Shown here: in pieces, positions 1 through 64,000 of the stretch
How the letters are laid out: each line of letters begins with the position of its first letter
Position numbering within the stretch: position 1 is the first letter of the stretch
Assembly (NCBI GenBank): GCA_023634235.1
Contig: JAMKCF010000013.1
Span: forward strand, 2,046,001 to 2,110,000
DNA from: Pisaster brevispinus
Taxonomy: Eukaryota; Echinodermata; Asteroidea; Forcipulatida; Asteriidae
DNA: 64,000 bases
Direction of reading: 5' to 3'
Notes under the pieces: generated by a model
Database searches by the model: none
Told to the model about the DNA's origin: nothing
Seen by the model: the letters and a program-made list of their open reading frames with translations, nothing else
Program-made: the position numbers and the translations under genes

Positions 1-163
1 CGTCATTCGACGTGTTTGTTTACCCTGTTACAATTTAAAACAATTATATTTATACTCCTTTCTTATTTAAGAATCAGTCACAGATTAGATGGTCCATCTA
101 ATTCTACAACTTTTCATTTTTGATTTACCAACCAAGAGGACCTACGGTATCAATGCAAATTAG

Positions 164-229
164 TGGCCTGACGTTTCGACCCTAGCATAGTTCTCGAAAG
201 ACTCTGCCTAGGGTCGAAACGTCAGGCCA
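164..229. repeat. short hairpin repeat with GACGTTTCGA core
   Basis: Positions 164-185 and 208-229 are perfect 22-bp inverted arms (left arm begins TGGCCTGACGTTTCGACC) around a 22-nt spacer. Weaker pairing extends outward to roughly 152-246. A second copy that keeps the left flank and left arm is at 20388-20475. The core GACGTTTCGA also occurs near 19263 and 39047. It is probably a MITE or the end of a larger mobile element. No coding sequence is associated. Confidence 0.75.
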
Positions 230-532
230 TTAAATTATGTTTGCATTTTATTTTTTTTTAGCTTTCATTTTCGTACAACATAATCTATCAATCAAATTGT
301 GAAAACAAAATTATGCTCAGTACCGTAATATGTAATGTGTTGAGCAAGCGTTCCCCCGACCTACTATTGATGTCAACGGGAAACATGAAGCTGTAGAGGA
401 GAGGCCTGCCACGGTCTAGTCAGGGTTGTTACGGTAAAAATGCCAGACTGTCGTTTTACGATGTACGGCACATATCTCACATCTTTCCCCAGATACAGCT
501 ATAGACCGTTCTATAGCTACGTCATACTACTA

Positions 533-755
533 AGCCATACTAATGCAAAGCATTAACAGAAAGCCACAGAAGTTGAAGCATTCAAAAAATAGTGTTGAAT
601 TTGTTGGAAACAAAGCAACATCGTGGGACGTGCAGAAATGTTGAATATGGATGCAACATCTTTTAACATGATTGAATGTTTTGCAAGAGTTCGGCCGTTC
701 ATGCCAACCAGCGCGGTTTGTTTAGTTTATCATTAATGGAAAAGGTCTAAAGATA
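533..755 (+). repeat. dispersed direct repeat, copy 1
   Basis: This segment aligns by eye with 8741-8990 in the same orientation. Shared blocks include AATAGTGTTGAATTT, GAATGTTTT and CATGCCAACCAGCGC. The two copies differ by many substitutions and small indels, so the duplication is old or these are two members of a dispersed family. No terminal structure was found. Confidence 0.6.
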
Positions 756-3732
756 GGAACCGTTAACAACATAATCGTTATGCATGGATGCAGTTGGTGT
801 GTTGTATTTATTTCAACTCAACCCTGCCGTTCAGCATGGGATTCTACGTCACCGTTACATTTTAGTGTACAGTAGGTGGTGTAAATAAGCGTGCAATACG
901 TTATTATTTTTCTGAACAGAATCTCTTCCCAAATTAATGGTCAAACAATACTTTCAATTCCCAAAATTAATTTACACATCCACAAGGGATGATTATTGTA
1001 ACATTCCCACACACACAAATACTGGACGCGTTTATCTTCTTCTTGTTCTATTATTCCCTTTTCTGAAGAATTCCTCCGTGGTGTAGTACTTAGAACGTAG
1101 AAAACAAAGTTGTTCCATTGTGTAAAGGACCCAGTAAGTTTGAGCATGTGTAAGGGCACACTGTACATGTAAGGGGATGTGTTGAGCTAAACATCTAAAC
1201 GACGACAGATACAGAACAAACTGCAGTCATTAAAATTAAAAGATTGGGGGGGGGGGGCGGGGAGACAAACAATAATACCATTCCCATTTTGAACACTTTC
1301 TTACGACAGTGAAAATTGAACTTAACACAATAACTTCTGATACCTGCTTACCATATGTTTGCATATACCAACAGAAGAGAGCTGACAAGTTTGTTCTATT
1401 GTATACAGGTTCGGTCTTTCCGTTCACAATCCATATTTGATATGAGGATCGATTGCAGTGATGTTTGTTCCGTTTCGAGAAGACTAAAAAAAGAGCAGAC
1501 TATCGAATATTAATGTTAAGACAATATCACTAGGGACCTTGGACAGTCCAAACATTGTTGTCCTGCCACACGAAGTGCAAGTTGTAAAATTTCACAACCA
1601 CGCTAAAAGTAAGCAAGGGACCCCTGCTAAACTGCTGCCGTGTGAAAATGGCTATTTGATCATTCTTTTACAAACTCAAAAAGAGCATCTGTCTCTGGTT
1701 CGGTTTTGGGATTAACGCGTCTGACATAACACCGTTCTGGAACTTCACTTAACTATTTCTCGACAAGCGAGCATTTTGTTTTTGTTCAAAATTACCATCA
1801 TTTATTTATGACCCCTCGTTGAAAATTTAATGAGAACTAGTGACAACCGCTGCATCTCTGTCCATAACAGAAACCCAAGTGCACCTGACGCTACTGTTGA
1901 TCAATGTGAAAGCCGCCGATTTGTAGCAATTATCTTGAGGGCGATGGAGGTGTAATTCTACTGAATTGGGCTAAGGATTGAGGCTACTAAATAAGAAGAT
2001 CCAATCAAGGTTTTTTTTTAAAGATAGCGCCGTTATTGCCAGGTGGTGATGGGGATTGAATAAGTTCCAGCCACATTGTTTCTTTTATACTCGCAAGCCG
2101 TGAGACAAACTCGTAAACTCGTCCAAAGCTTATGCATAAAAACGCAATAGTTGTTGCGGCTAATTTCTTGCGTGGCATAAAACTGAGCTGAACCGTCAAG
2201 GGTAAGACATACACAACAACGTACCCAGACATGCTTTGTTTTCATAAACGCTCCACCATATTTCCATTTTGCAAGCAGTATCAAATAATAAGTATCAGGA
2301 ATGACGTCCCATTATTTTTCAATATTGATAAAAAATCAAACTCAGAAGAGGGCGCTGTTTAAAAAAAAGTGTTATTTTAACAGAGTACAAGTAGTGCCGT
2401 ATAGATATCCATTGGGGGGGGGGGGGCAAGGAAATAACTTGGGATATATATTTCACAAATTTATTATAATGTACATAAGTTGAAGTACTGAAATATATCA
2501 ATGCATTACGGAGATTCTGGGTTAGAACACGGTCCAGCCCGGGTTAATTTAAGCTTATTTGTTTGCTTAATTAATTAAGTCCGATAATTTGGTCTGATCT
2601 ACCATTGATATGCCGATTCTGTACACAAAGGCTGCAGGCAGAGATTTGTCCTGCCCCTTCTTACCAAATCACTGCCCCCTGTTGATTGACACCCACTTCT
2701 AGGACGTGTGACATGGTCCAGCTTAGTATATCATGGCATTTGTTAAAATATATCAGTTCGGCTGACAGGGGCTCTCACTGCAGCGAGAAAGGGGACCCAA
2801 TTCTCTCTTCCCCACCCCCCCCCCGGTTATGCCACTGACATAGAGGGCGCAAAGCTATTCCTGAGGGCATCAGAGCAGACCATATCTATCGATGCAGAGG
2901 GAGGGGGAATCGTTTGTGCTTCGGGACTTCATGCCCATTGATTTTACTTGCTTGTGGGACTGATGTCGTTACGTAGCGTGACAGGGGTAGCAGAAGGATC
3001 GTGACAACTCCGACTTTCCCCTCGGCTACGCAAGACGAAACACAATCGATTCTTGAGGGGAAAGGATCCGAGTCTGACCATTGGGTGGCATCAAGCTTAG
3101 GAGGGGTGGGGGGGGGGGTAAAGAACGAGATGCCGCAGTTTTTACAGACAGTTAAAATAACCGAATTTAACTAGTCGTTACAGATAAACAGATACTTCTC
3201 AAAGAGAAAGACTGCGTACAAAACGATACACGGCATTTACACCATGCGACTTAAAAAAGATCAATGTGCACGTGGCGGTAATTTGTCACCAAGGCTAATG
3301 TCATACGGAGATGCATAATAATAACTGGCCAAACAACTTGATAAATTTTCGCGCACACAAATTAAACAACCTCTTTCTCCGATGATAATCTCTGCGCTAC
3401 GATTAAATAAATCTCATTCTCAACGTACATCCCATGAATCCTATAACCGATGGGTTAATTAAATGCGCACATACTTAAGCTCTTTGTAGCCGGATTGTTT
3501 GTCTTCTCAATAAATACTAAGATAACTTAATCAAGACTCAAGGATGGGATATTGACATGCTGAGCACGTAGTAAGGTTCACGAAGACCGTCTTGGGGAAG
3601 GACGAAGTGCTTGAGAACCAACACTTAGGGTACATTATCATTTGCAATATGAGGCTTTTTGAGTGGCTATTTGTCATCACCGGAAAGAAGGCGAGCATTT
3701 GGATTGTTTTTGAAATGCGATTATTTTGTTGG
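756..3732. other. non-coding stretch, no gene seen
   Basis: No open frame with convincing protein character or paired splice sites was found here. The stretch holds several pure oligo-G or oligo-C tracts of ten or more bases (near 1246, 2414, 2814 and 3108) and AT-rich single-copy-looking DNA. Confidence 0.4.
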
Positions 3733-6265
3733 GATGAGTAATGAAGAGGGTAAGGGTTGTTGGTTGGGGTGAGGAATGAAGAGGGTTGTGGTTGTTGGTT
3801 GGGGTGAGGAATGAAGAGGGTTGTGGTTGTTGGTTAAGGTGGGGAATGAAGAGGGTTAGGGTTGTTGGTTAAGGTGAGGAATGAAGAGGGTTAGGGTCGT
3901 GGGTTTGGGTGATGAATGAAGAGGGTTAGGGTTGTTGGTTGGGGTGAGGAATGAAGAGGGTAAGGGTTGTTGGTTGGGGTGAGGAATGAATAGGGTTGTG
4001 GTTGTTGGTTAAGGTGGGGAATGAAGAGGGTTAGGGTTGTTGGTTAAGGTGAGGAATGAAGAGGGTTAGGGTTGTTGGTTAAGGTAAGGAATGAAGAGGG
4101 TAAGGGTTGTTGGTTAAGGTGAGGAATGAACAGGGTTAGGGTTGTTGGTTGAGGTGAGGAATGAAGAGGGTTGTGGTTGTTGGTTAAGGTGGGGAATGAA
4201 GAGGGTTAGGGTTGTTGGTTAAGGTGAGGAATGAAGAGGGTTAGGGTTGTTGGTTGGGGTGAGGAATGAAGAGGGTTGTGGTTGTTGGTTGGGGTGAGGA
4301 ATGAAGAGGGTTGTGGTTGTTGGTTAAGGTGGGGAATGAAGAGGGTTAGGGTTGTTGGTTAAGGTGGGGAATGAAGAGGGTTAGGGTTGTTGGTTGGGGT
4401 GAGGAATGAAGAGGGTTGTGGTTGTTGGTTGGGGTGAGGAATGAAGAGGGTTGTGGTTGTTGGTTAAGGTGGGGAATGAAGAGGGTAAGGGTCGTGGGTT
4501 TGGGTGATGAATGAAGAGGGTTAGGGTTGTTGGTTGGGGTGAGGAATGAAGAGGGTTAGGGTTGTTGGTTAAGGTGGGGAATGAAGAGGGTTAGGGTTGT
4601 TGGTTAAGGTGGGGAATGAAGAGGGTTAGGGTTGTTGGTTGGGGTGAGGAATGAAGAGGGTTAGGGTTGTTGGTTGGGGTGAGGAATGAAGAGGGTTGTG
4701 GTTGTTGGTTAAGGTGGGGAATGAAGAGAGTTAGGGTTGTTGGTTAAGGTGGGGAATGAAGAGGGTTAGGGTTGTTGGTTGGGGTGAGGAATGAAGAGGG
4801 TTGTGGTTGTTGGTTGGGGTGAGGAATGAAGAGGGTTGTGGTTGTTGGTTAAGGTGGGGAATGAAGAGGGTTGTGGTTGTTGGTTAAGGTGGGGAATGAA
4901 GAGGGTAAGGGTTGTTGGTTAGGGTGAGGAATGAAGAGGGTGAGGGTTGTTGGTTAAGGTGAGGAATGAAGAGGGTTGTGGTTGTTGGTTAAGGTGGGGA
5001 AAGAAGAGGGTAAGGGTTGTTGGTTAGGGTGAGGAATAAAGAGGGTGAGGGTTGTTGGTTGAGGTGAGGAATGAAGAGGGTTGTGGTTGTTGGTTAAGGT
5101 GGGGAATGAAGAAGGTTAGCGTTGTTGGTTGGGGTGAGGAATGAAGAGGGTTAGGGTTGTGGGTTTGGGTGATGAATGAAGAGGGTTAGGGTTGTTGGTT
5201 GGGGTGAGGAATGAAGAGGGTTGTGGTTGTTGGTTAAGGTGGGGAATGAAGAGGGTTAATGGTTGTTGGTTGGGGTGAGGAATGAAGAGGGTTAGGGTTG
5301 TTGGTTGAGGTGAGGAATGAAGAGGGTTGTGGTTGTTGGTTAAGGTGGGGAATGAAGAGGGTAAGGGTTGTTGGTTAGGGTGAGGAATGAAGAGGGTGAG
5401 GGTTGTTGGTTGAGGTGAGGAATGAAGAGGGTTGTGGTTGTTGGTTAAGGTGGGGAATGAAGAAGGTTAGCGTTGTTGGTTGGGGTGAGGAATGAAGAGG
5501 GTTAGGGTCGTGGGTTTGGGTGATGAATGAAGAGGGTTAGGGTTGTTGGTTGGGGTGAGGAATGAAGAGGGTTGTGGTTGTTGGTTAAGGTGGGGAATGA
5601 AGAGGGTTAATGGTTGTTGGTTGGGGTGAGGAATGAAGAGGGTTAGGGTCGTGGGTTTGGGTGATGAATGAAGAGGTTTATGGTTGTTTGTTGAGGTGAG
5701 GAATGAAGAGGGTAAGGGTTGTTGGTTGGGATGAGGTATGAAGAGAGTTAGGGTCGTGGGTTTGGGTGATGAATAAAGAGAATTAGGGTCGTTGGTTGAG
5801 GTGAGGAATGAAGAGGGTAAGGGTTGTTGGTTAGGGTGAGGAATGAAGAGGGTGAGGGTTGTTGGTTGAGGTGAGGAATGAAGAGGGTTGTGGTTGTTGG
5901 TTAAGGTGGGGAATGAAGAGGGTTAGGGTCGTGGGTTTGGGTGATGAATGAAGAGGTTTAGGGTTGTTTGTTGAGGTGAGGAATGAAGAGGGTAAGGGTT
6001 GTTGGTTGGGGTGAGGAATGAAGAGGGTGAGGGTCGTGGGTTTGGGTGATGAATGAAGAGAGTTAGGGTTGTTGGTTGAGGTGAGGAATGAAGAGGGTTA
6101 GGGTTGTTGGTTGGGGTGAGGAATGAAGAGGGTGAGGGTTGTTGGTTGAGGTGAGGATTGAAGAGGGTAGGGTTGTTGGTTAGAATGAGGAATGGAGAGG
6201 GTGAGGGTTGTTGGTTGAGTTGAGGAATGAAGAGGGTTGGCGTTGTTGGTTGAGGTGGGGTTAAT
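3733..6265 (+). repeat. 35-bp telomere-like G-rich minisatellite
   Basis: About 72 head-to-tail units of 35 bp, each built of GAATGAAGAGGG followed by a GTTAGGG- or GTTGTGG-type block and TTGTTGGTT. Many units contain GGGTTAGGG, the metazoan telomere hexamer in context. Unit variants alternate irregularly: AAGGTGGGG, GGGGTGAGG, and a TCGTGGGTTTGGGTGATG type. A block of ten units is duplicated in tandem: the rare variants GAAGGTTAGC (5111 and 5462) and GGGTTAATGG (5253 and 5604) both recur at 351 bp. The plus strand is strongly G-rich, so G-quadruplex folding is possible. Confidence 0.95.
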
Positions 6266-6760
6266 GGGGTGAGGATTGATGGGGTTAGGGTATGTTTAAT
6301 TGAGTTATGGTTGATTATGGCGGGGTTGATACAGGGTTAAAGTTGAATCAGGTTTAAGGATAGTGATGGGGGTTAGGGTTGATATGGGATTGGTTAATAG
6401 GGTTTGGAGTAGATTTAATGGAGTATAAATAATTGATAGGTGCTAGGGTTAGGTTTTGGTTGATTAGGGTTATAGGGCTAAGTATGGGTTAGGGTTGATA
6501 CAGGGTTAGTTTAGTGATGGGGTTAGGTCTGAGAAGGTTGGTTTAAATTGTTAGTATGTTGAGTTCAAAGGTTGGTAGGGGTTAACGTCGATACGGTTAC
6601 GATTTGAGTAAAGTTGGTTAGAGTTTATGGTTAACTAGGATGGGGTTAAACAGGTAATATGGTTGATAGGGTTAATGGGCCAGGGTTGCTATAGGGTAGG
6701 GCTGGGGTAAAGGAGGTTGGGTTGATAGTGTTTGAGAAAAATGGTTTGGGGTTAGTTTAG
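6266..6760 (+). repeat. degenerate tail of the telomere-like array
   Basis: The regular 35-bp period is lost, but short words such as GGGTTAGGG, GGGTTGATA and GGTTAATGG persist and the strand stays G- and T-rich. This looks like an older, decayed edge of the minisatellite. Confidence 0.6.
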
Positions 6761-7677
6761 GGCCGGGCTTAGGCCTATGTTAGGAATTAATGCCTGTTGT
6801 ACTGTTTTTTGGTTGATTAATTTGGCAATCCAATTAGCCTCAGCAATTAAAATGGGCATAAACATGAATGGGTTTACATAAACTACATTATTTTTCTCTA
6901 TCCACAGTCCTATATCAAATCAGGTTTCGACCATAATGTCATGACGTCTGGGTTGTTTACACGCCACCGGCTTTTCCTAAAGAACCAGCCCAATTTATTC
7001 GAGAGTTTCCCCATGGTGCCGTCACAGTCTACACCTCTCCAAGAATTGTTTTTCCGAAGCTCCAAATCACTTTTCTTGCCAACCTTTCCTGAACAAAAAT
7101 ACAAAGACAATGTACTGACCTTTCTACACTGAGCACGTGTATAATTGTTATATACTGCATGCATGTATACACGTAGGTATCATATCATTAGACAATGTGA
7201 CGAGTGAATGGATTTGATATCAATGCACCAACATGCCTCCCGTACACGGACCGTCGTGTGGAATATCCGTTTAGGAGATGCCTAACAGTTCTAACCACGT
7301 ATTTATTGATTAGTGCCAAGTTTAAAGGAATCTTCTCTTCTTTTCTGTACCTTTTTCTTTCTCAAAATGCCCAGTGAAATTTGAAAGATATTGAAGTGAG
7401 AGATATAATTACCAGTACAAAAGGTGCCGTTTCAACGTATGTATCAAGTGTTTTGGGTTCAGTCTTTAGCCAATGTGAATAGGCCTAATTGTTCTCTTTA
7501 AAAAAATGAAACAACGCAAATAAATAAATAAATAAGTATATATATAAATGAAAGTGCATCTAGACTATCAGTGATATTTATTCACCTTATTATATGGGGG
7601 TATTCTATCATCAGTCTTTTCATGAAGCGAAAGGGTATTTATTTTTAGGAGGGGATGCTTTTGAATCAGGTGTACAT
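6761..7677. other. non-coding stretch, no gene seen
   Basis: AT-rich sequence with an AAATAAATAAATAAGT microsatellite-like run near 7520. I see no splice-site-bounded coding exon and no recognisable element. Confidence 0.4.
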
Positions 7678-7932
7678 ACTCTTATGTTTTATAAAATTCC
7701 CAGGTCAGATTTGACCCAGATCCAGGTCTCGCGGGTCTTGACCCATTTCTTGGTCCTAGTTGACCCGGAATCTGTGTTAAAATGACCTATAAATACGGTC
7801 AAAACTGACACTGATTCAGAGTTAAACTTCCATTTGTTAACCACTTTACGACTCAACTTGACCCAGAAATTGGTCAGGCCCCACGCCGGGACCCCAAATT
7901 TGGGTCAACTCTGACCCGGGTGTTATAAGAGT
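7678..7932. mobile_element. MITE, GACCC family copy 1
   Basis: A 255-bp segment with terminal inverted repeats of the form ACTCTTAT...CCCAGGTCAGATTTGACCC on the left. The reverse complement of the right end reads ACTCTTATAACACCCGGGTC. The interior contains several GACCC/GGGTC words and the block GACCCAGAAATTGGTCAGG. Related copies are at 19036-19233, 24891-25360 (interrupted) and 30905-31030. There is no coding capacity, so it is a non-autonomous DNA transposon by structure. Confidence 0.7.
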
Positions 7933-8093
7933 GGATGGAAAGACACCAAGACTGTCATTATTTCCCAACTCATTTTCTTGTTGCGTTTTGCAAGATGAGA
8001 GAGACACACTCCCCTGCATGGATTTGTTTTATTGAATAAATGTTGATTCTTGCTCAATTTCCAAGAAAACCTCCCCCAGTAAAGAATTCACAA

Positions 8094-8250
<157 letters not shown>

Positions 8251-8740
8251 CTTTGTCAATTTGTTGATTCTGAGTCAGTTTTTGAGTAATTCTTGTTTTT
8301 GTCATTTTGTTGATTTCGTACACTTGCGGTTTTAGAAAGTCAAAGATCGCCCCGTCCGCTCGCCCCATCCAGCCGGCCGTGTGCATTCACGGCTTTCACT
8401 GTGAATGTACACGTACACGACGTGCATACAATTCGCAGACCCTTGTCTTTGTTTTTATTTTTTTATTTTGTCTTGTCGAATTCAATTGTGGGTAAGATTT
8501 TCTGTCAAGGTATACATTATTTATCATAAGCATAGCCAACCAAACTTCAGTTTGGGTACACTCTGATTTATATTATTCATTGTTAACGTTGCCGGATTGA
8601 ACAGGATGACCGACGGATCCCTTTGTCCGGAAACTGGACACATTCTTTAAAGTTGTGCAAGCGTTTGAACACGCGTAGACCTTTCTTTTGCAACGTCACA
8701 GCCCTAGTTTTTGCCAACCCATGTTGGAAAACTATGGGAA

Positions 8741-8990
8741 GCCATCAAATGCAAAACAAAAACAGAGAGCTACAGTTTGTAACAACGTTACACAAATATT
8801 CAAAAATAGTGTTGAATTTATTGGAAACAAAGCAACCGAACATGGGAGGTATTTTATTTAATTAGAAGCTTGCCGAAAATGTTGAATTTGGTTAAAACAT
8901 CTGTTAACACAATTGAATGTTTTAGTAACATTCGGCGGTCCATGCCAACCAGCGCTGTTTGTTTATCAACAAATGGAAAGGTCTATAAAC
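8741..8990 (+). repeat. dispersed direct repeat, copy 2
   Basis: Partner of 533-755 in the same orientation, sharing ordered blocks around AATAGTGTTGAATTT, GAATGTTTT and CATGCCAACCAGCGC. No terminal inverted repeats were recognised. Confidence 0.6.
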
Positions 8991-10780
8991 AATGTCTTGT
9001 ACATAGAGTTATATATAACTATATGGTCTTGTATCACAAAAACAGGGACCAGACTAAAGCTTTTTAGCTTCCCGAGCTTGCGTCACGAAGAGCGCCAAGC
9101 ATTTAAATTTGGCCGATGAAGGGTATTTTTAATCAAATTATTGATAAACACTCCTAAATAAACTCGAACTCCAAAAAAACAATTTCTAATCACCTTTTAA
9201 TGGAACATAATCACCAAATTACAAGAAATTTAGCTTCTCATTTTTATGGACATCAGCTCTCCTTTAATCTTGTCTTGTCTCGTCTCGTACTGCACAAAAC
9301 GTCGGGAGGCTGTCAACGTGCAGACCATCATGCATCGCATTAACTTATTACATCTTTGTGTACTATTATTGATTAAAATCTTAAGAGAATCCACATTAGT
9401 TGCTATTTAGGTGTTAGGAGATAGGTTGTTACATGTTGGGATTGTCCGCGTGTATAACGAACAAATATGACAGTCTTTGTTAGACCGAATGACATTATAG
9501 TTCAGTTCATAGGCTTGACAAGTAGCCTATGCTTAATAGATTGTTTTTCACAAGATGAATAGATTGAATTGAAGATAAGTTTCATATTCGGGACGGCCTT
9601 TTCCAGCGTTCATTATTTTAATAATAGCATCGGGTAAGTTGTATTTTATTGGATCTGTTGTGTTTTGCATGAGGATTTCACACGGTATTTTTCGATTTTC
9701 GGGTTGACCGCATCTGCCAAATGCGGCATGTGACGTTGCAGATAGGTACATTAATCCACATTCTGACAGGGAGAAAGGGAGCACACAAAATGTCAGTTTG
9801 TGGTTTTGTTACAAAAACATGTCTAATAACCTTACTTTTCCACTCAAATTAAAAAAGGAGTGAAGAATGTGATATTCCAACTTATTCTCCAAGAAAATTT
9901 TCCGAATTTGCATAGTGATTGAAAAGTTATTAACCATAAAAGACAACATAACACCCTAACGTACCTATGCCATTTGTTTGTACACCGATTTTGGAAACTT
10001 CGAAGCCAACATACGAAAACCAGAAAATTAATATAACTTGGCTGAAATTGCATGCAAAGCCACAAATTAGCTACCAAAAGATAGAATTTTTTGTTGTCTT
10101 TCAATTAATAGAACAATTTTCACTTTGGCTCAAAAGTTGTTGAAGTTATGACAGTTTTTTAGAGACTTGTAATATCACAAAACTTGCCGAAAATATGTGT
10201 CAGTTTGTGGCTCCTTCAAATTGTAATCATGATTTCCCTAAACTACGAAAAACAAACTAAAATACTAAAGGCCTCAAGTTGTGTGGTGAAATACTTAAAA
10301 CAGTCTCCATAAAGATGGCAAATATGCCTCAATCTGTAATATTTTTCCGGATGCCAATACATCCAAAAAAATGTCATTCTGTGGGTCGCTGTTATTTATT
10401 TTCTTCTTTTTAACCAAATTGGTATACTATTTTGTGGTTTGTTTGTGTTTTTATTTCAAAACTTGTCTTTTTAGTCAGTTTTGGATGATGAACCACGTCT
10501 TAATTGCATTAATTGTCAAAAAAAGAAAAGCGCCATTATTAATAAGTTCTTGCTCATTGGCCGAAAAAGATCAAGGGGGGGCTCATTTTTGTCAGTTTGG
10601 CGTTCGGGGAATAGCTACCTCGATCAAAAAATAGTTTTGATGTTTTTGACCAACGTTTTATTGAGGTTTATTTATTAAATAAATTATTTTTGCACTCCAA
10701 AACGTCCCCTTATGATTATTAAGAACAGTCTTGTATTTCGTATGTGAACTAAAGAGAGATCGTGTGCACGTACTGTGTAC
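8991..10780. other. non-coding stretch, no gene seen
   Basis: Mostly AT-rich. The words GTCAGTTTGTGG or close variants recur near 9793, 10199, 10373 and 10590, which may reflect an old repeat. No supported gene. Confidence 0.35.
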
Positions 10781-10855
10781 GCCACTGTGTCATTGCCACG
10801 GTCGTCGAAGGAGGGCGCTGCGCGAAGCCGCGCCATGTATACAGTAACCATGTGA
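10781..10855 (+). promoter_or_regulatory. CpG-rich region upstream of the zinc-finger gene
   Basis: A short CpG-dense patch (GAGGGCGCTGCGCGAAGCCG and neighbours) lies directly upstream of the proposed start codon at 10856, in otherwise AT-rich DNA. It fits a TATA-less promoter and 5' UTR. The position is inferred from composition only. Confidence 0.3.
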
Positions 10856-13558
10856 ATGGCTGCTGCGCCTTGTGCTTATTCTATGCATCGTAGGGAGGCA
10901 TCGATCATCAGCGATTCATCGCCACACGCACGGAACTCTGGAAGTGCAAGATATCATGGAATATCTTCTGATGATTATTTGTATGGTTTTAAATTTAAAA
11001 ACAAATAAAATGCAAGAGAGCGTGGGGATTAGCACATGTCAACAAGTTTGTGTGCTTCAAGAATCAAGTTCAGGCTTTATGAAATTAACTTGGGCTAGGT
11101 TGTAATAAGTTGTAGTTTAGTTTGTACAGTATACTATGACTAGTAGGGTATGCAGGTTGGTCACCACGTTTGTTTTTTTGTGCGTACAGCAACACCTCTT
11201 TATTGAAATAAAAATATTGTTGCATGAGTTTGAGGTACCTTCCCCCCTCCAAAAAAAGGGGAATTTATTAATAATAGTAATTATAGTACATATTAATAAT
11301 AATAGATACATTAGCAAATATAAATAAAACAAAACAAGTACCAATAAATTCTTTTAACAAATACCTTCAGAACCACAATATTCTTCTTAAATTATAGAAT
11401 TTAAACAATTATTTTTTTCTATGTTTTTGTGTTTTTATTTTCAGGAAATTTTGTTTCAGCAAGATGGACGAAAATGTAAGTAGTAAACTGTTTGAAGTTA
11501 GTCAAATTCTAAAGAAAGCCAAAATAAATTTTTCTAAACGCTGTTTAAGAGACTGCTTACTGTTTAAAACAATTTTAAAGCTGACTTCTTCATAATTGTA
11601 TACAGAACAGTCCATTGTTTTTCAATCTTGCAGTTATTAACTTGTAATACTTCTTTTCATGAAAATTAATAAACAAGATATAGCCGCAGACAGAGCCCTG
11701 TGTACAAACCACTTTACATTGTGTGATACATTGCTTTGTGAAAATGCTAAATTTGAACCGTTCAACAGCTACGTCACTTCGTGGAATGTCAGAAGTTGCA
11801 CCATGCATGTATTTTGCACCCTGCTCGCGCTATTTCAGTGAAGTGTTAAATCACAATATGTTTTAATACCGCCACAGCAAAGGAATTCTTATGATCAAAC
11901 ACTTAATTATATCTTGTCTTTTAGGCTTTTGATTTGCTGAAGCAAATTGAAAGTGGCATAATTACAACAGAAGGTGATGGCAGGGTGGTGATGGCAGGTG
12001 ATGGCATGATCACAAACATTGATGAAAAGGTCGGGGCAAACATGAATGACAACAGCAACGAAAGCTGGGTTGTTGAAAGTGCAGCTGATTCTGACGGTAG
12101 CTGGGTTCCTGAAGAGGAGGGGAGTTCTGAAGATGACATGAAGGACAATGTAGATGAAAACATGGATAAGAACAAGGACACCAACTCTGAAGATATGGAT
12201 ACTATCGAGGCAAACATCAGGGATGGCAATCATGATGATGGCAAGGATGAGGACAGAGAAGTCAACGAGGATGAGAGCATGGATGACAACAGTATTACAG
12301 ACTCGGAGAAAGCATCCACCATCAAAAAGCCTGTGAAGAAGTGCTACCTTCCTGTAAGTTTGATAATTGTGTTTTATTTTATTTTCCCCTAACACCGACA
12401 TATGTTAATGTGGCATACAGTATAATTTGTTTTTTTTATTATTATTATTGTAAACCTAACTTGTTGGTTTGTGGATTTTTTCCCTCCCCAAAACAGGGTG
12501 TCAGAAGATCACGAAGGTGCAGCATGTGTGGTGTATTCTATCTGTATTTATCACAACACATCAAACGGCAGCATCGAGTTAAAGACAATGATGAAAGGAA
12601 AAAAATGCTTGGGAAAGCTAGAGAATGGTAGGTTTATTTGTTTTTCTTAACTGATTGCAAACAGGTTCTTTTACAGTGAAAAAAAAAAGAAGGACATTTT
12701 TTGTTCATTTGCTTTTTCTTGTCTTCCAGAATGTTAAGTAGTTGAAAGGACATGATTTGTTTACTGATACGTTAAAGATGATTACTTGATTACATACATG
12801 TACCAGCATACTGTATAACTTTTTTATTTGGGAACGGTACTTTTTGTATGCTTAGTTTAGAGAAACAAGCTGTTCACATAAATCTTATGATACTCAACAA
12901 TTGTTTGATTTTACAGTCAACCAATAACTCATTCACAAACCAAGAAACTGCAAAAGGGCTACCCCTGCCCTTATCCCAGTTGCCCTACAAGAGGTTTGAT
13001 TCGACCAGATGTACATCTGGAAAGCCAACATGGCCTTAAGGTACAGGTAGCAACTAACTAATTTTAAATTTGAGGCTAAACTGCATGTTATTGCCCTGTC
13101 ACTTGTAAGGGTACTCTCTTTACTGTGTTTGGCTGTGCTTCTCAAAATTTGTGTAATTTTTGGTATGATTAAAAAGAAAATAATAATAAAAACAATGAAG
13201 AGTTTGTCGAAACAAATTTAGGTGTTCATCAGAACAACAAAAGTGAACCTGGCAACTTCAGTTTGTTTGCCAAAAGGTCCTCTCAGGAAGTTGAGGAACA
13301 CTGGAAAGGTACTGAGTGTACTAAAATGTAAAGTTGGTTGGTGAGATTAGCGCAGTTGTGATGACGACTGTACTTTGAGGTTAAATAATTTTTAAAGTTA
13401 CTATTCTTGAATAATGATTTATTTTTCACAGCGCAAAGGGCCTCAGTACTCTGCACTTCTAAAATCAATAAACTTCAGAAGGGGTTACAGTTTCAAGAAA
13501 TCTCCAAAGCAGACATCTCCGAAGATAAAGCAGTCGGGATATCAAAAACCCTCGAAAG
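10856..13558 (+). CDS. C2H2 zinc-finger protein, 3'-incomplete gene model
   Basis: Seven exons join in phase: 10856-10980, 11445-11475, 11925-12353, 12497-12627, 12917-13040, 13233-13308 and 13432-13558. All have GT donors and AG acceptors and give about 347 residues, still open at the 3' end. Exon 3 encodes a highly acidic, Asp/Glu/Asn/Met-rich low-complexity stretch. Exon 4 has a zinc finger, CSMC then LSQHIKRQH (C-x2-C-x9-H-x4-H). Exon 5 has a second one, YPCPYPSC then HLESQH. The tail is basic and helical. The start is uncertain: ATG 10856 (MAAAPCAYS) or ATG 11464 (MDEN) in exon 2. This finger pair with an acidic leader resembles proteins linked to tyrosine-recombinase-type transposons, but that is recollection, not proof. 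The remaining exons may lie in the gap at 13727-13826. Confidence 0.6.
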
Positions 13559-13726
13559 GTAAATATTGTTTTTAAATTTTTTAAGAGCTGTGATTTTTGT
13601 AGTTCAGGGTAATCAGTGTCAAACTTTAATGAGACAGTAGCACTTCATTGTTACTGTCATCCCTTACCATTGAGATAGCAAGTAAGATAAAGATTGAAAA
13701 AGTAATCTTGGTATCATCACTGGTTC

Positions 13727-13826
13727 NNNNNNNNNNNNNNNNNNNNNNNNNNNNNNNNNNNNNNNNNNNNNNNNNNNNNNNNNNNNNNNNNNNNNNNNNN
13801 NNNNNNNNNNNNNNNNNNNNNNNNNN
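13727..13826. other. assembly gap (100 N)
   Basis: Exactly 100 unknown bases, the usual placeholder for a gap of unknown size. It lies 168 bp downstream of the last recognised exon of the zinc-finger gene. Confidence 0.99.
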
Positions 13827-13864
13827 GCAAATTTTTATGCTTACGTGCTTTGTGGAATTGGGCC

Positions 13865-13983
13865 CAGGGCTAGATTTGATGACACTGCTTAGCGCAGAAT
13901 TGTTGCGCTTACAGCCGATAGAATTATATACTTTATTACAGGGTGCAATAAGCGCACTAGACCACTTTAAAATTTGAGCCCTG
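13865..13983. mobile_element. short MITE with CAGGGCT ends
   Basis: The ends CAGGGCTAGATTT and AAATTTGAGCCCTG are imperfect inverted repeats bounding about 119 bp. The interior has GCTTAGCGC/GCGCTTAC words like those of the elements at 59271-59425 and 61286-61533. Immediately to its left, up to the gap, is the tail of another element ending GGAATTGGGCCC. Confidence 0.5.
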
Positions 13984-14040
13984 ACTGTCTATATGTAAGG
14001 GTTGTTTGCAGTAGTTTTGATTTGACTTACTACGGAGCGA

Positions 14041-14310
14041 GGGACATTGAGAAAATAAAAGAAAGTCACAACTGTGACTGATATCGCATAGACTTCCACA
14101 AGTCATGACTTATAATTATGTATTTATTATTATTATATATCTCATACTTATGACTTTAGCATAAGTCATTATTATTGCTTAATATCTCACAACTATGATT
14201 ACCATAAGTTGTAATTATGACTTGTGCAATCAAGTCATATTTATGAGAACATTCTGACTTGTTAATGTCATAACTATTGGATATAAAGTCATATAAACTT
14301 TGACTATAAT
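14041..14310. repeat. AAGTCATA-rich degenerate repeat
   Basis: Many copies of AAGTCATA, TATGACTT and close variants occur in both orientations (for example GTAATTATGACTTGTGC). No clean period is visible. It looks like decayed palindromic simple repeat. Confidence 0.5.
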
Positions 14311-14582
14311 TTCTCACTGTCCATTCAACGCTTCCGTAACCTGATAAACTGAAATAATGACATTCTCATTCCAGGGGTAATCATAATGATTAAATTCATG
14401 ACGATACCAAGCACACAAAATTGTGCCTATAAGCAATTTCGTTTGCCAGCAAAATTGGTATTGAATATGCGTTGCTCTGACTGGTAAAAAAAAAAAAAAA
14501 CAATTCTGCGTAAAACCGTACCATTTGGCCGATACACCATCGCGCTCCATTTTAATTCCTCACTGCACCTTCTTGTTATGCT

Positions 14583-14988
14583 TATATGTGACCCGCTCTT
14601 GTGAAAATGAGTCAGATGTTGACAGTTTAAAGAATTGAGTTATATGCATGGCTGGAAAGAACACACCAGCAGCAGTTATTTGTATATGTCTAAGCTTTGG
14701 GGTGTATCGTGTGCTGAGTTACTCCTGTTTGAAATTAGTCAATATATAATTTTTTGTTACAAACGAATACAGGTAAAGTGACGTTTAAACTACCACTTCG
14801 CGCAAAAGGATACAAATTAGACTAAAGTATGATCACAAAATTGTTGTATTCATAGCTTTATTGCCTAAAAATAAGTGTTCTGAAAAATAACCATGCAAAT
14901 ATAGATCTTAAAAAGTAAAAAAAAAAAAAAAAAAAAAATAATGCATTGGGCGACATCTGACTCATTTTCACAGAGTGGGTCACATATA
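14583..14988. mobile_element. MITE with TATGTGACCC ends
   Basis: About 405 bp bounded by inverted repeats of about 36 bp. The left end begins ATATGTGACCCGCTC and continues GTGAAAATGAGTCAGATGT. The right end is its reverse complement with few differences, and TA dinucleotides flank both ends. A 24-bp poly-A run lies near the right end. It has no open reading frame. Confidence 0.75.
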
Positions 14989-15432
14989 TCAACTTGGGTA
15001 GACTTGGCGGGGGGGGGGGGGGTTAATATGGTTTACTGTCCATAGGAACAAGGTTGGACCAACAAAAACCAAGTGTTTGGTTATCATAAATTCCGTCGAG
15101 AGACAACACCACCATGTGATCTCGCGAGACTTCATATCCTGCCCGTAAGTTCCTGAACACGCGCGGATTTATTGATTCGCATGAAATGAGCCAAATGGAG
15201 TAGTTGTTTTTTTGGCTGAAGCCCTCGGGGAAATCAAGTCAGTCGCTGTATATTAGAGCCAATCTCGTTCAATTAAACATGTATACGACCCTCGACTCAC
15301 AAACGTTAACTCAACTTACGGGTTTATAGGCCTGTGAGGGCACATTCGTTGGGACACCATTTCTTAAAGGGAACCGTGGTGTAAGTTTCTAAACCTTGTT
15401 AAAGGAACACAGAACCTAGAAAAATCGTATAC

Positions 15433-15492
15433 GGTTTCAGATCTTATAAGATTCAATATCTTATAAGATTCAAGATCTTATACGATTCGAGT
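15433..15492. repeat. three tandem palindromic ATCTTATAAGAT units
   Basis: Three successive units of about 20 bp, GATCTTATAAGATTCAA and variants. Each centre, ATCTTATAAGAT, is a perfect palindrome in the first unit. Confidence 0.75.
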
Positions 15493-16212
15493 TGCAAATC
15501 AAACACTTATAATGATTCTGTTGAACCAAGAGGGCGCTGTTGAAAAAAGACTCGGTGGCAGAACTTATAGTGTATCTCCTTGCAGTACCAGTTACTTATA
15601 GAATGGCATCTTCAATAGACTCTAAACACTAAGTCAACGACTTGAGACAACAAAACTCTAAAGAAGATGAACTTTAATGCCAGTAACTAAGTCAATATTT
15701 GTTAAGAAATCATTGCAAGGCTGCGCTTGCCTCACCCAAAATAAGCAACACGCGCGTCTGTAGTAGAACTGCTTATGCTCAGGTCTTCATAATAATAGAT
15801 TCTACGGAGCTCCGAGTGTGCCATGCAACTTATTAGGATCCTGAGATGGTGATGATGACATCCCATACAGAAATACATGTCGTTGTCCCGCGATAAGTTA
15901 CAGCGGATGACGTCATATCATTAGTACGACAGTGTCGACATACCGAAAATACCGATGTCGTCATCCTATGACGATACCGGGAAGTCGAAATCTTAGTTTC
16001 AAGATGTCGTCATCCCGAAAAGTCGGCTTTTCAGAGCTCCCCGTATAGGATTCAGTCACAGAAAAGCTTTCAAATGGTAACAAACACATTTTGGTCAAGA
16101 AAGTGATAACTAAAATAAAATGCTAGGTCCTAGAGGGAGAAAGTTACACCGATTACGTTGATGGTACATCATTGGTATTTGGAAGAGTAAATCCACCCTC
16201 TGGCTTTCAATA

Positions 16213-16550
16213 GACCTTATGCATTGACGTCAGCAAGCCGCCATCTTAGAGGTAAACAGATGATGAAACAATGGAAAACGCACAGATTCGTACGCGCGGC
16301 GCACATGATGAGCAAATGAACAACCTCCCTTTCAACCTCGTTCCTAGTTGTGTACGATCTCGCCGCGCCATTTGTTTTTCTTTCCCAGAGTACCTTACTC
16401 GATCGTACTAGAGGTATCGATCACTGATCTCTATACTGACTATAGAGATCAGTGGTATCGATACGGCGTGCTGCCCATGGTAGCGAGGCTGCCTCCTTTT
16501 CACCTCTACGCGGGGGCACCCTACTCAAATGACGTCATGCGCATAAGGTC
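16213..16550. mobile_element. MITE, GACCTTATGC family, copy 1, interrupted
   Basis: TA dinucleotides flank ends of the form GACCTTATGC...GCATAAGGTC. Inside each end is a TGACGTCA or near-TGACGTCA palindrome. The element carries a nested 159-bp insertion at 16333-16491. An uninterrupted copy in reverse orientation is at 20843-21015, so the insertion site can be read directly. Confidence 0.8.
16333..16491. mobile_element. nested MITE, CAACCTCG family, 9-bp target duplication
   Basis: Ends CAACCTCG and CGAGGCTG are inverted repeats. Flanks CCTCCCTTT (16324-16332) and CCTCCTTTT (16492-16500) are a 9-bp direct repeat with one mismatch. The interior has an imperfect hairpin with arms of about 22 bp (CACTGATCTCTATA and its complement). 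The same family occurs at 25033-25279, also with a 9-bp duplication. A 9-bp duplication would suit a Mutator-type element, an assignment from duplication size alone. Confidence 0.8.
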
Positions 16551-16830
16551 TATATAAACACACCTTACAAACCGTAAATGTCAACAAATTAGGTGTCCCA
16601 TTTTGATTGCAGTAAGAAACGCCGATATTGAAGTCTCCAAATGCTATGGCTGTATGTCTTTGACAGTGTTTCAGACGGAAATATTTCTCTGGAGGATTGT
16701 AGTGGTATACGAACTTTATAATAAGCGAGCTTTCAAATTGGAAACAATCAGATTTTGTTTTTGTTTCCGAGAAATTCAATTCTTCAAAAATTGTAAGGGC
16801 TGTAACCTGCTGATAACAATTTGGCAACCG

Positions 16831-16962
16831 ACACTGCCCTTTTAGCAGTTCTATTCCGCCCAAAATGAATTTGGCGTATAGGCAAATGCGTCTAGTGGAT
16901 ACAAATTGATTAAGAGCATTCCATTCTCGGAAAGTGCGCACAAGAAACACGAAGTGTCTATC
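16831..16962 (-). pseudogene. possible LINE reverse-transcriptase 3' relic
   Basis: A minus-strand frame reads VRTFREWNALNQF, close to the R-T-I/F-R-E-W-N-x-L motif near the C-terminus of many non-LTR retrotransposon reverse transcriptases. Nothing upstream confirms the rest of the domain, so this is at most a fragment. Confidence 0.3.
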
Positions 16963-17269
16963 TGCGATTTCACAGTCGAGACAAGAAATAAAGGATACAG
17001 GAATATATAATGTTAGGCCCTACCTGTCTGTTGAATGACAATGAGATGAACAAATCGATAACATTTTAATCTCTTAAATTCATGAATTCACTGTTTAATC
17101 AAAACATCACTTAGACCGACGCGTCGTGGAGTTGTGGCCACATCCGATTGCAGTATCTTGTGACTAGAGCATGGCTTTGTTACCAACATTTGTTATTCAT
17201 TGTGATTTTAAAGGAAAGAATACTACGCGATTCCGAGTAACAGGATTGAAGACAAACACAAACCATGAG

Positions 17270-17362
17270 AATGTTGTTGTTGTTGTTGCTGTTGTTGTTG
17301 TTGATGATGTTGTTGTTGCTGTCGTGTTTTCTTGTTGTTGTTACTGTTCTTGTTGTTTAGTT
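17270..17362. repeat. (GTT)n-type microsatellite
   Basis: Imperfect GTT/GCT trinucleotide tract. It produces a Val/Cys-rich frame that is not a gene. Confidence 0.9.
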
Positions 17363-19035
17363 GTTCTTCTGATTGGATTTTGTCTTTTCTTTGTGCCTCT
17401 TATTCTAAGAAACATATAACTTTGTTGCTGTTTTCTCGAACACCGCTCGTCATTAGACTTTACATATTGTAAGACCATAATTATGAAGATCAGTAAGAGT
17501 GAAGAATGACTACGGGGTGACGACACAGTCGGTATATTTCTTAACAAACTTCAAATCTCTCTTTCGGAAACAGTAAAATCAAATCAACAAAACGGCATAC
17601 TGCGTAGTCTGTGCGTCGCGGTATGAAATAATTATATGATTTTTACCACATCTTTTCGCTGCGCATGATGATGAATTACCTTGAAACTTTAAAGCTGTTT
17701 TTTCTCTCATGAAAAACCAGCCTATCAGGTTGCAGAAAATGACGTCTTGAAAGCAAAGCCCAGTAGCCATTTCAGTATTTTATTAGATTGACTAGATCAG
17801 CGAATGGTCGCCGTGCTGCGAGATTTAGTTATAAGTTTACTGTTCCTTTGAGACCGAGAGGACCGGTGTATTACCGTCACACTGACCGACAAATGTGTCA
17901 CGTTTACCCCCGCAGGAAATCCGCGGAAGAGGGTCTTAAAGAGGCGGTTTCATTTTAAGAACAGTCATTTTAAGAACAGTCAAAAAAGCAAACAACAATA
18001 AAACAAAGAACGAACCAAACAAAGACAACGGAGAAGACAATACAATGTCTGAAGTTAGCAGACAAAGAGAGGATTATCCAACATTGTTTGTTGTGTTCAA
18101 CTTTGACCTTGCATGATTTCTTTAGATCTGTCATTATTTTACACTGGCATGCGTTAAAATGCATTTAAACAGTCTGTTTGCCCGAGTGCCACCTTTAAGT
18201 TTTGGCGCCCTAAACCCTGAAAACTTACAACTCGTTCTATCAGTTTTTACACTGATGGGAATTTCTTATTCATCTCAGGACAGAACATGTCTCGTTTTTC
18301 GTCACATTCCCCATAATACGATACTGTAACAACAATCGTACATGTATTATACAAAACGGGTGCCTGACTACTACTCCCTTCCAGCCTCAGTCTGGTTACG
18401 GCAGTTTGAATGGGAGGGGGGGGGGGAGATGGCTTCACCGCATAGCTTTAATGCAGAGCCGTGATTTTGAATTAACACTTCCATTAAAGTACATGTTGCT
18501 CCTGCGGTAGATTGCAGTTCGAGATATACATTGTTAATGAAAGACAAGGAACCTCAACGAGTCTGGTGGCGCACAGTATTCTCATTATACCCAAAGCGAT
18601 GTGACCTCCGGTAGGGTGAACTATTCAGCTACCTGGTGAAACTCACATGTCTTTAATCACTTCATTATTGTTGGTGATGAGACAAAGGTTTTTAAAAAGG
18701 GAAGAGAGACAATGACACATGTGGATCTTTCCCTCGCAATTTTAGGTAGAATTTATTGCGAATTTAGGGCGAGAAAATGTGAGTTACATCATCAAACGGT
18801 AGCCCCGTGTAAAATGTATAGCAAGCTCTACATTGCACGAGGCTGTATTGTCACAGAGTGACGAAATGGTTTAAGAGAACAAACCTTTTTAAATGTAGAA
18901 TATTTGTTTTCATATTAAACTAGCTTTGGGATCGCCAAGATGTAGGCGGTCTTTGACAATGTCGATGCGTGAATTCAGTATTACAAGGACAAAACAGCAA
19001 CATTTTCTAAGAAATGTGTTCTCCGTGTGATTCTT
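17363..19035. other. non-coding stretch, no gene seen
   Basis: No supported exon. It holds a segment near 18367-18420 (ending TTGAATGGGAGG plus an oligo-G tract) that resembles 36975-37025 in ERCC8 intron 7, so it is probably a dispersed repeat. Confidence 0.35.
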
Positions 19036-19233
19036 TCACATTAAACTGAGCCGGTTCCATGTCCCAGGGGACCTGATCAATTTCTGGGTCAATGTGACCC
19101 GGAATTGGCCTCAAAATGAGCCAGAAATGGGTCAAACTGATGCAGAGACCGAGTTTTAAAAAATTGAATTTTTAACCATTTTTTCCTGGTCAGCTTGACC
19201 CAGAAATTCTGACCCGCTAGATTTTACAGTGTT
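19036..19233. mobile_element. MITE, GACCC family copy 2
   Basis: It shares with 7678-7932 the ordered words TTTCTGGGTCA, GACCCGGAATTGG, TTAACCATTTT and GACCCAGAAATT, and ends GATTTTACAGTG. The left boundary is approximate. Confidence 0.55.
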
Positions 19234-19942
19234 GAGCCCCGTTAAAAAAAACAGTATTTATTCGACGTTTCGATCAGTAGGTCTTCATTAATTGCTATCA
19301 GAATATTTCCGCCATGTTTATGGGAATCCCACTTGTAAAAGAAGTTGGGGATAGTTTTGGGACACGGAGCGTCTTCACAGAAAGTTACATCTCTAGAGGT
19401 TTCTGTAAAGAAGAAGAACATTTGGAGGAGTGGGGGGGGGGGGTGCGATCACAATCTTCAAGAGATGATGATACATAAAGATAAATAAACTTTTAAGAGG
19501 TTGTAATAACGGGAAGTCTAGAGTGGGTTCCGAGAAATCCTCCTTGGGAGAATCTTTGAGGGAGAAAATAAATCCTAAGTGAGTGCCAGGAGGAAACCCC
19601 CCTTTCTTGATATCGCTCGCTTAGAATTAATGCGATTGGAATTCAATTTGGTACAATATGGAGCACGGGGTTTACATAATAAACGGCATGAGAAATGTCA
19701 CTGCGATAGAATGTAATCCCATTAGAGCATCAGTGCGGAGTCAGATACCCTGGGTATTTGTACTTATTATTGCTGACGTCACATAGCAATTCAATTTGAT
19801 AACGGGTTGTTAGTTTGTTTAGAAGGAAATCTTCTTTCTCCCCAACTTCCCAACTACCTTTATCCGATAGGCAAAGTATCCCAAACACAATCTGGCACCC
19901 TCGAAAAAAGATACTGTCAAAAATAGAGAGACCGCCAACTTA

Positions 19943-20015
19943 GGGCTAGATAACTCAGTTGGTAGAGTGCCGACACGTGAATCCGGAGGTCGTTGGTTCA
20001 AATCCCGCTTCAGTC
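19943..20015 (+). pseudogene. tRNA-like sequence (degenerate tRNA or SINE head)
   Basis: A D-arm-like box (ACTCAGTTGGTAGAGTGCC) and a B box (GGTTCAAATCC at 19995-20005) have tRNA spacing. The acceptor ends do not pair and the anticodon stem and T stem have mismatches, so a functional tRNA is unlikely. A T-rich stretch follows, as in Pol III units. Confidence 0.55.
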
Positions 20016-20387
20016 AATTTTTCTTTAATCAACCCCAAATTATTAAAATGTACCCAGTCAGATTCCCTTGTGGTTTATTACTTGATACTAAAAAACAATC
20101 TGTTCTCATTAAACAAACAAAAAACCTACCCGAAAACTTGCGATAGTTCTGAATTGTTATACGAGGCTTCGATGAGCCTCGAGACAATAACATAAAATCC
20201 AACTGCAAATCTAGAAATGATTTGTCTAATTAGCAATCATATCTATAATGAAAGGTTGTTTTTTTGGAAACGATTTGGAGAATGTATCGTGTGGAAATGA
20301 TTGCATGCTCGATTAGCATATAGCAATAGTGGACCTAAAAGGTGTTGGCATTCATGATTGAGAAAATAGAATTAGCTGCAAACTGCT

Positions 20388-20475
20388 TACCAACCAAAAA
20401 GACCCGTGCTATAAACGCAGAAAATTGTAATAACAGCCTGACGTTTCGACCCTAGTAGGATCTTTCTCGAAGGCT
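20388..20475 (+). repeat. GACGTTTCGA repeat, second copy
   Basis: It matches the left flank and left arm of the hairpin element near 125-200: TACCAACCAA, then GCCTGACGTTTCGACCCTAG, then TCTCGAA. The inverted right arm is missing, so this is a truncated copy. Confidence 0.6.
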
Positions 20476-20842
20476 AATTTAAAAAAAAAAAGAAAGAGAA
20501 AAAAGGCTCTTATGATTGTACAAAATTAAAAGTGTTATAATTTGAATATAGCAATGGTTGGTCCTTTGTTCAACACATTAAAAGCACACCACTCCACACT
20601 TTATGCCATAGGTTCGTTAACCCTATGTCTGCCTGTACATAAACCTTTTTCAGAATGTCTCGTAGCTGTACAGGGATGATTGAATATTAAAGGGAAGCTA
20701 TCGAACTTTTGATTTGAGTTAATTGATTACCGTACTACTCCAGTTTTCAGTAAACATCCCATGACCCCACCCTGAGAAGATTCCATCAAAGTTTGTGGTC
20801 GTGTTTTAGTGAGAATAAACGGTTTACGCAATGTCCGGGATA

Positions 20843-21015
20843 GACCTTATTATGCACATGACGTCATTTGAGTAGGGTACCCTCGCTTAGAGGTCAAAGG
20901 GAGGTTGTTCATTGGCCCATCATGTGCGCCGCGCATGCAAATCTGAGCGTTTCCATTGTTTCGTCATCGGTTTACCTCTAAAGATGGCGGCTGGATGACG
21001 GCAGTGCATAAGGTC
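20843..21015. mobile_element. MITE, GACCTTATGC family, copy 2, intact
   Basis: TA-flanked ends GACCTTAT...ATAAGGTC. Reverse-complemented, it aligns with both halves of 16213-16550 but lacks the 159-bp nested element, giving an empty-site comparison. It carries TGACGTCA at one end. Confidence 0.8.
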
Positions 21016-21709
21016 TATTGTGTGCACGTTTATGATATTGGGCTTATTTCGACTGCTGACAATCGCAATAAACAAAGATGAATGTGAGGTCCTCAAATGT
21101 AGTTTCATAAACTGTTTTTTACAGTATTTCTTGATTTTTCTCTGGAGGATTGGTACGGGTAACTTTGAAGGGGAATTGCAACATTTGTAATTTTTTTTTC
21201 GAGAAAATGTAGATTTGTGGGGGTAGGATTCAATATGAAATATCATTCCAGAGACATTTTGTGCGTCAGTGACCGCCGGGAAAAAAACCCGAGAGCAAAT
21301 GGTGATGATTTTAAGCTGTCAGACGGACCTTGTATTAAAACTCACACTTTCAAAAGATTGGTCGGCCGACCATCGCTCCAAAATGACACAACATTCCATC
21401 TTTCGTTATAATCAAATAACACCTGGCGAAACGATTTCACCGGTGAGCTTTCAGCTTGAAAGAAATGGTGTTTCGATAGTTACCGACAATGGTCTTTGTC
21501 TTGAATTGAAACTAATCGTTTTGATAGTTTCCCCATACCTGTTATTTTCACGTTCAAAATGAGTTTATGGTCATCAGATGAATGTACGTTCCACATAAGA
21601 AAATGTCTTCTTGAACACTAGACACCGTGCCGTCTCGCTACAGCGACCACTTACCAAGCAATAGGCTTACCGAGTTTGGGTGAATACCCAACAATATGTC
21701 GGTTCTTAA

Positions 21710-21870
21710 AAAAAAAATTGTTGTTGATCGTGTCCGGGCCATCGAAGATCGATGCAGTACTGTTCACCGTCTCTTTGCCTCCCCGTGCCCACGGCTTAAT
21801 CTCCACAACATCCGCTACTTTCTCCCCGGTTATATCATACCCATCAATTTTATATTCTCGGCGAAAAAAG
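21710..21870 (-). other. orphan coding-like segment
   Basis: A minus-strand frame reads EYKIDGYDITGEKVADVVE and continues with EIKPWARGG. The composition looks protein-like, and a pyrimidine-rich tract ending CGCCGAG precedes it. I could not find a good donor or a partner exon in phase, and I do not recognise the protein. Confidence 0.2.
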
Positions 21871-22653
21871 AAAATAAAACAAGAAATGGCATGATGTATA
21901 ATGACATGGGTGTTAGAGCTCGGGATCTTAAGGGAGAAAAAAAAACTGACAGTGGCAAAGTGTGTCAAAGTGTACGTTCAAATCGTGTGAAGTGTAAATC
22001 GTATGACGGTAATCGGTTGAAGACGAGTATGGCACTAAACAACTCCAAAAAGAGGGCAACTGTGACAGTATCTGAGCGTATTTTCATTATGGCTGTGACG
22101 TCACCAACGTGGGTTTTAAAGGTGTGTACAACCTTTCTTTTGAATAAATACCTTTATTTCGAACTGTGAACATGGGTTTACAGATTTTGAAAAATCAGCG
22201 TTGTTTTAATTTGGTCGTGTTTCGTAGTTTCGCTTTTGAGTTGCCTACAAGCAGAGATTTCAATATCACATGATGTTATTTTCCTGTAAGAAATTAGCAC
22301 TTCTGGTGGAAATATTAGTGCTTGACATGTTAACATTGTATGTCGATAACAATGATATGCCATGTCATTAACAATTTTGCTTTTACAACATCAAATAACG
22401 ATAACTATATTTTAAAATATAACTACTGTATTATCACAAACCGGGCTTACATCTGTTCATCTGTCACACAATATTTGACATCTCCACGTTGTTTTAAAGT
22501 CTACACGACTGTGCTTCCCTATCTTTAGAGTCCGTGTGTCAAAACAAATACTCAAAAAATACACAGAAAGGAACTTAAGTGTCATCGAACACACACATTA
22601 TTTCACCATTGGGGAGTCTTTACACAAAACAAGCAGATAATAAATTGACTTAC

Positions 22654-22752
22654 ATCTGAAGACGCGCTGTGACTTCTACCTCTAAGTCCCCTCTTATTGT
22701 CCCAGAGATGAGTCGGGGCAGGGTCGCTGGGTACCACTAGCCTAGCATCCAT
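22654..22752 (-). CDS. possible first exon of an unidentified gene
   Basis: An ATG in a fair Kozak context (CAACATGG) opens 33 codons, beginning MDARLVVPSDPAPTHLWD and ending SHSASSD, directly followed by the consensus donor GTAAGT (22653-22648). The reading frame is open upstream as well, so it could be an internal exon. No phase-matched downstream exon was established. Confidence 0.3.
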
Positions 22753-24890
22753 GTTGAGTACAGAGACTCCGCTGTCGACAAACACACTTAAGTCTCCTAA
22801 TACATTCCAAATCGCCGGAACCAGGGGAGGACTAACATACGTCTCTTTACGCCTCGGGCATCACCATTGAGAGGATAACTGGAACCAGACTAAAGATGAT
22901 CACACTCGCGCCATATTTTCCTTGTAAACACTTTGAAACTCTTCCCGCGCGTGTAATTGAGTTGCATGCATATAATTAGCGGTGTAGCACCGTTGTGCAT
23001 AAGATATTTTGATGTAAAATGATGAAGTATAGATTTCGTCCTTGGTTTAGAAACTCCAGCCTTGTGATTAGAGTCCACAGATGTATCTAAATATCACTAT
23101 CAAAATATTATATTTTGCAATAAATTTTCTAGCGCAATGCACGTTGGACGTGGCTCTACACATCCAAGGACATACCGGTATCTCTAATATCGCCGTACCA
23201 CCGCTAATGAGAATCAGTTTCCAAGATTCGGCGATGACAACTGATATTCCGAAAAAAATATATGATTCCTCCGATGGCGATGCGTTCCGGGTAGTGGACA
23301 CGCGATCCGGATAAGTCCACTTCAGTTTAGGCAGTGTGAGTTAAGTGGGCATGATCTGGGGGACGAAAACGCTGCATTACAATCCAGGATAATGAAGAGG
23401 AGCTGAAGAATAAATCCTGCAGGTGATGATGAGAACTACGAGTTTCGGCCCGATGATTATTTAACTATAGTGTCAAGTCAATACATCTGATACGGCTGCA
23501 GGCCGCAGTTGATCTACGCGATTAACCTACATTAAACACTTCATCATCCAATATGCAACATGGTCACACACTCCTCAACATCGTGGTGACTGCTGGACTT
23601 TACGTTATCACATCCAGCACAATCAAGGCTTTCTCTCTAAAAGGTTTACCCACCGAACCTTAAACATTATTCAACAGTACACACACAAAAAGCGCGGGAG
23701 AAAAAGAGTACACCGCGTGCAGTGTAGACTTCTGCGGCGTTCTGTAGCATAGCAGTGACCACTTACCCGTCATTTCATGCTGGTGTTCGGGTGAAGTTGC
23801 CTCGTATTCTTATCAAGGGGATTTGGTGAATCGGTCTGTAGTGTCGACTTTGGGTCCATCAGCTCATCTTGAGAGGATGATACTTCCTGAAAGATTGATG
23901 TTAATTTGGCGCCACGCGGAATATTGCAACGTGCGGTTGATTTTTACATTCCCACGGTGGCCGTGATTACGGAAGTTCATTTGTTTTGAGCGGCGAAGTT
24001 GTACATTGGTACCACGGAAGCACACACAGGGCTTCGACGAAAAAGACAATCCAGTCTCACCAAGTTAAGTTGTCGAGAAATAAGAGCAACACTTGTGGGT
24101 GAATGACGCGGAATCAAGATGATTTTAACGACGGGTGTTTGGCCGTTAGTAATCAGACTGAATCTCCGTGGTTCCACGACAAGCCAAATGGAAACCTATA
24201 CTGGATGATGGCGTCTTGACAAATAGCTGACCAAATCTCATAATTCATCGATCGATGTCATCCCAGACAACGACCAAAATCAGTGAGCGTCAAGGTGGGA
24301 CCCAGGGGATCGAATTATGTGACACAGTGCTACACGGTTGAGTTGCCAATTGCCCCGTCACTACTACTACTAGACTAGAGCTTCAATGGTAACACTGCTA
24401 TCGTCATACGATAGCATTGACCAAAAAAATGCGCCTTGCAGTGCGATTATGGTTGCGCATGCATGGGTCTTAATCTACGTTTACTTATCACTGAAGCATG
24501 CCTTGTCTTCATGGGTTTAATGTGTAATTCAATGGTATAGTAGCTTCGGTTGAGTTGAAACCAAAGCTTGATTCAAGACCTACTGTAAATGAATTAACAA
24601 GAAAAACATGTTGAAATACACGACTTGATGACATAAAAACCTGACCCAAATTGACAAAATAAGGTCACCAACATATATTCCCATACAAGACACGTTCTAC
24701 AATCTCCTTTAATCGAATTGCATTGTGCACACAGATGTACCAACATCATTAAGGCCCAAAGTGGATTCGTCTTGACGTTTGACCTCACTGATCTAATAGT
24801 AATAATGCTCTCTGATTCAGTAATATATTTCCAAAACAATATTGGGGTGGGGGAGAGAGGAATCAATATAAAAATTGATCAAAGTTGTCT

Positions 24891-25360
24891 ACACTATTCT
24901 TCAAAAAAACCTCCCAGGTCAGAATTGCCGTGACCGTGACCTCGAAACTGGTTAAAAAGTGGTATTTTGACCCGAGTTACACGCCAGTTTGATACAGCTT
25001 GAGGTCAATCTGACACAGAGCCCGAGTCACACCAGCCTCGCTACCATGGGCAGCGCGCCGTATCAATACCTGTCGTCGCTTATTAACCCCTGGTTAGGGA
25101 AGCACTGAAAATCAACGCTGATTGGCTAACCAAAAGGTACTGCTTTGCGTGCACGCTTGTTGAAAACATTCGAGCGCTTGTAGGGCGCTTGTCGGGTGCT
25201 TAGTTACAATCGAGCGAGGCATTCTGGGAATTAAAAGTAAATGATGCGGCGAGATCGTACACCACTGGGAACGAGGTTGGAGTCATACTGACCCAGAAAT
25301 GGGTCAGGCCATGGGACCCTGATTCCGGTTAAAAATTCTGACCCGGGAGTTTTTGAAGTG
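24891..25360. mobile_element. MITE, GACCC family copy 3, interrupted
   Basis: Ends ACACT...CCTCCCAGGTCAGAATT and AATTCTGACCCGGGAG...AGTGT are inverted repeats. The element is split by a nested 247-bp MITE at 25033-25279. The interior words match the other GACCC-family copies. Confidence 0.7.
25033..25279. mobile_element. nested MITE, CAACCTCG family, second copy
   Basis: Ends CAGCCTCG and CGAGGTTG are inverted. Flanks GAGTCACAC (25024-25032) and GAGTCATAC (25280-25288) are a 9-bp direct repeat with one mismatch. In reverse orientation it matches 16333-16491 through the block GTGTACGATCTCGCCGC. It is longer because of extra internal sequence. Confidence 0.8.
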
Positions 25361-25494
25361 TACAGCAAACTAACTACCAATTCTCCAGTGAAAAATATCC
25401 GTCTGACTAATTAAGTTAGAGAAGTAGCATTTCACAAGACCTCACAAATTACTCTTGCTTATTTCGGTCGACTCATTATCGAAAACAGCACGGC

Positions 25495-26120
25495 ATGGAC
25501 GTGCACAAAATCCCTGCCAAAACAAAGTTGTGGATGTTGGAAGGTGAGTTTGATGAAAATCAACGATGTGATATGCCTTTATTAAAATGTTATTCTATAC
25601 ACGTACAATCAAAGTTTACTCAAACGATGTTGTTTTAAGATCTGTTATCGATGCCCCACGCTTGAAATAATTCGTTTAGATAAACACTTTGATATGGCTA
25701 CGGAAGCTTAAATCGACCACATTTCCCACGTTTCCGAGGAAATAATTTTTCGTAAATAGACAATTGAGATGTGCTTTACAAGTTCCCATGCCAGAAACAA
25801 GGAGTCTTTCCTATCTGCTGTACCTGTATGACAGGAGCTAGATACACATATAAAAGACGTCTTTAGACTTATATGAGACCTCGGAAAGAAATGTGTATGG
25901 TCACTTTGGGCCTCCGTATAAAGAAACGTAACTCAATTGAGAATTTACCCACGTTTCTTTTTCAGTGTGGAGGACCAACTCTTTGAGGATTGTAGCACCG
26001 GGCAAAAACGACCTCCATCGCCCCCGGACGGTCCTCAAGACAAGAGAGGGTTTCCGGCCGTGTATGAATCCAGACGTACGGCTGGGCCGAGGTCGCTCGT
26101 GTCGCTCGACCTTCGTATGA
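25495..26120 (+). CDS. possible two-exon small gene
   Basis: ATG 25495 opens 16 codons (MDVHKIPAKTKLWMLE) ending at 25543, followed by the consensus donor GTGAGT. An acceptor with a pyrimidine tract (TTTCTTTTTCAG) begins exon 2 at 25966. In the resulting phase it runs 51 codons, rich in Arg, to TGA at 26118. A second frame of exon 2 is also open, so the phase choice is not decisive. No family is recognised. It may be a non-coding transcript or noise. Confidence 0.25.
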
Positions 26121-27307
26121 TACTGTGCTACATACATGTACATAGCGATTCATTCTATACGTGACTGAGATAATGAGAGGTCATTTAATATATTGGGTTG
26201 CCTGCTTAAGTGAATTACATTGATTGACGTGATGGTTAAGTAGAGACTCACAGCCCCGCGGCCGTCTCCCTTTCTCCTAATAGCCCAGCTTGATTGTTTT
26301 TGTCTCATTTTAAAGAATTGGGTTGCCTGCTTTCCATGAGATTATACTTTAAAAGGGTCAATTAAATCTTCTTCTTTTGTAAATACAATCCTTGGAGATG
26401 CACCTTTGTGCCCATTAAGTCCCACCTTTGCTTTTGCCAATTTTTAAGGGTATTTGGTGCCTTTTTGTATTTTCTGCTAATGCAAATGTCCACATTCATT
26501 AGCAAAAGTGTGATGTCATCATGCCAGGCAGAAATCTGAATGTTGCAATCACTTTATGCAAAACAACGTGAACAGAATTATATTTTGCTTACTAAAGTTA
26601 GTGTGTCAGTTCATGGCAGTGAGCCAAAGGACAAAGTTTTCTCACAAATTCTTTTAAATAGCAAAATTAGGGATTACCATTTTTTCCCTTTTTTTCAACA
26701 GAAATAAAACAAGGGTCTTCCTGATTATAACCTCCTAATGACATCACTGCGACAGCGCCCTGATAAGAGAGAATGTTTTTTTTTTAATGTTTACAGAAAT
26801 TCACTTTTCAATGAAATTAAGAAAAGTAGGCCCTATGGATGTCAATTAGTTTTCATACGCATTAGGGGAATTAGGGAGTAGCTCAAACTATTTTCCCAGG
26901 AGATTTTTACTTTGGTGCCCTTTAAATAAAAATGATACAGCCATTTGGCATGGACTATTTAGGGTTGTAATGGTTTATGCTTGAAGTTTGAACAGTGTCC
27001 CTCCCAACCATTGAGTACATTGTGACGCTCCGCGTCAAAACCAGGCACTTCCTGACGGAACACATAAACTGGGTTGACTTTCCTTCATCAAATAGCAATC
27101 TAATTATGACATTTTAGAAACGGGGTGGCCGTGACAGTATATCAGTGCTGGGATTTAAATTTTGAGCGCAGGTGGCGCACGACCTCGTCCGGTCGGCCAT
27201 GAATTGTTTTGCGAGAACTTTGAGGCAAAAACTCGTCAGTTTTCATGGATTTTAAGATATCATGTGTCGATAAATAGGTCATGAAGTTACCGTTGTGAAA
27301 GACTATA
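26121..27307. other. non-coding stretch, no gene seen
   Basis: No supported exon. The word ATTGGGTTGCCTGCTT occurs twice, near 26193 and 26317. Confidence 0.35.
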
Positions 27308-27523
27308 CACTGCAAACACTGGGGGTGTTAAAATTGACACCACGAGTGTTGTCACATATAGACACCGAAGACAGAATCAAAATTAACATCCTGGGTAATT
27401 GTATTTGTAGATATTAGTGTTATTTTAACGCCCTATGGTGTAGATTGTGATTTTTAATTCTTTTTTTTATCTATATGTGACACCACCCATGGTGTCAATT
27501 TTAACACCACAGTTTTTGCAGTG
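27308..27523. mobile_element. MITE, CACTGCAAA family, copy 1
   Basis: A TA dinucleotide flanks both sides. The ends CACTGCAAACACTGGGG and the complementary CCACAGTTTTTGCAGTG carry inverted arms extending through GTGTTAAAATTGACACCA. The length is 216 bp with no open frame. A second copy is at 32228-32449. Confidence 0.85.
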
Positions 27524-27525
27524 TA

Positions 27526-30500
27526 TAATCTCAGAGAGACACAAATCCGTAACTGTAACCGGCAATTCGTTTCATTTTTTTAAAATCAATTTTACCCGAG
27601 TTGACTAAACGTCTTGGGATTAATGCTGGGTTGTGAGACACGCAATAAAACATATTAATCATGACCGTAAAAAGATGCACCAAATTTCACACCTCCGCTC
27701 ACGGCAGAGCAATATGAGGGCGCCCTTCACACTGGAAATCTCGGCCCCCATAAAGATTTTATGGGATAACATGAGAGTTTACACACACAAAACAAAACAA
27801 AACCTCGTTTTTACGTCAGATATGGTGCAGCTAGATTCAATGGACTTGACACAATGGACGTACATGTACTTTCACCAAGAGAGATCTCATAAAAATAGTG
27901 AGAAACAAACAACTTTGAAACGGTGTAGTAAAATACATAATCATGACATGACATTCGCAAAGAAAACACCCTAATCTGCACATGCCCAAGGTGCACTAAA
28001 AAACTAAATCGCTCCTCTACATCTGAGAGTCACAACTTTGTTTTCGATTTTGTAGAATTTTTTGTTATTAGATGATGTTCTTATAAGGCTTTTTCCCCCA
28101 ATTAAATCTAACTCCTACCGAGTTTCAATCTCAAGGCAAATGGCCCTTTAAAAGTATCCGATAATTGCAAGACGTGTTTACCTGCAGTGTGATATTGCGG
28201 TGTTAAGACCTCGGGGTATTGCGTGCCACCACTTTAGTGGTAATTACAGGAAGCTACCGTATGCGGGAGGAATCTTCCGCCGTACAAAACACATGCTGCT
28301 CCCGTGACAGCCGGGCTCGCCGACTAGCCGCACGATCCCGTACCGTGCGGAGGCTCCATTGGGGACCCATCCCTTGCCTCTCTAGCATGTTTCTGTAGAT
28401 CGCCGGCTACCGCTTGTTCACTCTCAATTTATCAATTTCTCAGCCATTAACTTTTGACTTGGCATTTGGGAAAACAGGTTAACCATTGGATGAGGTGTGT
28501 TTTCTTTAAGACATGGACAAAGATGAAGAGTCTTTCGCTGTAAGATTTCAGATCCAGGTTTTGTAATGATGTACACAAAAAAAAAAGTAATTTGTCATGG
28601 GTTGATATATTTTGATTTTGAGTTTGAGCAATATGTTTTGGTTTTTGCGTGGATTGTTTTAAGAATGATTAACTTGTGCATAGCGTCACTTTAAGCGACG
28701 GCGACATCGTTCCCAGGGGCATGAACCCGGACCGACTCACCCCCATCGCTGACCCGTATAATTCACAGTATAAGAAGGGGGGGGGGGGAGTCATCAGCGG
28801 CCGGAAGTCCACAGAAAATACAATTTTTACAAAATTATGATGCTTCTTGTATTTCCCTTGGTAATTCAAGCCATTGCAACTTGATTTACGAAATGTATAG
28901 CCAGAGGGCACCGGCATGCCAGACTTCGACTTCCAAGCTTTAACGGGTGTGGAGAGTGACGGGCCCTCAACCAATTTACACTAAAGCACGAATCCGTCAC
29001 AGAATCATCTCAAACCCGTGAGTACACGACACCGATAATGAAGTTCCCGATTGCGAGTATAGAGATACTGTTCGTTCAGGTCTTATGCGCCATGTTTCCA
29101 TCGAAATGTCCCGGAAAATAATATTTCGTCAGCGAGTCATGTTTTGTTCGTGGTGAAAAGCTATAACGGAGGCCGTCAAGCTAAAAGAGAAAACCGGTTT
29201 GACAAAAACACTAACCAGTTGTTCCTGCTTTCTACGAACCGCTTATTATTGAGCAAATCAACTTCGACTGAAATTTCATCTGTGAAACTGTAAAATTGTC
29301 GTTTTCTATTGTGTGGCAGTTTACATTGCCTTAAGCCTAATTGTCTTGGTTTCCCGCAAAAAAAAGCATCAATTTCCTCTAGTTGAATTCAGGGAACCAG
29401 TATACCAGTGACGTTGAAAGGACGTCACAGATGCCTTTATGAATATGCATCTTTTCTCATCAACGTAGAGCAAAACTTCAAAACTGCACTACAGCGACAT
29501 TTGAATGGAAACAACTGTACATGATTGTTTCGCAACAAATCTCTCGCATTGGCAGTTAACATGTCACAACGTCAGGCAGTAACTCATTAACAAATAAGCG
29601 AACTATTTAATGCACAAGAAAGCTTGCGCGGTTTCAAGTTACGAGCATCAATCAGCCGAAGAAATTAGTCCGCCTCAAGTGGTTTTTTCTGAAGATGATG
29701 ATGACATCGTTATATCAAATTACAAGAAGATGTTGCCGTACCCAATTTTTGTTATGAAAAGAGCAAAAACATTTCAGATTAAAGTTGTGCTCGTTGTATT
29801 CTCTGAAAATATGGAACTCTGCACATGAAACAAATAAAAGGCTGTTTTTATGAGACATGTTTTAAAATGGTTTCTTGAAAGATTATGTTTTACACACAAA
29901 ACAGGAAAACTTTAAACTGTCGGCAACTATAGGCGAAATGTATTTCTTGATTTGATTACATTGTCGGTATGAATGTAGAGCCAACTAAGAATATCACAAA
30001 AGAAACTAGATATATTAGTAATTTCTCTTTATGTTCCTGTTCCTCTTCCCTCTTTCTCTTGTATAGGGTTCACCTCGAGTGGCAATCGAATGCCCTGTGA
30101 AGGGCGGCATTCATAAATAAAAGAAAATAAACTGATTAAAGAATATTGAATAAGTTTACTTGCTTCTACCTTGGAGGTAGGAATAACTCTACAAGTCTTG
30201 TCAGAACCACAACAAGTTAGGCCTTGTCAAACGAGGTATTTTTTTTACAGGGGGAAAACAAATGTAGACAACCAACTTCAATACGTGCAGACGGAGCACA
30301 TCAAGTAGAAATTTGTCTACCGTGTGTCTCACTAAAAATTACCCCAAACTACACAAACATTTTAATGAAAATAGTTTTTTTTAAGGTTTTTTTTTCTTCA
30401 GATTGTCTGGAAGTTGTTGCCCATAAATTGCCTCGTGTGAGACGACTCTATGAGATATAGTTACAAGGTGACCCAGCGAAACCTTAATTTCTATAGGTTG

Positions 30501-30904
30501 CTTCCATTAAACCATGCGTCCCGCTACCTCTTTAAAGAAACCTGGCTCAGAGTTCCCCGAAGCTGATCATTTCGATTAGGGGGGTACCCTTCTCTACACT
30601 GGTTGACATTTACATAACCTTGCATGACAATCATTTCAATCATCAATCGAACTCGTCAGGAATAAACGCTCCAGGAGAATTATTTGTGTACATAAATGCA
30701 CGGCACACGCTCCGTTAAAGATGCACTCTTTTGACACCGGCTGTGGAATATTCCCAGTTGAATATTGCATGAGATACATTCAGGTTTGGTGAGCTTTGGC
30801 AATCTCCCGAAGACAAGCATGGTTACTACTCGAAACATCCTCCAAGAACCGACAGTTCCTCTCAGAACCGAGCCACGTTCTTCCAAGAACTGGGACAGAA
30901 TTGA
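27526..30904. other. non-coding stretch, weak exon-like hints only
   Basis: A GC-rich patch lies at 28197-28430. A minus-strand frame near 28860-28980 (SGMPVPSGYTFRKSSC) looks coding but has no GT donor where needed. No gene is supported. Confidence 0.35.
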
Positions 30905-31030
30905 ACCGGATTCCGGGTCAACGGGGGGCCTGACCTATTTCTGGGTCAGTGTATGACCCCGAATCTGTACCAAACTGACCCGGAAACTGTGTCAAACTGA
31001 CGCAATTCTGACCCGGGAGTTCAAAGAGTG
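30905..31030. mobile_element. MITE, GACCC family copy 4, partial
   Basis: The right half of the family is recognisable: GCCTGACC, TTTCTGGGTCAGTGTATGACC, GACCCGGAAACTG and the end CTGACCCGGGAGTTCAAAGAGTG. The left end is not identifiable. Confidence 0.5.
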
Positions 31031-32227
31031 GGGAAGAAACTACTCATTGTGCGTGCTACCCTAATAAGGAATTTGGAAAATCATGAGCAAGTAATTAAAC
31101 TCTAAAGAGAATTGCTGTGTGACATTTGAGTTATTTTTTTGCCTGTCTCTCTGACGTGAAAGTAGTTTTAATGCGATTCACAATTTAATCATAGTTGAAT
31201 TAACTTAATTAGATTTTATATTATAAGCGGATTAACGAAAATCTAAGTCATTGTACAGGATCTGTTTGTAATTAGCTTATCACAAGTTCCACATCGTTTG
31301 TTTGCCTTTATTCATATTTTCTCATGGGGTTAAAGTGCGTATCTCTTTACTGTCCAGCAAACTCCATGGTAGTGACAACTGTTTTTAATTATCATGTCAA
31401 ATCTTCAGTAAAGAGAGATTTTGATTAAAAAAAATTCAAACAACTTTGGGCTTTTTAATAGATGCCAAATTTGCATCGGGGTGAACAAATTGTGCTTTAG
31501 ACTCGGGAAAGTACTGAGTACACAGTGCTTTACACACACTGTGTATGTGTAAATCACGTTAAATCACGTGTGATTTTTGATAACCACACCTCAATATGAT
31601 GTTTTATTTTATTTCATAAAATACTGACCCTGAGCTTGGGCAACGTGATATTATAGCGACAACATCAACGGTCAGACGGCAAACGGGTCTCTCCATCCCT
31701 CGTTCACATTCAACAAATTAAATACAAATAGTAGGGTATGGTGTACCCACTCCACTCCATCTTGAAAAAAAATGCTTCATCAACATGAGCTAAGCACAGA
31801 CATTAATAAAGGGGGTTAATGCACTATGTTAAAATAATTCAGTTCCACCGGGTCTACAATGAGGCACCTGCCCTGTGTTTTGTCCAAATAATTAGCCCCT
31901 GCATATTCCTCGAGTTCCCCCTCTCTACGTACCCAAGAATGTCTCACGGTTTCCCTATTGACTTAATACTTTATTCAAATATGCTAAACCAGTTAAAGAT
32001 GCCGATGAGCTTTGTCACAGTAACGCAAAAATCCAACGGAAGGTTTAGTGCTTCACACAGCATTCCCACGCATCCATTCACTGCCTACAATTATGAAGAG
32101 GTTTCTTTTTTCTCTCGTTTGGCTTGTTTATTTCAAAAGTGTATCTGATGTTTTTAAGAAATGTATTTATTGGTTTACAGACGAGCAATAAATTCATTAG
32201 CCTTTTTGAGATATGGTGAACACAATA
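31031..32227. other. non-coding stretch, no gene seen
   Basis: AT-rich. The frames present lack splice signals and protein character. Confidence 0.35.
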
Positions 32228-32449
32228 CACTGCAAAACTTGGGTGTTGAAATACTTTTGGACACATGAGTGTTGTCACACATAGATACCAAACAAGAATC
32301 AAAGTTTACACCACTAGGGTGTTAAAATAACACTAATTTCTGCAAAACAAGTACTTTGGTGTTATTTTAACACCCTTAGATGTTCATTCTGATTTTCTCT
32401 TCGGTATCTATAAATCTGGCAACACCAATGGTATCCAGTTTTTGCAGTG
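32228..32449. mobile_element. MITE, CACTGCAAA family, copy 2
   Basis: Left end CACTGCAAAACTTGGGTG follows TA. The right end is TTTTTGCAGTG. Internal words (GTGTTGTCACACATAGATACC and its inverted counterpart) match the copy at 27308-27523. The arms are more diverged than in copy 1. Confidence 0.8.
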
Positions 32450-32529
32450 AAGAAGTACACTTTTTGGTTTGGGTGCATGCACACAGATTTACCAAAACCA
32501 GCTTAGCAGAGTGTTCGCCATATTTCGAA

Positions 32530-32940
32530 ATGGCTTATGCAATCCACTAGTTTTCAAGGAAACACATTCTATATATTATATAGGAATGGTACAATATTGG
32601 TTTACTGGCGAGTAAAATTCATTATAGTCCACTAGGTTTAAAAGAAACACATCACAGTTCCTTATTGGTTTACGAACGAGTAAACTCATTGCAGAATCCA
32701 CTATGTGTAGAAGGAACGAATCATCTGGGCATAGTTCACTAATTAGATATCAACTGAGTCAACTCATTACAATCCACTAGTTTTCGAAGAAACAAAAATG
32801 AGTGGTTTATTATTGATTGACGAACGAGAAAATTCAATGCAATCCACCGATTTCACACAAAATACACATTCCGCAGGAAACATTCATTATTAGTTTACGA
32901 ACAAATAAATAATTCATTACAATCCATTGCAAATTCATTG
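32530..32940 (+). repeat. degenerate tandem repeat of about 72 bp
   Basis: Around six diverged units, each containing TTGGTTTACGAACGAG, ATTCATTACAATCCACTAG and GAAACACA in that order. One further partial unit lies near 32168, beyond the MITE. Confidence 0.65.
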
Positions 32941-33732
32941 CAACAGCGACACAATGTTTTTACGCTCACTAATTCCTGCCCATAAACAGGCAAGCAAGAT
33001 AAGATCGTCTTAAAACACGATATTCTCAAAAGATGAAGGCATCTCAGATGAGATAATTTCCCCAAACGATTGGCCCGTAAGCTACAATGACTTGACACAA
33101 CAGAACCAGCATTATTTGGGCGAGTTGATCGACACTTTTTCTTATCGATGGAAGAAGGAATGTTTGGAGGAGTTGTTTATCTGAGTAAGCCGCACGACAC
33201 TTGCGGATATACTGCAACCCACACACCCTGAAAAAAAAACCCACAAAAAAAACAAAAAAAACTTACACGTCACAGTACGTAGTGCACTTTATCTATTCAC
33301 TTTTAATATGTTATCAAAACACGAGCTCATTAAGACGACAACTGATTCGCGAAGACTTTGCTCGTTACAAGGAGACGATGCCGCATACTTCCAGAAATGT
33401 CATGAGCATATGGTTGGCGCCAGAGTCGGGGGGGGGGGGAGGGTGGGGGTGTGCTAGGAGATACATAAATGTCGATTGATGAACAAGAGAACACAGTTCA
33501 ATGTTAATTGACTTTTATTATGGTATGAAGGTGTACTTTCAGTTCTGATCCCGTTCCAAACATATCTGGCCAAAGCGAGGCTAGAAGGGAAATCGTCTGA
33601 CCCCTTAGATGTAATGGACATCATAATATGGTGCACACAAAAGGATATGGTTTCAAAAATAAGGCCTGCGATAAAAACCATTACAGTATATTGATCGAAA
33701 CGTCGAAAGAAAACAATTCACTCTTACAATGG

Positions 33733-33980
33733 TGTGTCGTGGCCGCGCGGCGAAGAGCACCGGACACAAGCTCTGGTGTTTCTGATCAGAGCAGAGTATG
33801 GGGTTCGAGTCCCAGTCCGGTCGTGGCCCTTGTGTGTGCTTGAGCAAGATACTTTCCCATAACTGATACGTCCTTCGGATGGGACATTGACCCATAAGTC
33901 CCGCGTGCACTAGGATTGGTAGTGCACGTACAAGAAACCAGAGCACTAATATCTTGGAAGGGTTAACCCCAGTGTTTCTG
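33733..33980 (+). mobile_element. SINE with tRNA-Leu-like head, copy 1
   Basis: The head starts GTGTCGTGGCCGCG and has a B box GGTTCGAGTCC at 33802-33812, a long variable region and an ACACAAG anticodon-loop-like segment. The body contains GCTTGAGCAAGATACTTTCC and GTCCTTCGGATGGGAC. The copy at 40540-40776 shares head and body in the opposite orientation. The 3' end is approximate. Confidence 0.75.
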
Positions 33981-35337
33981 TTTACAGGTTTCCTCATCAG
34001 GCTTGCGAGCTACAGTGATTAAGTTCACTTATTATGTGGCATCCTCGGTTTTATTACCAGAAATATAATATCTAAACTGTTTATAAGTTTCCCCTTCATG
34101 GTGTTAGTAAGCCTCCGTACAGTCCATGTTGTATAGATCTAGGGCACATTCAAAGATGGTGCGAGAAATGCCAGCGAAACACATTCATTTTATGACTTCA
34201 ATTATTACATCGTGAACAATTCAGCAGCCAGAGATTCCTTCACTGTCGTATGACAGTCGTCTGGATTAGTTCATGAGGACAGATGTTTTGATGAGCTGAA
34301 TCTTGTCACTCAAACCGCAAAAAAAACTGCATGTGATGAAATAGGTCTAGCGAAATAGGCCGCGCACACTGTTGTAATTACCGGCACCTTGTTTCACTGT
34401 TTTCCACCATGAACATGCTCTGGCAACTTGATAATAAATGAAAATTTTAATGCTTGTAAAAATGAAGTCGGGAAAACAACTGCACAGTGGATGGAGGGCA
34501 AAAGAGGCATACAAACCAAAATAGTTTTAGGGTTGCCAAACCAAATTGTAATAGGTTTGCAGTCAAATCTTCCGTTTTCATCGCGAAGTGTCTAAAAAAG
34601 TACACCATTCCAAGAACAGCTTGGAGATGTTATCAAGGCAGGGTGCGAGAGAGGGCAGACTACCAAATTATCACCGAGAGTGTGTGGGGGAGGAGAGCTC
34701 AGCGGCCCCGGTCCTTGTCCCCTCCAAACCAACCTCACACAGATACATTTTTGACAACCCAAATGCTGTTGTGCAGATACTCATAAAACAAAATCTTGTG
34801 TAACTCTCCAGAAACCGTCAAACAGCCCACACAGAAATCTACGTCTGAAGATTCCACACGCGATATACCTTATCTTAATCCACAAACTCGCGCCTTCGGA
34901 GCTTTTCTTGTAATTTTACTGGAAATGTCAAGGCAAGTGAAGATCTTGTTAGATGGAAAACACTGTTGCGACCATTATTTAATGGCAGAGCCTGTAAAAT
35001 CACAGTGAAATTAAGGTCGGTGGGCGGGAAAAGGGAAAAGAAAAGAAAAAAAAACCACGGGAGGACCGATAACAAATTTATCATTTGCTGCACTTCGTCA
35101 CGCTGAATGTATCGAATACTTTAATAACGAGCCACTTAAAAACAAAAACTCGGGCGATGCATTTGTTAAAAAAAAACAAGATTTGACTTTCACTCACTTT
35201 TATTACCTTCTTCACGTAAACTCATAATTAAAGCAGATCAAACCTTGGAAGCATTATTTTAATTTACCACAATTGTGGCATTCACAAGAAACAAGAAAAA
35301 CAACAGCAAAAGAACACTGGTTTCTTTTTCTGACGAT
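33981..35337. other. non-coding stretch, no gene seen
   Basis: No supported exon or RNA gene between the SINE and the ERCC8 3' end. Confidence 0.35.
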
Positions 35338-35339
35338 AT

Positions 35340-35345
35340 TTTATT
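35340..35345 (-). terminator. candidate ERCC8 polyadenylation signal
   Basis: An AATAAA on the minus strand, about 920 nt beyond the ERCC8 stop codon. It is one of several possible signals in this AT-rich region, so the choice is tentative. Confidence 0.25.
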
Positions 35346-35627
35346 CTTGTTAAAAATATTTACCAATGATACATTTAAATAAATAAAATGCCATAATTGT
35401 AGATTTCATCTCCATTCTGGGAGACACGATCATAGTACTTGTGTTTTTATTAATATCCATCTTTAAGAACAATGAAAAGTTTAATTTCATCATACAAAAT
35501 TGAGTTGTGCACAATTTAAATTTAATGCCCATTTGCAATTGTCATTGACCAACCACTTCCACGATGCCATGTACAGTATACACATTTATAGATTTGGGGT
35601 CGCTTAGTAACAGCTGATACACAAGGT

Positions 35628-35683
35628 ATTAATCCATTGTTCTGCTACAGCATGCGCAAATTTCTGAGAACAATGGATTAACG
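35628..35683. repeat. short hairpin, TTAATCCATTGTTCT arms
   Basis: TTAATCCATTGTTCT and AGAACAATGGATTAA are perfect inverted arms about 23 nt apart. It lies in the presumed ERCC8 3' UTR or just beyond. The neighbouring word GTCTGCTGCCACCTA also occurs near 42821, and a close variant near 61607. Confidence 0.6.
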
Positions 35684-35869
35684 TGGTAAGTCTGCTGCCA
35701 CCTAGTGTCCTCAAATATCTCATTGTCTCAAGCCTTTAGCCCAGGTTTCCCCTGGGTTTCTCTCCGGGGTTTGATCACTAACAGGGTGGAGGTGGAGATT
35801 TTACATCCCATCCACAATGAAGTACAAAATAATTATCTACAAACGTCTTCCTCAAGGGTTAAGTGACTG

Positions 35870-36090
35870 ACCTGGTTTGGATTCGAACCCACACTCTAGA
35901 CCTACGGCATTGTGGTCAAGACCAGGATTTGAACCTACACTCTAGCACACCCAGTGCTGTAATCCAGTGCACTTGACCTACAACATTGTGGTCAAGGCCA
36001 GAATTCGAACCTTCACTCTGGCACACCCTGAGCTAACAATAGACCTATAACAATGTGGTAGCAGGCAGGATTCAAACCCACACTCTTCAC
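35870..36090 (-). repeat. tandem tRNA-like B-box units on the minus strand
   Basis: Four B-box matches on the minus strand lie at 36068-36078 (GGTTTGAATCC), 36001-36011 (GGTTCGAATTC), 35925-35935 (GGTTCAAATCC) and 35879-35889 (GGTTCGAATCC). They are separated by repeated linker words ACCACAATG and AGAGTGTGGGTTC. A-box-like sequence is poor. A fifth match is at 36625-36635. They sit within or next to the ERCC8 3' UTR and look like a multiplied SINE or tRNA fragment. Confidence 0.6.
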
Positions 36091-36262
36091 ATCTAAAAAC
36101 TACAGTGTGGTGAGTGTGTCCACTTGATGTGCATCATCCCCACAGCATTGTGTTATTTTGTCATTTCCTATGAGGTAGAGCTTGAAAATTATGTTGGAAT
36201 ATTCATCCACCAAGAGGTAGGAACTGAGAATGATGTTTGTTTCTTGTTTCTTCTGTTTCTCC

Positions 36263-39200
36263 TCAACCATCCTCATCACTACTCCAAGTGTCTTCCGTTG
36301 CATTCACACTTTGCCCATAAAACATCCGACCCTTCTGAAAGTTATCAAGAGACAAATAATAGATCAACATACGGAAAGAACCCCAATCAAACCAAAGCAT
36401 GTAGCAAAATACCTGACAAAGAATTATAAAAGCAAAGTTGTTTGTTTTCCTATTGCAATGGACCCCTTGAATGGGTGGGCCACAAATGCCGAGGTCAAAC
36501 ATGGGAAATGTGAATGATAGGCCTTCCTTTGACCCCAGTGAGGGCGCTGTTTGAACTTGTGATGTCATAGGCAAGGAGTCTGTAATCACTTCATTACATG
36601 TATTACAAACAGTTACCAGAACCAGGCTTTGAACCTGACACCACTAACCATCTATCTCCTCAATCCTTACCCCCCATCCAAGGACCACTCAGTCCCCCAC
36701 TCCTGACAACTTTTTTTCCTCTTACCTTCTGTTTTTCATCTTTTTCCTCTCCAAGGTCAACAACCCTACCCTCGTCAGGTTCCCAGAGTAGAATGTTACT
36801 GTCATTTCCCCCGCTGTAAACCTCCTGAAAAAATCCATACAAAGCGTGGAGTCAGGTTTCAAGATCGTTATACCTTTAGAGTACCTCTAGGACCTTCAGA
36901 CTCATGTGACAACAGTTTCCCGTTTGCAATAGCTATTATGTATAGCAATTCTTGCTGTGTTTTAAAGGAACCAGACTACTTCCTTCCTTCAAGCCTCGGT
37001 TTGGTTATATAGACTTGAATGGGAGGAAAATCAAGACGGATGCACCATGTTAAAGGTCTTTTGAACAAATATCCAATAAAAAAAAACTAAATGCTGAATG
37101 TGACCAAAATTAAACATGCAGTGGAAACAAGTAAACCAATGGTTCACAATAATAAAAAATATGAAAAAAATACTTGATGGAGAAAATTTTTTTACATTCT
37201 CTGGCCATACCTGAAACAGTGGATGAAAGGTACAGCAATTCACATTGCTATAATGACCTTTGAGGTCATAGACCAGCTCCCCGTTCTGGAGGTCGAATAC
37301 AGCCAGGTCACTTGTGTTGGGTACAAAGGCTGCATCGGGTACCGACCCTGTAGACACGGCCAACTTGACGTTCTTTCTGCTGTCATTTGTGACTTTACCA
37401 AAGTTCACCTGTCATGTATTATGAGTAACAAATTGGATTAATTTTTACTGACTGGCCACAAAATAAGTTTAAGCAGCTACCCAAATGAAAAATTTAAAGC
37501 AACACAATTTATATAACAATAATTGTTTGGGAAAATTAACAACAAAAATCAACACTTTCATAAGTGAAAAAGGAGGAAATTTACAATTCAAACAAGAAAG
37601 AACAAACATTTAATAAGAATTAATTATCAGTACATAAACAATTATTGCAAAGTCCCCTCTTAGAAACTTGATGTGGCTCATTATTTTAATTATACAAAGA
37701 CCAAAAATAGAAAACTTTAATAGATCAATTTAGTAATCCGCTAATTTCCACTTACATTATTTGGTCGAATTTCCCTTTTCACTCCCAATGGAGGGTATTT
37801 GTTGGGTATCCCCCCCCCCCCCACCCCCATACTCAGGGAAAAGGGATACTGCTGTGTGTATATAAGTGCACACATAACATTTGATCTTTGTGTTAACCTC
37901 ACCAAAGATTTCAATGTAATTTGATTTAATATTTGCTGTGTATTTACTTAGTTTTCACACATTTGTCAACATTTGAGGGTCGGCCAACCGGCGGCAGTGC
38001 CCCTTAACAGTCATGATATTTGGTCACAACAATCATGATAAACAGTTAGCAATAGTTTGTTTGCGGTAACACCATGTGTATTATCTACTTTGCCGTGTAG
38101 ATTTGTTCTTTATGAACTAGGTCTTGCTTTAGTCTACTGCCGCAGAGTAGATTTCGGAAATTCGGGAGACTTCTTAGTTCTCAAAAGCACTAAGCAAGAC
38201 CTAGTTCATAAAGTAAAAATCTACACAGCAAAGTAGATATACACATGGTGTTACCGCAAACCCGAGTATACACATTGATACCTCACTATGCAATGCTTCC
38301 AAAATTATTTAGGAATATTTTATCGAGCACAAGGGCTGACCTACATGTACACATGGTGTCGGTTTCAATGGACTTGTAAGGCTATTTAAGCACAATTTTT
38401 AGGACTTTTCTAAGGGTAAACAAAAAAAAAGGCAAAACGGAAATCAGACTAAAGTAGGAAGAAAATCACGCCTGCCTTCAGGGTAGGGCAGATGCATGCC
38501 TTTGTTTCTGGGTGACACACAGAGTCATCTGTATCATGGATTTGTAATTATTGTTTGGAGTGTATGAACCAAGTAAGTACATGTGGTAAATTATACAAGA
38601 AGTAAGCATTCAACTAATTTGTAGTAATGTATGCATGGTTACTACATGGAAACCAAATTTAACTGTTTGGGCATAGCCTTGGTAAAGAAAAGTAATAAAT
38701 AATTGTAATAATTAAAATTCCATTCTAACTAACATCAATATAACACAAATTCCGACGGGGAAAATAACTGTTAAGTTATGCAATTTCATTATCATTAATT
38801 ATCACAGTAATTATTTATCTTTTTTAATCCAGACAAAGAAACGAGTTTGGAAAGTTATCTACTATCAACCCTCCTACTGTCTGACCATTCATTATCATCC
38901 ACTATGGTTTTAAAATGAGATAGAAGCTATAATATCATGTTTTGTTTTAAGTTTATAGTAAGTAATTTAGTAAGGTTTGCGATGACACCATGTAAGAAAT
39001 CTTTTTTGTGAGTAGTGGTGGCTCTGAGAAGATCCGGTTTTTGCTTGACGTTTCGATCAGAGTGCTCTGACCGTCTTCTGGACGTTTTGTGGACACATTT
39101 ATTTACACACTCGTCCATAAAGCAAGTTGGTTACAACTACATAAATACTCAATGCAACATAACACCAGTTTTTATAGCGGCACATAACAAACAGCGGTGA

Positions 39201-42200
39201 ACGCATTTAGTTCTCTGCACAGTTATGCTACCATACATGACCCGCTCCGTTGAACGGTCTCGAATGGTCGGTCGACTCACTGGAAAATGTTAGCAAGAGA
39301 AGAACATTTTGATTGCCGTGGGCAAAAAAACTTGAACACTTCCACTGCCCATGTAAACACTGTCTGCAATACACGACTCCTATAATTGTCGCTAAAAAAT
39401 TTAATTGCGTTTGCTCTGAGCATTTATGGCCTCGCTGGGGTCTGTCTGTAAAGCATACATACCTAGGCACTTGATACTCAGTCAGGGAATATTTGCTTTT
39501 AATAAAAAAGGCCTCCATTCACGGGGCTTCTACTTTATTTAACGTTGAACACAGGTGGTTCAATACGAGCATCGAAATTAATTAGAAGAAAAAAAAATCC
39601 TGAAGCACTTTGATAAGGTCAGCTATTGAACACAGGTGTATAGGCGACCGGAACGAAGTATGCTGATTAATTGAAATCCGAGATTGTAATAGGGAATATT
39701 TCTTGAATCAATACTGGATAAGGGTGAGATAATGGTTGGAGGGTCTTCATTTGATACGTCGGTCTTAAAGTAAAAGCCTTGAGAGATGAGGTGATTGCCT
39801 GTATTATGTCTGAGATAAAAACAAATATTACCTTCAATATTAAGGTAGTCACAGTACGACTGTAGTGTTATTTGGTAGGTACTGTATTTTAAATATTATC
39901 TTCTTTAATCAGATCAACTTACAACATAACCAGGGAAAAAAAAAAGATAACTACAAATTCATACCATATGTTTTGGGAAATAAAGCATGCTGGACTGTTC
40001 TTCCAAAAGGCATCCAACTCAAAGAACCAATTCATCAATACAACATGAAGACAATTTGTAATAATCGGAAAACATTTGAATTTCCAGTCCCCCAGTGAGA
40101 TGACCAACCACTTGAAACTGCACGGGTTGTGTATGGTGTCACAGCTGTGCTTAGAAAACTTGGGGTGCCTACCCTTTGAAACTGAGGGCTTACAAAAAGG
40201 GATCCAGGTGTTTTGAAGGAGCGAGGACATCTTCGCTTCACTTTTGTGTACAAAAAACAAATGGAAGAACAAAGAGAAGTCTTTGATTTACCAGGTCAAC
40301 AAACATGTGTGTGTACGTGTGTGTACTGTGTAGATGAATTTGCCAAATGATACAAACCTGCGATAGACAAATAATAATACCGAGTTCTTCAAGCACTTTA
40401 TCTCACCCGATGGGCATCTCAAAGCAAAGTGTGTTTTTTTTCCTGCAAGGTTTGTGGAGCTACGTTTTGAAGTATGAGACTCATTCCTTTACATAGCACC
40501 ATGTACATGTAATGGTTTACAAGGTGCTGTGGCACAATATGCAGCAAGCAAACCAGGAACACCGGGGCGAACCCCTTCTCTTTACGATAAGTGCACTGGG
40601 TTCTTTTACAAACAGGACCTATGGCTTTACGTCCCATCCGAAGGACAAAGCAATAATGGTTAAAGTGTCTTGCTCAAGGACACAAGTGTCACGACCGGGA
40701 CTTGAACCCACACTCTGCTGATCAGAAACACTAGAGCTTGAGTCCGGTGTTCTTATCCGCTCAGCCACGACACGCCACAGGTTAAATTATGTCCGAGATC
40801 AAAACTACCTTTAACTTAAAGTAGTCACTGTACAATACACATGTAATCATTTAATTCATCTTTCATCAACCACAGCGATTGACATTGAATGGTCAGACAG
40901 TAACTGGGTTTTAATTAATTGGAAAGATGTTAAATTACACTACTAGGCAACAGAGAAAAACAAACAGTTATAGGAAAGAGAACACTCACAAAGGATTCAG
41001 AGATTTACATGCATTTTGTGGTGATTCGGACATGCATGAATTTTAAAACTGCAGCGACCCAGAGGCTCAAATTTCTGCAGATACATAGTTCTCCTTGTGT
41101 CTTTGGTCATCTTCACCACAGTGGAGGGGGGGGGGTCAAGGCAAATATTTTCCGAAGTAAGCTTTGAGAGGCTTCAGTGGAGGCTGCGGTCGGAAATAGC
41201 TCCCAGACGCCTGCGCGCATTTAATGCCAATTGCTAGTGGCCGGACGAGTCGTGCCATAGCATTTATCGTTCTGCAGCATCGTTTAGAATGAATTCACAG
41301 GCGTGGAGTTTGGAAGAAAACATTGAGCAGGTTTAGCTTTGTCAAGGCTCTTTAGTCGGGCTTGCTCGCTTGCATATCAATGCTGCCTCAGGCTTAAGTG
41401 GCATTACATACTGCTCGTACTGCATACTGTCTGGTTGAAGGGGCAATATGCACAGCCGGAAAACCAACGTCTGTATAATAGTCTATACTTATACAACCGA
41501 CCATGGGGCAACCAATGCATTAAACAACATAAGAACGTATTTGCTGTAATAAATCATTAAAGACAGGGTATTTACCTTTGATAATTACTACAAACAATTA
41601 ATGACCATAAAAAATGACTTGGTAAGAAGGACTGAAGCTGTTGATTATGTATAACATTTTGAGAAAACATTTCCTTGTAAGGAATGTGGTTTTAGAGAGA
41701 GGGATTAAAAATTTAAATCTGAGACGTTTCTGCCTGGAACACGTTTCTCAGATTATGCATACCAGTTAGGATTTATTCTTCCTGCATGCACATAACCACT
41801 CCAGATTTTTGCTAATATCTCAAAAACACTACCACCTTTTGAAATTAAATTTTCACAGGTTAAATGTTTGTATCGTTATAAGATTAAAACAATCAAACGG
41901 TTCTAAAAACCAAAGGTATACTTTGCCTATAACAATAATCATGAGTTACTGAGAGTAGACACACCTATATTGTATTAACACACATATCTGTCTCCTCCCA
42001 AAAAGCCTGATATAATTAACTAAACTATTTTACACTAAGATGACAAACCATCGATACACAGGACAAGCAGAGATACATGTACCTGTATTTGCTCAAATAC
42101 AACTGCAATAGCTTTTACACTGAATTTTAAAGGGGAAAAAAAGAGACATATTTACCAATGTATTCTTTCCGCTTGCAATGTCCCATAGTCTAAGCCGATC

Positions 42201-45200
42201 ATCCGTACCATAGCTTAGCAGGCGTAGACCATCCTCAGTGAAACAAAGACCATTAACGTGACCGCTGTGAGCTGTACACACTGAAACGGTATAATATACA
42301 GTCAGTTTTCAATTGTTGAATGGATGAGACTGGTGTTTCACAAAATGCTTGTTTACTAATTTAACCGTGCAAAACGTCCTCACTTAAACAATGGTTACAC
42401 CAGTATACCTGTTAACGTGTGTTGTGTTGTCAATAATTCTATTTTCCTGATGAATGAATGAGTTAACTCAGGCAGGATCAAATAGCGAATCTATAATTAC
42501 TATCACAAAAAATGGAAGACTTTTGGATAAGCTAGGCGGCTTTAAACTAGCTGGGTAAATACACAAATGTTGTGTTTTTAAGTGAGGACGCTTTGCATGG
42601 TTCAATTAGTAAGCAAGCATCTCGTGATAATTGCAGTGTGTCATACTGTCATTGACTTCAACTATTTGTTACACATTGCTTAATAGTTTTGGTAGACTTT
42701 GGTCGCCAATCAAATACCGAGCTTCATGACAGCTCATTTCCCATTCGTTGGTGATCGGTCATGTCAGTGTCCAAAATGAAGAAAGTTTTGAACAAAGTAA
42801 ACAACAGAAAATTACACGGTGAGTCTGCTGCCACCTATTGTCTCAGAAACTCCAATAACTAAGAAAAAGTCAACTGGTAAGAGAATTTAATGTATCAATT
42901 TAGAATATAAAACAGCTAAATATTCAAAGCTCAAAACACAAAAAAGGTTAAATTCCCAGAGTATACTTTGAGCACAATATAAGCAGAACCAAGACAGCTG
43001 GATGACAGTATACCGCGTAAGTCTCGTGCGTATTCAAATATTTGCGTTCCTTGAATCTGTTTAGCTCACAGATTGACCCTTTATCCATCTTCCTTTTTCC
43101 CCTCTTTTTTTCTTGCAGGGCGTACACATTTTAATACATGTAAAGTCTGTCAGCTTTTTACACCTTACTCTTTTGAGGTAACCTAATATAAATTAAAAAA
43201 ATGAAGAAGCTCTTGAAAATCTGCTCTTTTATTTTGTGCTAAAATTTGCCAAATAGATTGGGGTTGATCTGAGGTCATGACACACAAAGCATTGAGTCCA
43301 TCGTTTTGTATTTGTCAAACTAAATCAAGACAAGGGGATAATTTCTTACATGCAGTTGATGAGTATCCCACAGCCTCTCCGTTGTGTTGATCCAAAGCCA
43401 TCAAACACCCTTTAGCTTTACGGATGTCCCAGAGCATCAGTTTGTTGTCTTGACTTTAAAAAAAAGGTATAAACAATGCCATGTTGTTAATAATATAAAG
43501 AGTGACATGTACGATCCCGTTCATTTCCTGGCAGGTAAGGACAATGCACTGATCCTATGAGAAACTATACATTTTGCATCATAATTACCAAATGAAATAA
43601 AACAATTGTGAATCAAGTATAAGCAATGTCAACTTGTTTACAAAAAAAAGAATAATCTGGTACATACCAGGGAATGTCCTGGCAAGATAATACACTGCAA
43701 TTTTACATCTTGTATCATTTTATTAACATAAAATCAAGAATTGTAAAAAATAACAGCTGTACAAGTTTTGAGATGTGCCCCTACAATATCAAAAGTAGAT
43801 CAAAACTGTATACTTTCCAGAAAATGTACGATTAAATTTCCTTCCATTAAGCTACATTGTATAAATCACGCTAGCAGGAAAGCCAGAAGCTGTGGCTCTT
43901 CAGTAAGCATTTGATAAGGGGCGAAGTGAGGGTAAATTCAATGAGAGGGTGTGTGGAAGAAAATTTGCTGATGAAAAACTCGGCAGTCGGCCGACCTTCT
44001 TTCTCTTTCTCGATGTGTGAGTTTATTGACTTGCTGACTACCAATATTTTCCACTCACAGTTCTCCTCATCCACAAGCTAGCACATCAATACGCACAAAT
44101 TACGTGCTGATATGCTCAAATTTCGGCCGATACGCAAAAAAACAATTTTGATGAAGCAGCGACCAAGCTGTAGCCGCCAATTCGGACATGGCCTTACTAA
44201 GATTTCCATTGCATTACTAAAAAGAGTAAGACAAATGCAGAACAAAATACAGAGAAGAGGTGAGAAAAATTTGAGACAAAATGAAGACGACTATGAACGC
44301 TGCTGACATTGACTCACCTCCCCGATGCTAAAAGAAACTCTTGCTTAGGCGACCATTTCAGACACATGACTGCTGCCCTATGACCTTTCAGAATATGTGT
44401 CGCTGACCCCGTCTTGAGGTCACAGAGTGAGATATGTGAACTCTGTGAAGCCACTATAAAAAATAATAATAAAACAACATGCCAAATGAAATACAATATG
44501 TAAACACTTTAAAACTTTCAAAAACTCAACTGAAAAATGAGAAACGGCTGGAAACACAATCTTCAATTGATTTTTCAAACTGAACTTTATAAAAATGAAA
44601 TTTATGAATTAATCAAAACATATGAACTAACTTACATTTTTTTTTCACCCACCCACAATCTAAAAACAAACAAGATTTCTCAAAACAGAAAGTTTTAAAG
44701 TGTGACTACTCTGAATGGCCAGTTTGAATTCTGTGTCATTTGCAGCGAATGTCACCAATGTTTAGCCTTTTCCCTTACACTGTGTGATGAACACTGTATA
44801 CTCAGTGCATACTCTTTGAAGAGAGAAAACTATGTGTGGAAAAACATTCACTGGAACACAAAATAGAAATTTATCAACATTTGCAGCTCAATTTATCAGT
44901 CACATTTTGAAGCAAGATGTAATCTTCACTTTGACTTTCAGAAACTGGTCTGTAGAGGGCAGTATTTACCTCCAATAAGGCAGTGCTTGGTAGCGATGGG
45001 TGACATATTATGGCAATATATTGGTTTATCCATTGTGAAAGTCTCGGCTGGAATGAGGGCGTTGGTATCCCACACTTTGAGCAGACAGTCCGTGGAGCTG
45101 CTGGTAAAGATGCCAGTGTCATGAGGGTACCATTGAACTGTCTCCACACTTCGCTTGTGGACATACTTATTAGATCTGTAAAAAAAAAAAAACAACTTTT

Positions 45201-48200
45201 GATTAGGCTCTTTAAATGTTCTGTTTAAAACCAATTGACAAGGTGTCGATAGGACAAGAATTGTAGACTAGCAAACTGCATGTAAAAATAGAAAAAAAAT
45301 GTTCAAGTTTTATGTCTACAATACAATGTCGCATTTTGTTTGTGTAGTTCATGAGTTGTGCGCAACATTAAAATAAGTAAAAATACTTGTTATAGATCTA
45401 TACTAACTGCAGTGCTTCCCCCTGGCTAATGAACTGCGCAAGGTGGTAGAAATTTAACTGATGATTGAAGCAAAACTTCTGCAGTCTGCAAACTGACAAG
45501 AATGCAGAGCTTACACAAATGTGCAGTGATTCAATCTACATCCAAAATGTGAGTTCTTGTTAAATATAGAAGAAAAGGAAATAGCTCATGACACAAAATG
45601 AACATTTCCCGATTAGTATTTTCATTATAGCAAACACTCACAGCAAGGGAAGGTAGTGACATTGGCAAAAAATCAATGAGGTGGTGGTAACTAAAAGAAG
45701 GGAGGTGGGCTGCCCTTGTTTGAATGGGCAGGGGGAACAATGAAATGCAATACCAAATAACAGGCAATAACAACATTATACCAGGAGGTGATCAATAATG
45801 ATGCAGAGCGCACCTACAATGACCCATGCACATCCTGCCCGCCATTTTGGGAGTCAAAATGTACACCAAGGAACTGACTCCCAAAATAGTGGAAATAGTG
45901 GACGTGCATTGTGCGGAGGTGCGTTCCAGGTCGTTGAAGGGGTCAATACACTGGTACCACAGACTGCCACAAAGTACTATACCTTCTAGAAGTTCTAGGC
46001 CTACATTGGGTAAATGGGTTTCTCCTGTTTGTGAAGCTGGTATTTTTTGTGTGTGGAAACCCCATGGCTTGTGTACTGTGGACTTTGTCCCCGCAGTCTC
46101 CAATGGTCTTTTGTGGAAAGAGCCAGTTGGGCTGGAGATAGCACTGGCAGTAAGGGTTGTGTTGGTAACTGTTGTCAAAGTTTTGTGTTTAGTTTTACTT
46201 TTGTGCTGTTCTGTGCCAGCAGTATAATATTGAATAATTGTACCTTCCTACAGTGCAAACAGCTTTACTGGTGACTTCTTTTGCTGCTGGTACTGACTCA
46301 ATGTCAAAGACAGCTAAAACGCCCATAGATCCTCCAGACAAAAGACTGCAGTGAAACAAATAGCAACAATTAGTACAAAATATAAAGGAAATTGTAAATG
46401 CCAATGAAAAACAAAAACAAATGCTTGAAAAATTGAATGAATACTTAGAAAAACATACATATCTGACCCTCACTTATTTACTTAAAGTGGACTTTATTTT
46501 CCCTTAAAAAAAAAAATCCTTTCAAGCAACTGGTAATAAATACAAGTACATTTATTATTGACCTTTCTAACAAACTAATGCTTAATGTAAGAATATTGAC
46601 AAAGAAATAGTGGAGGTCGGATATGGCAAGTTAGCCAAAGAATGTTGAACTTACCCATTTACTGATTGGAGGTAAGAATAGATTTAACTACTTCTTACAT
46701 CCAATTATAACCTCCAACAAGTTAAAAACTACAATCAAGGTAACGACATTATAAAATCTCACCAGTTGTATTTGGTCAAAATTTACTTTAAGTTTTTGGA
46801 GGCAAGAATAATAGAACAGTGGCTGGTGATGAGTAACTGAAAATTGGTTGAGTAAAATTCAACGATTCAACAAAGGTCTGTATACTATTAAATAAAATAC
46901 TATCTATTTACTTCTAAACAACATGTATGTACTGACCTTTGTTGAATTGTTAATAACTACATTACTACATAAAATACAGTAGAAAAAATGTATCAATTTG
47001 TATCAATTTGTTATATTTTCAAATAAGGTTATAATATTCAAGGAAAACAATTTTAATTTTATTTCTAATCTGAATTAGCATTATTAAGAAACCCATATTA
47101 GTAGGGAGTCTGGCACTTTTTGCATTTTTTCACAAAAACCTAACAAGTTTAGTACCATTGGAAAGAGGATTGAAAAAGAAATCAAACAGTGTTTATTTCA
47201 AGTCAATAGCTTATAGTATGGGGGAGTTTAGCTTATTTAAAGGTTGGCCGAAGGGCGTTTTGAGTCTGTAAGTTTCTTACTGATAAAAGGGCTTGGAAAC
47301 TATTCCTGATTTATTATTTAAGAACAGATCAGACTTGATAAATTTGATACAATTGAAAGGAAGATTGTACAAAACAAAAGCAAAAACATAGAAAAATTAA
47401 AGGCAATTATGAACTAGAAATGTAGAATGCTACCATAAAATTAATGTTAAAAATACTGAAAGAAAATCAGTACAATACCAACACAGCCCAATTGGGCTGC
47501 ATACAACATATGCGATTTGGAAATCATGTGTACATACGACCATCGACCCGATTTTGATGGGAATTTCTGGAAGCACCTTTCTCTATAAATTTGCTTTGCG
47601 ATCATTCGCGATAGTTCTTAGTAAAAAAAAAAGTACATAGACACTCAGCTTAGAGTTTAACCTTTCAAACTATTTACTGTCAAAAAACTGTAATGACCTA
47701 TGTGTATGTATGTCATTTCGAAGCTTTTCATGCAAAAAATCAACATAAAATGTCCATATTTCATAGGTTCGAAAAATTGGTCAAAAATGACATTTTTACT
47801 CACCTGAAATCTATCAAACTTGATACCATTGGAAAGCTAAGAAAATTGTACGCAACATGGTTTTCTTAACTCGCAATATCTATAAAAAAGAGCGCCCTCC
47901 AGTGCCCAAGAGAAAATACTTTTTTTAGCAGTTGACAAAAATTTTGTTGTGAGATTCAGAGGCGTCAAAATATGGTCCCAAAATACGCTAAAATAAACTG
48001 AATTTTGCACAAATTTACAGCGTCTTTTTCTTAGATATTTTTAATTCTTTGGAATAACTGATATTTTTTCTTCTGGAAAACTGAATCCTTGTTTGATTTG
48101 GACAAGGTTAACGTTAACGTCAACGTGAAAAGTTGCTGTGAATACACAGCAACTTTTCACACACAAACAGATATGAATCAAGAAATCGCCGTTTTGCCGG

Positions 48201-48513
48201 AGCCGCTTAGTAATATTAGTTAGACATTACAAAAGGTTTTAAAAGGTTTTATTTATAGTTTGAAAACATTATGATTGAAAAATTTAACATGTCATGAAGT
48301 ACATAATTATTCCACACATGCTTGACAATAAATGACTTACTATTTCCCCTCTGTAGGATCGATATCCAAAGTATTAATTCCACTCTGATGAATTCTCTGT
48401 ACATCTCTGCCTTTACTCAGTTCTAAACAAAAAGTTCTTCTCGTCACTTCAGCACGAACCAGAGACTCGGGTTTCTGTCTCCCGTTCTGAAGACCTTCCA
48501 GAAAACTCAACAT
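36263..48513 (-). CDS. ERCC8: ERCC8 (CSA), WD40 DNA-repair protein
   Basis: Nine exons in transcript order: 48513-48341, 46345-46244, 45175-44970, 44453-44318, 43453-43350, 42280-42156, 37408-37211, 36824-36726 and 36334-36263. All have GT-AG introns and consistent phases, giving 404 residues (human protein about 396). The product is the WD40 substrate receptor of the CUL4-DDB1 ubiquitin ligase that acts on stalled RNA polymerase II in transcription-coupled repair. Landmarks: an N-terminus with [47 protein letters not shown]; blade ends LKVWDT, LMLWDI, LRLWDI and [17 protein letters not shown]; and the acidic C-terminus [10 protein letters not shown]. The order matches the vertebrate protein throughout. 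The last exon was set by an AG acceptor at 36335-36336 that keeps phase. The introns hold many inserted repeats. It is divergent from NDUFAF2, as in vertebrates. Confidence 0.96.
36461..36580. mobile_element. MITE, GACCCCTTG family, in ERCC8 intron 8
   Basis: The ends GACCCCTTG and CAAGGAGTC are inverted repeats. The internal block CAGTGAGGGCGCTGTTTG and the following GTGATGTCATAGGCAAGG match the element at 62261-62403. It lies between the last two ERCC8 exons. Confidence 0.6.
38059..38261. mobile_element. foldback-type MITE in ERCC8 intron 6
   Basis: About 203 bp, with arms of about 70 bp that are near-perfect inverted repeats. The left end is GTTTGCGGTAACACCATG and the right end CATGGTGTTACCGCAAAC. 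The arms run in to AGGTCTTGCTT/AAGCAAGACCT. There is no coding capacity. Confidence 0.9.
38262..42155 (-). other. ERCC8 intron 6 (proximal part), repeats only
   Basis: This is the larger, upstream part of intron 6 (the full intron is 37409-42155). It contains a GACGTTTCGATCAGAG-type repeat near 39047, the SINE at 40540-40776 and AT-rich DNA. No other gene was recognised. Confidence 0.6.
40540..40776 (-). mobile_element. SINE with tRNA-Leu-like head, copy 2
   Basis: Read on the minus strand it starts GTGGCGTGTCGTGGCTGAGC. It has a CTCAAG anticodon-loop-like segment, a long variable arm and the B box GGTTCAAGTCC (40708-40698). The body follows, with CCTTGAGCAAGACACTTT and GTCCTTCGGATGGGACGTA. 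The D-arm and long variable arm fit a tRNA-Leu(CAA)-type ancestor. It lies in ERCC8 intron 6, in sense orientation with the gene. Confidence 0.85.
42335..42625. mobile_element. MITE with CGTCCTCACTTAAA arms, ERCC8 intron 5
   Basis: Inverted arms of about 50 bp: left ATGCTTGTTTACTAATTTAA then GCAAAACGTCCTCACTTAAA; right TTAAGTGAGGACGCTTTGC then TTAGTAAGCAAGCAT. The total is about 290 bp. There is no coding capacity. Confidence 0.8.
45805..45927. mobile_element. short foldback element in ERCC8 intron 2
   Basis: Imperfect inverted arms of about 50 bp centred near 45866: ATTTTGGGAGTCA with GACTCCCAAAAT, and outward GCGCACCT with AGGTGCG. Confidence 0.6.
48125..48160. repeat. perfect 16-bp hairpin in ERCC8 intron 1
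   Basis: GTGAAAAGTTGCTGTG is followed by a 4-nt loop (AATA) and its exact reverse complement. Confidence 0.9.
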
Positions 48514-48908
48514 GACTCTGACTGGTTTCCGTCACTGAAAAATGTCCATACTGTGAAGCACCGGAATAAGTGAGCCTCTTTCTATTCCCTTTCTATTTCA
48601 CATGATTTGTTTCTTGTTTGTGTATGGGTTTTTAGGTGAACAACACAGCGCAACAATTTCATCAATGTTGTGCAAGGTCAAGAGCAGTGTGATGGGGGAT
48701 GCCATATTGTTACCCTTCATCGCTTGAGACAACATTTTGACCACTAAATTTAATCATTTTGTCAAATATTACATACATTTGTTTTGTTTTTAAATTAAAA
48801 ATTATTAATTTATATTACGATTATTAAGTTTGATGTAATTATTTATTTTATTAAAACTTATTTATGAACAAATGAAACAAACATTCCGAAAGAGTAAACA
48901 AATTTGAC
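48514..48908. promoter_or_regulatory. ERCC8 side of the split bidirectional promoter
   Basis: The 395 bp between the ERCC8 start codon and the inserted element. It includes an ETS-type CCGGAA at 48561-48566 and no clear TATA box near the gene. Together with 56817-56978 it would form a compact intergenic region of about 557 bp. Promoter function is inferred from the head-to-head gene layout. Confidence 0.5.
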
Positions 48909-49059
48909 ACCGAGCTGAAGCTAGCACAGTATTGGGCCCAAAATAGCCAGCCGCGTATTCGCGGAACGGCCAGCCGCGTATTCACGAAATTAGAATACAT
49001 GCAGTACAGGGAGGTGACAAAAGGGCTCATTTGGCTCATTTCGGTCGGCGAATCCGTTA

Positions 49060-49108
49060 CTTTATCCATGGAGGAAGAAAATGTATTTTCTTCCTCCATG
49101 CTTTATCC
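49060..49108. repeat. 33-nt palindrome flanked by 8-bp direct repeats
   Basis: CTTTATCC at 49060-49067 and 49101-49108 flanks an insert with arms ATGGAGGAAGAAAAT and ATTTTCTTCCTCCAT. The corresponding place in the right arm (near 56510) has one uninterrupted copy of this region, so the left arm gained the insert. Confidence 0.85.
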
Positions 49109-49310
49109 GAGCGAATACTGAAATTCTAGCCATAACATTTTCTTTAGATAACATTGAAATGTTATAGCTATTAATCATTGAAAATCAATAAACAAACAAA
49201 AATAAGTCGCTAAATAACAGAAAATTAGCCGCAAACACGGAGACAATGTGCGTGTGTTATGTCAAATTTGTTTTAATGCAGTTTATAAATACAATAACAT
49301 AATTTGAAAA

Positions 49311-49705
49311 GAGTTTGTACCCTTCGTTATGAATAAAAGTGAAAGTTTTAGCCCAGAATCTTAAAGACTGATACACTGGGCATACCACATTTGTGAGCTG
49401 GCTAATTTGGTCCACTAATTAGTAGTTAATTAACAACAGTTATACAGACACCATTTTCCATCTAAAACACGCACAAATGCATATGCGGTTGAGACAACTA
49501 CCTCTTGTGAAGAATTTGTACCCTTCATTATGAATAAAAGTGGAAGTTTTAGTCCAGAACCTTGAAGACTGATACACTGGGCACACCAAATTTTTGAGCT
49601 GGCTAATTTGGTCCACTAATTAGTTCTTACTTAACCACAGCTAAACAGACGCCATTTTCTATATATAACAGGCATATTTGCATTTGCCGTTGAGTAAGCT
49701 ACCTC
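49311..49705 (+). repeat. two tandem sub-repeats in the left arm
   Basis: Two units of about 195 bp. Each contains GTACCCTTC-TTATGAATAAAAG, ACTGATACACTGGGC, GAGCTGGCTAATTTGGTCC, ACGCCATTTT or ACACCATTTT, and CTACCTCTT. The same unit occurs about three times, inverted, at 55778-56305. Confidence 0.9.
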
Positions 49706-49768
49706 TTTAAATTAAAATTACAATTCACCATAAACAAAATAACTCCCTTATTGCCTCCCAATCCAAAT

Positions 49769-49940
49769 TGTAATTTTCAGTTATAAATGGAAAATCATTT
49801 TATAATTTGATGTTCTGTAAACATAACTAAAGCTCTTGATATTTACTTTTCCTAACATCATTAATAATACCCCCAGCTTTAGTTATGTATACAGAACATC
49901 CAATTACAAAATGATTTACCATTTATAACTGAAAATTACA
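49769..49940. mobile_element. inverted-repeat insert inside the left arm region
   Basis: Arms of about 67 bp: the left begins TGTAATTTTCAGTTATAAAT and the right ends ATTTATAACTGAAAATTACA. It is flanked by diverged direct repeats containing AACTCCCTTATT...CCTCCCAATC (near 49741 and 49966). Confidence 0.8.
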
Positions 49941-50264
49941 TTTTGCCGTGAACAAAAATTGTATTACTCCCTTAATTATTTCCTCCCAATCAAAATTACG
50001 AAAAGGTTAATGTTCAACTTACAGCAACGCATACAAGTGAAAATTAATCAATAAGATCAACTTTTAAATCTCATGAATTTTATTTAATTTCTGGACAGTA
50101 TAGGCCTAATAAGCAATAAAAAAAAAAGTAACATGTTATAAAATTATCTGTTAACATGCATTATGCAGCTTTTAATAATCATGACCTATGGAAGGCAAAC
50201 AACGCCCTCTTTTGGTTCTGCCTCAACTGAGCGGGAAAACATATCGCAGCCGGGCCCAGTTGTA

Positions 50265-50350
50265 GTTACCGGGAGGACAGTCAGCGCAACTAAATATGAA
50301 GAGTAGGTCGTGGTAGTGCATAGTACAAGACCCCGGTTCGAAGCGCAGCA
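50265..50350 (+). other. tRNA-like module 1
   Basis: A-box-like AGTCAGCGCAACTAAA and a B box GGTTCGAAGC at 50335-50344, followed by TTTTTATTTATTTTTTT, which resembles a Pol III terminator. Full cloverleaf pairing is not evident. Confidence 0.5.
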
Positions 50351-50413
50351 TTTTTATTTATTTTTTTAAACTGTTGTGTAACAAATTAGTTATAACGTGA
50401 ATAAACAGCACAA

Positions 50414-50500
50414 TTTTTGAGCTGGCCAGTTAGCGCAAGTTGATAGTTTAAAGGTAATGTAAATCGCAAGACCCAGGTTCGAGCCATGGCGGGTTTTTGT
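50414..50500 (+). other. tRNA-like module 2
   Basis: A-box-like CCAGTTAGCGCAAGTTGATAG and B box GGTTCGAGCC from 50476, followed by GGGTTTTTGTTTTTT. The B box is 141 bp from that of module 1. Confidence 0.55.
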
Positions 50501-50556
50501 TTTTTATCTTACTATTAAAGGTAAAGAAATATTTACATCTAAAATAAAACAAACTT

Positions 50557-50640
50557 CCAGTAGATCAGTCAGTTAGCGAAACTGGTTAAGTGATGGTATT
50601 GCATACCGCAAGACCCGAGTTCGAGCCCAGGTAGGCTATT
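50557..50640 (+). other. tRNA-like module 3
   Basis: A-box-like TCAGTTAGCGAAACTGGTTA and B box AGTTCGAGCC near 50618. It shares CCGCAAGACCC with module 2. The spacing to module 2 is about 142 bp. No strong T run follows at once. Confidence 0.5.
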
Positions 50641-50721
50641 AAAACCAATGAACAGATTTCTTTTTACCTTCATAAAAAATTAAGTTGACACTATATATTG
50701 GAAAAAACCAAAGGGTGGTGG

Positions 50722-50797
50722 TGGGCAGTAACTTAGCGCAGAGGTAGGACGAGCGACTACAAGAGAGAAGGTGAGAGGATCAAATCACGGCGGGGCC
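50722..50797 (+). other. tRNA-like module 4, abutting the minisatellite
   Basis: A-box-like AACTTAGCGCAGAGGTAGGA and B-box-like GGATCAAATC at 50777-50786. The minisatellite begins within a few bases of its 3' end. This is the most degraded B box of the four. Confidence 0.45.
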
Positions 50798-53700
50798 CCA
50801 GCTGCTGCCAACTGCAACTGGGCCCCAGCTGCTGCCAACTGCAACTGGGCCCCAGCTGCTGCCAACTGCAACTGGGCCCCAGCTGCTGCCAACTGCAACT
50901 GCAACTGGGCCCCAGCTGCTGCCAACTGCAACTGCAACTGGGCCCCAGCTGCTGCCAACTGCAACTGGGCCCCAGCTGCTGCCAACTGCAACTGGGCCCC
51001 AGCTGCTGCCAACTGCAACTGGGCCCCAGCTGCTGCCAACTGCAACTGGGCCCCAGCTGCTGCCAACTGCAACTGGGCCCCAGCTGCTGCCAACTGCAAC
51101 TGGGCCCCAGCTGCTGCCAACTGCAACTGGGCCCCAGCTGCTGCCAACTGCAACTGGGCCCCAGCTGCTGCCAACTGCAACTGGGCCCCAGCTGCTGCCA
51201 ACTGCAACTGGGCCCCAGCTGCTGCCAACTGCAACTGGGCCCCAGCTGCTGCCAACTGCAACTGGGCCCCAGCTGCTGCCAACTGCAACTGGGCCCCAGC
51301 TGCTGCCAACTGCAACTGGGCCCCAGCTGCTGCCAACTGCAACTGGGCCCCAGCTGCTGCCAACTGCAACTGGGCCCCAGCTGCTGCCAACTGCAACTGG
51401 GCCCCAGCTGCTGCCAACTGCAACTGGGCCCCAGCTGCTGCCAACTGCAACTGGGCCCCAGCTGCTGCCAACTGCAACTGGGCCCCAGCTGCTGCCAACT
51501 GCAACTGGGCCCCAGCTGCTGCCAACTGCAACTGGGCCCCAGCTGCTGCCAACTGCAACTGGGCCCCAGCTGCTGCCAACTGCAACTGGGCCCCAGCTGC
51601 TGCCAACTGCAACTGGGCCCCAGCTGCTGCCAACTGCAACTGGGCCCCAGCTGCTGCCAACTGCAACTGGGCCCCAGCTGCTGCCAACTGCAACTGGGCC
51701 CCAGCTGCTGCCAACTGCAACTGGGCCCCAGCTGCTGCCAACTGCAACTGGGCCCCAGCTGCTGCCAACTGCAACTGGGCCCCAGCTGCTGCCAACTGCA
51801 ACTGGGCCCCAGCTGCTGCCAACTGCAACTGGGCCCCAGCTGCTGCCAACTGCAACTGGGCCCCAGCTGCTGCCAACTGCAACTGGGCCCCAGCTGCTGC
51901 CAACTGCAACTGGGCCCCAGCTGCTGCCAACTGCAACTGGGCCCCAGCTGCTGCCAACTGCAACTGGGCCCCAGCTGCTGCCAACTGCAACTGGGCCCCA
52001 GCTGCTGCCAACTGCAACTGGGCCCCAGCTGCTGCCAACTGCAACTGGGCCCCAGCTGCTGCCAACTGCAACTGGGCCCCAGCTGCTGCCAACTGCAACT
52101 GGGCCCCAGCTGCTGCCAACTGCAACTGGGCCCCAGCTGCTGCCAACTGCAACTGGGCCCCAGCTGCTGCCAACTGCAACTGGGCCCCAGCTGCTGCCAA
52201 CTGCAACTGGGCCCCAGCTGCTGCCAACTGCAACTGGGCCCCAGCTGCTGCCAACTGCAACTGGGCCCCAGCTGCTGCCAACTGCAACTGGGCCCCAGCT
52301 GCTGCCAACTGCAACTGGGCCCCAGCTGCTGCCAACTGCAACTGGGCCCCAGCTGCTGCCAACTGCAACTGGGCCCCAGCTGCTGCCAACTGCAACTGGG
52401 CCCCAGCTGCTGCCAACTGCAACTGGGCCCCAGCTGCTGCCAACTGCAACTGGGCCCCAGCTGCTGCCAACTGCAACTGGGCCCCAGCTGCTGCCAACTG
52501 CAACTGGGCCCCAGCTGCTGCCAACTGCAACTGGGCCCCAGCTGCTGCCAACTGCAACTGGGCCCCAGCTGCTGCCAACTGCAACTGGGCCCCAGCTGCT
52601 GCCAACTGCAACTGGGCCCCAGCTGCTGCCAACTGCAACTGGGCCCCAGCTGCTGCCAACTGCAACTGGGCCCCAGCTGCTGCCAACTGCAACTGGGCCC
52701 CAGCTGCTGCCAACTGCAACTGGGCCCCAGCTGCTGCCAACTGCAACTGGGCCCCAGCTGCTGCCAACTGCAACTGGGCCCCAGCTGCTGCCAACTGCAA
52801 CTGGGCCCCAGCTGCTGCCAACTGCAACTGGGCCCCAGCTGCTGCCAACTGCAACTGGGCCCCAGCTGCTGCCAACTGCAACTGGGCCCCAGCTGCTGCC
52901 AACTGCAACTGGGCCCCAGCTGCTGCCAACTGCAACTGGGCCCCAGCTGCTGCCAACTGCAACTGGGCCCCAGCTGCTGCCAACTGCAACTGGGCCCCAG
53001 CTGCTGCCAACTGCAACTGGGCCCCAGCTGCTGCCAACTGCAACTGGGCCCCAGCTGCTGCCAACTGCAACTGGGCCCCAGCTGCTGCCAACTGCAACTG
53101 GGCCCCAGCTGCTGCCAACTGCAACTGGGCCCCAGCTGCTGCCAACTGCAACTGGGCCCCAGCTGCTGCCAACTGCAACTGGGCCCCAGCTGCTGCCAAC
53201 TGCAACTGGGCCCCAGCTGCTGCCAACTGCAACTGGGCCCCAGCTGCTGCCAACTGCAACTGGGCCCCAGCTGCTGCCAACTGCAACTGGGCCCCAGCTG
53301 CTGCCAACTGCAACTGGGCCCCAGCTGCTGCCAACTGCAACTGGGCCCCAGCTGCTGCCAACTGCAACTGGGCCCCAGCTGCTGCCAACTGCAACTGGGC
53401 CCCAGCTGCTGCCAACTGCAACTGGGCCCCAGCTGCTGCCAACTGCAACTGGGCCCCAGCTGCTGCCAACTGCAACTGGGCCCCAGCTGCTGCCAACTGC
53501 AACTGGGCCCCAGCTGCTGCCAACTGCAACTGGGCCCCAGCTGCTGCCAACTGCAACTGGGCCCCAGCTGCTGCCAACTGCAACTGGGCCCCAGCTGCTG
53601 CCAACTGCAACTGGGCCCCAGCTGCTGCCAACTGCAACTGGGCCCCAGCTGCTGCCAACTGCAACTGGGCCCCAGCTGCTGCCAACTGCAACTGGGCCCC

Positions 53701-55774
53701 AGCTGCTGCCAACTGCAACTGGGCCCCAGCTGCTGCCAACTGCAACTGGGCCCCAGCTGCTGCCAACTGCAACTGGGCCCCAGCTGCTGCCAACTGCAAC
53801 TGGGCCCCAGCTGCTGCCAACTGCAACTGGGCCCCAGCTGCTGCCAACTGCAACTGGGCCCCAGCTGCTGCCAACTGCAACTGGGCCCCAGCTGCTGCCA
53901 ACTGCAACTGGGCCCCAGCTGCTGCCAACTGCAACTGGGCCCCAGCTGCTGCCAACTGCAACTGGGCCCCAGCTGCTGCCAACTGCAACTGGGCCCCAGC
54001 TGCTGCCAACTGCAACTGGGCCCCAGCTGCTGCCAACTGCAACTGGGCCCCAGCTGCTGCCAACTGCAACTGGGCCCCAGCTGCTGCCAACTGCAACTGG
54101 GCCCCAGCTGCTGCCAACTGCAACTGGGCCCCAGCTGCTGCCAACTGCAACTGGGCCCCAGCTGCTGCCAACTGCAACTGGGCCCCAGCTGCTGCCAACT
54201 GCAACTGGGCCCCAGCTGCTGCCAACTGCAACTGGGCCCCAGCTGCTGCCAACTGCAACTGGGCCCCAGCTGCTGCCAACTGCAACTGGGCCCCAGCTGC
54301 TGCCAACTGCAACTGGGCCCCAGCTGCTGCCAACTGCAACTGGGCCCCAGCTGCTGCCAACTGCAACTGGGCCCCAGCTGCTGCCAACTGCAACTGGGCC
54401 CCAGCTGCTGCCAACTGCAACTGGGCCCCAGCTGCTGCCAACTGCAACTGGGCCCCAGCTGCTGCCAACTGCAACTGGGCCCCAGCTGCTGCCAACTGCA
54501 ACTGGGCCCCAGCTGCTGCCAACTGCAACTGGGCCCCAGCTGCTGCCAACTGCAACTGGGCCCCAGCTGCTGCCAACTGCAACTGGGCCCCAGCTGCTGC
54601 CAACTGCAACTGGGCCCCAGCTGCTGCCAACTGCAACTGGGCCCCAGCTGCTGCCAACTGCAACTGGGCCCCAGCTGCTGCCAACTGCAACTGGGCCCCA
54701 GCTGCTGCCAACTGCAACTGGGCCCCAGCTGCTGCCAACTGCAACTGGGCCCCAGCTGCTGCCAACTGCAACTGGGCCCCAGCTGCTGCCAACTGCAACT
54801 GGGCCCCAGCTGCTGCCAACTGCAACTGGGCCCCAGCTGCTGCCAACTGCAACTGGGCCCCAGCTGCTGCCAACTGCAACTGGGCCCCAGCTGCTGCCAA
54901 CTGCAACTGGGCCCCAGCTGCTGCCAACTGCAACTGGGCCCCAGCTGCTGCCAACTGCAACTGGGCCCCAGCTGCTGCCAACTGCAACTGGGCCCCAGCT
55001 GCTGCCAACTGCAACTGGGCCCCAGCTGCTGCCAACTGCAACTGGGCCCCAGCTGCTGCCAACTGCAACTGGGCCCCAGCTGCTGCCAACTGCAACTGGG
55101 CCCCAGCTGCTGCCAACTGCAACTGGGCCCCAGCTGCTGCCAACTGCAACTGGGCCCCAGCTGCTGCCAACTGCAACTGGGCCCCAGCTGCTGCCAACTG
55201 CAACTGGGCCCCAGCTGCTGCCAACTGCAACTGGGCCCCAGCTGCTGCCAACTGCAACTGGGCCCCAGCTGCTGCCAACTGCAACTGGGCCCCAGCTGCT
55301 GCCAACTGCAACTGGGCCCCAGCTGCTGCCAACTGCAACTGGGCCCCAGCTGCTGCCAACTGCAACTGGGCCCCAGCTGCTGCCAACTGCAACTGGGCCC
55401 CAGCTGCTGCCAACTGCAACTGGGCCCCAGCTGCTGCCAACTGCAACTGGGCCCCAGCTGCTGCCAACTGCAACTGGGCCCCAGCTGCTGCCAACTGCAA
55501 CTGGGCCCCAGCTGCTGCCAACTGCAACTGGGCCCCAGCTGCTGCCAACTGCAACTGGGCCCCAGCTGCTGCCAACTGCAACTGGGCCCCAGCTGCTGCC
55601 AACTGCAACTGGGCCCCAGCTGCTGCCAACTGCAACTGGGCCCCAGCTGCTGCCAACTGCAACTGGGCCCCAGCTGCTGCCAACTGCAACTGGGCCCCAG
55701 CTGCTGCCAACTGCAACTGGGCCCCAGCTGCTGCCAACTGCAACTGGGCCCCAGCTGCTGCCAACTGCAACTGG
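50795..55774. repeat. 27-bp minisatellite, 184 units
   Basis: Each 27-bp unit contains CTGGGCCCCAGCTGCTGCC followed by AACTGCAA. Counting by the encoded nonapeptide gives 184 units over 4,980 bp. Units 4 and 5 are 33 bp (an extra CTGCAA-type hexamer). The others look identical. Because 27 is divisible by three and the unit has no stop in three of six frames, frames of more than 1,650 codons exist on both strands. They are repeat artefacts, not genes. Every unit has a PvuII-type CAGCTG and an ApaI-type GGGCCC palindrome. Confidence 0.98.
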
Positions 55775-55777
55775 GCG

Positions 55778-56305
55778 TCTGTGTAACTGTGATTGATTAA
55801 CCACTATTTAGTGGACCAAATTAGCCAGCTCAAAAATTTGGTGCGCCAGTGTATCAGTCTTTAATAATCTAGACTAAAACTTCAATTTAGGGTACAAATT
55901 CTTTACAAGAGGTAGTTTACTCAACCGCGTGCATTTGCGTGTTTTATATGGAAAATGGCGTCTAGATAATTTGGGTTAATTAACCACTAATTAGATGACC
56001 AAATTAGCCAGCTCAAAAACTTGGTATGCCCAGTGTATCAGTCTTTAAGTTTTTGGACTGAAACTTCCACTTTTTTTCATAATGAAGGGTACACATTTTT
56101 TACAAGAGGTAGTTGTCTCAACCGCATATGCATTTGTGCGTGTTTCAGATGGAAAATGGTGTCTGTATAACTGTTGTTAATTAACTACTAATCAGTGGGC
56201 CAAATTAGCCAGCTCAAAAATGTGGTGTGCCCAGTGTATCAGTCTTCAAGATTCTGGACTAAAACTTCCACTCTTATTCATAACGAAGGGTACAAACTCT
56301 TTTCA
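55778..56305 (-). repeat. three tandem sub-repeats in the right arm
   Basis: The inverted counterparts of 49311-49705, roughly three units. Each has AATTAGCCAGCTCAAAAA, CAGTGTATCAGTCTT and AAGAGGTAGTT. The minisatellite ends in GGGCGTCTG, where the GCGTCTG already belongs to a sub-repeat unit. The array is thus joined directly into the arm. Confidence 0.85.
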
Positions 56306-56644
56306 AATTATGTTATAGTATTTAAACTGCATATAATTTTTTTTGGACATAACACACGCACATTGTCTCCGTGTTTGCGCCTAATTTTCTGTTTTTTAGC
56401 GACTTGTTTTTGTTTGTTTATTGCTTTTCAATGATTAATAGCTATAACATTTCAATGTTATTTATTAAAAATCTGCAAGTTATGGCTAGAATTTCAGTAC
56501 TCGTTCAGATAAAGTAACGGGTTCGCCGACAGAAATGAGTCAAATGAGCCCTTTTGTCACCTCCCTGTACTGCATGTGTTCTAATTTTGTGATTACGCGG
56601 CTTTCTGTTCCGCGAATACGCGGCTGGCTATTTCGGGCCCAATA

Positions 56645-56783
56645 GACTGTGCAAGTCTCGCGCGTATTCGAACATTGGGATCCGTTAAAGCGCGTGAGTT
56701 TGTTTCTTTAACGCGTTAAAGCAATGTACGTGGGACCACAGTGGTCCCAAAAATGTTCGAATACGCGCGAGACTTGCACGGTC
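56645..56783. mobile_element. 139-bp MITE nested in the right arm
   Basis: The ends GACTGTGCAAGTCTCGCGCG and its near-complement CGCGCGAGACTTGCACGGTC are inverted arms of about 31 bp flanked by TA (56643-56644 and 56784-56785). The left arm of the host element has the uninterrupted sequence (AGCACAGTATTGGGCCC near 48926-48939), giving a direct empty site. The interior carries palindromes TTTAACGCGTTAAA and GGGACCACAGTGGTCCC. Confidence 0.9.
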
Positions 56784-56816
56784 TATACTGTGCTAGCTTC
56801 AGCTCGGTAATTTGAC

Positions 56817-56978
56817 CTCATTCCCCAAGGTCATAAGTCTGGTAAACATTTCACACGGGTAACACAAATTAAATTTAGTCGGGCTCCCAGTTAACTTAAT
56901 ACGCATTGAAAAGTTGAATGAGTTCACAACAAAACAAAACCGGCATTTAATCTACATGTATCTTCGATACTTCCAAAT
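56817..56978 (+). promoter_or_regulatory. NDUFAF2 side of the split bidirectional promoter
   Basis: The 162 bp between the inserted element and the NDUFAF2 start codon. No TATA box is obvious. If transcription starts here, any shared element on the ERCC8 side is now about 8 kb away. Alternatively the start may lie inside the transposon. Confidence 0.45.
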
Positions 56979-58639
56979 ATGAATTTTATCAGAGGCATCT
57001 TTCGGTTAGGGAGATCTTCCAAGATTCTTGTCGGTACTGATCATCTTGGAAATAAATACTTCGAGATTCCTGAAAGATCGACCTTCACGACCAAGGGTAA
57101 CGACTACCGCCGGTTACTTATAGTATACTTAACAATAACATACTTACTTTAGACTAGTACGTCTCCTCACTGTCAGTGTCAGTCAGACTGTGGACTATTC
57201 CAAATTCCAAAAACAATATTGTTTTGATTGAATGTTTGAACAAGAGATTGCTTAATCAAGTTTTATTGAGATGTGTTTGAGGCATGTGGGGGCGGGTAGG
57301 GGATGGGTGTGAGGGTATGGGAGGGGGTTGGTGTGAATGTGTACTGAAAGGGTGGGATACTTTATATGAGATGGGTGTGAAGGTAGTGTTGTACTATACT
57401 GTTTTTGAAACATGTGGTTGGGGGATGGGGGGGGGGCGGGTGTGCATGGTTGGAAATGACCTATAAAAACCATGGTAAGGCTCTCTGCATATGTACATTT
57501 GAATCACATCAATCCTATAGCTTAGCTTAGTTAAATTTATACTTTGTGATGCATTATGATTAATATGCCTACGTACATAATTGTGGTGTACGACGTCGAC
57601 CGTCGGGTCAGGATGATTGAGGGTTATGATCATCACAACTAGCTTCTGTTGTAGTACTACAGTGTACAGAGTAGTAGTAGCTAGTACTAGTTTCCATAAT
57701 AAAAACCTGTCTAAAGACTTTGGTTGGCATAGATTGAGACTAGAGTCATGTTCTTAAACAGTGCTTTGGACTCCTTCAGAATCGGATGGTCCTTAAGAAT
57801 TAGAGCGAGTCCAAAACATTGGCACTAATGGAGCTGTGGTTGACGTTGCATTTAACCTGAAGTATTGTTTGTGTTTGTTTGACAGAAGGGATATTGAAGG
57901 CAAGAAGGATCTGCGAGGCAAAGTATTCACATGCGGACTATGAGGAAGGAATGATTCCAATAGAATGGGAAGGTCTGAATTAGATCAGTGGAATGTCTCT
58001 TAATCACTAAAAAAATATTCATTTTCTGACAAATTTGGCTTTTAATCATTAATATTTTCTTTGTCTTTTCAGCATGGGTAAGAGGAAAGCGCAACGATCC
58101 CCCATCACACGAGGAGATCATGAGACGAGAACAGATGACGGTAATCGTCAAGAAAAGAGCCAAGGAACTTGAGGCTAAAGATCAAGAGGTACGCACAAAA
58201 TCAACCCCTGGCATACCTCCCAAAGGGCATTCAAGAAGATGTGTTAACAAGTCATCCAAGTCTACAGCTTTCATTCTTTGATGTATGTTGTTGTTAATGA
58301 ATGTGTATAATTCTTTGCTTCTGTTTCTTTAGAGACAATTACAGGATTACAAGGAAGGGCTCATAGCCCAACCAGCACAGACCAAGCAGATAGGTAAATG
58401 CTTCCCTCTTTTGTCTTTGTGTGTGGATAACTTTTGTCTTTCTGTGTGGATAAACATGGGTAATCAGTGGCTTTAATTTCATATGAATATCACTGAACTT
58501 ATTTGACATTTATCTTTTTAAAGGTCACGCCTCGGCGCCTGTATTCGAGACGACAGAATCTGGTCAGTCTGTCAGTACCGGGAACGAGTACGAGCCAGCT
58601 GCTTGGCAACCAGGTCAATCAGCATCGAAGGTCAAATGA
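56979..58639 (+). CDS. NDUFAF2: NDUFAF2 (mimitin), complex I assembly factor
   Basis: Five exons, 56979-57096, 57886-57972, 58073-58188, 58333-58393 and 58524-58639, join in phase with GT-AG introns to give 165 residues (human protein about 169). It belongs to the NDUFA12/B17.2 family, mitochondrial proteins that assist a late step of complex I assembly. Family landmarks in order: VGTDHLGNKYFEIP in exon 1, the basic ILKARRICEA in exon 2, IPIEWEAWVRGKRNDPPSHE across exons 2-3, a charged helical stretch in exons 3-4, and GHASAPVFE in exon 5. All match the vertebrate protein in position. The N-terminus MNFIRGIFRLGRSSK is basic and could aid mitochondrial targeting. The final residues KVK and the stop fall inside the first unit of a 74-bp tandem repeat that continues into the 3' UTR. 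It is divergent from ERCC8, as in vertebrates. Confidence 0.95.
57285..57440 (+). repeat. G-rich direct repeats in NDUFAF2 intron 1
   Basis: Two similar G-rich stretches (CATGTGGGGGCGGGTAGGGG near 57284 and CATGTGGTTGGGGGATGGGG near 57411) with many G3+ runs. Quadruplex folding of the sense strand is possible. Confidence 0.6.
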
Positions 58640-58910
58640 AGGCTACTGGATTAGATATTAAAACTATGTATTTATTGTACAAAGCAGTTGCAATAGATGT
58701 CAGAGGTCAGATGGAGGCTACTGAATGACATATTAAGACTGTATCTTTTGTACAAACAATATGCAATAGATGTCAACGGTCAAATGGAGACTAGTGGATG
58801 AGATATTAAAACTATGTATTTAATTTATACACAATTTGCTATAAATGTCAAAGGTCGAATGGAGACTACTCGATTGAATCAAGACTACAAATGTCAAACT
58901 TCAAATGAAG
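58629..58910 (+). repeat. 74-bp tandem repeat across the NDUFAF2 stop codon
   Basis: Units start near 58630, 58704, 58778 and 58852. Each has AGGTCAAATGGAG, CTACTGGAT, ATATTAAAACTATGTAT and CAATAGATGTCA. The last unit is partial. Isolated similar words occur at about 59206 and 59551. The stop codon TGA is formed by the unit's AAATGAAGG where other units read ATGGAG. Confidence 0.85.
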
Positions 58911-58961
58911 ACTAAACGATCATGGGGGCTCAGATGGGTTGATTTGCCCAAAAATCTACAC

Positions 58962-58999
58962 AATAAAAACACAAGTACAGTGTACTAATTTCTAATAAA
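58962..58999 (+). terminator. NDUFAF2 polyadenylation signals
   Basis: Two AATAAA hexamers, at 58962-58967 and 58994-58999, about 330-360 nt after the stop codon. They are the first strong pair downstream of the gene. Confidence 0.6.
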
Positions 59000-59270
59000 G
59001 TCTTTTTCTCTGTCCAATTTTAAAATATTTTTCTGACCCTCAGATTCCCTCACTGTTTTGCCAGAGTTCGGGAGAGTATTTGCCCCCCCGCCCCCTGGGT
59101 CTTACACCTATGTATAAAATGAAAATAGTCATTGCATTCAAATTAAATAAACAAGTAACAAAAACTCAGGGTGTGTTATTGTTCATAACTTATTGCAATA
59201 AACGTCAACGGTCAAAATGGAGAATACTGACAGAGATATCATGCTTTTTTGAAACTTCAGCTTGGGCTCC

Positions 59271-59425
59271 CAGGGTCTAATTTCATGGCTCTGCGTACCG
59301 TAAGCAAAGAATCGGCGCTTACAGAAGCAGGGAATTCCGCCCTTACATCAAGTGTATTTCACGGGTTAGCAGGGAATTTTTGCTTGTGCGCGTGCATACT
59401 CCATGTTACTAGGCATTGGGCCCAG
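59271..59425. mobile_element. GCGCTTAC-family repeat, copy 1
   Basis: It begins TCTAATTTCATGGCTCTGCG, contains GTAAGCAAAGAATCGGCGCT and GAAGCAGGGAATTCCG, and ends near ATTGGGCCC. The same ordered words are found at 61286-61533, and terminal parts are found next to the assembly gap near 13841-13866. Confidence 0.65.
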
Positions 59426-59639
59426 CTCAGGACTCCAGCTCTGTTTGATGTCGGAAACACATGCTTCAAAATAGGTCAAGGAGCCCGAACCGGAGATCAA
59501 CCTGACCAAGGTCGAGGTTTGGAAAAGGTCGTAAGCCTACTGACTGTAGTATAAATGTCAAAGTTCAAATGGAGACGTTTAAACAGTTCAAGTCACAAAA
59601 TGCTACACGCTGGAAATTAAAAGCTGCTTTAGAAATAAT

Positions 59640-61285
59640 CACGAGACGTCTGCCATTTTCTTTTTTACTGATCTGAAAAAGTTTTATTCCTTCATCACAA
59701 AAATACAGTGTGCTGTTTGATGTCTCTAGATACAAATACTGCGGTAGTATGACAGTAATGGGTCATACTAGTTAAGCAGATGAGTGTTCACACACCAGAA
59801 CGAACCAACATACAAAATACTTGGCACATGGAAATTTCAAGGTTGCCGACTTAATTTTTTCCTTATTTTAAAAATGAACACAAGAAATTAAAGTTCTGCT
59901 TCAAATATCTAAAACTTATGCGTTGAATTCACTTACATTGACAACATTTTTTGCCTTTTGCTTTTACTGATGGGGAGAAATAAATTCACAAATTCTTTTT
60001 TTTATATTATTATTACTGCAAGACAACTAGGTAAGGTTTGGAAATAATAAATTCATCAAATTTTTTGTCTGCTTAGGGTGATATACTTTCAAAAATTTTA
60101 AATGCATTTTGCTTTCAACCCAAACGTATTTTTAATTTTATAAAGAGAAGTTACTTCACCCTTTAAACTGACACTACACAGTGCATCCTGTCAATAGATC
60201 TAAAAATTAATGACTTTTTTTTTTACGATAATAAAAACAAAACTGAATACATCCAAATCATGTTTAAATAATGGAGCATCTTGCAAGGCGTTGAGAGAAA
60301 TCAGCCAACAAACTTTGTCAGCCAGGACTAAGGCATTCATGTCTTTACTTAAAAGTATTACACAGGATTGGTAGAGCTGACAAAATGGTCACAGACTGTG
60401 TTTTGTGTGATCAATCATTAAATAACGAACGTGAAAGTTTGGGCTCAATCCGCCGTGTATAATTTTCAGCATGTAAACACATTGCTCTTAACTTTGATTG
60501 TGACAACTGAAATCGGCCGTTGTGTTTTAAAAAGGTTTTCAACAGTTTTTCTCGAATATGACTTCATTTCCGAGGAAAATGTTTCGCAGAAAAAAAAGAA
60601 GTTCTAGTAAGAACTTCATAATCAGGAAGATTTCAGACTAAAATTCAACTATTATGTTTTTTATCCTTACCAACCCTATATAATACCTTTAATTTGTGTT
60701 CCACCCTACTTGACAGTGCGATTATTACTAAATTCATTGTAAGGGGGAATAAACTTATAACATAAAGACTGAAATAAATTTAACAGTATTTACATTAAAA
60801 GCAGATCAAACATTAAAACGAGCGGAATGTTATAATAAAAAAATCCTAAGTTTTTAATCCGCCCCGAATTACTTTCAATGAATAAATATTTTACAAACTA
60901 AAACAAAATCATTATGCATTGAAAATAAAAAATAAACAACTTGTAGGAAAGTCATTTCTAAGTCAATACAAACCATACAACCTATCTTGCTTTTTTGTTT
61001 GTTCAATGCATCTTTTTAGTAACTAAATGCCATGCATAACCTAATAAATGAACTTCATGCCGGTAAAATTTATGTAAACAATGACACTCCATCTTGTTCA
61101 ACTGAAGAAAATACACCAAGTTTTGTGTAATCTTTAATGATCATATTCCTGCTTCTACATGAAGTATCGAATGTCTCTGAAAAATACTGAGGCTTTTTCC
61201 CCCGACCGAAGCACTTTTCAAGATCGGAGGTTTCTAAAAGTAAATGGAAGACTTTTGTGGACAATAGGTGGCAGCAGACTAACCA
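59640..61285. other. AT-rich stretch, no gene seen
   Basis: Dense poly-A/T runs and no splice-bounded open frames. It could include the 3' UTR of a convergent minus-strand gene, for which there is no direct evidence. Confidence 0.35.
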
Positions 61286-61533
61286 GGGGCCCAACTTCAA
61301 GGCTCTGCTCACTGCAAGCAAAGAAATGGCGCTTACGGAAGCAGGGATTTCCGCGCTTACGTCAAGCATATTTCACTAGCAGGGAATTTTGGCTTGTGCG
61401 CGTGCGTACTCCACAATACTAGGAATTCTTCGCTTACACAGCTAGCCCAGAATTTTGGCGCTTGCCCTGTAAGCAAAGAATTGGGATCGCAAGCGCAAAA
61501 TTCGCCGGTAAGTAAAACCATGAAATCGGTCCT
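61286..61533. mobile_element. GCGCTTAC-family repeat, copy 2
   Basis: The left end GGGGCCCAACTTCAAGGC and the right end CCATGAAATCGGTCCT are imperfect inverted repeats. The interior repeats GCGCTTAC and GTAAGCAAAGAA several times in both orientations. Confidence 0.65.
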
Positions 61534-62260
61534 AGGTAAATCTACTAAGGTCCTCGGAAATATGCCCATGCTAAGAACTACCTAAACAACGGTAATTTAC
61601 TTGATATGTTTGCTGCCACCTAGCTTTTAAAAAATCTCCATCTCTGACTGATTTTAGAGCCTTGTATTATCAATGCATAGTCTTGGGTTGTACAAATGAA
61701 GTGCCATTAAATAAAAATAAAATCAGTACTCTTCCGCCAAATGATGCAGAGAGAAAACGTCTTTCATTCTAAAATAACAATCTAGATTTATACATGTACA
61801 ATGAAATATACACCTAGATATTCTTCCTTTTTAATCTACAAAAATAGACTGACAATCTTAAGTGTTTGTACAATCTTAAAGGCTGCCCTTCAACAAGCTG
61901 TGCAAACCTTTTTTATGTATTTTTCTTTGTACAGATATCTATCTTGGTTCACCAAGATTTAAGAATTGGAAGAATGTTGATAGTTAATACTACAATTGGC
62001 AGAATCAGACGTACACTGATGTTCAAAAAGGATCCCATTCCTGTTGCAACACAATTGTGATTTTTTTTTCTTCTCCCGATTGTTTTGTAACCAGAAATTT
62101 GTGTCTTATTCTCGTAGTGAGGAATTTTCGCTCTCTTCAGAAAATGAGATTGAAGGATTCTGAATTCAGCAGGAGCTTTCAAATGATCGAACACATAGGG
62201 AGGCAAAAGTACCTTTAGAAAGTTTCACGTTAAAGGTTCAACTTTGACTGTAAGGCAATA

Positions 62261-62403
62261 GACCACTCGCATTGCTGCCATTGCTGAAGCCAAACAATGA
62301 GAAACCTGCACGCATGTGCGCACAACTCTCAGCCAATGATAAATCTTCATTGACCTCAGTGAGGGCGCTGTTTTGGGTTTGTGACCTCACATGCAAGGGG
62401 GTC
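62261..62403. mobile_element. MITE, GACCCCTTG family, copy 2
   Basis: GCAATA-GACC and GGTC-TATTGC are inverted ends, with TA at both borders. The internal block CAGTGAGGGCGCTGTTTT and the segment ATGCAAGGGGGTC match the element at 36461-36580. The length is 143 bp. Confidence 0.75.
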
Positions 62404-64000
62404 TATTGCTGAAGACCTTTCACAATTTAACTCTCATGTTGTGTGAAGCAAATGGCTGTGACTATTATCCAACTCCCTATGATCTTCACAAGAATTTTGT
62501 TTCAAGGACAGTGCCAATCAAGACTATCTGCTGTACCTTCAAAAACTCTTCATAATTCTGTAACAACAGATAATGGGAACTTCTTTGGCGGGAAATCTCT
62601 TGAACCCTATTGTACTCTACACACACACGCACACACACACGCACATGGACAGTGATGTCCACTTCATAAAACTCTATAAGCGAATCTGTCTGTACAATTT
62701 CAAAAAATAAATCTGGTGCAAGATACAAAGTACTGGTACATGTACATTCCTGACTTATAATTATCAATTTAAAAAGAAAACTCACAGATTGACTCAACAA
62801 AAGCCACCCCCCACAAAAAAAAAAAAAAAAAAAAAAGTTATCTAACCTAGCTTTCATACCAGTAAATATATTGTTAAGAAAATATTCAATCTTCATTATC
62901 AAGGGATAAATGCATTCATAAAAATAGAAAAGTACAGTGATTGAATATCAAAGTTATTATTTGTTTTTAATAAGTAAACAATTTTTTTTACCGGTGCTAT
63001 TTAACAAAAAAGAAAATGGAAAAAACAGCTCCAAAATGAGTCAAATATCTACAACTTTGTGACACACATTTTGAAAAAATACAGCTTTAGTTACCACATG
63101 GTTACATGTTGTCATGTTAAATTGACAGTTTTAAACTAAAGCTATTTTATGGACCTCAAAATTCAAATTGAAAAATCAACTATCCTGCTTGCTAATAATC
63201 CCACTGTAAAAATTATTAAAATATGATATCAAATACTAACTTATTATTTGTTTATCAAACATCAAACTGTAATTATTTGTAAATAAAACAGATCCTCAAC
63301 TCACCGTCTGTTGCCAGCCTACTTAAGAAAAGAAAAAAAGATGCCATTTATTCATTTGGTCTGACTTGAATACAATGTGCAAACTGTCTACTGCATTAAG
63401 ATTTCAGAATCATTTTTTTAATTTATGTTTTGTTTGTTGACTGGCCTCAAGTCTTCCGAAAATCATCCTGAGTTTATGTCATCCAATGTTTCCCTTACGT
63501 TTTATTACCCGACCCCTCACTGACTTTCCATGTCAAATCACCCCACTGAAGTGCAATGAGGTCATACTGCTAGCTAGAGAGGTCATATCAAATGGTCAAT
63601 TTTTACTTATCAAACAAGACTCGTCAGAGCAAGAGTGTACCTTGACAAATTCAATATAACTTTCCTGGATTTACCCATTGTTGCAAACTGACCTTTGAGG
63701 TTGTGACCCTACAGGGTTATGACCCTAAAGGGTATGACCTTACTGATCTGATCTACGTAAAAATACTCCTTTGCATCCTATTTCAAATCATCAACCTTCA
63801 TTTCTCCCGTCAATCATCTTGCCGCTTTGACAGCAAGTTGTCTTTACTCTAGATCTGACATGTGATGTCTCTTGGGATGAATGTCATGGGGTTTGGAGGG
63901 GTCTGGAGGGGTCAGTTGAGCAGCTGCTAGTGGGGTAAAGATGACCTAGTAGAATGCATACGTTGACCGGTACGACTGCAATTACAATAAGAAACAACAC
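62404..64000. other. non-coding stretch with microsatellites
   Basis: A CA/CACG tract near 62620-62645 and a poly-A run near 62814-62836. A minus-strand GTGAGT donor lies at 63299-63304, preceded by a 17-nt segment and a pyrimidine-rich acceptor, but no gene could be assembled from it. Confidence 0.35.

Follow-up and report, generated by a model that had tools for sequence, protein, structure and literature searches.

A transposon of 7,900 bp with inverted arms, which carried a large and uniform satellite array, was found between the start codons of ERCC8 and NDUFAF2 in the window (the whole stretch of 64,000 nucleotides from Pisaster brevispinus that was analyzed). We consider it probable that a single insertion into a 557-bp gap was followed by growth of the array in place, both genes starting transcription in their own flanks under looser co-regulation. 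The locus offers a clean natural experiment, in which one insertion parts two divergent housekeeping genes.

The interval between ERCC8 and NDUFAF2

ERCC8 (minus strand) and NDUFAF2 (plus strand) formed a divergent pair with ATG codons at 48513 and 56979, respectively, and sea stars provided the best protein matches. The aligned coding part of ERCC8 exon 1 (48343-48513) matched Acanthaster planci ERCC8 (P0001) at 87.7% over residues 1-57, with the Met at 48513 on the first residue. For NDUFAF2 exon 1 (56979-57095), the match was 97.4% over residues 1-39 of Asterias amurensis NDUFAF2 (P0121), the Met at 56979 likewise falling on the first residue. The joined exon pieces of ERCC8 also matched the human ERCC8 chain 7oo3_a (2.1e-80), and NDUFAF2 exon 1 matched the solved NDUFAF2 chain 8ca5_t (2e-6).

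The 8,465 bp between the start codons (48514-56978) consisted of the element (48909-56808; 7,900 bp), the second 8-bp target copy, and 557 bp of remaining DNA (387 + 8 + 162). The intergenic remnants on the ERCC8 side (387 bp; 48514-48900) and on the NDUFAF2 side (162 bp; 56817-56978) ended at the target site duplication AATTTGAC, an exact repeat at 48901-48908 and 56809-56816; no other copy occurred on the plus strand of the window, and the reverse complement was found at two places (11501 and 49261). Just inside the two copies were perfect inverted tips of 24 bp each. The tip of the element is represented by ACCGAGCTG and ACCGAGCTGAAGC. These results bore out the sequence-only reading, which had proposed divergent genes with start codons 8.4 kb apart, all but about 557 bp of the interval being an element with inverted ends and a perfect 8-bp target duplication.

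The inverted arms as a whole were imperfect (679/739 aligned columns, 92%, with indels). In the left arm (48909-49711, plus), a tandem repeat of 201 bp was present twice (49309-49707), and the right arm (55787-56808, minus) contained approximately 2.1 copies (TRF; 55889-56306) together with a truncated piece of the repeat at the array edge. Nested inserts were present in both: in the left arm, 41 bp private to this copy (49060-49108), in which a 34-bp palindrome (49067-49100; two 15-bp arms and a center of 4 bases) was flanked on each side by CTTTATCC, and a palindromic MITE-like insert of approximately 141-145 bp with TA or TAT ends in the right arm (56642-56786), the site of which was also filled in one arm of another copy (C18_0.84). 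The interior found on the left only (49712-50792, plus) comprised modules with tRNA-type promoter boxes as well as a hairpin with 80-bp arms (49764-49945). Matches to miRNA hairpins at 49774-49933 were below the Rfam gathering scores and reflected this 80-bp-arm hairpin; they were not regarded as genes.

A dispersed Mutator/Foldback-like family

In the 550-Mb assembly, the tip was found at 37 exact sites and at 81 sites with up to 3 mismatches (reversed control: 0). Twenty-five paired copies were read, including that of the window: 13 had target duplications of 8 or 9 bp (9 perfect and 4 with one mismatch; 0 in 600 mismatched flank pairs as the control), and 12 did not. Terminal inverted repeats and target duplications at unrelated places are those of a DNA transposon, and the long composite arms with internal tandem repeats (approximately 0.8-1.0 kb with the 201-bp repeat in the window) are of the Foldback type. 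The number of arm repeats varied between copies, and in some copies the repeat was not listed by TRF. No transposase-like sequence was detected among stop-to-stop frames of at least 150 aa in the 25 copies (spliced genes could be missed), and the single frame of this length that was not repeat-dominated (194 aa, in C9_13.11) was array sequence. Fourteen MULE-domain matches were present in the genome, the nearest being 70 kb from any of the 81 tip sites.

The Mutator superfamily has target duplications of approximately 8-11 bp, while those of hAT, P, and Merlin are 8 bp, strictly so in hAT; the tip ACCGAGCTG is not known to be a diagnostic Mutator end. The length observed here, which varied between 8 and 9 bp among 13 of the 25 copies, was of the Mutator type, and two perfect 9-bp duplications (C11_1.70 and C43_0.23) did not conform to the strict length of hAT. 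Membership in a different superfamily whose duplications are of 8 bp (hAT, P, or Merlin) instead of Mutator/Foldback retains a minor share of the probability: seven of the nine perfect duplications were 8 bp, no transposase was linked to the copies, and Foldback-type elements carry differing transposases, P-type in Galileo, according to the accessible part of PMC3169594. However, 9-bp duplications, seen in two of the nine perfect and two of the four one-mismatch cases, would not arise from a family strictly limited to 8 bp, and Foldback-type elements with duplications of 8-10 bp have been described (PMC4079207; PMC3169594, each as far as available).

Judged from structure, the family is a dispersed, Mutator/Foldback-like one with no transposase linked to it. 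The anatomy of the window copy, together with the family, shows a single insertion of a non-autonomous DNA transposon in the gap of 557 bp that separated ERCC8 from NDUFAF2, with duplication of 8 bp of the target; movement by cut and paste would be expected from the element type. Since even the nearest arm in the copies read was only 89-90% similar to the arms of the window element (10-11% diverged), the element may have been in place for a long time, and its effects may have been compensated for already.

Possible consequences for the start regions of ERCC8 and NDUFAF2

The earlier proposal was that a satellite-bearing transposon had split a shared bidirectional promoter; the transposon between the start codons is strongly supported, and the split is plausible. 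Without the element, a gap of 557 bp is compatible with one shared promoter and also with two adjacent promoters. ERCC8 retains 387 bp next to its start and NDUFAF2 retains 162 bp, so that each gene most likely continues to be transcribed from its own flank. Any regulatory element common to both genes would now be 7.9 kb from one of them, and the expected effect would be looser co-regulation, not the loss of expression.

It is possible, although we think it rather unlikely, that a shared promoter never existed, and that the insertion fell harmlessly between two independent promoters placed back to back. An interval of 557 bp would be wide enough for both, and the strings scanned in the two remnants differed, except for AAGGTCA and initiator-like ones. 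On the other hand, the head-to-head order is present in the sea star as it is in vertebrates. ERCC8, NDUFAF2, and SMIM15 are also described as close neighbors in human in the part of PMC12659240 available, which concerns a deletion covering several genes and has no bearing on a shared promoter. AAGGTCA occurred in both remnants (48674 and 56827) as one of 14 strings tried, and is not claimed as a common motif. The promoter term was absent among the matches listed for literature on ERCC8, NDUFAF2, and a bidirectional promoter.

Somewhat less probable is a polymorphic allele in the assembled haplotype, with other individuals keeping the short interval. The target duplication is still perfect, and the flank on the ERCC8 side (48514-48908) had one match in the assembly, namely itself, such that only one haplotype is visible. 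However, the joined empty site of 31 bp had no match in the assembly with up to 3 mismatches, which excludes an alternative haplotype within the assembly, but not polymorphism, and the divergence of the arms from the nearest arms read also stands against this reading.

We regard as unlikely a start of one gene, more probably NDUFAF2, within the transposon, or from a non-coding first exon beyond it (the element then lying in a 5' intron). Only 162 bp separate the right target copy from the ATG of NDUFAF2, and the TATA-like string among those scanned was found in the ERCC8-side remnant only. Against this, none of the four promoter insertions of maize Mu tested altered expression, as reported in the available part of PMC7337890. 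In the same source, Mu shows enrichment close to transcription starts, and five of 20 insertions in 5' UTRs led to knockout or strong knockdown. The effect could therefore be strong if the element is located in a 5' UTR here.

The central array and the adjoining module

The 27-bp array GGGCCCCAGCTGCTGCCAACTGCAACT (50793-55776, plus) contained 184 exact units without substitution (50793-55772), with spacings of 27 bp in 181 cases and 33 bp in two. Open reading frames of approximately 1,680 aa in all frames were array only and not a protein, because the 27-bp unit is free of stop codons in every frame. A 15/16-bp match of the unit to the element's own sequence, on the opposite strand near 50252, was reached by one of 300 Markov sequences, and is a weak lead that the array may have originated there. 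Single-strand folding of three units (z of -0.83 on one strand and -2.36 on the other) may favor hairpin-driven slippage weakly at best.

The family is unusual in that most copies read hold their own repeat array: arrays of 26-27 bp were present in 23 of the 25 paired copies, and in 21 of these a conserved module bearing tRNA-type promoter boxes lay next to the array. Units were near-uniform within the arrays of most copies; since some arrays were mixed, uniformity is common, but not universal. Unit sequence and array size differed between copies with flanks 98-99% identical. In eight copies with a left 1.2 kb 98.0-98.8% identical, a private unit ran through nearly the entire array in two, and the five without an assembly gap had approximately 10 to 377 units. 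Because near-uniform arrays differ in unit and size among copies so alike, they have probably been rewritten in place, and the copy-private arrays elsewhere in the family suggest that growth and homogenization in place also shaped the array of the window. With transposons that are otherwise 98-99% alike and yet hold different arrays from copy to copy, the start and homogenization of a satellite become directly testable in one genome.

In C6_3.55, the total of approximately 1,183 units was discarded as a size estimate because an arm piece and a gap lay within the array span; its first gap-free stretch contained 680/680 identical units. A misjoin or array artefact at the present locus is very improbable because, in spite of the difficulty of assembling 5-kb arrays, a 100-N gap in or between arrays in 4 of the 25 copies, and the seeming duplication of C6_3.55 around its gap, the window copy is free of N, its perfect 8-bp duplication lies outside perfect inverted tips, and 23 of the 25 copies share the build of arms and array.

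Using A- and B-box consensus strings, three box pairs were found on the plus strand of the left-only interior: two by consensus match only (50444-50485 and 50574-50627) and one in the module abutting the array (50734-50786). This module was present in 22 of the 25 copies (A box, 22/22; B box, 20/22), with a distance between box starts of 44 nt in 19 of 20 and 45 nt in one; A and B boxes at tRNA-like spacing are those of a predicted type-2 promoter of RNA polymerase III. The Rfam tRNA model gave no match to 49700-50800 at E values up to 5. The first TTTT was located past the array in 19 of 20 copies (the exception being C6_3.55, with the arm piece and gap inside its array span), and this does not constitute independent evidence because the unit lacks TTTT. 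We hold it improbable that the family acts as a self-enlarging nursery of satellites, in which the polymerase III-type module would transcribe through the TTTT-less array and transcription (R-loops, fork stalling) would drive expansion and homogenization in place. If this were true, a polymerase III unit pointing to NDUFAF2 and a changeable GC-rich array would be situated between two polymerase II start regions.

Comparison with known elements

The TU elements of sea urchin, reportedly described by Lieberman et al. in 1983, are said to be echinoderm elements of the Foldback type with long inverted repeats, 8-bp duplications, and modular arms, and are likened here by description only; they reportedly differ in an arm repeat of approximately 15 bp, and we know of no large central satellite in them. 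TU elements were absent among the matches listed for sea urchin Foldback literature, as was the sea star among those listed for sea star satellite DNA and transposable elements. Helentrons are of the Helitron type and, unlike the present family, are not inverted-arm elements. Those of Crassostrea gigas (PMC7492417, available in part) are similarly non-autonomous and spread short satellite-like arrays through the genome.

Tm1 Mutator/Foldback elements of root-knot nematodes (PMC3169594) resembled the present family in composite arms with tandem repeats and in nested insertions; in the part of the source available, the arms of the same element averaged 93% similarity, and duplications of 8-10 bp were found in 45 of 53. 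They differed in a duplication most commonly of 9 bp, in some copies encoding a putative transposase, and in that the description, to the extent available, contained no large central satellite. Insertion near a gene start, as at the present locus, is common for the superfamily in Mu and Pack-MULE, which, unlike the present family, are plant elements (PMC7337890, accessible part).

Tetris of Drosophila virilis (PMC4079207) was likewise Foldback-like with long arms and duplications of 8-10 bp, and its arms hold a tandem repeat of approximately 220 bp, comparable to the 201-bp repeat here. As far as the available part of that report goes, complete copies have no conserved ORF, internal repeats are amplified into satellite arrays, and its authors suggested the Mutator superfamily from the duplication length and earlier work. 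While Tetris amplifies the arm repeat, the present family had an unrelated central unit of 26-27 bp next to the module that bears tRNA-type boxes, and, unlike in the description of Tetris available, this central array was found in 23 of the 25 copies read and was mostly near-uniform within each copy.

The ERCC8-NDUFAF2 interval and the inserted element

ERCC8 and NDUFAF2 are divergent in vertebrates. The sequence-only reading placed them divergently here as well, with start codons approximately 8.4 kb apart, and alignments to sea star proteins bore this out: since the start codons of ERCC8 (48513, minus strand) and NDUFAF2 (56979, plus strand) each aligned to residue 1, the 8,465-bp interval is genuine. 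The protein matches suggested a sea star host: the best match of the joined ERCC8 exon pieces was Acanthaster planci ERCC8 (85% over 77% of the query), while a crude NDUFAF2 query matched Asterias amurensis (73% over 82%); the value for the window against residues 1-39 of the latter protein was 97.4%. The same reading had assigned all but about 557 bp of the gap to an element with inverted ends and a perfect 8-bp target duplication. The element was bounded at 48909-56808 (7,900 bp), ended in inverted tips that match perfectly over 24 bp, and was flanked on each side by the duplication AATTTGAC; subtraction of the element and one target copy left 557 bp, consisting of 387 bp on the ERCC8 side, the 8-bp target, and 162 bp on the NDUFAF2 side. 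Every other checkable number of that reading also agreed with our analysis. AAGGTCA, a nuclear-receptor half-site, was present in both remnants of the gap (48674 and 56827), and this may be chance.

Effect on the genes

No match to an empty site was found in the assembly, and the ERCC8-side flank occurred in one place; a second haplotype in the assembly was thus excluded, while the insertion may still be polymorphic. In maize, the regions near gene starts show strong enrichment for Mu insertions; expression was altered in 0 of 4 tested promoter insertions, and 5 of 20 within 5' UTRs caused knockout or strong knockdown (PMC7337890). Human ERCC8, NDUFAF2, and SMIM15 lie close together, and a deletion including ERCC8 exon 1 was accompanied by lower NDUFAF2 and SMIM15 expression (PMC12659240); since several genes were spanned, this deletion is uninformative on a shared promoter. 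In our judgement, each gene probably continues to function from its own flank, and co-regulation of the two may have been loosened. That the element split a shared promoter makes a good hypothesis. More unusual is the family itself, made up of elements with inverted arms, most of which carry their own array beside a conserved promoter-like module.

The family in the genome

When the assembly (550 Mb, 512 contigs) was searched for the tip, 81 sites with up to 3 mismatches were found, including 37 exact matches; a reversed-tip control gave 0. From these 81 sites, 25 copies bounded by tips on both sides, including that of the window, were chosen by eye, and the other 31 sites were left out. Under one scoring rule, target duplications were perfect in 9 copies (8 bp in 7 and 9 bp in 2), contained one mismatch in 4, and were absent in 12; left flanks paired with the right flanks of other copies gave 0/600. 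The 12 copies with both tips and no duplication, candidate rearrangement breakpoints, may reflect recombination between copies or mere decay. The long composite arms included a 201-bp tandem repeat, and no transposase-like frame of at least 150 amino acids was found in the copies read. Together with the variable 8-9-bp duplications, these features agree with Foldback-type elements, the majority of which reportedly fall within Mutator (PMC4079207). The 14 MULE transposase matches in the genome were not tied to the family because the nearest was 70 kb from a tip site.

Arrays and the adjacent module

The window array consisted of 184 exact 27-bp units (50793-55772). An array was present in 23 of the 25 copies, the smallest having ~6 units (C11_6.14); C21_2.67 had ~two units and C26_3.36 none. 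The left array junction had 34 matches genome-wide (up to 2 mismatches), 30 of which had a tip site no more than 6 kb away. A conserved module with tRNA-type A and B boxes was found in 22 of the 25 copies (A box in 22/22, B box in 20/22), with a spacing between box starts of 44 nt in 19 of 20 and 45 nt in one, and immediately preceded the array in 21 of 23 array-bearing copies; only its tail was left in C11_6.14, and C4_10.90 had none. The left interior of the window copy contained three A-B pairs, all on the plus strand, with one per strand in the rest of the window, and the Rfam tRNA model had no match in this left interior at E up to 5. The module is, from its sequence, a putative promoter-like motif.

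Units within a copy were often uniform (e.g., 264/264, 376/376, 107/107, and 88/88), and perfect uniformity was also seen in two copies with one-mismatch duplications (C11_5.13 and C9_18.58). The window unit was common to several copies, and others had different units. Assembly consensus could overstate this uniformity; mixed arrays were nevertheless represented (main unit 41/51 in C4_10.90 and 305/531 in C43_0.23), and the C9_13.11 array was split into many short regular stretches. Array sizes were uncertain in C11_2.76, C43_0.23, C18_0.45, and C6_3.55 because each holds a 100-N gap in or between arrays. In C6_3.55 (34 kb), 680/680 units of the first gap-free stretch were identical, and 201-bp arm-type repeats and the gap lay between two array stretches, a layout reflecting either a nested copy or assembly duplication. 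Irregular or 26-, 28-, and 29-bp units, partly from C- or G-run length changes, occurred in C43_0.23, C9_13.11, C18_0.84, and C18_0.45, and could be homopolymer sequencing error or real.

In eight copies, the left 1.2-kb halves were 98.0-98.8% identical in every pair, and the five gap-free copies among them had ~10, 64, 183, 290, and 377 units. In two of the eight, a private unit made up all or almost all of the array: C11_1.70 (376/376) and C9_14.51 (4,750/4,754 regularly repeated positions). The simplest reading of these sequences is that arrays grow and become uniform after insertion, outpacing divergence of the flanks.

Nested inserts and age of the window copy

The inner arms of the element were imperfect (679/739 aligned columns identical). 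In the left arm (49060-49108), two copies of CTTTATCC flanked a palindrome of 34 bp (two 15-bp arms with 4 bases between them); the palindrome was absent from the other 24 copies read and resembles a tiny insertion that has an 8-bp duplication of its own. A MITE-like palindromic insert was found in the right arm (56642-56786). One arm of C18_0.84 has it too, at the identical site, so this insert is probably older than the insertion of the element here; relative to the array, the arm concerned in C18_0.84 is the opposite one, possibly a sign of arm exchange. The arms of the window copy showed 89-90% similarity to their closest counterpart in the copies read, against 97-99% for young-group left arms, which places the window copy outside the recent burst; the perfect duplication limits how great the age of the insertion can be.

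Other features of the window

A 100-N run at 13727-13826 is a scaffold gap. An unrelated second array at 3728-6257 (35-bp unit, 72 copies, 87% match) was much more variable than the 27-bp one. A stretch at 19944-20016 matched tRNA in Rfam, and ARAGORN reported a tRNA-Leu (40686-40776) in a second at 40615-40777; the tRNA-Leu stretch recurred inverted at 33730-33901, and these stretches are possibly tRNA-derived SINEs.
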